Source: a virus. Taken from it: DNA of 34,174 nucleotides. The first letter of the stretch is position 1. Every line of letters begins with the position of its first letter. This document shows positions 1 to 34,174 of this stretch, one piece after another. The DNA lies in the IMG/VR virus record IMGVR_UViG_3300032236_000729, positions 1 through 34,174 of that record; one strand, written 5' to 3'. The notes beneath the pieces were generated by a model. It saw only the letters and a program-made list of their open reading frames with translations. It searched no databases and had not been told where the DNA came from. Made by a program: the position numbers and the translations under genes.

Positions 1-440
1 CCATTATAACCCCATGTCCATAAAGTACCATCTGTTTTAATTGCTGTTGTGTGTGCATTCCCACCTGCAACTTGTTTCCAGTTAGTTAAAGTTCCTACTT
101 GTATTGGTGATGAATAATTTGTGGTTGTCCCATTACCTAATTGACCCCTACCATTATAACCACAGGACCATAAAGTACCATCGGTTTTAATTGCTGATGT
201 ATGGACATATCCATTTGAAACTTGTTTCCAGTTAGTTAAAGAACCGACTTGAATTGGTGAAGAATATGATACTGTTGTTCCATTACCTAATTGTCCATTA
301 CTATTATAACCACAGGACCATAATGAATTCCCAACAAATTGGTCTATTAACCATGAATCTGTTATTAGAACATCATCTAAGTCCAATACTCCAAATATAG
401 GGTCTGGTGTTTGATAATTACTAGGATTGCCAACTGACAT
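1..440 (-). CDS. RCC1-repeat tail/adhesin protein, N-terminal part (runs off left edge)
   Basis: A partial gene starting with ATG at 440-438, in TAATG overlap with the stop of the 848-aa fibre gene, and open to the window edge (146 codons visible). After a short head rich in Asp (DLDDVLITDSWLIDQ, about residues 20-34) it carries RCC1-like units starting LWSCGYNSNGQLGNGT, with a period of 50 residues (150 bases) at residues 40-89 and 90-139 and a third beginning at 140. GQLGNGT and HTSAIKTDGTLW are hallmarks of RCC1-type propeller blades. Known RCC1 domains fold as seven-bladed beta-propellers that bind proteins or glycans. In this position a fibre-tip or adhesin role is an inference. The head is unlike the other fibre heads here. 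Homology of the repeat is clear; the function is not. Confidence 0.85.
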   Translation of the reverse strand, partial: MSVGNPSNYQTPDPIFGVLDLDDVLITDSWLIDQFVGNSLWSCGYNSNGQLGNGTTVSYSSPIQVGSLTNWKQVSNGYVHTSAIKTDGTLWSCGYNGRGQLGNGTTTNYSSPIQVGTLTNWKQVAGGNAHTTAIKTDGTLWTWGYN

Positions 441-2986
441 TACTTATTCTCCAACTGATATATCCTATCAGATAACTCTTGTACCGCACCAATTAAGAAT
501 GCTATTAATGAGTTATATTCTACGGATTTAATTCCATCATTCTCTGAAATTAATTCTGGAAGTACCTTTTCAAGTTCATTAGCGATTACACCATATGATT
601 TTTTACCAGATTTCTTCCATGTATATCCTACAGGATTTATCATGTTTATAATGTCAGTACTATTCTTTAATGATGTAATATCATCTTTCAATGTTATGTC
701 AGACAATGAGTTGAATATGGTTGCAGATAATGTTCCTGTGTTGGGATTGAAATATAACTGATTTGATGAAACATATGCAGTAATCCAAGAACCAGAAGTA
801 TTACCCGACATACCAAGGTAGTAATTAGTATTAGTTGAATTATCATTGGTTATTGATGCGCCTGTTGATATTGCAGTATTTGTTATTGATGATACTCTAC
901 CATTGGCCATCAATGTTATAACAGGAATCATTGAAACGTTTCCATATGTTCCTGCCGTTGTCACTACTGATGTTACATCAGTATTTGCAGTATTATATGC
1001 TGCTTGAGCAATTGTTCTGGCAGTTAAATCAACAGGTGCAATGTATGTTGATGTTGTTTGTGAGGTTCCATCTGGGAATACGATACCACCCACTGTTGTG
1101 TATATTGTCGGAACAGAAATATTTGAAACAACTAAAGTGTTATTTGATGTAACAAAGGATATGTGAGAAGCATCATTTGCCAAATAACCAGCAGAGTTGG
1201 CAAATACCACAGAATTTGGTTGCCATCCGAGTATACTGACAGATAGGTTTGCTTTATTGTACCCACCCTGTGCTAAATTGGTTGCTGTTGTAATATTTGT
1301 ATTCTGACTAGCATCTACACCAGCAATATATGCTACATTGGAACTAATCCAAGTATTCTGTTGAGCATCTACACCAGCAATATATGATACATTAGCACTT
1401 AAACCACTTTGTAAGTTAGATATACTAGTATTCTGTCCATTCAATATACCTTGGAAATAACTATTATTAGCACTAATCCAAGTATTTTGTTGAGCATCTA
1501 CACCTTGTGTATAAGCAACGTTAGAACTGATTTGTGTAGTTAATCCTGATATACTAGAGTTTTGAGAAACATCTACTCCTTGGATATATAGAATATTAGC
1601 ACTTAAACCACTTTGTAAGTTAGATATACTAGTATTTTGTTGAGCATCTACACCAGCAATATATGCTACATTGGAATTTAACCAAGTATTTAAATTACTG
1701 ATATTGGTGTTCTGACTAACATCTACACCAGCAATATATGCTATATTGGAATTTAACCAAGTATTTAAATTACTGATACTAGTATTCTGACTAACATCTA
1801 CACCAGCAATATATGCTATATTGGAATTTAACCAAGTATTTAAATTACTGATACTAGTATTCTGACTAGCATCAACTCCAGCAATATATGCCACATTAGA
1901 ACTAATCCAAGTGTTCTGTTGAGCATCTACACCACCAACATAAGATAATATAGTATTGTTTAACCCTGATATTGATGTGTTTGTGTATGATTTAGCGGAT
2001 GATAATGTTAATAAATCATTTGCCTGTAGGAAGGTATTGGCAGTTTGTAAATTAGTATTTTGTTGAGCATCAACTCCAGCAATATATGCCACATTAGAAC
2101 TAATCCAAGTATTTTGTTGAGCATCAACTCCAGCAATATATGATACATTAGAATTTAACCAATTATTTAAATTACTGATACTAGTATTCTGACTAGCATC
2201 AACTCCAGCAATATATGCTATATTGGAACTAATCCAAGATTGAGTAGTAGATATACTAGTATTCTGACTATTCTCTATACCTTGAAAATAAGCATTATTA
2301 GCACTAATCCAAGTATTTTGTTGGGCATCTACACCAGCAATATATGATACATTAGAATTTAACCAAGTATTTAAATTAATAATCCAAGTGTTTTGTGTAT
2401 CATCTATACCAGACATTGATGCTACATTGGAATTTAACCAAGTATTTAAATTACTGATATTGGTGTTTTGGGAATTGGATATACCAATAACATATGCTAT
2501 ATTGGAATTTAACCAATTATTTAAATTACTGATACTAGTATTCTGACTAGCATCAACTCCAGCAATATATGCCACATTAGAACTAATCCAAGATTGAGTG
2601 GTAGATATGTTTGTATTCTGACTAGCATCAACTCCAGCAATATATGCTATATTGGAAGATATAACAGAGTCTGTGTATTGAATTGATGAGGAAAGTGTCA
2701 GACTATCATTTGACTGCAAGAATGTATTGGCAGTTTCTATTTGACCAGAAAATGAGTTAGAATTATCATATGCATTCTGTGCTAATATGATAGCATCATT
2801 TGCTCTTTTATATACATGTGATATATCTGTTGTTAATGATGTGTTTAGGGCATTAAAAAGTGCATCTAAACCAAAAGTTACAGATGAATATGGATAACTC
2901 TCATCGGACGCTAACAATAGTGTGGTATTGGATGTTGGATCTAATGATGTTAGTCTATGTAATTGTGAAAGTTTTATACCTGCCAT
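440..2986 (-). CDS. Repeat-rich tail fibre with S74 autocleaving chaperone C-terminus
   Basis: 848-aa fibre-type protein. The head (MAGIKLSQLHRLTSLDP) resembles the head of the 671-aa fibre at 24340-26355 (MSTIKISELNQITLGS), so the two probably dock in a similar way. Residues 111-566 are about 20 units of an 18- or 25-residue repeat (core YIAGVDAQQNTWIS), interrupted near 315-344 by a TANTFLQ...SAKSYTN module. Around 675-705 is a fibre motif (IPVITLMANGRVSS). Residues 762-848 are a peptidase S74 / intramolecular chaperone domain: SDITLKDD supplies the Ser762/Lys767 pair, followed by YGVIANELEKVLPE and a final helix. In this family the domain assembles the trimer and then cuts itself off before the Ser. 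The stretch AAAGGAT just upstream serves as ribosome binding site and overlaps the gp15 stop. Host-receptor role inferred. Confidence 0.85.
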   Translation of the reverse strand: MAGIKLSQLHRLTSLDPTSNTTLLLASDESYPYSSVTFGLDALFNALNTSLTTDISHVYKRANDAIILAQNAYDNSNSFSGQIETANTFLQSNDSLTLSSSIQYTDSVISSNIAYIAGVDASQNTNISTTQSWISSNVAYIAGVDASQNTSISNLNNWLNSNIAYVIGISNSQNTNISNLNTWLNSNVASMSGIDDTQNTWIINLNTWLNSNVSYIAGVDAQQNTWISANNAYFQGIENSQNTSISTTQSWISSNIAYIAGVDASQNTSISNLNNWLNSNVSYIAGVDAQQNTWISSNVAYIAGVDAQQNTNLQTANTFLQANDLLTLSSAKSYTNTSISGLNNTILSYVGGVDAQQNTWISSNVAYIAGVDASQNTSISNLNTWLNSNIAYIAGVDVSQNTSISNLNTWLNSNIAYIAGVDVSQNTNISNLNTWLNSNVAYIAGVDAQQNTSISNLQSGLSANILYIQGVDVSQNSSISGLTTQISSNVAYTQGVDAQQNTWISANNSYFQGILNGQNTSISNLQSGLSANVSYIAGVDAQQNTWISSNVAYIAGVDASQNTNITTATNLAQGGYNKANLSVSILGWQPNSVVFANSAGYLANDASHISFVTSNNTLVVSNISVPTIYTTVGGIVFPDGTSQTTSTYIAPVDLTARTIAQAAYNTANTDVTSVVTTAGTYGNVSMIPVITLMANGRVSSITNTAISTGASITNDNSTNTNYYLGMSGNTSGSWITAYVSSNQLYFNPNTGTLSATIFNSLSDITLKDDITSLKNSTDIINMINPVGYTWKKSGKKSYGVIANELEKVLPELISENDGIKSVEYNSLIAFLIGAVQELSDRIYQLENK
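1289..2656 (-). repeat. Tandem 54/75-base coding repeats (18/25 residues) in the 848-aa fibre
   Basis: About 20 consecutive units with consensus SNVAYIAGVDAQQNTWIS, or the same with a seven-residue NLNTWLN extension. Unit starts fall at residues 111, 136, 161, 186, 211, 229, 254, 279, 297, then after the interruption 345, 363, 388, 413, 438, 463, 488, 506, 531 and 549, so steps are 25 or 18 residues. The spacing and Asn/Gln-rich pattern fit a rod-like trimeric shaft. The repeats are coding; they are not CRISPR or an origin iteron. Confidence 0.9.
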
Positions 2987-2995
2987 TTTGATCCT

Positions 2996-4060
2996 TTAGG
3001 TTTCTGTTATTTTTGTAACAATATTGAAATTGTCTGACGTATTTGCCAAATTCGGATGGTCGTATATATCTACTGGTATCTGTATTGGTAGATTGTTTGT
3101 TTCATCTATTATTATATTTTCATCTTCAGATAATATATCAAATGGTACAGATGGAGTTTCACTTATAGTGATTGTATTATAGAGTGTAAATTTATATGTC
3201 GCATTTGATTTAACGCCAATTACTGGTAAGTTAGATATAAAATTTCCTTGTATATTATTTAAATATAAGTTGTTATTAATATCATCAAAAGACACCACTT
3301 GTGCAGTTGCAGTTGCAGTTGTAAGTGAGTATCCCTGATAAACCATTTCCCCTATTGTATATGTACCACTTCCAGAATTTGGTTCTAAAGTAAAATAAAT
3401 AACCGAGTCTGGTTCTATTTCATTATAAATGTGAGTTATCGAATTTAATATCAAACCTTTATTAACATTAGATATATTACCAAACACAAAACCTTTAACT
3501 GTAAAGTTTAATGTCCACACAATCATTCTTGGGTCGGATTCTCTATCACCTTCATATAGAACTTCACGGTCAGTTGAATTTAATATAATAGGAATTTCTT
3601 TTGTGACACCCATTTCCGGTATAAGATTAACATTTATTGTATAATCAGGTGTAAAAAATGGTAACACATATTCTACTATTTGATGTACATCTTCAAAATT
3701 TCTGGTGTAAATTAATAAAGAGAAATCAAAATTATATGGAACCGGATTATATTGAGATAGTAATGAACTAGATTGGGCAAAGTTTTTAATGTTGGTGTTC
3801 TGTTTTCTAGACGAATCATATGTCATACCTATCATTTCATATGACATTCTAGGAAGAGTCATTTGTACTTTTTTATCTAGGTCTGGGTCAGAAGACAATC
3901 TCTGAACATACAATTCTTTAGGTGCATAAGTTATTGGCACTAAGAATCTTTCCTGTTCTGTACCATCTGTATTGTACCTAACAAGAGATATATTATTAAA
4001 TAGATTACCAAAGGCAACTATTAATTTTCTTATTATTTTATTGTTGTTTGTTATGGCCAT
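2996..4060 (-). CDS. 15: gp15-like tail completion / sheath stabiliser protein
   Basis: 354 aa. Residues 17-215 follow T4 gp15: FGNLFNNISLVRY, then VPITYAPKELYVQRL (T4 has VPITYASKE), LPRMSYEMIGMTYD, QYNPVPYNFDFSLLIYTR (T4 has QYNPSPI and a similar strand) and QIVEYVLPFFTPDYTINV. T4 gp15 forms the ring that closes the top of the tail tube and sheath before head joining. T4 gp15 is about 270 aa; this protein is longer because of a C-terminal extension that holds a GEMVYQGYS...ATAQVVSFDD module (about 236-280) also seen in gp7 and gp8 here, then an acidic tail. It lies downstream of a 171-base non-coding gap with its own hairpin and possible promoter. No clear Shine-Dalgarno lies directly before the ATG. 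Confidence 0.85.
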   Translation of the reverse strand: MAITNNNKIIRKLIVAFGNLFNNISLVRYNTDGTEQERFLVPITYAPKELYVQRLSSDPDLDKKVQMTLPRMSYEMIGMTYDSSRKQNTNIKNFAQSSSLLSQYNPVPYNFDFSLLIYTRNFEDVHQIVEYVLPFFTPDYTINVNLIPEMGVTKEIPIILNSTDREVLYEGDRESDPRMIVWTLNFTVKGFVFGNISNVNKGLILNSITHIYNEIEPDSVIYFTLEPNSGSGTYTIGEMVYQGYSLTTATATAQVVSFDDINNNLYLNNIQGNFISNLPVIGVKSNATYKFTLYNTITISETPSVPFDILSEDENIIIDETNNLPIQIPVDIYDHPNLANTSDNFNIVTKITET

Positions 4061-4063
4061 TTA

Positions 4064-4121
4064 TAACAAGGCAGATTAAAATATTATTGATAACATTCTT
4101 ATTTATTCGTCTGCCTTGTTA
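4064..4121 (-). other. 12-bp perfect inverted repeat (hairpin) directly before gp15
   Basis: Arms 4064-4075 and 4110-4121 are perfect complements around a 34-base loop. On the minus strand the 5' arm contains AAGG and the 3' arm ends four bases before the gp15 ATG. No T-tract follows, so it does not read as a standard terminator. A role in hiding a ribosome binding site, RNA processing or protein binding is possible but inferred. A second, 9-bp inverted repeat (4125-4133 with 4188-4196) lies beside it. Confidence 0.6.
4100..4107 (-). promoter_or_regulatory. Candidate late promoter for gp15 (AATAAATA)
   Basis: On the minus strand the loop of the 4064-4121 hairpin reads AATAAATA, one mismatch from the T4 late promoter TATAAATA. 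It lies about 40 bases before the gp15 ATG, so a transcript would start inside the loop and lack the 5' arm. The DNA is AT-rich, so chance is a real alternative. Confidence 0.35.
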
Positions 4122-4195
4122 ATTAATGTCAATGATAGGAAAATTAAGTCAAGTAAATAATATTGTTTGGATTCTTCTCTAGAATTTATTGACAT
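4103..4195 (-). CDS. Possible 30-aa small ORF upstream of gp15
   Basis: The 171-base gap between the 1292-aa fibre and gp15 contains one minus-strand ATG frame of 30 codons, starting MSINSREESKQYYLLDL and ending INKADE, with a hydrophobic middle (YYLLDLIFLSLTLI). Upstream is a purine-rich GATAGAGATT, a weak ribosome binding site. It resembles no family I know. It may be a small real protein, a leader peptide, or chance. Confidence 0.2.
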   Translation of the reverse strand: MSINSREESKQYYLLDLIFLSLTLINKADE

Positions 4196-4231
4196 TTTTT
4201 TAATCTCTATCAGTAGGTTTTTTTCTCAACA

Positions 4232-7200
4232 TTAACCAAATATCACTATGTTTGCAGAGAATGGATCATAAGCAGCATCATTATTATTATCAGTAATAAT
4301 AACCTGTAATTGTGTGTTAGATTTTAAACCATATGTTGTAACTCCTGATAGATATTCGGCAATGACACCAGTGGCGTTAACACCAGAATAACCAGATACA
4401 GTTGATGAACCTGATACACAATAACCGTTAGCACTAGGCATAGGTGTAGTGAAATTTAATTGATATATACCAGCACCAACTCTAGAAATGGAAGATACAT
4501 TAAATGATGATCTCATAATAACAGCAGACCCAACATATCCAAAATTCACCCATGCTCTGCATACACCACAAGAAGTTGCACCTGTTCCACCATTGGATTG
4601 TTGAACAACACCAGTAACGTTATTGGATGTTCCACCAATAGATAGGTTCGGTGCTGTTCCAGTTAGACCATAACCACTACCAGAAAATGTATTTGCTATT
4701 AAATTTCCAGTACTTGGGATATAAGTCAAATACAAACTTGATGTGTTAGCATATGATAAAGATCCAGTATTTGCCATTGCTAATACTGGATAATGTGCTA
4801 TTGGTGATGCATTATCATCAACAATTGTTGCAGTACCTGCTGTAATAGATCCACTTCCACCCAATGAAACTGTGGTTCCATTGATAGTGATTTGACTATT
4901 ACTCAATGATGAATTCGGTATATTTGATAAACCTATACCAGAACCATAAAATGTATTTGCTACTAATACACCAGTGTTTGTTATATACGATATCTGATTA
5001 GCGGTGTTACCATTCGTTCCATATGCGAAAGTTAATCGTGAGGATGGTCCAGATGTTATAGTGAACCCGTCACTAATCCCACCAGAATTGATCAATGATA
5101 TTGAACCACCATTTTGTCCATTTAATATTAAAGAGGCAGAATTCGACCAATTAATTGGATTGTATGTTGATGTTGTATATATTTGACCATATACATTTAA
5201 ACCAGTTGTATTGAGAACCCCACTACTAACATTGAAACTTAATGCAGTATTAGCATAACTCAATAAGTTACCAGATGTTGATGGGAAAAGACTTGGATAA
5301 TATAAACCAGAATTTGAAGAACTGACCATATTATACAACGAATTGTTTGCATTTGCTGCTATCCCATCCATAGTCGATATTCCAGTTAATGCCAAACTAC
5401 CAGAAGGTCTGTTTAGATTAACTGATGTACTACCAATATAAATTGTTGAATTGCCTAATACATTATTTGGTATAGTTCCAAAAAGATTATTAGCAAAAAC
5501 ATTGGTTAAATTGGCAGCAGAAACAACACCTAATGAACTATTCCATATACCAGATGTTATTGTTCCAACACTAGATAAATTAGAATTGACTATATTTGTA
5601 TTTAATGCATTACCAGTCAATATTCCTGCTGGAGCTGAACCAGAAATGTTAGCAGATAATGATGGTATAGAACCACTACCAGAATTTAATGGTATTGGTG
5701 TTGTTCCAATATAAATCGTTGAATTTGCTAATACTGTGCCAGGTATAGTTCCAAATAAATTGTTAGAATATAAATTCGTTATACCTGATCCAATTCCTGA
5801 CAATGTGTATGCAGAAAATGCTCCTGTTGATGAAATATTTGCTATCGGAGTATTACCAACACCACCATTATAGAATGTGAAGTTATCAGCAATACCTACT
5901 GAGATTCTACCATTACCATTAACATAATCTACAACAACACCATCAGAATATGGACCAACATATGATCCAGTAGAATACATTCCAGAAAATACTGATAAAG
6001 AACCAGTAGCATTTACATTTCCGGTTATACCAATACCACCATTAGATATAATAGACCCAGTGGTATTTGATGTAGATGGTGTATTGTTTCCAACATAGAG
6101 TTGTGTTGCATATACATTACCAGTAATACCAACTCCACCAATAACCCTTAATGTCCCTGATGTTGTATTGGTACTTGCAATATTGGATTTAATGATAACA
6201 TTATTACTTGAAGTTATTCTCATTACTTCATCTATCGTATCTAGACCACCAGTACTAAAAACGATATCTTTATTTGTAGCTGTACCCAATAATAAATTGC
6301 CACCACCAGTTACGTTATTACCACTAACATATAAATAACCATCATTCGGTCCGGTTAGTGTATAACCAATTTGATTATATGTTGAACTGTTGATACCCAT
6401 ATTAATATAGGTATCATTTGTGGTACCATTATCTGCTGTAACAACAAAATCACCAGATGAATTATTTCCAGAATTGATGTTTTGTTGATTTATTTGAATA
6501 TAACCATTATAGTTTCCAGTAATTTGATTTACTGTTTGTGGTTCTATAGTGAACCCTAATGGTATTCCAGAATATAATGCTCCAAATCCAGTAGAGGTAT
6601 TACCAAAAAATTGTCCAGTATTACCAGTTACACTAACGGTTGTAACATTTCCTGTATAGGTAACATTACCAGTTACTGTTAAATTACCATTAATACCAAC
6701 ATTCCCAGATACTGTACCACCACCAGTTACGAAATTATAACCAACATTTGCGGTGTTATAAGATGATTGTGAGAATGTAATCAAATTATTAATACTTGTA
6801 TTCTGTGTATTTTCTATACCTTGAAAATAAGCATTATTAGCACTAATCCAAGTGTTCTGTTGAGCATCCACTCCTTGGTTATAAACATTATTAGCATTAA
6901 TCCAAGTGTTTTGTGTATTTTCTATGCCTTGGAAATAAGCAACATTGGAACTAATCCAAGTATTCTGTAGGATATCTACACCCAGAATATATGCTATATT
7001 AGCATTGGCAGTATTAAGATTGTTCTGAATATAGATTGTATTTGCTGCAGCACTATTAGCTTGTCCAAATGATGCTTGAGAATAGATTGAATTACCAGTA
7101 ATCCATGTATTCTGTAGGATATTCACACCCAGAATATATGCTATATTAGCATTGGCAGTATTAAGATTGTTCTGGATATAGATTGTATTTGCCGCTGCAC

Positions 7201-8110
7201 TATTAGCTTGTCCAAATGATGCTTGAGAATAGATTGAATTACCAGTAATCCAAGTATTCTGTAGGATATCTATTCCTAATGTATATGCTATATTGGCATT
7301 GGCAGTATTAAGATTGTTCTGGATATAGATTGTATTTGCCGCTGCAATTGTACCAATTGGTTCGGATGTTAATACAGGTAAGTTATTAGAGAATATATTA
7401 CTGGCATAAATTACACCCGTAACACCAACACCACCTCTAACTTGTATGGTTCCGGTATTGGTAGAAGTGGATACTGTGTTTTGTGCAGTTATAATTGCAG
7501 CAATATTATTTGATGAATAACCACCAATCATTAAATTTAATGATTTATTTGGTGTATCAGTACCTACAATTAAATTTGCAGAATTTGCAAATAAGAAACC
7601 GTCACCAGCACGTGCAGCGGTAAATTGATTAGAAATAACATTATAGGATGATGATAATAACCCCATGTTAATAAAATTATTATTATCTGATCCTAAATTA
7701 TTATAAACCGTAAATACAGAGGATGAATTTTGTGTATTTGCAAAATTCTGAATACCAACTTGAAAATTATTGTCGGTGTTACTAGAAAACATTGCAGCAT
7801 AGGTTGAATGTTTATAAGTATTTGTAATATCTGATGAATTGGGTGTTTGTAATACTGTTAAATTTGAACTGTTACCAGTTATATTTAAAGTGCCTATTAT
7901 AGTTCCACCAGAATTTTGGATAGATGTATTAGCAGCATTCCATGCCAATTGTAAATTAGATTGTTGTGCTAACGGAAACCCGCCCACAGTTAATCCGTTG
8001 TGGACAACCAATGCATAGTTATCAGTATTAACAAACAATTCTCCTTGAGCACCAACTACAGTATTAATTACTGCTGTGTTTCCTCTTCTAAATTGCAATG
8101 TTGTTGACAT
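4232..8110 (-). CDS. Large tail fibre (1292 aa) with Mtd_N-like head and receptor-binding tip
   Basis: Head residues 4-48 (LQFRRGNTAV...GAQGELFVNTD...LVVHNG...GGFPLA) match the small N-terminal attachment domain of phage tropism-determinant and fibre proteins (Mtd_N type). Residues 56-77 (AWNAANTSIQNSGGTIIGTL) resemble the 100-aa protein at 11591-11893. Two copies of a domain ending in DGYLYVSGNN...NLLLGTA lie near 113-205 and 537-622. Between them are a 49-residue tandem repeat (from 259) and three 18-residue units (383-440) shared with the 848-aa fibre. A glycine/serine-rich shaft leads to residues 1184-1292 (CRAWVNFGYVGSAVIMRSSF, LNFTTPMPSANGY), a tip domain common at phage fibre ends. AGAGGA at 8116-8121 is a good ribosome binding site. 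Probably a host-recognition fibre. Confidence 0.85.
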   Translation of the reverse strand: MSTTLQFRRGNTAVINTVVGAQGELFVNTDNYALVVHNGLTVGGFPLAQQSNLQLAWNAANTSIQNSGGTIIGTLNITGNSSNLTVLQTPNSSDITNTYKHSTYAAMFSSNTDNNFQVGIQNFANTQNSSSVFTVYNNLGSDNNNFINMGLLSSSYNVISNQFTAARAGDGFLFANSANLIVGTDTPNKSLNLMIGGYSSNNIAAIITAQNTVSTSTNTGTIQVRGGVGVTGVIYASNIFSNNLPVLTSEPIGTIAAANTIYIQNNLNTANANIAYTLGIDILQNTWITGNSIYSQASFGQANSAAANTIYIQNNLNTANANIAYILGVNILQNTWITGNSIYSQASFGQANSAAANTIYIQNNLNTANANIAYILGVDILQNTWISSNVAYFQGIENTQNTWINANNVYNQGVDAQQNTWISANNAYFQGIENTQNTSINNLITFSQSSYNTANVGYNFVTGGGTVSGNVGINGNLTVTGNVTYTGNVTTVSVTGNTGQFFGNTSTGFGALYSGIPLGFTIEPQTVNQITGNYNGYIQINQQNINSGNNSSGDFVVTADNGTTNDTYINMGINSSTYNQIGYTLTGPNDGYLYVSGNNVTGGGNLLLGTATNKDIVFSTGGLDTIDEVMRITSSNNVIIKSNIASTNTTSGTLRVIGGVGITGNVYATQLYVGNNTPSTSNTTGSIISNGGIGITGNVNATGSLSVFSGMYSTGSYVGPYSDGVVVDYVNGNGRISVGIADNFTFYNGGVGNTPIANISSTGAFSAYTLSGIGSGITNLYSNNLFGTIPGTVLANSTIYIGTTPIPLNSGSGSIPSLSANISGSAPAGILTGNALNTNIVNSNLSSVGTITSGIWNSSLGVVSAANLTNVFANNLFGTIPNNVLGNSTIYIGSTSVNLNRPSGSLALTGISTMDGIAANANNSLYNMVSSSNSGLYYPSLFPSTSGNLLSYANTALSFNVSSGVLNTTGLNVYGQIYTTSTYNPINWSNSASLILNGQNGGSISLINSGGISDGFTITSGPSSRLTFAYGTNGNTANQISYITNTGVLVANTFYGSGIGLSNIPNSSLSNSQITINGTTVSLGGSGSITAGTATIVDDNASPIAHYPVLAMANTGSLSYANTSSLYLTYIPSTGNLIANTFSGSGYGLTGTAPNLSIGGTSNNVTGVVQQSNGGTGATSCGVCRAWVNFGYVGSAVIMRSSFNVSSISRVGAGIYQLNFTTPMPSANGYCVSGSSTVSGYSGVNATGVIAEYLSGVTTYGLKSNTQLQVIITDNNNDAAYDPFSANIVIFG
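6896..7336 (-). repeat. 147-base tandem repeat (49 residues, about 3 units)
   Basis: Inside the 1292-aa fibre, units beginning NTIYIQNNLNTANANIAY start at residues 259, 308 and 357, exactly 49 residues (seven heptads) apart. The first two are complete; the third diverges after its ILQNTWI part into 18-residue units. The DNA copies are nearly identical, pointing to recent tandem duplication. Confidence 0.85.
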
Positions 8111-8121
8111 TTGTTTCCTCT

Positions 8122-8922
8122 TTATCCCGAAATATATTGGTTATCTGCATTTAGATCTATGATCATAGTAGCATTCATGAGATCTATCAATCCATTACCT
8201 AACATTAGGTCATATATGATTTGTTCATAACTTCCAGTAGTTAACGATTTCCTATTAAATACTACTTCTGCTATATTTGTTGCCGTTGGTTTAAAATATA
8301 AAAGAACATTATCATAATAAATTGTAGTACTGAACACACCCAATTGCACTCTTGTGTATAAATTGGATGTCTGTAACATATAACTATTTAGACCATCATA
8401 TATCACTAATATTTCTGTTGTTTGAAAACCATTAGGACTTGATATTTGTATTTGATATTTTGAACTTCTTATAATTGAATGACTGAAAACATCAATGACT
8501 GTATTGGAATTGATTACATTAGCTGTAACATTACCAGAAGTTTCAATTGTATATGGTAATGATATATATGTATTTGATGTTATTGAGTTGGCAACCAGAT
8601 TATCTGATAACGAACCGATACCACCACCGTCTGAACTTATTGTTATAGTTTTTGTTGTTGTACATGCTGTAAATGATATGTTACTACCAGGAACGAAATT
8701 TAAAATATCGTTTGGTGAACTTGCAAGTATTAATGTACCATTTATATTTATAGAAGAAAAAGATTGACTATTGGTGATATATGATATATCACCGATAGAA
8801 TTTTTATAATATAAAATTCCATCAGCATAATTTAGAGCAGTTTCACCATAATTTAAAGACGATGGTACATTTCCAGTTGCACCAGAATTCTTTAATATTA
8901 TGGTAGTATTTGCTACAGTCAT
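8122..8922 (-). CDS. Short fibre-like structural protein with tropism-type head (266 aa)
   Basis: Residues 4-48 (TTIILKNSGATGNVPSSL, YGETALNYADGILYYKN) form the same class of small head as the 669-aa and 1292-aa fibres on either side. The remainder (about 85-266) is a beta-rich region I do not recognise; it contains VYDxx-like strands such as TTEILVIYDGLNSY and VQLGVFSTTIYYDN and no long repeats. It is far shorter than its neighbours and has no shaft, so it could be a short baseplate-attached fibre or adaptor. It lies four bases after the coiled-coil gene and 11 bases before the 1292-aa fibre. The virion-protein call rests on the head and the context. Confidence 0.65.
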   Translation of the reverse strand: MTVANTTIILKNSGATGNVPSSLNYGETALNYADGILYYKNSIGDISYITNSQSFSSININGTLILASSPNDILNFVPGSNISFTACTTTKTITISSDGGGIGSLSDNLVANSITSNTYISLPYTIETSGNVTANVINSNTVIDVFSHSIIRSSKYQIQISSPNGFQTTEILVIYDGLNSYMLQTSNLYTRVQLGVFSTTIYYDNVLLYFKPTATNIAEVVFNRKSLTTGSYEQIIYDLMLGNGLIDLMNATMIIDLNADNQYISG

Positions 8923-8926
8923 TTAA

Positions 8927-9424
8927 TTAGAATGTTCCAGCATCCGTTACGATAACTGTATGTGTATTGTTTGACATATCAATTTTAGTGTTTGATGTTA
9001 TCACATCATTTTTCTTTTTTTTCGATGATGGATTTTGTAACTGATCTAATTGTTTTCTTAGAATATCGTTTTCTGACTGTGACTTCAACAATTCCTTCCT
9101 AAATGTGTCCAAGTGTTGGACTTGTGTTTTAATATTTAAATATTCTTTTCTTAATTGGGAAGTATTATCAATTTCATTATTTAGTCTGGATATCTCAATA
9201 TTCAAATTATTAATAGTCTCATTTAAAGAGTCTATATGTTCTTTTCCTGATTGTGAAATATTTTCAATATTATAATTTAATTCTTCAATTTTTTTTGATT
9301 GTTCTTTGATTATGTCTTCGATAACCTTAGAATTTGCTTGCAACGAAACATTATTGATTATGGCATCATTCATAACACCAGTTAATGTTTCAATAAAATA
9401 ATTTATATAACTATAATTACCCAT
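8927..9424 (-). CDS. Coiled-coil structural protein (165 aa)
   Basis: Residues about 25-125 are a long heptad-rich coiled coil (KVIEDIIKEQSKKIEELNYN, SLNETINNLNIEISRLNNEI, KELLKSQSENDILRKQLDQL), followed by a lysine cluster (SKKKKN) and a C-terminal tail VIVTDAGTF. The tail resembles the ends of the 100-aa protein (DAGIF) and the 669-aa fibre (DGGGF). Start chosen at the ATG eight bases after a strong AGGAG. It may be a trimeric or dimeric linker for the adjoining fibres. No known family recognised. Confidence 0.65.
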   Translation of the reverse strand: MGNYSYINYFIETLTGVMNDAIINNVSLQANSKVIEDIIKEQSKKIEELNYNIENISQSGKEHIDSLNETINNLNIEISRLNNEIDNTSQLRKEYLNIKTQVQHLDTFRKELLKSQSENDILRKQLDQLQNPSSKKKKNDVITSNTKIDMSNNTHTVIVTDAGTF

Positions 9425-9432
9425 AATAAAAC

Positions 9433-9437
9433 TCCTA
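9433..9437 (-). promoter_or_regulatory. Strong ribosome binding site for the 165-aa coiled-coil gene
   Basis: The minus strand reads AGGAG about eight bases before the ATG at 9424, in the 42-base gap after the 669-aa fibre gene. It fixes the start. Confidence 0.7.
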
Positions 9438-9466
9438 TTTTACAAATAAATACAATATATTAAACA

Positions 9467-11476
9467 TTAAAATCCACCACCATCTAATCTACTTGCCCAT
9501 ACAGGAATACCGGAATTGTTTACTGTTAAAATTTGGTTAGACCATGTTTGATCAGATGTTCCAGCAGCAGATGTAACCCCTAAATTACCAGTACCATTAC
9601 CAAATGTAATACCATTAGTAGTTATGCTAGATAATCCAGTACCACCTTGAGGAACAGTCAATCCAGAAATTGCTTGTGTTGTATAACCAGTTAATCTACC
9701 ATAACCATCAATAGTTATATTATTGATTGTATTATTGGATGCAATTGATGTATTGGACGTTGATACATTGGCAAGTGAAACAAAATTATTTCCATTATAA
9801 ACGATCTGTCCACCATTAGTGAATGATGATGAACCCAAACCACCTTTTGATACTGGAAGTATTCCAGTAAACTCCGTGACATCAAAAGTAATTGCAGTAT
9901 TGGATACTGAGGATATCCTTCCATATCCATCAACAGTTATGATTGGTATATATGTTGAAGATCCATAAGTCCCAGAACTTGTAGTATTTGCAAGTGTTTG
10001 TAATGGTCCAGTACCATTACCAACTAAAATACCTGATGGTGCAAATGAAGTATTACCTGTTCCACCATATGTAACTGAGATTGTCGATGCATTCCATGTA
10101 GCTGTAGTAATATTTCCAGAAGAATTAATAGAAATTAAAGGAGTTCTGGAACTAACACCACCATTATATAGAGTAAATCCATCATTATCACCAACCGTTA
10201 TGCGACCCATTCCTGGTGTATAATCAATCAAGGTACCATCTACATATGGTCCTCCATATGGTCCATATGCAACTATACCAGAAGAAACATTTACATATGT
10301 TGCATTGGCAGTTGAGAATGATATACTCCCACCGATACGGGCATTTCCACCAACATCTAAATCATTTATTATATTAGATTTTGATGCAATTAATGACGTT
10401 GCCGATAATAAGTTTGCCGAAAGAACATCACCACCAGACATATCAACACCACCAACTTTGATGGTGTCATATATTGTAGTATTATCAAATACTATTGTTG
10501 ATGATGGTTCTGGTGTCACATTAGAAAATAATTTCCATTTTCTATCATTATAATCACGAACAAATCCAAGATGTTGATAATGTGAAAATGAAGAACTGCC
10601 GGGACCAATAATATGACCAACAAAACCTATGTCTACTAAATCTGAGGTGTTATTGGATGCAAGATAGATAATTGGATCGCCAACATTTAATGTCGATACC
10701 ACATTTGCGAAAGTCACATTCCCCGAAACATTCAAATTACTAACAGATAATGTTCCACCAACACTCATATTATTAGTGGGTAATCTTACATCTGTTAAGA
10801 ATGTTTGTGGTCCAACTGATGTGGTATTTGTACGAGCAACTGTATTGTCTGTACTCAATGATATAGTATTTTGTGATACTGCAGAAACTATACCAGTGTT
10901 TCCTGTTACATATAAGGTATTACTAGAAGTGAATGAATTTGTATGTATACCATCAGTTATATCAAAAGAAGTAGTTGTTACAACGTTTGTATTTGAAATT
11001 GATAAAATACGACCATTTGCAGCAACTTGTATTACTGGAATAGAAGATGTTTTAGCAGAAGAACCACCATAATAACCAGATACCAATCCATTGATATTAT
11101 TTAATGATGCATTAAGTACTATTTCATTATTACCAGAAAAAGAAACTGGTGGAGCAGTAATATCACTACCAGAAATAGAAAAGTTTTGATTTGATTTTAA
11201 ATAAGTAGCAGTATTAGCATTTCCATAAAGAATACCATCAAACCCACCATTAGAATCTCGTTTAATTAATGTGTTTGGTGTATTTGCACTAGTTGAACTA
11301 TCAATTGTTGATGTGTAAAATTGACCACCAACATTAACAACACCATTACCAGTACCATTACCGATGAATAATGTGTTTGAGGCATAACTATAACCCAATT
11401 CACCTGATTGCAATGAGGTAGGTCTTCCTGTAGTATATGAACGTTTAACTAATATGCTTGTGTTTGATATAGACAT
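9467..11476 (-). CDS. Tail fibre protein (669 aa) with tropism-type head and GGTG repeats
   Basis: Head residues 5-52 (TSILVKRSYTTGRPTSLQSG, ELGYSYASNTLFIGNG, NVGGQFY) are typical of marine phage fibre heads and are related to those of the 266- and 1292-aa proteins. The shaft holds several fibre motifs: SIPVIQVAANGRILSIS, YIPIITVDGYGRISSVS, TVPQGGTG, PVSKGGLG. The GGTG and DGYGRI elements are common in phage fibre shafts. It ends VWASRLDGGGF with no obvious globular tip or S74 chaperone, so it may be an attachment or shaft protein. It follows a 114-base gap with an exact late-promoter match, and its ATG has AAGG upstream. Confidence 0.75.
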   Translation of the reverse strand: MSISNTSILVKRSYTTGRPTSLQSGELGYSYASNTLFIGNGTGNGVVNVGGQFYTSTIDSSTSANTPNTLIKRDSNGGFDGILYGNANTATYLKSNQNFSISGSDITAPPVSFSGNNEIVLNASLNNINGLVSGYYGGSSAKTSSIPVIQVAANGRILSISNTNVVTTTSFDITDGIHTNSFTSSNTLYVTGNTGIVSAVSQNTISLSTDNTVARTNTTSVGPQTFLTDVRLPTNNMSVGGTLSVSNLNVSGNVTFANVVSTLNVGDPIIYLASNNTSDLVDIGFVGHIIGPGSSSFSHYQHLGFVRDYNDRKWKLFSNVTPEPSSTIVFDNTTIYDTIKVGGVDMSGGDVLSANLLSATSLIASKSNIINDLDVGGNARIGGSISFSTANATYVNVSSGIVAYGPYGGPYVDGTLIDYTPGMGRITVGDNDGFTLYNGGVSSRTPLISINSSGNITTATWNASTISVTYGGTGNTSFAPSGILVGNGTGPLQTLANTTSSGTYGSSTYIPIITVDGYGRISSVSNTAITFDVTEFTGILPVSKGGLGSSSFTNGGQIVYNGNNFVSLANVSTSNTSIASNNTINNITIDGYGRLTGYTTQAISGLTVPQGGTGLSSITTNGITFGNGTGNLGVTSAAGTSDQTWSNQILTVNNSGIPVWASRLDGGGF

Positions 11477-11590
11477 TCCGTGACCTTGTTTTGATATTAT
11501 TATTGTATATGTGTATACAAATATTGTGTAGGTGTGATATTACATACCTATTATAAAACTACATATACTGGTATATAATGATTATTTATA
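11477..11590. other. Non-coding gap carrying the promoter of the 669-aa fibre
   Basis: 114 bases with no credible ORF. Its upstream end is the TATAAATA at 11583-11590; the remaining roughly 100 bases would be an AT-rich 5' leader with short palindromic runs such as GTATAC and TATACCAGTATA. No clear terminator for the upstream 100-aa gene was found in it. Confidence 0.5.
11583..11590 (-). promoter_or_regulatory. T4-type late promoter (exact TATAAATA)
   Basis: The minus strand reads TATAAATA, the T4 late promoter consensus, in an intergenic gap about 107 bases before the ATG of the 669-aa fibre. The position is right for a promoter driving that gene and those after it. It abuts the stop codon of the 100-aa gene. 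Of the candidate late promoters here it is the best placed. Confidence 0.6.
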
Positions 11591-11893
11591 TTAAAAAATT
11601 CCAGCATCAATAATCTCATTGTTTGCTATTATTATTTCATCAACTGTTAAGTTTTGTTTTATCTCTAAACTGCCTGTAATAATTCCACCAGATGTTTGTA
11701 ATGATGTGTTGGCAATACCAAATGCTAAATTTGCAGTATTGTAAGCATTTTGTGATAATATTTTGAGTTGTTCAACTTCCTTTTCAACATCTGGAGCACC
11801 AGTAAACTGTGCTGTAGATGATACTGTTTTTTGAGAGCTTTGATTAACTCTCACGTTTATTGTTTTAATAGGTGCAACAGTTACGTTTGGCAT
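11591..11893 (-). CDS. Small fibre-associated structural protein (100 aa)
   Basis: Starts MPNVTVAPIKTINVRVNQSS. Residues about 35-85 carry VEKEVEQLKILSQNAYNTAN and then IANTSLQTSGGIITGSLEI, which matches the AWNAANTSIQNSGGTIIGTL segment near the head of the 1292-aa fibre and is a known fibre-neck element (short helix then SGG.I.G.L). It ends EIIDAGIF, like the DAGTF and DGGGF tails of two neighbours. One base separates it from the 122-aa gene upstream. It looks like a detached head-neck segment of a fibre, perhaps an adaptor. Exact role unknown. Confidence 0.6.
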   Translation of the reverse strand: MPNVTVAPIKTINVRVNQSSQKTVSSTAQFTGAPDVEKEVEQLKILSQNAYNTANLAFGIANTSLQTSGGIITGSLEIKQNLTVDEIIIANNEIIDAGIF

Positions 11894-11894
11894 T

Positions 11895-12263
11895 TTAGTG
11901 TGCAGTATTTCCAGATGATGTTATTATTCCAGTGACACCAGGTGATACTATAATTTGACCTTCTATTACTCTAGTGACAAGACCTGATGCCGAATCTTTG
12001 ACGATGACATCATATACTAATTTTCCAGCGGGTACATTTGATGTTACTGCTGAATTTGCTGTCAATTGGATTACACCATTATTAGCATTGTAAATAGATG
12101 CATCAAAAATCAAACTGATATTATTAGTGTAATATGATTTCTTTGCATAAGATAATACTATAAAATTAGTAAGGTTATATGGTACACCATTACTATCATT
12201 CAAATTCATCTGTGTAGTAAAAGTCTCACCTTGATTTATAAAAAGATCTTGATAACCAGCCAT
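11895..12263 (-). CDS. BppU-like beta-sandwich virion protein (122 aa)
   Basis: Reads INQGETFTTQMNLNDSNGVP, then YDVIVKDSASGLVTRVIEGQ and IVSPGVTG. This pattern (QG.TF...I.L.D..G.P.NLT, then YDV.V......T.V.EG.I.V.PGVT) is that of a small Ig-like or BppU N-terminal-like domain widespread in phage baseplate and upper-tail proteins. It would be a baseplate-peripheral or fibre-attachment subunit. It is the first gene after the 12281-12315 terminator, so it may need its own promoter (see the octamer in the hairpin loop). Confidence 0.65.
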   Translation of the reverse strand: MAGYQDLFINQGETFTTQMNLNDSNGVPYNLTNFIVLSYAKKSYYTNNISLIFDASIYNANNGVIQLTANSAVTSNVPAGKLVYDVIVKDSASGLVTRVIEGQIIVSPGVTGIITSSGNTAH

Positions 12264-12280
12264 TTTAAACCCTATAAAAT

Positions 12281-12315
12281 AAAAAACCTCTCATCTATTT
12301 AGTTGAGAGGTTTTT
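12281..12315 (-). terminator. Strong rho-independent terminator hairpin
   Basis: A seven-bp perfect G/C-containing stem (12287-12293 with 12304-12310), extended by A/T pairs to about 12 bp, with a 10-base loop. On the minus strand the stem is followed by a long T-tract (complement of the A-run at 12281-12286 and beyond). It ends the transcript that includes the 1121-aa fibre and the two small genes after it. The near-symmetric T-tract on the other strand makes it potentially bidirectional, but no plus-strand gene is present. Confidence 0.85.
12296..12303 (-). promoter_or_regulatory. Possible late promoter in terminator loop (ACTAAATA)
   Basis: The loop of the terminator reads ACTAAATA on the minus strand, two mismatches from TATAAATA. 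A start six or seven bases further on would fall in the 3' arm, so the new transcript would lack the hairpin. The 122-aa gene follows about 25 bases later. Chance cannot be excluded. Confidence 0.3.
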
Positions 12316-12338
12316 GTGTCTTCTATAAAAAATATATA

Positions 12339-12491
12339 TTATTCAGTTGGTGTATCTTGTGGAACTTGTGAGATTGCTTGTTGTCTAATTTTATCTACTA
12401 ATAGTGTTACTTGAGCATATGGCATCTGGCCAAGACTATTTAATACTCCATTTACTTCATCAACAGTCAATTCAAGTTTAATTGTATCCAT
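12339..12491 (-). CDS. Small conserved-type phage protein (50 aa)
   Basis: A 50-codon gene translating to MDTIKLELTVDEVNGVLNSL, GQMPYAQVTLLVDKIRQQ, then AISQVPQDTPTE. Its ATG directly follows the stop of the 130-aa gene. Small proteins with the pattern IELT..EVN.IL..LGQ.PY.QV..L...I..Q are familiar in T4-like and other phages near structural genes; function unknown to me. It is helical and probably a small folded or oligomerising unit. It is the last gene before the terminator. Codon-level plausibility and exact abutment support it, despite its size. Confidence 0.7.
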   Translation of the reverse strand: MDTIKLELTVDEVNGVLNSLGQMPYAQVTLLVDKIRQQAISQVPQDTPTE

Positions 12492-12884
12492 TTATTCCTC
12501 ATTGTTTAACGTTTGGGACATATCAATTTCAGTAGAAACTCTATTATCTCTGATTTTGGCAACATGAATATACAAAGATGATATCATATTATAAACATCT
12601 TGATATGTTGCTGTCTTTTTAGTTGGGTTTCCATTAGAATCTAAAAGTTTGAATGATGTTTTAAGATTGTCGGGAGTTAATTCTTCTCTAACAAAATTAT
12701 TAATATCAGAAACAGTTATATTCTGTTTTATATAGGTGTCTCCTGTATGGATTACTAACTCTTCATTAATCGTGATAGATGGTTTTCTAGTACAATCTGG
12801 TGATTGCAAAGGGTTATCTATCACAACATATGCGGCTCTGGTCCAACTGTTTGCTGAAATAGATGAATGATTATAATTAGTCAT
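12492..12884 (-). CDS. Hypothetical virion-region protein (130 aa)
   Basis: Not recognised. It starts MTNYNHSSISANSWTRAAYV and contains a central strand pair (KPSITINEELVIHTGDTYIK) and a helical segment (TYQDVYNMISSLYIHVAKIRDNR). It has no signal peptide, membrane segment or fibre repeat. It lies six bases after the S74 fibre gene and abuts the 50-aa gene. Small genes directly after a fibre are often its assembly chaperone, which is a possible but unproven role. Confidence 0.6.
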   Translation of the reverse strand: MTNYNHSSISANSWTRAAYVVIDNPLQSPDCTRKPSITINEELVIHTGDTYIKQNITVSDINNFVREELTPDNLKTSFKLLDSNGNPTKKTATYQDVYNMISSLYIHVAKIRDNRVSTEIDMSQTLNNEE

Positions 12885-12890
12885 TATTAC

Positions 12891-15800
12891 TTACTCTCCG
12901 ATTTTACCTTTCAATATATTGATTTCATTTGATAGTTCCTTAATCGCTTCAATTAAAACGGGAACTAACTTTTCATATGCAACCATCTTATATATATCAC
13001 CATCTAAACTGATTGATTCGGAAACTATTTCTGGGAATACTTCTTCAACTTCATTAGCAAGAACACCCATATCTCTTTTTCCTGCTTTACATTCAGTGTG
13101 TTTTATTCCATGTTTCCAATCAAAATATACACCATTTAATTTTGATATTTGTTGCACAGGTGAAAGTATTGGTTGGAAGTTTTCTTTTAGTCTTGGGTCA
13201 GAATATGCTGTTACATTACCAGCAGCAACCATGTTTCCAGACGAATCTGAATACCAAGACCAAGCTCCTCTAGACCATCCACCTAAACCAAAAACGCCAT
13301 CAGCACGAATACCCATCTTGATAGCGTAAGCATCGTTCCAAAATGTTACACCTGCTAGGTTGGAATCACCTGTTCCTGATGCTCTGCATGTGAAACTTCC
13401 TTGAGAAGTATCACTTACTCCCATCGTCATAGATTGGTGTTTTCCCATTATAACGTTCTGTTGTTCATTTCCAGATAAGTAATTGGCAAAATTCACACTG
13501 AAGTTTGCTGGATTATAAACAAACATACTTGTTCCATCATTACCACCCCATAACCAAGCTGGTTGTCCACCTTGACCAGCCCAATTAAAGGTCATTGGTG
13601 AACCCGTACCACCACCACTTGCAAGTGTAGATGATTTACCTGATGTTAAACTTGATGCTGTACCTGTTAATGATGCTCCAGATCCAGAGAACAGAGAAGC
13701 ACTTATTGTGGATGAAGATGATATAGAACCAGTTGATGTAATTGATCCGGGAGCACCAGAAGCACCAACACCAACACCAAGAGAACCAACTTTCATATTA
13801 CCTAAAGCGGCACCTGCTGACCATCCACCAACAGTAAATTGGTTATCTGTGTCCAATCCAAAGTAAGAAGCATATGAACCTGGTCTATGGAAAGACATGA
13901 ATGCAGAACCAGATGTTCCTGGTCCTTGAACCATGATACCACCAAGACTACCAGTTGCAGTCAGTATTGACCCAGTTTGGTTTCCTTGTGAATTTAACTG
14001 TGCAGTGGTATATAAATTTGACCAAGTTACTTGACTTGTTGTTACTGCATTGCCAGATATATTAATGTTCCATGTACCAGAAGCTCCGGTACCAGTCAAT
14101 GTTGGTGCGTATGTATTATAGTTGGATGTGGTAAGTGCTAATCCACTATTAATATACAAATTAGTACCAGGCATTTGGTAATTTGTACCATCATAATAAA
14201 CATATCTTGCACCACTACCTTGGTTTCCTAAGAATACTACACCAGTTCCAGCACTAGAACCAGGTCTGATAGCATAAATGTCTGTGAAGGTTACTGTGGC
14301 AGTTGTTCTTAAATCTTGTGGAGTATTGAATGTCAGTGTGCTACCAGAACCAGTAATGGTTACACCGTTGGTACTGGTTAAAGTAACTGTTCCAGAACTA
14401 GGTGAAGCGGAACCACCTGTACCATTGAATAGGTTTGATGATGTGTTTGATCTAGCATATCCAGACTGAGCATAAGCATTTATATTAGATGTTACTACAT
14501 TGTAATATGAGTTGGCAACATCTGTATATACTTTAGCACTAGCAACACCTGATATAACATTTGATTGCAAGAATGTGTTAGCAGTATTTAAGTTAGTTGA
14601 TATGTATGTATTGGCAACATCTGTATATACTTTAGCACTAGCAACACCTGATATAACATTTGATTGCAAGAATGTGTTAGCGGTATCGGTATATGTTTTA
14701 GAACTTGTTAAACCAAAGTTGATATTTGCTTGCAAATAATTATTAGCGGTATCGGTATATGTTTTAGAACTTGTTAAACCAAAGTTGATATTTGCTTGCA
14801 AATAATTATTGGCAGTATTTAAGTTAGTATTTAATGTATTTGCTGCTAATGATGATGCAAAATTAGAAGAACTCGCTAATGTTAACGAATCACTCTTATA
14901 CTCATCTGTGGTAACTCTGTAATAGTTACCATTATCAACATTATTCATGTCCCAATATTTGTTGGTTTCGTTCCAACGAATTGAAGCATTTGCAGTAGTT
15001 CTATAGACACCAAATCCTGGATTTAAAATTAATGCTGGATTTGGTGTTCCTAAACTAAGAATGAATGATGGTGTATTATAAACAGTAGTACCATTAATTA
15101 TAAAGTTACCAAGAACAGATAGACCAGCAGTACCAACAGTCAAACCATTAGCAGAAATGACAGATCCACCTGAAGATGCATCAATTAAACCATTAGGTGG
15201 TATAACGATGTTAGGAGTGGTGATTCTAGTATTTGCTGTAATAGAATCGACATTTTGATATCCAATTACATTTAAGTTTAGAGTCTGTATTTGGGTATTT
15301 GATTGGATTGAATTACTATAAACATTACTACTGAAGATATTGTTGTTTGATTGCAGTTCATTAGTAAATGTTTTTCCGGTAACTGTCAAAGTAGCAGTAT
15401 TAACACTAGTGTTTGCTTGAAGTATATTGGTGTTAGTTGTGTTAACTACGTTTAATGCACCAGCAGCAATACCTGTATTTGCTTGCAGAGTATTAGTAAA
15501 TGTTTGACTAGTTACAGTTAGTGTAACAGTATTAACACTAGTGTTTGCTTGGAGTATATTAGTGTTAGTTGTGTTAACTACGTTTAATGCAGCGGAAGAA
15601 ATACCACTATTTGATTGTAATTGGTTTGTAAATATTGTTCCAGTTACAGTTATAATAGCAGTATTAACACTAGTGTTTGCTTGGAGTATATTAGTGTTAG
15701 TTGTGTTAACTACGTTTAATGCACCAGCAGCAATACCTGTATTTGCTTGTAATTGATTGGTTACTGTCGTGCCAGTTACGGTTACGTTACTTGAAACATA

Positions 15801-16256
15801 TGTTTGACCATATATTGAAACGGCATTTGCAAATGAAGAAGTGTTGGAAACAAATAACTTTCCATTAATGTTTGCAGTATTTGCTACAGTAAGACCAGTT
15901 CCAGAACCTAATGCTAATATTGGACCACTGACGTTTGCCTGTCCAGCAACAGTTAAACTTGGACCTACACTGGAATAATTTAGGTATACTTGTCCACCAA
16001 CTGTTAGGTTGTTCTGTATGGTTGCCGAAGAACCTATACCAATAGATTGAAATGCTCCAGAGAAGATTGCAGCAGAGTTAACTTGAAGGCCTAGTGTTGG
16101 GTCTTCAAGATACATTGTCCCTGTTGATTTAAAGAAGTTGTTGGATGCTAAATCATTGTTCTGTAAAACCAAATAATTGGTCGTAGTTAACAGATTACCC
16201 CAAGTATTTGAGTAATCTAAAATCTTAAAAATTGGTGCTGGATTATAATTGGACAT
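12891..16256 (-). CDS. Tail fibre (1121 aa) with autocleaving S74 chaperone C-terminus
   Basis: The head (NPAPIFKILDYSNTWGNL, about residues 5-22) belongs to neither head class of the other fibres. Residues 169-300 are three 44-residue repeats, each two 22-residue halves. Residues about 483-600 are coiled-coil-like TANTFLQ...SAKVYTD units. About 740-930 hold phage fibre elements (SGSAFMSFHRPGSYASYFGL, DNQFTVGGWS, GGQPAWLWGGNDGTSMFVYN). Residues 1019-1121 are a peptidase S74 domain: SDPRLKEN gives Ser1019 and Lys1024, followed by GVLANEVEEVFPEIV and EKLVPVLIEAIKEL. Family knowledge says the trimeric domain chaperones folding and then releases itself at the Ser. Probably a major host-recognition fibre. 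Confidence 0.9.
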   Translation of the reverse strand: MSNYNPAPIFKILDYSNTWGNLLTTTNYLVLQNNDLASNNFFKSTGTMYLEDPTLGLQVNSAAIFSGAFQSIGIGSSATIQNNLTVGGQVYLNYSSVGPSLTVAGQANVSGPILALGSGTGLTVANTANINGKLFVSNTSSFANAVSIYGQTYVSSNVTVTGTTVTNQLQANTGIAAGALNVVNTTNTNILQANTSVNTAIITVTGTIFTNQLQSNSGISSAALNVVNTTNTNILQANTSVNTVTLTVTSQTFTNTLQANTGIAAGALNVVNTTNTNILQANTSVNTATLTVTGKTFTNELQSNNNIFSSNVYSNSIQSNTQIQTLNLNVIGYQNVDSITANTRITTPNIVIPPNGLIDASSGGSVISANGLTVGTAGLSVLGNFIINGTTVYNTPSFILSLGTPNPALILNPGFGVYRTTANASIRWNETNKYWDMNNVDNGNYYRVTTDEYKSDSLTLASSSNFASSLAANTLNTNLNTANNYLQANINFGLTSSKTYTDTANNYLQANINFGLTSSKTYTDTANTFLQSNVISGVASAKVYTDVANTYISTNLNTANTFLQSNVISGVASAKVYTDVANSYYNVVTSNINAYAQSGYARSNTSSNLFNGTGGSASPSSGTVTLTSTNGVTITGSGSTLTFNTPQDLRTTATVTFTDIYAIRPGSSAGTGVVFLGNQGSGARYVYYDGTNYQMPGTNLYINSGLALTTSNYNTYAPTLTGTGASGTWNINISGNAVTTSQVTWSNLYTTAQLNSQGNQTGSILTATGSLGGIMVQGPGTSGSAFMSFHRPGSYASYFGLDTDNQFTVGGWSAGAALGNMKVGSLGVGVGASGAPGSITSTGSISSSSTISASLFSGSGASLTGTASSLTSGKSSTLASGGGTGSPMTFNWAGQGGQPAWLWGGNDGTSMFVYNPANFSVNFANYLSGNEQQNVIMGKHQSMTMGVSDTSQGSFTCRASGTGDSNLAGVTFWNDAYAIKMGIRADGVFGLGGWSRGAWSWYSDSSGNMVAAGNVTAYSDPRLKENFQPILSPVQQISKLNGVYFDWKHGIKHTECKAGKRDMGVLANEVEEVFPEIVSESISLDGDIYKMVAYEKLVPVLIEAIKELSNEINILKGKIGE
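14512..14810 (-). repeat. Near-exact coding duplications in the 1121-aa fibre (99- and 66-base periods)
   Basis: Two 71-base copies starting at 14512 and 14611 are 99 bases (33 residues) apart. Directly after them two 66-base copies (14679-14744 and 14745-14810, 22 residues) lie in tandem. The copies match even at third positions. They encode TANTFLQSNVISGVASAKVY-type and TANNYLQANINFGLTSSKTY-type segments. Confidence 0.85.
15357..15752 (-). repeat. 132-base repeat (44 residues, 3 copies) in the 1121-aa fibre
   Basis: Copies begin at residues 169, 213 and 257. Each is two related 22-residue halves, both starting LQxN (for example LQANTGIAAGALNVVNTTNT then LQANTSVNTAIITVTG). The DNA of the LNVVNTTNTNILQANTSVNT part is almost invariant between copies, so the array is recently amplified. 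Confidence 0.85.
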
Positions 16257-16257
16257 T

Positions 16258-16479
16258 TTAACCTTTATTCAGTAGTTGTAACATCAACTCTTTTATTTCT
16301 GACATATCTGTTTTAATGATATCTAGTTCTGATTTTACTTTATTTAGTTCTTCTTTTTGATTGGATAACATTTGTCTTTTTTTATTATATTCTTCAAGAC
16401 CACTCAAATCTCTATTGATCAGTGCCCCACTGGTAGTATCCCTTACCAAGTGGGTGCCTTGTACTTTTAGTATTGACAT
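16258..16479 (-). CDS. Small coiled-coil protein (73 aa)
   Basis: N-terminal MSILKVQGTHLVRDTTSGAL then INRDLSGLEEYNKKR, followed by a heptad-rich helix to the end (LNKVKSELDIIKTDMSEIKE). The pattern of a short VKGTHLVRDT strand, NxDxxxLEEYxxxR and a coiled coil is one I associate with small proteins in marine T4-like structural blocks; function unknown. It is set one base from both neighbours, so it is translated with the 2130-aa protein and the 1121-aa fibre and may help the fibre trimerise or attach. Confidence 0.65.
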   Translation of the reverse strand: MSILKVQGTHLVRDTTSGALINRDLSGLEEYNKKRQMLSNQKEELNKVKSELDIIKTDMSEIKELMLQLLNKG

Positions 16480-16480
16480 A

Positions 16481-19400
16481 TTATACTGATGTATTTACGT
16501 TAGATGGTAATGCAATTGCTCTCAAATCATTCAAGAACGGAACATAGGTTTTATCTGTTGTTACCAATACAACTTTGATTGCAAATTGACTGAATGAAGT
16601 ATATGTTTGACCATTATTAGTACTTGTGTAAGTAACATATCCTTGATCGGTTCCAGTTGTCCCCGGTGCAAATGAGAACTCATATAAATCACTTCTAGAT
16701 TGTGAATATAAAGTATCTGAGTTTCTGGTTTTAGTCATTAATTGCCAAGACCCGTCTTCAAACTTCTGTGTGTCTTGTCTATTCAGAATCTTATAGTAAA
16801 CAAGAATATCTGAGTTAACTGGACGATATGCTGTTAAATATACGTTCAAGTCACCAGAATCAAATCCAGCATCCAATACTACTTTTTTAGTGAAGTACTT
16901 AGTTAATGCGGGACCACCTTGAGATGATGTCTCACCAGAAACGATAACACTTGCACCAGTTCCTGGTGTTGTATTTGCATCTGTAATAGTGATAGTTGGT
17001 GTTACTATATACCCAGAACCATTACCACTATTAGCTAATGTTACAGTTTGAATTACACCACCGACAATGTTTGCAGTAGCATATGCTTGAACTGCACCTT
17101 TACCTGTAGGTGTAGAAACAGTAACACTTGTTGTGGTTGCATTATATCCAGAACCACCATTCACTACAGTGATAACATTATTTGACAACTCACAGTTGTT
17201 TATGTTATATTGAATTGTATATAAACTAGTACCTGCATCAGAAATGATAGGACTTACAGCATTATCTATTGAAGATAATGATGCATACATTGAGAATGAT
17301 GTTGGTGAGTTAGCTTGTAATTTTCTTTCCCCATTATTATCATTAAGATAAATGTGGTCGTACATAGTAGTACCATATTTGCCTGGATTGATATTGACAG
17401 GAGAAGTTGTAGTCCCATTTAATAATGTTCCATTATAACTGTATGTAATACCAGTTGATGTTGGTGTGAAATCTGTTGTTGTTAGATTGAATGCATCAAC
17501 ATTGATATCAGTACTTGATACTGATGATACGGTGTTACCAATAGTGTTAGCATTGTTGTAGTAATCAATGTTTTGTTCAATAATAGTTCTACCTGGAAGA
17601 TTTGTAGGAACGACCATTCTAACTGTTGGGTGTTGAGTGATATCAAACACACAACGATCAACCGTGAACATTAGACTTTGATTTTGATCGGCAGTCCATG
17701 TCTGAGCATTCTGAGATATAAACAAACCACCAACATAAGGTGCTGTTGTGATCTTAGTAATGTTGGTTGGTGTTGGGTCAGTAGGTAAATTCTTAACTGA
17801 AGAAGGTATTGCAATATCACCATTAGCAGCAGTCCATAGAGTATATTGATTAGAATTTGATCTTAATACAAATGCATACAAAACACCAGGTTGAATATAC
17901 ACAGGAGCATTAAATGTAAATTCAGTATATGATGTAGAATCCAAGAATTGTGGATTTTGTGAAACCTTAATTTTATCTGATGTTAATGTTACAATACTAT
18001 GATCCAATGTAGATCCATTTGGATAACCATTCAATGTGCCAACGATTGATAATGACACTGGTGAGTTATCACTGGTTGGTTTTGATGAGAAGAAAAATTT
18101 TACAGATGATAAAAATACACCATTTGGATAATTGGTTGGATCGACAATAAATGTTTGTGCAACAGGATCATATGGTGATACATATGATTTAGAAGTAACA
18201 TTGGTTGATGATGTTGTGTATGATACTGATTGTTTATTTGTTTGTACAAAAGTATTTTTAGCACCAGCAGGAGATGCACCAAAGTTTAATTGTTGAGATG
18301 TTGTCTGTAGACCTTCTGAGTAAAAAGTTCCTTCGGCAAAAGTTGTAACAGTATTTAAATCATTATTGATTCTGTTATCTACACGGAATATTCTTTGACC
18401 ATTATGGAAAGTATTAGGTGGTAAACAAAACACACCAGAATAATTACCAATTTCGTTACTAGTAAATCCACCTATAGAGTAAATATCACCAGTAGCGGTG
18501 GTTAATGATGTAGATACATTGGCAACTTTTGTGGTTCCATTGTACCCAACGATAGTTGCAGATTGTCCGATACCAGTACCGGATGTAATATAAACAGTAT
18601 TACCATTGTAGATATTTGCAGTAGAAGATGCCAATGGTGACAACGTTATTGTACTTGATGTTGTATTTGCACTCTTTATTATGCCACCAACATGAGATGT
18701 ACTTGCAACTGTTGCGGTACCGATAGAAGAGTAACTTCCATCAGCATTGAATGTTGCATTAGTTAATGTTGTATTATTATTATATGTTGTGGTATTTCCA
18801 TCAGAAACGACATATAATCTAACTTTAGATGAATCTGTGTAATAATATACATCTAAAACAAATGCTGTTGGTTTAAATGAACCGAGTTGCACATATCCAA
18901 TAATATCACCTTGTTTGAAAGAACCTGATACGGAAGTAAGTTCAATTATATTTGGTTTGCGGATATAATTATCAACACTTATATTATCGAAGAAGTTATG
19001 TAAAGTAGAGTTGAATAATAATCCAGAACTACGGATAATAATTTCTTGTGAACGCATCCAAGGTAGAATACTGATATCAGTAATATATCCATTATTTTGT
19101 GAATATGTATTACCGATACTACTGTATGGTCCAATAATATTATTTTGTTGTTGTTGTAATATTGTAGTGTAAGTATCAGTTGCACTAGTAGTTACAGTTG
19201 TTGTTGATGTACCAACTGATCCTCCAAATGGTCCCCAGAAAGCACCATGATTAATGCGGTTTACTGTGGATGATGAAGTTGCAGTGGATGTGCCAGATAG
19301 AATTGTTGTTCCAGATACGGTTTGCCAATCACCAACACTTAATATATTATTGGTACTAGATGATTGGAATACCTGCAAGTTTGGATCTGTTATCAATAAT

Positions 19401-22400
19401 GAAGGTGCTTGTTTTGTGTCAACCCAGTTATCAACGTTAGGTGATAATGCAACAGTTCCTTCAGAAGAAGATACTGAGAATGGGTTTATGTTTGTTACAC
19501 GACTTGCAATTGGTTGTGAAATAACATTTGCAGTAGTATATGGTAAACTAAAGTAATTAACTAGACCATCACTAGAAATCTTATAGTTCAATGATGATAA
19601 TAGACTTGGTGATGGTTTAGATAAATTATAAGCCAGTGCCAGATTCTTCAATGGAAAGTTCTGCACAGTTTGTGGAGATGACATCTGACGAGTTCTTTTG
19701 TTAATAGATGATGTATAATCAACATTAACAGTATCGGCAGTAGAATAACTAGAGAAATCGTCTGTTAATATACCATTTTTGAATCTGTTTAGGCCATATG
19801 CATCGGTAATTTGCATACCAGTTGCACTTTGTTCTAAAGCACTTAATGAAGTATAGTATTCAACTTGATTAATTCTTGAATCCAATGCAGCAATATCCTG
19901 CATGGTATATCTTCTATGCTGAACCTTTTCTACAGAAAGATCTGCAACTTTGTTTTGTACTTCTGTTGGTAAGTAACCTGTATATGGGTTTAGTGTTAAG
20001 TTTGCTAACACCAATGAACCATCTGGTTCTGTTGGGAAGTTTGGATCTAAAGAAGGTGCACCTTCAATAACTTGCAAACTTCTATCCTTTGTTAATACAA
20101 GCTTGTCTCTACGACCAAGATAATATGAATAATTACATGTGAATAAAGAAACATCCTGTGGTATCAAAATACCATAAGTTGAAGCATTGTTGTTTGAGTA
20201 ACGGAATGTTAATGCGGATTGAGCATTTAATCGTGCTGGTCTAAAGTCAAAACAATCCCTTAGATTATAATATGTTCCGTGAGTACTTTGGTATGTTGGT
20301 AATTGTCTGTAAAAATCAATACCATTAACCGTTGTTGGGTATGATGCAACAGAGAAGTAACCATCACCACCACTATGTTTAAAGTAATTGACTAATACGA
20401 GTAGATTACCAGAAGCTTGTGGTGCACCAGGATTTAATTTTATGGAAGCATGGTCATAGTAATTGTCTCTTTGACCATTATCAAAAATGTAATTGTTAGT
20501 TACATCATATGATGGATTGGATAACATTGATACTGTAGGAACAGTACCAGATACTTTGGTATCAATGATTTTCTGTATACTGTATACGTCTGATAGATAT
20601 AACGATTGCTTATTTCCTGGTGATACTAATCCAGCATTCTTGATGTAAACTTGGCCTGATGAGTTTATAGAATCATCAACATATGTGTTTGTATTAACTT
20701 GTGTACCAGTAGTAACTACAGTACTTGTATTTGCTACGACTAAATTTTTATATTTTAAAATAACGTTCTGACTTGTATCAATAGCATTTGAAACGAATAC
20801 TTTAGCCACGATTGTTGCAGTAAATGCTGTTAAGTCATTGATAGAAGTTGAGAATGTTGCAGTAGAATAGTCAGAACTTAATACTACAGAACGACTTGTA
20901 TTTGCTGATGTGGTCCAAGGAATATTATCCCCGACATTAATTTTAGTATTAGTTCCTTTATTGGTTACGATAATAGTGTAGTTGGTTTTAACTGTTGTAC
21001 CATCTAATGGTGAACCAGTTACATTACCTAAATGTCTAATCAGTCCCAAATAACCACCTGTATATGATACCTGTGCAGACAGTGTTCCACCTGATGTAGT
21101 GAAACCAACACCCCTGATTACTTGTGTGGTTATATATGAACCAGATGAAATTGATTGGACATATGATGTTCCAATAGGGAATATTAGTTCTGGGATTGAT
21201 GGATTTTGTAGAATAGTACCGCCAGTAGATAATCCATTCGATTTACTAGAAACATCAATAGATGCCTTTGCATTAATAGTTGCGGGATATGTTGTTTTTG
21301 TTGCATTTATAATGGATTCTATATCTTTAACATCAAAGATTAATGCGACTGTTGATGTGGTATCTGGATTAACTGACCAACTACTATTTACTGTTGCTAT
21401 CTTTGCTGAACCATTCCAATCAGTAATTGTCCTAAAGTCACCGGCATCTGTTCCTTTGGTGATAGAAAGGTTTACACCAACATATGCACCATTAGAAGAA
21501 GAGAACCAACTTGGTAGAGTTACAGTAGTAGATGTTGATGATACTACATTGCCTGTCAATACACTATTCTGCAAATCATTAACATATAACTTATAAACAA
21601 ATGTATTTGCTGATGTGTCAGTTGTACTATGATCATATTGCAATCCACGTACATATCCAGAAGCAACTAGAGTTGAATTATATGAGTTAGCAGTGGAAAT
21701 GTTTACGTTGGATGTGGGAACACAGTGTAGGTCTATTGCTTGTTCTGTGGTAATGTCAAAGAATGATCCATTAGCTCCACTTAAATTATTAACATAGAAA
21801 TAACTTCCATACCCCATATAAACAGGATCATTAGTTACCGAAGTAGTGGTTCGAGCACGATTTGTTACGATATCAAGTGGTGCAGGATTTTCTACACGGT
21901 AACCATGAACATATGCTAGACCTTTACCCACACTCATTACGTATGTGTTATTTGAAGAATCTGCTGTGTTTAATTTTGGTGTTAGTTTGAAATCGTTAAC
22001 AACATAGTCACCATTTGTTTCATAGTCACGTTTTGCAAAGTAATCATCAATAGTTGCGTATACCGATCCATCAACCATCTTGAATACACTACCATTTACC
22101 ACTCTTACCAACTCAATGAAGTTTTGGTCATCACCAAAAGTTAGTGGTCTTGTGTCTAATGTTAATGAAATTGTATATCTATCCGCACCTGGTGCTTGAT
22201 AGTTAGATGCACCTAATGCTGGGTCTAACAATGAATTGTCATTAATATAATCTGTAATAGTTTCAGTTATTGTTAATCCAATGCGAATACTAGGTGTATT
22301 GTCATATTTCGATAAAATGGTTGTTGAAGGTGAAACTTGTACAAAGTTACCTAGTACATAGAAAACACCTTGAGAAATGGATGCTACAGAAGATAATCCA

Positions 22401-22873
22401 GAAGAATTGATTGTGATTGATTGTGCCGCAAGATTCGAATTGATATCATATATGATATCATTATCAACAAATTGTGCACCTGATTTATAAGATAGAATTA
22501 GTGTTGGTGGGTTACCTTCACCACCAGTTCCTGTGGCAACTGTCACAGCAATAACTCTTGCTATAACGGTTCCAGATGCATTCGTTACTAATTTGTTTTC
22601 AAATTGAGTAACATCAACGTTGATGTTATTGTATGTAGTTTGTAATTTGACATAATAACAATTAAAATTGGTTGTTACTTGTCCACCAGTAACAGGTGAA
22701 TTTTGCTTGAATATATTATCGGCAAATGATGTAATCTGGTTTTGTAAGATTGTCTGAGACTGAGTAAGTTCTCTGGCTTGTACGGCAGATCCTGGTTTAA
22801 ACAATACACGGTGAAAGTTTTTTGCTGGATCAAAATCATCATAATAAGGATCAACGTTAAAATTTATTGCCAT
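16481..22873 (-). CDS. Very large DUF4815-type baseplate/tail structural protein (2130 aa)
   Basis: Residues 9-58 (YYDDFDPAKNFHRVLFKPGS, AVQARELTQSQTILQNQI) are the diagnostic start of the DUF4815 family of phage structural proteins. Around residue 1565 is PYDPVAQTFIVD...FLSSVKFFFSSKP, another block seen in such proteins. Residues about 1895-1980 hold a GGSGY/GNGSGY beta module shared with gp6, gp7 and gp8. The C-terminal 130 residues (VNSDILVYYKILNRQDTQKF, SFSQFAIKVVLVTTDKTYVP) are again family-like. It is the longest gene in the window and follows gp8, the place of gp9/gp10 in T4, so it probably makes the baseplate periphery to which fibres attach. That role is inferred. AAAGG lies upstream of the ATG. 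Confidence 0.8.
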   Translation of the reverse strand: MAINFNVDPYYDDFDPAKNFHRVLFKPGSAVQARELTQSQTILQNQITSFADNIFKQNSPVTGGQVTTNFNCYYVKLQTTYNNINVDVTQFENKLVTNASGTVIARVIAVTVATGTGGEGNPPTLILSYKSGAQFVDNDIIYDINSNLAAQSITINSSGLSSVASISQGVFYVLGNFVQVSPSTTILSKYDNTPSIRIGLTITETITDYINDNSLLDPALGASNYQAPGADRYTISLTLDTRPLTFGDDQNFIELVRVVNGSVFKMVDGSVYATIDDYFAKRDYETNGDYVVNDFKLTPKLNTADSSNNTYVMSVGKGLAYVHGYRVENPAPLDIVTNRARTTTSVTNDPVYMGYGSYFYVNNLSGANGSFFDITTEQAIDLHCVPTSNVNISTANSYNSTLVASGYVRGLQYDHSTTDTSANTFVYKLYVNDLQNSVLTGNVVSSTSTTVTLPSWFSSSNGAYVGVNLSITKGTDAGDFRTITDWNGSAKIATVNSSWSVNPDTTSTVALIFDVKDIESIINATKTTYPATINAKASIDVSSKSNGLSTGGTILQNPSIPELIFPIGTSYVQSISSGSYITTQVIRGVGFTTSGGTLSAQVSYTGGYLGLIRHLGNVTGSPLDGTTVKTNYTIIVTNKGTNTKINVGDNIPWTTSANTSRSVVLSSDYSTATFSTSINDLTAFTATIVAKVFVSNAIDTSQNVILKYKNLVVANTSTVVTTGTQVNTNTYVDDSINSSGQVYIKNAGLVSPGNKQSLYLSDVYSIQKIIDTKVSGTVPTVSMLSNPSYDVTNNYIFDNGQRDNYYDHASIKLNPGAPQASGNLLVLVNYFKHSGGDGYFSVASYPTTVNGIDFYRQLPTYQSTHGTYYNLRDCFDFRPARLNAQSALTFRYSNNNASTYGILIPQDVSLFTCNYSYYLGRRDKLVLTKDRSLQVIEGAPSLDPNFPTEPDGSLVLANLTLNPYTGYLPTEVQNKVADLSVEKVQHRRYTMQDIAALDSRINQVEYYTSLSALEQSATGMQITDAYGLNRFKNGILTDDFSSYSTADTVNVDYTSSINKRTRQMSSPQTVQNFPLKNLALAYNLSKPSPSLLSSLNYKISSDGLVNYFSLPYTTANVISQPIASRVTNINPFSVSSSEGTVALSPNVDNWVDTKQAPSLLITDPNLQVFQSSSTNNILSVGDWQTVSGTTILSGTSTATSSSTVNRINHGAFWGPFGGSVGTSTTTVTTSATDTYTTILQQQQNNIIGPYSSIGNTYSQNNGYITDISILPWMRSQEIIIRSSGLLFNSTLHNFFDNISVDNYIRKPNIIELTSVSGSFKQGDIIGYVQLGSFKPTAFVLDVYYYTDSSKVRLYVVSDGNTTTYNNNTTLTNATFNADGSYSSIGTATVASTSHVGGIIKSANTTSSTITLSPLASSTANIYNGNTVYITSGTGIGQSATIVGYNGTTKVANVSTSLTTATGDIYSIGGFTSNEIGNYSGVFCLPPNTFHNGQRIFRVDNRINNDLNTVTTFAEGTFYSEGLQTTSQQLNFGASPAGAKNTFVQTNKQSVSYTTSSTNVTSKSYVSPYDPVAQTFIVDPTNYPNGVFLSSVKFFFSSKPTSDNSPVSLSIVGTLNGYPNGSTLDHSIVTLTSDKIKVSQNPQFLDSTSYTEFTFNAPVYIQPGVLYAFVLRSNSNQYTLWTAANGDIAIPSSVKNLPTDPTPTNITKITTAPYVGGLFISQNAQTWTADQNQSLMFTVDRCVFDITQHPTVRMVVPTNLPGRTIIEQNIDYYNNANTIGNTVSSVSSTDINVDAFNLTTTDFTPTSTGITYSYNGTLLNGTTTSPVNINPGKYGTTMYDHIYLNDNNGERKLQANSPTSFSMYASLSSIDNAVSPIISDAGTSLYTIQYNINNCELSNNVITVVNGGSGYNATTTSVTVSTPTGKGAVQAYATANIVGGVIQTVTLANSGNGSGYIVTPTITITDANTTPGTGASVIVSGETSSQGGPALTKYFTKKVVLDAGFDSGDLNVYLTAYRPVNSDILVYYKILNRQDTQKFEDGSWQLMTKTRNSDTLYSQSRSDLYEFSFAPGTTGTDQGYVTYTSTNNGQTYTSFSQFAIKVVLVTTDKTYVPFLNDLRAIALPSNVNTSV

Positions 22874-22876
22874 TTA

Positions 22877-22963
22877 ATTAACCTTTGTTAGTCTCTGTAT
22901 TTCATCTATATTTTGGTATTTCCAATCATAAACAGTTTTATATTGTAACTTACCATCCCAAAA
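22877..22963 (-). other. Open +1 frame between gp8 and the DUF4815 gene
   Basis: The 76-base gap is open in the +1 frame relative to gp8, giving WDGKLQYKTVYDWKYQNIDE and IQRLTKVN. The stop (22874-22876) touches the ATG of the 2130-aa gene. There is no ATG, GTG or TTG start in the frame, so it could be read only by a frameshift at the last gp8 codons or if the sequence has a one-base error. gp8 already ends at the place expected from T4 (YMENR...FKIVLGW), which argues against it. Confidence 0.25.
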
Positions 22964-24317
22964 CTATTTTAAATTGTTCTATTCCATCTGAACTTCTTGT
23001 TATAGCAGACCTGTTTTCCATATATGATAGATATCCAGATAGTGTCACAAAGTCTGGTGTGGTGTATGATAACAATGTTCTTGCTGTACCGGAAATGTTT
23101 CCAAATATTGGTGCATTTATTGTTAATGTTCCTGTTGTATTTATCAACGAAAGTCTATTGGTCGATGAATTAAAAGTTAATACTGTTCCAATAAATGTTG
23201 CATTTTCTACTGATGTTCCTTGATAAACTATCTCATCATTCAAAAATAAACCAAAACCACCGGAAACAATTAAATCAGTGCTCGTTTGATATATAGATCC
23301 ATTAGCTAGTGATGGTGATAAACTATTTGTGGTTGGGTTAACCAACAAACCTATTTGATGATATATGACATCTGTAGGTATTTTTGATCCTTCAGAACCA
23401 GTAAATTCTGTTGATAACATAATATGATCACAACCCAATTCTGCAATTGGATTATATCCATGTCCACCAATTGGTGATACTGTATTCGCTCCTAAAATAG
23501 CACCAGAACCATTTGCAGACATAATATATGCGTTGGCATAATTATAATTTGTACCTGGATTGGTCATTAATATGTCAGTAACTGCACCATTTGTAATTAC
23601 AACAGTACCATTTGCACCAGTACCATCACCAGTGACAACGAGGGATACTACAGAATTTGATTCATCATATCCTTGTCCTCCTGCAAGAACAGTAATAACA
23701 TCTAGACCACCAGTACCTTCACCAGTTGGTGAATCTAATGGGTTTGGTGCACTTCCACTGATTGGAACTGGAATCCAAGATGTATCCATAAATTTTACTT
23801 TAGATGCGGTGTCTACGGTAAAAATGTAATGCCATTTGTACCCATCTAAATTCTGATAAATTCCATTTGTATTATAACTACCAGGTTCAAAGTATGGTTC
23901 ATATGTTGATGGTGCACCACCAGCATTCCAAAGACATTTAAATACTTGATCGTATCTGTTTTTTACATAGAAGGAATAAACTGGAAATCCATTTGTATCT
24001 TTTTCAAAGATATCAATATCATCCCTATAGTAATCATATGTAACACCAGAAGTCCAATCTATTCTAGTTATTACTGGTGAAATATCATTACTTGTAATTT
24101 GTTTTGCTGCAAATACATTCTTCAAAAAATTTTTAATTGTTTTTTGATCTTGTGTTGGTAATGGGGGATTGTTATCATCTGTCCAATTATCTACCTTTGC
24201 TAGAACACAATATAGAGATGTTAATAATATTCCATTAACTGTTGCAACAGGTGCATAATACTCCTGTTGTATATTAAATATCTTTGCACCGTATGTTAGT
24301 AATGATTTGCTTGCCAT
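22950..24317 (-). CDS. 8: gp8-like baseplate wedge subunit
   Basis: 455 aa; T4 gp8 is 334 aa. The end GYLSYMENRSAITRSSDGIE then QFKIVLGW matches the T4 gp8 end (EMIYMENRPPI...INILFTF). The middle QNLDGYKWHYIFTV and WIPVPIS corresponds to DGYVWEYLFEI and VVPWP in T4, and RIDWTSGVTYDYYRDDIDIF to the RRDWGDTRYPDPY region. gp8 dimers join gp7 and gp10 and lock the wedge. The extra length comes from two insertions: a GGxGY beta module (about 203-290) and a NDEIVYQGTS...GTV module (about 357-407), both also found in other wedge proteins here. AATAAATA 6-13 bases before the ATG resembles a late promoter but is too near to be convincing. Confidence 0.9.
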   Translation of the reverse strand: MASKSLLTYGAKIFNIQQEYYAPVATVNGILLTSLYCVLAKVDNWTDDNNPPLPTQDQKTIKNFLKNVFAAKQITSNDISPVITRIDWTSGVTYDYYRDDIDIFEKDTNGFPVYSFYVKNRYDQVFKCLWNAGGAPSTYEPYFEPGSYNTNGIYQNLDGYKWHYIFTVDTASKVKFMDTSWIPVPISGSAPNPLDSPTGEGTGGLDVITVLAGGQGYDESNSVVSLVVTGDGTGANGTVVITNGAVTDILMTNPGTNYNYANAYIMSANGSGAILGANTVSPIGGHGYNPIAELGCDHIMLSTEFTGSEGSKIPTDVIYHQIGLLVNPTTNSLSPSLANGSIYQTSTDLIVSGGFGLFLNDEIVYQGTSVENATFIGTVLTFNSSTNRLSLINTTGTLTINAPIFGNISGTARTLLSYTTPDFVTLSGYLSYMENRSAITRSSDGIEQFKIVLGW

Positions 24318-24339
24318 AGTTTTATTTATTACTCAAAGA

Positions 24340-26355
24340 TTAGGTTACATTGATGATTGCGAAGTTTAATATCAGAGTATCCGCCGCATTTGAACCAGAT
24401 GGTGTTCCATCACAGTTATTAATAACCACATTGAAACTTCCAGGTGTTACTGAATTTACACATACTGTATAATTAACAGACGCACCACTTGATATATTAA
24501 GAATAATAATATCCTTGGAACTTGTTACATATGTGTTATATACAGTGAATGATGTTGCTGCACCTTTGTTGATATTTGTGTTTGTAGTTGTTATCTGACC
24601 AGTACGACCATTTGCAAATACAGCAGTAGATTTATTTGTTAACTGTGTTACATTCGCGTTATTAACATTAGCGGTATAATGAATAGTATTTGCAACAAAC
24701 AATGCTGCATTTTGACTAAAACTAATATTGTTAGAAGTGAAATTTGCAGTTTGTGATATTACATTAGAACCGATTGGTGTTGTATACAACACAATCTGTG
24801 TTCCCTTTGTCACATCAGTGAAATTATCTAATGCGGTCAAATCAACTCTAGCATAACCTGTTCCTTGGAATCCACTATTTCCATATCCATTTCCGCCTAC
24901 TCTCATTAACACATCACCAGATTGTGTTAATGTTGGGAATGCTGCATTTCCTTGTGCAGAACGACCTGCAATTACTGGATAACTATTTGTTGTTCCACCA
25001 TTTCCAAAACTATCAATAATTACTCTGGTTGGTGTACCATCCTTACCAGTGATTTGTAACATATAAGTTTGGTTAGTAGGAAGTACAGTTGCATAATTAT
25101 CACTTGCAGTTAATTTCATCAATGCTGTATTAGCAGGAAATGTTGAATTATTGACTGTCAAATAACCAGAAACACCACCAGTTCCAGAAACTGTCATGTT
25201 ACCTATAAGACTACTTGTTCCATTTGCAGTGAAGTTTCCATATACAATGGATGTTCCACTCATGATGACATTACCTACAAGTGTGCTGGTTCCGTTTGCG
25301 GTGAAACTACCATATATAATTGAATTACCAGAAACTCTAGAAGTACCAACAATAGAAAGATTACCTGTATTGATTGATGCAGTTTGTGTTGTTCCAGAAA
25401 TAGTTAAATTTCCAGAAAGATTTAAATTGTTTAAATTGATATTACTTGTATTGGCAACATAATTATTTTGAATAAAAGTGTTTGCTGTGTCAGTATATGA
25501 TTTAGCAGAATCAAGAGTTACTGTATCATTAGAACTAACAAATGTATTACTTGCTGGATATGATCCATCTGATAATTTAATAATTCCAGAAGTTGCAATA
25601 TTACCTGCAAAGAATGTATTACCAGAAACATATAATGTATAACCATTTGCTGATAATGTTCCAATTGATGTGTTGCCATTATTGTCTATAGCAAATGGAG
25701 ATGAATCTGAAGGATAATTGTCATTAACTAACAACGAATAACTATTTCCATAATTGTTAATTGTTAATGCAGGAAAATTGGCATAATATGATCTGGTTGG
25801 AATTTGATTTATTATTGTTGGTCTTTTTAATGTTAACCAATCTTCATTAAATGTTGCCCCAATATTTGCTGATGTTGTACCCCCAACAATGAAGTTTATG
25901 TTTGCACCATAAGATGCAGTACCGATAACTAAATTTCCAGTATATGAAGTTGCATTAGGTCCAGAAACATACAAATAACCATCTAAAGGTTTCATTGATG
26001 AATATGCTGGATCAACATAGAATGAGTTGTTAATACCTAAGTCAATATAGTTATTACTATCTGTTCCAATATCTGTGGTCAATACTAAATCAGCAGAACC
26101 ATTTGATGTTTTATTTTGAATGTTTACTTGGAGATATGTGATACTATTACCAGAAAATTGTCCAATGGAATTGGATAATAGAATTGGGTTACTACCAACA
26201 TTTAATGGGTTATTTGAATATAACCCTTGTGCTAATGTAGTTGCCGTTATCTTTCCCGTTACGCTAGTGGGAAGGTTAACACCAACTAATATAGTATCAG
26301 ATGTATTTGATCCTAATGTTATTTGATTTAACTCTGAAATCTTTATAGTACTCAT
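24340..26355 (-). CDS. Tail fibre-like structural protein between gp7 and gp8 (671 aa)
   Basis: Head MSTIKISELNQITLGSNTSD then TILVGVNLPTSVTGKITATT is a known marine phage fibre head and is related to that of the 848-aa fibre. Residues about 65-165 form a domain with NYIDLGINNSFY and DGYLYVSGPN...NLVIGTA, present twice in the 1292-aa fibre. About 275-310 is the shared TVTLDSAKSYTDTANTFI module. Then come beta repeats alternating GNFTANGTSSLIGNMTVSGT. Residues about 420-520 (DGTPTRVIIDSFG, GRSAQGNAAFPT) resemble fibre domains of T4-like phages. The end (about 600-671) is beta-rich. It contains no S74 chaperone. Its place in the wedge operon suggests a structural fibre fixed to the wedge. Confidence 0.75.
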   Translation of the reverse strand: MSTIKISELNQITLGSNTSDTILVGVNLPTSVTGKITATTLAQGLYSNNPLNVGSNPILLSNSIGQFSGNSITYLQVNIQNKTSNGSADLVLTTDIGTDSNNYIDLGINNSFYVDPAYSSMKPLDGYLYVSGPNATSYTGNLVIGTASYGANINFIVGGTTSANIGATFNEDWLTLKRPTIINQIPTRSYYANFPALTINNYGNSYSLLVNDNYPSDSSPFAIDNNGNTSIGTLSANGYTLYVSGNTFFAGNIATSGIIKLSDGSYPASNTFVSSNDTVTLDSAKSYTDTANTFIQNNYVANTSNINLNNLNLSGNLTISGTTQTASINTGNLSIVGTSRVSGNSIIYGSFTANGTSTLVGNVIMSGTSIVYGNFTANGTSSLIGNMTVSGTGGVSGYLTVNNSTFPANTALMKLTASDNYATVLPTNQTYMLQITGKDGTPTRVIIDSFGNGGTTNSYPVIAGRSAQGNAAFPTLTQSGDVLMRVGGNGYGNSGFQGTGYARVDLTALDNFTDVTKGTQIVLYTTPIGSNVISQTANFTSNNISFSQNAALFVANTIHYTANVNNANVTQLTNKSTAVFANGRTGQITTTNTNINKGAATSFTVYNTYVTSSKDIIILNISSGASVNYTVCVNSVTPGSFNVVINNCDGTPSGSNAADTLILNFAIINVT

Positions 26356-26358
26356 CTA

Positions 26359-29300
26359 TTATCCTAGTATTAATATGTTGCCATCTTCTGTTGTTAATAT
26401 GATACCATTTTCAGTGGTTAGTTGTGGTATGTATTGTGTGCCAACTGGACCAAATATTCTTACACAACTAGTTGGTCCGAATGTTCTATTAACTGATATC
26501 AATGAGTTTGATATAGTAGGTAAATTTGGTGAAACTGATATTGTTCCGTTTACATAATTGACACTGGATACTGTAAATATAGTACCATTTCCTGTAATTT
26601 TTACTTTATCACCAGTATAAACTATATCTTTTAATGGGTATGTTGGATTACTGTACACCCCATTGTTTATAATATCATAAGCACCCGTCAATACTTTAAT
26701 ATTTATAACATTAGATCCAGAGTTTGATTGAACATAAGCAACATTGGCAAAAGTCAACCAAGTATTATTTTGTAATGTTATAGTATTTGATGTGTAATCA
26801 ACAGATTTAACTTCACTTTTTATGTACGGTCCATTGGTTGGTGTTATTTCTACAATATTGTTGGTAGAAATAAAGTTAGCAATATTGGCACCAGCCAAAC
26901 TACTAAATGTGATAATATTGTTACTCTTATTTGTAAAGTCAGTAACCATATTTACCGTACTGCCAGTATACCCGGTATAATCTGCTAATGGTAAACCAGT
27001 AAATAGTGCATCTTGACTATGGAAATTATAATAATTTTCAGATTCCATTGCATATCTTCCTAGAACATTAGTTCCAGCAGGATGCAATAGATTCAATAAT
27101 ATTTCACGATATTTTGCAATTTCTTTATTAACGGTTATTTGGTAGGTATAATTATTGTATACCTCATTCTGTAATACAGTGAAAGAACTTGGTTGTCCTT
27201 GTGTGTTTAGATATTGACCTTGACCAACAACCAGACCATTCAAGAATACTGCACTTGCCTTTGCTGTACCATCACCATAACTAACAAACCCTTGGATATT
27301 CAACCCAGTGATTAAAGGATATTGACTTTCATATCCAACCGGAACCTTATTCGCAATGTTAATTATAATATTATTTCTGTCAATCTTTAGTGGTAGTGTC
27401 GGATTTGGTATAGAAGTATATTCAAATAATCTCAAATTATAAAGTGATTTTGATGGATCTACATCTGGTATTAATAAAGTATATGAATCTACAAAGGCAA
27501 TATATGTAGAATTGTTACTATTAATGCCTTGATATATTATATCACCCTTTACTGGTGGTTTAGTCACTAGTATATTGGATACTACTATGTCTTGTACTTT
27601 AAGTGAAACGTTTGGTGTTGCAATATAATCTTCACCAAAGTTCAATATGTTAATAGATGTTACTGCTCCTGCCCTATCAGTTATTGAAGATAATCTTGCA
27701 CCAGCACCCAATATACCAGTAACTGTTACAATGGCACCTGATGCATTAACATTTGATGATTTTACTGATAATGAAGGTAATTGTATATCATATCCCATTC
27801 CACCTAAAGGATATATAGATTTGCCTTGTATGTAAGAAATACCTGTTATGGAACCACTTGAGTCAACAGATGTAACATTTGCATATGCTCCATAACCAGA
27901 ACCACCCGAAAAAACGATAGTATCGTTTGCAACGTATCCTTTACCACCATTGATGATTTGTATTGGTGACAATATTCCGAAAGAACTTATTAATGTATTG
28001 TCATTTCCATCATTTTTATATATTGACTGTGCTGATATATCGGGTTGGTGTGTCATTCCACCACCCTGATTCGTTACCAATACCGATGAAATTGGATATG
28101 TGGAGAAAGATATAAATGATAAACTGTTCGCAAATGATGTATTTGCATTTGATGTTGGGTGATCAGATAAGAAACTAAATTTCGTGTTACCAATTGGTAC
28201 ATTTTTACCTAACCCAATAGCATTGGTTGGCATATAGGTAACGTTTGCAATTGCACCACCAGCAGAGTTTGCAACTGTAATTACTGCTCCATGTGCTGAT
28301 GTGTTGACAGAATTTACATTTGCTGTTATACCCAAAACACTATTAGCACCAACTCCTGTGTTATATCCAACTGCAATTATTTTACCATTGGCATCTACAG
28401 AAGATACGTGTGCAAAATTATATGGATTAGAGTTAATTATTACATAAATTGGATCATTATTTTGATACCCAACACCACCATTATTTACAGATATTAAAGG
28501 TAATAGGTAAGGTGTTAATGAAGCAACAATTGCAGTTGGACTTTTGGCACCATCATTTAAATTTGAGAATGTTATAACTGTGTTAGGATCATTTCTATAT
28601 CCAAATCCCCCATTATCAACAGTAATACTTTTTACACCACCAGTAGTGGTTTGTGCAACAACTGCTGACGCACCAATACCCTTTGATGAATTTAAACCAC
28701 CATATACAACTACTGGATCACCAGCCTTATAGAATGATCCTCTATTCTTGGGATCTATATTGATTTGACTAATCTGACCAACAATTTTAGCACGTAATGT
28801 TTCAGCACCAGGTGTGTCAGCAGATACTTGAGTCCCATCTTTAAAATATACTGGTTGGTTTGCATTATCTACAACAATAATATATTCACCCGATTGAAAA
28901 AGTCTTTCAATATTTGAGATGAATACTTCTGTTTTTGTTCCAGATATTGTAGAATTTTCTATTGTAGCAATAGATTTTGTTGTTTCACCAAATATTCTAT
29001 AATTGCTTATGTTTAAGAAGTTAGGATCATCTGTTGCCAATCTCAAACTTTTAAATACGAACCATGTTCCAGCAGATGCTTTGAAAACAAAATCCCTTGT
29101 ATTGAATGATTCAAAATCAGAATCGTATAATATTCTAAAAAGAAATTCAAATGATGGGTTAGTTCCCTTTGTTTTATATAATTCTCTGGCAAATCTGATT
29201 AATCTGTTCTGATCTATTAATACATCTTTTGGAAAATTCTGAAGAAAATCATTAACATAATAATCTAAAAATTGTTGTGATGTAGAATCAACATCCTGAT

Positions 29301-29466
29301 ATGTTAGGATATTTTTACTGAATTCTAGGACATTACCAGTTTCTTCCATCCAAGCATAGTATGCCTTTATAAAGGATACAAAATTGGCATAGTTAGGATC
29401 ATCCCTGATATACTCAGGAAGTTGAGATGGAACGAATAGTGAAGTTTTTTGTATGCTATCTATCAT
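26359..29466 (-). CDS. 7: gp7-like baseplate wedge protein
   Basis: 1035 aa, close to T4 gp7 (1032 aa). Residues 10-120 (LFVPSQLPEYIRDDPNYANF, VSFIKAYYAWMEE, RFARELYKTKGTNPSFEFLF, RILYDSDFE) correspond to a gp7 region with a similar helical set (FFESRSYDFYSTKGIEASYK, FLFKVLYNEEVEIE). REILLNLLHPAGTNVLG (about 787-803) parallels SDVIRFVHPVGFG. Most of T4 gp7's N-terminal half is not recognisable. Instead residues about 270-640 are a run of GGxGY / GxGA beta modules. The end repeats LTTENGIILTTEDGNILILG. T4 gp7 starts wedge assembly by binding gp10 and gp8. The place directly after gp6 in TAATG overlap supports the call. The alternative is a gp7-like but separately evolved wedge protein. Confidence 0.75.
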   Translation of the reverse strand: MIDSIQKTSLFVPSQLPEYIRDDPNYANFVSFIKAYYAWMEETGNVLEFSKNILTYQDVDSTSQQFLDYYVNDFLQNFPKDVLIDQNRLIRFARELYKTKGTNPSFEFLFRILYDSDFESFNTRDFVFKASAGTWFVFKSLRLATDDPNFLNISNYRIFGETTKSIATIENSTISGTKTEVFISNIERLFQSGEYIIVVDNANQPVYFKDGTQVSADTPGAETLRAKIVGQISQINIDPKNRGSFYKAGDPVVVYGGLNSSKGIGASAVVAQTTTGGVKSITVDNGGFGYRNDPNTVITFSNLNDGAKSPTAIVASLTPYLLPLISVNNGGVGYQNNDPIYVIINSNPYNFAHVSSVDANGKIIAVGYNTGVGANSVLGITANVNSVNTSAHGAVITVANSAGGAIANVTYMPTNAIGLGKNVPIGNTKFSFLSDHPTSNANTSFANSLSFISFSTYPISSVLVTNQGGGMTHQPDISAQSIYKNDGNDNTLISSFGILSPIQIINGGKGYVANDTIVFSGGSGYGAYANVTSVDSSGSITGISYIQGKSIYPLGGMGYDIQLPSLSVKSSNVNASGAIVTVTGILGAGARLSSITDRAGAVTSINILNFGEDYIATPNVSLKVQDIVVSNILVTKPPVKGDIIYQGINSNNSTYIAFVDSYTLLIPDVDPSKSLYNLRLFEYTSIPNPTLPLKIDRNNIIINIANKVPVGYESQYPLITGLNIQGFVSYGDGTAKASAVFLNGLVVGQGQYLNTQGQPSSFTVLQNEVYNNYTYQITVNKEIAKYREILLNLLHPAGTNVLGRYAMESENYYNFHSQDALFTGLPLADYTGYTGSTVNMVTDFTNKSNNIITFSSLAGANIANFISTNNIVEITPTNGPYIKSEVKSVDYTSNTITLQNNTWLTFANVAYVQSNSGSNVINIKVLTGAYDIINNGVYSNPTYPLKDIVYTGDKVKITGNGTIFTVSSVNYVNGTISVSPNLPTISNSLISVNRTFGPTSCVRIFGPVGTQYIPQLTTENGIILTTEDGNILILG

Positions 29467-31571
29467 TACGATTTTGCTGTTATGCTAACTGTAATTGCAT
29501 TTGGATCAAAAGGGTCTACCGTTATTATTTTATTGCGTCCAGAGGATATGATAGTTGTCGTTGGATTAACAGAAATTGCAAGTTGACCTAATGGATTATC
29601 TATCTCAATTGGAGAGAATGAATTTAATGTGACAACACCATTTACATAATCAACTGTACCAATGTTTGGATTCAATATGGTTTTTGCTTGTTGGTCATTA
29701 TTGTAATATGATCTCAATGTTCCATACTGACCTTCTAATATAACTACAGCGGCTGCGTTGCGACCCGTTGTGTCTGATGCCGCAGGAGTTATAGATACTA
29801 TAGCACTGGTGTAATTATTTCCTGTTGTTAATACAGAAATAGATTTTATTGTTCCATTATTATTAATGATTGATTCTGCTGTTGCTCCTTGTCCATCACC
29901 CAGTATACTAACAGTTGGTGCATATTGATATCCGAAACCAGCATTTGTTACTTGAATTGATGAAACACCACCAGTTGAAGATGGGATTTCTTCGATGTAT
30001 ACACCGTCAATAATGTTTGCAAGATTGGTTGGGTCTCTATATTGTACCGATGGGTAACTTGATATACCACTCTGGAACATTCCTTTCTGCAAAGGTACAC
30101 CGAAGAACATATTATATGTAGTTGATGTGGTCAGGTTAGGATATATTTTCTTTTGTAATTTTATTGATATTTCGTTTGCTATAATAGATGGGTTAGTGTT
30201 CTTTATAGCAATCATTAAATCACTTGATGAGAATGTAGAGTTAAAAGTGTTTAGGTTTGTTACTGCATAATTGTTTATCGTTGCGGTAACAAGTTTCTGT
30301 AAATCACTTGAACTTAAATTTGTTTTGGATGGATCGTATAATATACTAGCATCAATCTTGATGTATGTGTAGTCTGGGTCTACGATTGTAGGCACCACAG
30401 TCATAATAGAAATGGGTGCAAGTACTTGATTCACTATAGTAGTTTTCTGAGTGTCTGTTAATGTATAACCACCAGTAGGTTTCAAACAGATATAAACAAC
30501 ACCATATGATGGAGGGTCATTTTCCTGTCCACCCCACACATTCACAGCATCAAATGTAACACCAATATTATTTTGTTGCAATAAAGTGATATAGTCATCT
30601 TTTGTTACAGCACGATTTTGTGCAGCAAATGCTTTAGGTGCTTGGAATTTTATAGAAGAAATGGATTCTTTTTCAGTTCCTGCTGATGCTGGAGTCTGTC
30701 CATATACAGTAGTATTAGTGAAACCTGATACAACATCCATCATCACAAAGTTATTGGCGCCGTGTGCTGAGATTGCTTGTGTTGAGATGTATGATACTTT
30801 TACTACATTACCATCTGTCAGTTTATTTCCGATGATACCATCACCAAATGTTAAGTTGTAGTTACCATTTAACCCCTCTTCCAAGAAATAAATTAAACTA
30901 GTGTCTAATTTAACTGAACCAGTTCCGGTTAGAATTGAATATGGAGATGCTTCTGAATAGATTTGATAATTTGTATCTGATACTGATTGTTGAACCAATA
31001 CTTTAATTGTACTTGTATCAATATTAGCATCTGGGAGTTCAAATGTGTATGTTGGGTTTGATGTCGAATCAACAGTGAATGTATAGTTTACTGGTATGCC
31101 TTCCTTCAATTCTACGTTATAGAAGGTTGCCGTATTAGTATTAGTATCAGTATTAACGGTTGTAGAATCAGTTGTTACGAAGTTATAGTTTATACCATTT
31201 ACTGATTCTGATAAAAAATTAGTATATGATGGTAATGTTAAACTGGAATCGGTAACACCACTTGCTATTACAGTAACATATGATGTTGGGGCAATTGCTG
31301 ATTTTGGTACATAATTTAACAACTTGGCATGAGATACAACAGCCGAACGTTGTAATGCAGTATCAAAGAACATTTCATTAGCAACCATGTTCAGATAGAA
31401 TGCATTATATTGTGTGTTGTATGCTAGAACATCTAGTAATATAGATAGACCAGATCCATCAAAGTTATAGTCTTTAAACATATCCTGTGATTTTAGGAAT
31501 GTTTTTAGATTCCCTTTGATTGCATCAAAGTCTAATCCGACTAATTGTACGTTTGAATTTGCTCCCGCCAT
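29466..31571 (-). CDS. 6: gp6-like baseplate wedge protein (J-like)
   Basis: 701 aa; T4 gp6 is 660 aa. The N-terminus (AIKGNLKTFLKSQDMFKDYN, FDGSGLSILLDVLAYNTQYN, AFYLNMVANEMFFDTALQRS) and the later SIKFQAPKAFAAQNRAVTKD-like region are typical of gp6/J baseplate proteins, which form the inner iris ring of the baseplate and bind gp25 and gp7. Residues about 534-613 are an added module (VTNAGFGYQYAP...GDGQGA) of the type repeated in gp7, gp8 and the DUF4815 protein. It overlaps gp25 and gp7 by one base each, a sign of coupled translation. Confidence 0.92.
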   Translation of the reverse strand: MAGANSNVQLVGLDFDAIKGNLKTFLKSQDMFKDYNFDGSGLSILLDVLAYNTQYNAFYLNMVANEMFFDTALQRSAVVSHAKLLNYVPKSAIAPTSYVTVIASGVTDSSLTLPSYTNFLSESVNGINYNFVTTDSTTVNTDTNTNTATFYNVELKEGIPVNYTFTVDSTSNPTYTFELPDANIDTSTIKVLVQQSVSDTNYQIYSEASPYSILTGTGSVKLDTSLIYFLEEGLNGNYNLTFGDGIIGNKLTDGNVVKVSYISTQAISAHGANNFVMMDVVSGFTNTTVYGQTPASAGTEKESISSIKFQAPKAFAAQNRAVTKDDYITLLQQNNIGVTFDAVNVWGGQENDPPSYGVVYICLKPTGGYTLTDTQKTTIVNQVLAPISIMTVVPTIVDPDYTYIKIDASILYDPSKTNLSSSDLQKLVTATINNYAVTNLNTFNSTFSSSDLMIAIKNTNPSIIANEISIKLQKKIYPNLTTSTTYNMFFGVPLQKGMFQSGISSYPSVQYRDPTNLANIIDGVYIEEIPSSTGGVSSIQVTNAGFGYQYAPTVSILGDGQGATAESIINNNGTIKSISVLTTGNNYTSAIVSITPAASDTTGRNAAAVVILEGQYGTLRSYYNNDQQAKTILNPNIGTVDYVNGVVTLNSFSPIEIDNPLGQLAISVNPTTTIISSGRNKIITVDPFDPNAITVSITAKS

Positions 31572-31963
31572 TACTTTGCCCTTTTGAGAATTATATTGAT
31601 GCCTGTTGGTGTTGTATTATTACCGATATAAAAAAACATAGATACCTGATAAGCATCTTGATCAGGGTATGCGTTTATAGAGATGTTTGCAACTGACGCC
31701 CTTGGTTCATAATTATTAATGGTTCTGACTATTTCATCCTCTAGTAAACCGGCTGTTAGAGGATTTATTGGTTCAAATAATAACTTATTTATTTGTGATC
31801 CTAACAAGGGTTGAAATGGCCTTTCAAAAGGACTAGTGAGTATTAAATTTTTTACAGAACGAATCACCGATTGTTCATCGTAACTTAAAGACACATCTTT
31901 AGTTCCAGGTTGAGGTAAGAACCTCAAATCTAGGTCTGAGTAAGTTGTATTTTGTATTGCCAT
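31571..31963 (-). CDS. 25: gp25-like baseplate wedge subunit
   Basis: 130 aa, T4 gp25 being 132 aa. The GPW/gp25 family is clear: YSDLDLRF, KDVSLSYDEQSVIRSVKNLI, PFQPLLGSQINKLLFEPI, NPLTAGLLEDEIVRTI and the signature NYEPRA. T4 gp25 sits in the inner wedge core with gp6 and gp53, contacting the first sheath ring. The spacer to the spike gene carries TATAAATA. It is the first of three genes joined by TAATG overlaps. Confidence 0.95.
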   Translation of the reverse strand: MAIQNTTYSDLDLRFLPQPGTKDVSLSYDEQSVIRSVKNLILTSPFERPFQPLLGSQINKLLFEPINPLTAGLLEDEIVRTINNYEPRASVANISINAYPDQDAYQVSMFFYIGNNTTPTGINIILKRAK

Positions 31964-31967
31964 CTTC

Positions 31968-31975
31968 TATTTATA
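31968..31975 (-). promoter_or_regulatory. Exact TATAAATA before gp25
   Basis: In the 14-base gap after the spike gene the minus strand reads TATAAATA, the T4 late promoter consensus, four bases before the gp25 ATG. A transcript starting six or seven bases further on would lack a leader, so either it gives a leaderless message or the match is chance in AT-rich DNA. Confidence 0.35.
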
Positions 31976-31977
31976 TA

Positions 31978-32856
31978 TTATGCTGGAGGATTAGTTGTTG
32001 TTGGGAAACCCAGACCAGGAGAATATAGATGTGTGTGTGTATTAAAGTTAATACCACCAATCAATGCACCACCAGTGAGTGTTGATAATCCTGATGCAGC
32101 AAATGTGCCAGTAATTGCCGTTGCTCCTGTTATAGCAGTTGCTCCTGTTATAGTAGTTGATCCAGTGATAAATGTTGATCCAGTGATACTTGTTATTGGT
32201 GAAATTATAGTGAAGAATGGCATTGTTGCAATCAAACCAACAGTACCAGTTATAACATGAGGAAGTGGTTCTCCACCTGCTATTGGTACGCCACCAAGGA
32301 TGTTTAACGATCCAACGGCACTGATATGTCCACCAGCATTCAAGTTACCATAGGCTGCTACAGATTGTTGACCAATTATATCACCCCTTACATTAAGATC
32401 ACAGTTGACATAAACAGCATCTGTTGCCTGTAGTGTGATATCAGATGCAGTTATTATAACAGAACCTGCCACCGAAGTATCCATATCACCTTCAACAGTT
32501 TGAGAGCAATCACCACTGACTATTAAATTAGCATCACCACCAATGTCAGCAATAAGATTACCATCGACCTTTAATTCAGTATCACCATAAACATGAACTG
32601 TACATGCTCCTTGTATGATAACATCATTATCCTTTACTACAACATGAAACCCATTACCAACTATCTTATGAACAACATTACCTGATGCCTGATATTCTGT
32701 AAATGAACCAGTACGATGTTGGTGTCTTATTCTTTCGTTGCCTGGAGTGTCATCCATTTCTATAGAATGACCAGATGCAGTTACAGTGGCATTATTATAT
32801 GGGTACTGAGGTTTATTTTCCTCTGAACTTGGTGTTGGTTCAAACTTTAAACCCAT
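31978..32856 (-). CDS. gp5 C-terminal-like central spike (beta-helix needle)
   Basis: 292 aa. SGHSIEMDDTPGNERIRHQH then GSFTEYQASGNVVHKIVGNG is the standard lead-in to the gp5/VgrG-type spike. It is followed by beta-prism/helix repeats (about 60-165: DNDVIIQGACTVHVYGDTEL, LIADIGGDANLIVSGDCSQT). In T4 this part is fused to the OB-fold and lysozyme of gp5; here it is a separate gene, while a gp5 OB-fold piece ends at 34084. Residues about 221-263 are six-residue repeats (ITGSTx). The end INFNTHTHLYSPGL has His274/His276, like the metal-binding HxH apex of phage spikes. No lysozyme motif is present. It would form the membrane-piercing needle tip under the hub. Confidence 0.85.
   Translation of the reverse strand: MGLKFEPTPSSEENKPQYPYNNATVTASGHSIEMDDTPGNERIRHQHRTGSFTEYQASGNVVHKIVGNGFHVVVKDNDVIIQGACTVHVYGDTELKVDGNLIADIGGDANLIVSGDCSQTVEGDMDTSVAGSVIITASDITLQATDAVYVNCDLNVRGDIIGQQSVAAYGNLNAGGHISAVGSLNILGGVPIAGGEPLPHVITGTVGLIATMPFFTIISPITSITGSTFITGSTTITGATAITGATAITGTFAASGLSTLTGGALIGGINFNTHTHLYSPGLGFPTTTNPPA
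32075..32190 (-). repeat. 18-base tandem repeats in the spike gene
   Basis: About five or six units coding a six-residue period (GSTFIT, GSTTIT, GATAIT, GATAIT, GTFAAS, GLSTLT). Two adjacent units are near-identical in DNA and two others are near-identical to each other. Likely a stacked beta segment near the spike tip. Confidence 0.75.
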
Positions 32857-32857
32857 A

Positions 32858-33160
32858 TTACTTTACCGAGTCTCTTAACTTAAAGAATTCTTGTATATGA
32901 TCCAATCTTTCTTTATTTAGAATGGAATTAATCATTTCTTCTGTATGTTGCATCTTTGTTGATAATATATTTTTTGCATCAGACATTGACTTTTCCAACT
33001 CTGGATGTATTTCATTATCAATATTTGAAGTGGTTTCTCTCAAAGATTCATGGTGATCATTTACAGAAGATATTTTGTCTTGCAAATCATTGATATGATT
33101 TTGCAAATCTTCAAAATGAGACATCAATTCTGCCATTTTTGGGTGTAGTTCTTCTTCCAT
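32858..33160 (-). CDS. Coiled-coil protein between hub genes (100 aa)
   Basis: MEEELHPKMAELMSHFEDLQ, NHINDLQDKISSVNDHHESL and SMSDAKNILSTKMQHTEEMI form an almost continuous helix with heptad spacing. It is acidic, His-rich and lacks a signal or membrane segment. It stops one base before the spike gene. An assembly partner or linker for the spike or for the preceding helical protein is plausible. No family recognised. Confidence 0.6.
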   Translation of the reverse strand: MEEELHPKMAELMSHFEDLQNHINDLQDKISSVNDHHESLRETTSNIDNEIHPELEKSMSDAKNILSTKMQHTEEMINSILNKERLDHIQEFFKLRDSVK

Positions 33161-33174
33161 AATATTACTATATG

Positions 33175-34074
33175 TTATAATTGAGTTATAGTTTCATTTA
33201 CACCAGGAATATTTGGTGGTATATTTTCTGGTGATGTTGTTCCAGCTTCGGCATTATTAGTGGCAGTTGTTGTATCAGTTACTGCTTTAACTTGGTCTTT
33301 AACCATAGTTATCATACTATTTTGTAATGCAGTCAAACAGTTTGTAACTAGTTGTAATAATTTAGCAGGTAGTGACATCATGAATGTGATAAGTTCTTGT
33401 GCTGCATCTATCCATTCTTTTAATGTCTTTATTTGTTTCTTTACCCATTTCACATATACTTCAATTTCTTTTATCTTTGCTTTGATTGCTTTGACTGCAT
33501 TTTTTATCATCTCTACTACTGGATCTATCAAATCTGTTGATACCCACTGAGCAAAATCTTCTAATGCTTTAGTATTTACTGCTGGAAAAAGTTCAAACTC
33601 TACTTTTATCTTTTTGAAAAGTGCCGGTAATTTGATACTACATGTGTGTGCCGGAAGAGTATTGTTTAGTGCTGTAGTTGTGTTAGCAATAATCCCCTGT
33701 GCAAATTTAGGAAGACTCGATCCATCCTGTTGTGATACAGGAGAACTGTTTGATGCACCAGGTGGTGGAACTGGTGGTTTAACTTCTTTGGGAGTTCCGT
33801 TGGATGAATATTTTTGTGGGGCATAGTTTGGTGCAACACCAACAGGATCTTCATGACCTGGTATCGTATATCCAATATCAAGTTGTTTTGCAAAATTTGT
33901 TGCATCAAGTTTATTTTCCGATGTATAAACATCTTCCCCAGTTACTATATTTTGAACAACATATGTCGGTGGAGGTGTTTCTCCACTGGGTAAAGCACTG
34001 TATTGATACTCTATGGTTCTATAGTCCCCATTTTTTGATACCGTACTATACACATTATAACTTGATACTGCCAT
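33175..34074 (-). CDS. Helical hub-region protein of unknown function (299 aa)
   Basis: The N-terminal about 75 residues are a small beta domain (RTIEYQYSALPSGETPPPTY, VVQNIVTGEDVYTSENKLDA) echoing short host-like query domains. A proline/serine-rich linker (about 88-125) follows, then a long amphipathic helical half (DPVVEMIKNAVKAIKAKIKE, YVKWVKKQIKTLKEWIDAAQ, LPAKLLQLVTNCLTALQNSM). It is Lys-rich with hydrophobic faces and no clear transmembrane segment. It lies between the gp5 OB-fold end and the spike gene, so it is probably a virion or assembly protein of the hub; tape-like, membrane-active or chaperone roles are all possible. I do not recognise the family with confidence. Confidence 0.6.
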   Translation of the reverse strand: MAVSSYNVYSTVSKNGDYRTIEYQYSALPSGETPPPTYVVQNIVTGEDVYTSENKLDATNFAKQLDIGYTIPGHEDPVGVAPNYAPQKYSSNGTPKEVKPPVPPPGASNSSPVSQQDGSSLPKFAQGIIANTTTALNNTLPAHTCSIKLPALFKKIKVEFELFPAVNTKALEDFAQWVSTDLIDPVVEMIKNAVKAIKAKIKEIEVYVKWVKKQIKTLKEWIDAAQELITFMMSLPAKLLQLVTNCLTALQNSMITMVKDQVKAVTDTTTATNNAEAGTTSPENIPPNIPGVNETITQL

Positions 34075-34083
34075 TTTTATAAC

Positions 34084-34174
34084 CTATTCTTTTATATAAG
34101 GTAATACACCCATCATTATTGGAAACTGTGCAGACTCTCCGTCCATGAAGAAACCAACAATCCAATCACCAACC
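34084..34174 (-). CDS. 5: gp5-like hub protein, C-terminal end of OB-fold part (partial)
   Basis: The right edge of the window opens inside a minus-strand gene that reads VGDWIVGFFMDGESAQFPIM, then MGVLPYIKE and TAG. The pattern VGDxVxGFFxDG..xQxPxxMGxLP is that of the N-terminal OB-fold domain of T4 gp5 and related baseplate hub proteins. The gene stops here rather than running into a lysozyme or beta-helix, so the gp5 architecture seems to be split over two genes. The rest lies outside the window. Confidence 0.75.
   Translation of the reverse strand, partial: VGDWIVGFFMDGESAQFPIMMGVLPYIKE

Follow-up and report, generated by a model that had tools for sequence, protein, structure and literature searches.

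A T4-type central hub and spike probably built from separate genes, with a helical domain in the place of the gp5 lysozyme

INTRODUCTION

Can the central hub and spike of a T4-like tail be built from separate genes, and what would then stand in the place of the lysozyme? The gp5 protein of phage T4 is the textbook puncturing needle: a single piece that has its lysozyme built in. In the viral DNA stretch of 34,174 nucleotides analysed here (the window), a sequence-only reading had proposed that gp5 is split, and that two proteins of unknown kind lying between its OB-fold part and its spike may replace the lysozyme domain or serve as chaperones of the spike. Every hub and spike gene of the window lies on the minus strand, and the features were as follows.

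31571..31963, minus strand: gp25-type wedge protein, the gene after the spike (PF04965, 9.6e-12)
31978..32856, minus strand: separate spike of 292 aa, a trimeric beta-helix of gp5 type (phrog_430 and T4 gp5 matches)
32029..32037, minus strand: H-T-H close to the C-terminal end of the spike, a candidate apex for metal binding (HxH common to the group)
32858..33160, minus strand: 100-aa protein of coiled-coil-like composition, window lineage only (composition, weak matches)
33175..34074, minus strand: 299-aa helical hub protein, split-off partner of OB (fused-chain profile)
33274..33687, minus strand: core of the helical domain, residues 130-267 (invariant residues)
33811..34074, minus strand: N-terminal extension of the 299-aa protein, about 88 aa, window lineage only (weak model)
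34084..34174, minus strand: C-terminal end of the OB protein, 29 codons and the stop (the remainder lies beyond the window edge)

RESULTS

The OB protein and the spike are encoded by separate genes

The frame at the right edge of the window ends in VGDWIVGFFMDGESAQFPIMMGVLPYIKE followed by a stop, and 27 of its 29 codons were covered by the match to the OB profile (E=1.5e-10). The whole gene was read in L002, a relative whose next protein after OB is 96% identical to that of the window and whose final 29 OB residues are identical. It encodes 99 aa without a lysozyme, and its start coincides with the stop of a gp27-like gene. The L002 protein matched T4 gp5 6-88 (2.4e-10) and, in its whole length, phrog_430 (3.1e-30); Pfam Gp5_OB scored 20.2 bits on the OB protein, under the cut-off of 25 bits. 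These matches point to the N-terminal OB fold of the T4 gp5 family, with docking on gp27 as a prediction. Since the whole L002 gene amounts to 99 aa, the OB fold of this lineage cannot be preceded by an N-terminal lysozyme. A search of the window with PF06714 gave no match; 29 OB codons are all that the window contains, and the controls were silent too. A second full gp5 was not found either, with one OB match per record in eight of eight records (the largest of 180 kb), a count made on records that are possibly incomplete, the window's own genome being a 34-kb fragment.

The spike gene starts 1.2 kb past the OB stop. Its product matched phrog_430, a gp5 family, in the spike part (1.9e-40) and T4 gp5 383-504 (4.7e-17), and scored 18.2 bits with Pfam Gp5_trimer_C, under the cut-off of 30.9 bits; the matches argue for the C-terminal triple beta-helix spike of the T4 gp5 family. 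Residue 14 of the spike aligned to T4 gp5 383, which puts the spike start at about T4 residue 370. As published, T4 gp5 has its lysozyme domain at 174-339, its beta-helix at 389-575 and its cleavage site at 351/352, and the break between OB/HMD (HMD being the helical domain described below) and the spike maps to the linker where T4 gp5 gets cleaved. The distance to the spike and its lack of a lysozyme, both put forward by the sequence-only reading, were confirmed from the window genes and from Pfam and PHROG matches, and the split itself held: OB, 299-aa, 100-aa and spike proteins are separate genes.

Of 52 distinct spikes in the group, 51 had an HxH motif within the last 45 residues; among one-chain OB-spikes it was 3 of 62. 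This motif is described as iron-binding in the spikes of P2, phi92 and pyocin (PMC6116203, PMC10811340). As judged by its sequence, the window spike has the HxH of P2 gpV-type iron-tipped spikes, and the iron is predicted.

The 299-aa protein is a member of a helical domain family

We coined the name HMD for the helical domain and made its profile solely from chains in which OB and HMD are fused (8 first-found loci). This fused-chain profile matched the 299-aa protein of the window with E=1.8e-18 (64 bits), while the best unrelated real frame reached 9.3 bits, the best reversed sequence 8.0 and the best of 1,000 shuffles 7.1. Other separate HMD proteins were matched at 3.6e-46, 2.8e-38 and 5.9e-37, and one that is cut by a contig end at 7.5e-4. 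By this profile comparison the 299-aa protein is no orphan: it is homologous to the domain fused behind OB in other members. In the fused relatives HMD sits behind OB, the place of the lysozyme in T4. As a replacement of the lysozyme the 299-aa protein was thus borne out in position but not in activity, no hydrolase family having been found in it.

Within the core the residues H143, C145, I229, L235, P236, C246 and L247 are invariant; the window protein carries the signature as HTC at 143-145, LP at 235-236 and CL at 246-247, and H.C..LP..CL occurred in all 61 distinct complete HMD members. The D that follows the first C is near-invariant, but the window protein has S there. No Pfam family matched the 299-aa protein over its cut-off, no lysozyme was among the Pfam and PHROG matches listed for it, and a lysozyme or peptidase match was not found among PDB sequences. 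Two AlphaFold models had a mean pLDDT of 45 and 49, too poor for a fold search; what speaks for a helical collar is therefore the fusion, the position and the helix prediction. For the N-terminal extension a weak model hints at a helix together with four strands (residues 1-60, block pLDDT 51-73).

Among 183 loci, only those of the window's own lineage were found to encode the 100-aa protein, which therefore cannot be a general lysozyme replacement, a role that the sequence-only reading had left open to it. It gave only weak matches of coiled-coil type (among the best 25 of 57 Pfam and the best 25 of 31 PHROG families). They included an M41 peptidase at 3.8e-5 (below cut-off), 'tail associated lysin' at 0.06 and 'tail fiber protein/ lysozyme' at 0.096; we set such matches aside, as they look like coiled-coil composition.

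Separate and fused forms occur in uncultured contigs

We counted 61 distinct complete HMD proteins: 51 have a gene of their own, 10 are fused to OB and none is fused to the spike; for 49 of the 51, OB and spike at the locus likewise have a gene each. OB, HMD and spike of the window are three genes in place of the single chain of the T4 gp5 family. Four further contigs of the window lineage carry the same genes. All HMD members found are from uncultured contigs, and this would fit a split that arose artificially when metagenomic contigs were sequenced or assembled. The 51 separate proteins speak against such an origin, and we count it as refuted by the independent contigs, leaving it a negligible chance. 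Searches by tblastn of 50,697 phage records with the window protein and those of L019, L029 and L064 gave no credible HMD match (L029 had two matches at E=1), and among GTDB genomes 52 pattern matches yielded no confirmed HMD.

A muramidase between OB and spike was absent from the OB, 299-aa and spike proteins as judged by Pfam, PHROG and PDB sequence matches; families named 'tail lysozyme' were matched solely in their OB or spike part. PF00959 was found in none of eight related records.

Wall-lytic domains were recognised in a tape-measure-like gene of relatives

In relatives we read a gene that lies outside the window, the tape-measure-like gene after the gp26-like gene, which we refer to as the lysin slot. 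Wall-lytic domains were recognised in it, about 6 kb from the hub, in 10 of 17 contigs, and belonged to the SLT, GH19, M23, transglycosylase-like and TIGR02594 families. SLT was matched at 6.5e-33 in G009, 2.8e-18 in G029 and 2.6e-10 in G015, M23 at 1.9e-19 and TIGR02594 at 4.7e-22 and 3.5e-22. The G009 slot protein combines its SLT with an M15-like part. In the other seven contigs no search recognised a lytic domain in this gene (PDB searches were made for three); a lysozyme-like G[KR]YQ motif in five of these seven genes was left uncounted. Among PDB sequences the G009 slot protein matched a phage tape-measure protein (9b45) best, and the gene lies downstream of gp26; the putative tape measure in HTVC008M is also downstream of gp26, after two more small genes. 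From this position and PDB match, we regard the slot gene as a putative tape measure.

The contents of the slot vary. L016 and L017 are identical over locus 6001-13410, from the gp27-like gene past OB, HMD and spike to gp25 and further; their similarity ends at the lysin gene, and their wall-cutting domains differ. The window lineage has three different slot-gene versions. Since hub and lysin lie in different genes, the lysin could be exchanged without touching the hub. One phage with a one-chain OB-spike (L297) has a lysin domain in the same region, so that the relocation is not strictly tied to the split.

DISCUSSION

We consider it rather probable that the window encodes a T4-type central hub and spike (gp5) built from separate genes, in which HMD replaces the lysozyme as a collar. 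An OB trimer would cap the gp27 trimer, as in T4, and HMD, in the place of the lysozyme, would form an alpha-helical collar between OB and spike. The collar would hold the spike non-covalently, a state that T4 reaches only once gp5 has been cut at 351/352. After piercing the outer membrane, the metal-tipped spike would drop off, and the tape-measure-like protein would exit via the tube, its lysin opening the wall. HMD would be in the particle, trimeric and in contact with OB and spike. We regard this hub as a novel form of that of T4, and it may work in this way. More tentatively, and with slightly less conviction than an even balance would allow, we propose a widespread T4-like group in which an OB base, an HMD collar and a detachable metal-tipped spike are separate, OB and HMD have repeatedly undergone fission and fusion, and the lysin in the tape-measure slot is exchangeable, its choice following the host cell wall while the hub stays constant.

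An assembly factor, acting as a chaperone of the spike or of its docking on OB and making up little or nothing of the virion, would be encoded beside the spike, and the HMD gene does adjoin that of the spike, with a gap of -26 to 15 nt in the listed loci and 317 nt in the window lineage. However, HMD forms one chain with OB in 10 of 61 distinct members, as a permanent hub part would, and a chaperone fused to the hub would remain in the virion unless cut off; HMD also lies upstream of the spike, not downstream. We therefore think this role unlikely. Still less likely, in our judgement, is a membrane-active HMD whose hydrophobic helices enter a host membrane after the spike is shed and form or guide a DNA channel. 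The best 19-residue hydropathy of the HMD core would suit such helices (median 1.59, with 48% of the 61 members reaching 1.6), as would the tape-measure proteins that make up 11 of 25 PHROG families among the matches listed for 13 HMD members, but those matches are weak and could stem from helical composition, amphipathic coiled coils yield the same hydropathy values, and the window protein reaches 1.26 only. The position of its gene between OB and spike would suit a 299-aa protein that stands in for the gp5 lysozyme as a divergent peptidoglycan hydrolase. The invariant residues of HMD are nevertheless H, C, I, L and P, with C and L each occurring twice, the one near-invariant acid being that replaced by S in the window; given also the lack of lysozyme or peptidase matches in Pfam, PHROGs and PDB sequences and the lytic domains in another tail gene of the lineage, we regard a hydrolase as very improbable.

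If a large group does keep base, collar, needle and enzyme apart, the covalent link and the built-in enzyme of gp5 are dispensable and HMD is an undescribed helical hub component. Near-identical natural pairs with the same hub and different lysins would make it possible to ask what part the virion lysin plays in wall specificity. A protein annotated as 'baseplate hub subunit and tail lysozyme' may, moreover, have no lysozyme. A literature search returned no description of this split-hub arrangement in the text it covered, which is weak evidence of novelty as subscription journals lay mostly outside its scope.

Comparison with known systems

The gp5 of Prochlorococcus phage P-SSM7 and the gp5-like protein of Xanthomonas phage X1 have OB, a middle that is helix-rich by eye, and a spike, with no lysozyme family in Pfam at 0.05; unlike the window group, each is one chain. 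A relationship of HMD to the cyanophage gp5 middle was unsupported (hhalign probability 1.4%, reversed control 2.7%, 35 versus 31 sequences). In an hmmsearch of 31 cyanophage sequences and X1 the top score was 15.4 bits, for one cyanophage sequence (E=2e-5 in the set of 32), and X1 reached 8.8 bits; because both sides are helical in composition we do not count the 15.4-bit match as homology, though it is not nothing.

The central spikes of P2 (gpV), phi92, R-pyocin and Milano have HxH near the C-terminus, as here. In P2, OB and spike form one chain. The same is described for a relative (PMC11448403). The beta-helix here is T4-gp5-like, unlike that of P2-type spikes. T5 and TM4 carry a wall-cutting domain within the tape-measure protein (PMC6116005), and the lysin in a tape-measure-like gene resembles them, in T4-like contractile tails and with a putative tape-measure role here.

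In Methylophilales phage Melnitz (MZ577097) gp5 is likewise two genes, 'OB domain protein' and 'baseplate hub subunit/tail lysozyme', and a split gp5 as such is therefore already on record, although a word search of the Melnitz paper found it undiscussed. Each of the two Melnitz genes has an endolysin-like domain (phrog_2649 at 2.7e-9 in OB and phrog_894 at 7.9e-13 in the spike, with Pfam VanY below cut-off in both), and there is no HMD. The parts also resemble gp5 of T4 itself (gp5*/gp5C): OB and spike are clear homologues, they occupy the same place after a gp27-like gene, and the mature gp5C of T4 resembles the separate spike polypeptide here. Unlike T4 gp5, the hub described here has at least three genes, a helical domain for the lysozyme and a spike ending in HxH.

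Separate genes for the OB domain, a helical protein and the spike

The sequence-only reading had described a divided gp5-type hub, in which one protein stops at GVLPYIKE and two unknown proteins come before a separate spike. Every one of these is present in the window. They lie on the minus strand, which carries the tail genes, in a linear record of 34,174 bases; linear records are often fragments.

34084–34174, minus strand: end of the OB-domain gene
33175–34074, minus strand: 299-aa protein
32858–33160, minus strand: 100-aa protein
31978–32856, minus strand: spike
31571–31963, minus strand: gp25

The window cuts the OB gene and contains no more than its final 29 codons. With the 299-aa protein and the spike as queries, IMG/VR scans yielded five further contigs of this lineage (96% and 92–93% identity). 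In one of them, L002, the OB gene is complete: it starts at the end of the gp27-like gene and encodes 99 aa, which make up the OB domain and nothing further. The window's 29 OB residues are the last 29 of the L002 protein, and the rightward view of the cut gene through this contig, an OB domain alone of 99 aa, upheld the split. The window matched two other contigs of its lineage, L016 and L017, at 92.8% of nucleotides over 5,822 bases.

The gp25 near the right end of the window matches its own family. Past the right edge, related contigs carry the gp27-like tail protein (phrog_350, 4e-80), gp53 (phrog_232, 3.7e-32) and a tail-tube cap (phrog_230, 2.5e-35). The name gp27-like is based on position and on the Ochrobactrum phage OC counterpart, whose annotation comes from 1WTH_D; other neighbours we take to be gp26, gp3 and gp54 from gene order and from PHROG matches that some members give. 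Elsewhere in the window, a 1292-aa protein (4232–8110) matches the N-terminal domain of the major tropism determinant (PF18454, 1e-9) and probably binds the receptor. Two long tail proteins (440–2986, 848 aa; 12891–16256, 1121 aa) each carry a Peptidase_S74 intramolecular chaperone towards their end, and the longest frame listed (16481–22873, 2130 aa) contains DUF4815 (9.2e-62).

The 299-aa protein is a helical domain fused to OB in relatives

None of 50,697 phage records matched the 299-aa protein. Seven aligned OB domains were used as a query, and the best 80 of at least 587 relatives gave 80 loci. In 8 of these the OB chain continues into a helical domain (here HMD), with H-x-C-D at its start and LP.(8-9)CL at its end, and a separate spike gene comes next. 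A profile made from nothing but these 8 fused chains matched the window's protein at 64 bits (E = 1.8e-18); 1,000 shuffles gave at most 7.1 bits, reversed sequences at most 8.0 and unrelated real frames at most 9.3. Two separate genes of the window therefore correspond to one chain in relatives. The OB and helical proteins are separate, as in the window, in three of the same 80 loci (L025, L027 and L028) and in L019 from another scan. An alignment of 13 HMD members has seven invariant positions; no HMD relative was confirmed in GTDB genomes.

Six helical domains (four from fused and two from separate forms) served as queries for a further scan, in which 184 relatives came up and 80 loci were used. 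OB, HMD and spike are all separate in 84 of 101 loci with HMD (overlapping loci included); five more are separate but cut before the spike and two before the OB, while OB and HMD are fused with a separate spike in nine, and fused and cut in one. Locus counts take in several loci of one contig, and distinct-protein counts avoid such repeats: among 61 distinct complete HMD proteins, 51 are separate, 10 are fused to OB and none has the spike in its chain. Separate OB genes, of which 47 are distinct, encode 96–125 aa, except one of 215. A 221-aa OB–spike frame overlaps a 91-aa spike frame in another contig (L053, 5001–5902), possibly through a frameshift.

On a tree of gp27-like proteins with 90 rows (29 separate, 8 fused, 53 with OB and spike in one chain), the separate state needed 7 changes (at least 5 forced by well-supported branches), the fused state 6 and the one-chain state 4; long branches make parts of the tree unsure, and gp27/OB recombination would also raise these counts. 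These counts are most simply read as gene fission or fusion that occurred more than once.

The spike begins at the T4 linker and ends in HxH

The window spike aligns to T4 gp5 from residue 383 onward. The cited parts of PMC4576200 place the T4 lysozyme domain at 174–339 and the beta-helix at 389–575, and those of PMC3004832 place linker cleavage at 351/352; the spike thus starts between lysozyme domain and beta-helix, where T4 cuts its linker. Of 52 distinct complete spikes in the group, 51 carry HxH within the last 45 residues (the exception is L138), against 3 of 62 distinct one-chain OB–spikes; 9 of those 62 have it anywhere in the last 300 residues. HxH forms iron sites in the spikes of P2, phi92 and pyocins (PMC6116203 and PMC10811340, cited portions). 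In T4 the tip is instead the PAAR protein gp5.4 (PMC4576200, same parts).

A 266–292-aa protein beginning ..F.RLG[YF]NF.. follows the spike in some loci (L019, 9441–10250; L025, 6091–6966; L034, 1885–2682). The L025 protein has relatives in 80 of 183 loci, and 78 of these 80 carry a helical domain; no copy was found in the window lineage, where gp25 directly follows the spike. In L025 (4106–4330), and in a 213–232-nt gap of other loci, a 75-aa gene that contains a CHCHDD stretch lies between the OB and helical genes; it has relatives in 24 of 183 loci, all 24 with a helical domain.

In some relatives, lytic domains lie in a tail gene away from the hub

A lysozyme can lie behind the spike in some one-chain gp5 relatives: L021 joins OB, spike and a GH19-type lysin (phrog_181, 1.9e-46), and L022 and L023 carry near-copies. 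Among eight long records of the helical group, PF00959, PF08291, PF01464, PF18013 and PF01510 were found in none and PF00182 in four, two above its cut-off. A GH19 profile matched 6 of 29 records, four in a free ~210-aa gene far from the hub, probably an endolysin, and two in a 547–578-aa tail gene. The latter is the lysin slot, which follows the gp26-like gene, is read from the opposite strand and lies ~6 kb from OB.

The slot lies beyond the window; it was read in 17 related contigs of the group, including G029, a contig of the window lineage that breaks off within OB. In 10 of the 17, a search identified a lytic domain.

Lytic domains in the slot gene of 17 contigs
SLT: G009, G029, G015
GH19: G007, G022
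M23: G012, hence G013 (identical slot protein)
Transglycosylase match: G026 (1.3e-4)
TIGR02594: G010, G011 (PF07486 there below its cut-off)
None recognised: G001, G004, G005, G008, G019, G023, G025

The slot protein of G009, from the window lineage (512 aa), matched a transglycosylase (PF01464, 6.5e-33) and 'lytic tail protein' phrog_2013 (1.5e-37); its best PDB matches were a phage tape-measure protein (7.1e-14) and SLT70 (1.2e-12), and its M15-like part comes from a motif and a local profile that itself included this part. The PDB search among the seven negatives covered G001, G004 and G025; a lysozyme-like G[KR]YQ..P motif in five of the seven was left out of the count. Frames of 174–209 aa on the other strand from the slot also encode a free cell-wall hydrolase (PF07486, lowest E 1.7e-26).

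Free PF07486 frames
G022: 1437–1775
G015: 20557–20880
G001: 20798–21121
G007: 26535–26855

Different lysins accompany an identical hub in two contigs

L016 and L017 show no base difference over the 7,410 bases that span the gp27-like gene, OB, HMD, the 100-aa gene, spike and gp25. Further upstream, similarity falls towards gp26 and stops at the slot gene, which encodes SLT and an M15-like part in one contig and TIGR02594 in the other. At 1–3350 the slot is unalignable and adjoining genes are divergent, although the two contigs have identical hub and wedge genes; judged from the alignment, this is a recombination boundary. L017 may instead be a chimeric join. The L016 version is not a single-contig accident, since L015, from another dataset, shares it. 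A third version (L018/G029) also has SLT, but even its best-matching stretch is only 29% identical to the G009 version.

A working model and comparison with known systems

The gene structure, homologies and motifs of the split hub are a matter of observation. By analogy with T4 and with tape-measure lysins (PMC6116005, cited part), the HMD probably acts as a collar: OB would sit on gp27, with the HMD around or below it at the place of T4's lysozyme, and the spike, with metal at its tip, would be held without a covalent bond. Contraction would then shed the spike, and the lysin would leave via the tube.

Pelagimyophage gp5 is very divergent and falls into various clusters, for which the cited portion of PMC7029224 supposes adaptation to the host cell wall. 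A cyanophage has a gp5 without lysozyme and with a helix-rich middle. A literature search brought up no description of a three-gene hub that includes HMD, of an HxH spike built on a T4-type helix or of the lysin slot. Split gp5 as such is already known: Melnitz phages have adjacent genes recorded as 'OB domain protein' and 'baseplate hub subunit/tail lysozyme'. One Melnitz phage locus (L009, 6001–9044) has one endolysin-like domain behind OB and one behind the spike. The Melnitz gp5 is cut at another place than in the window's group, and both halves contain an endolysin-like domain.
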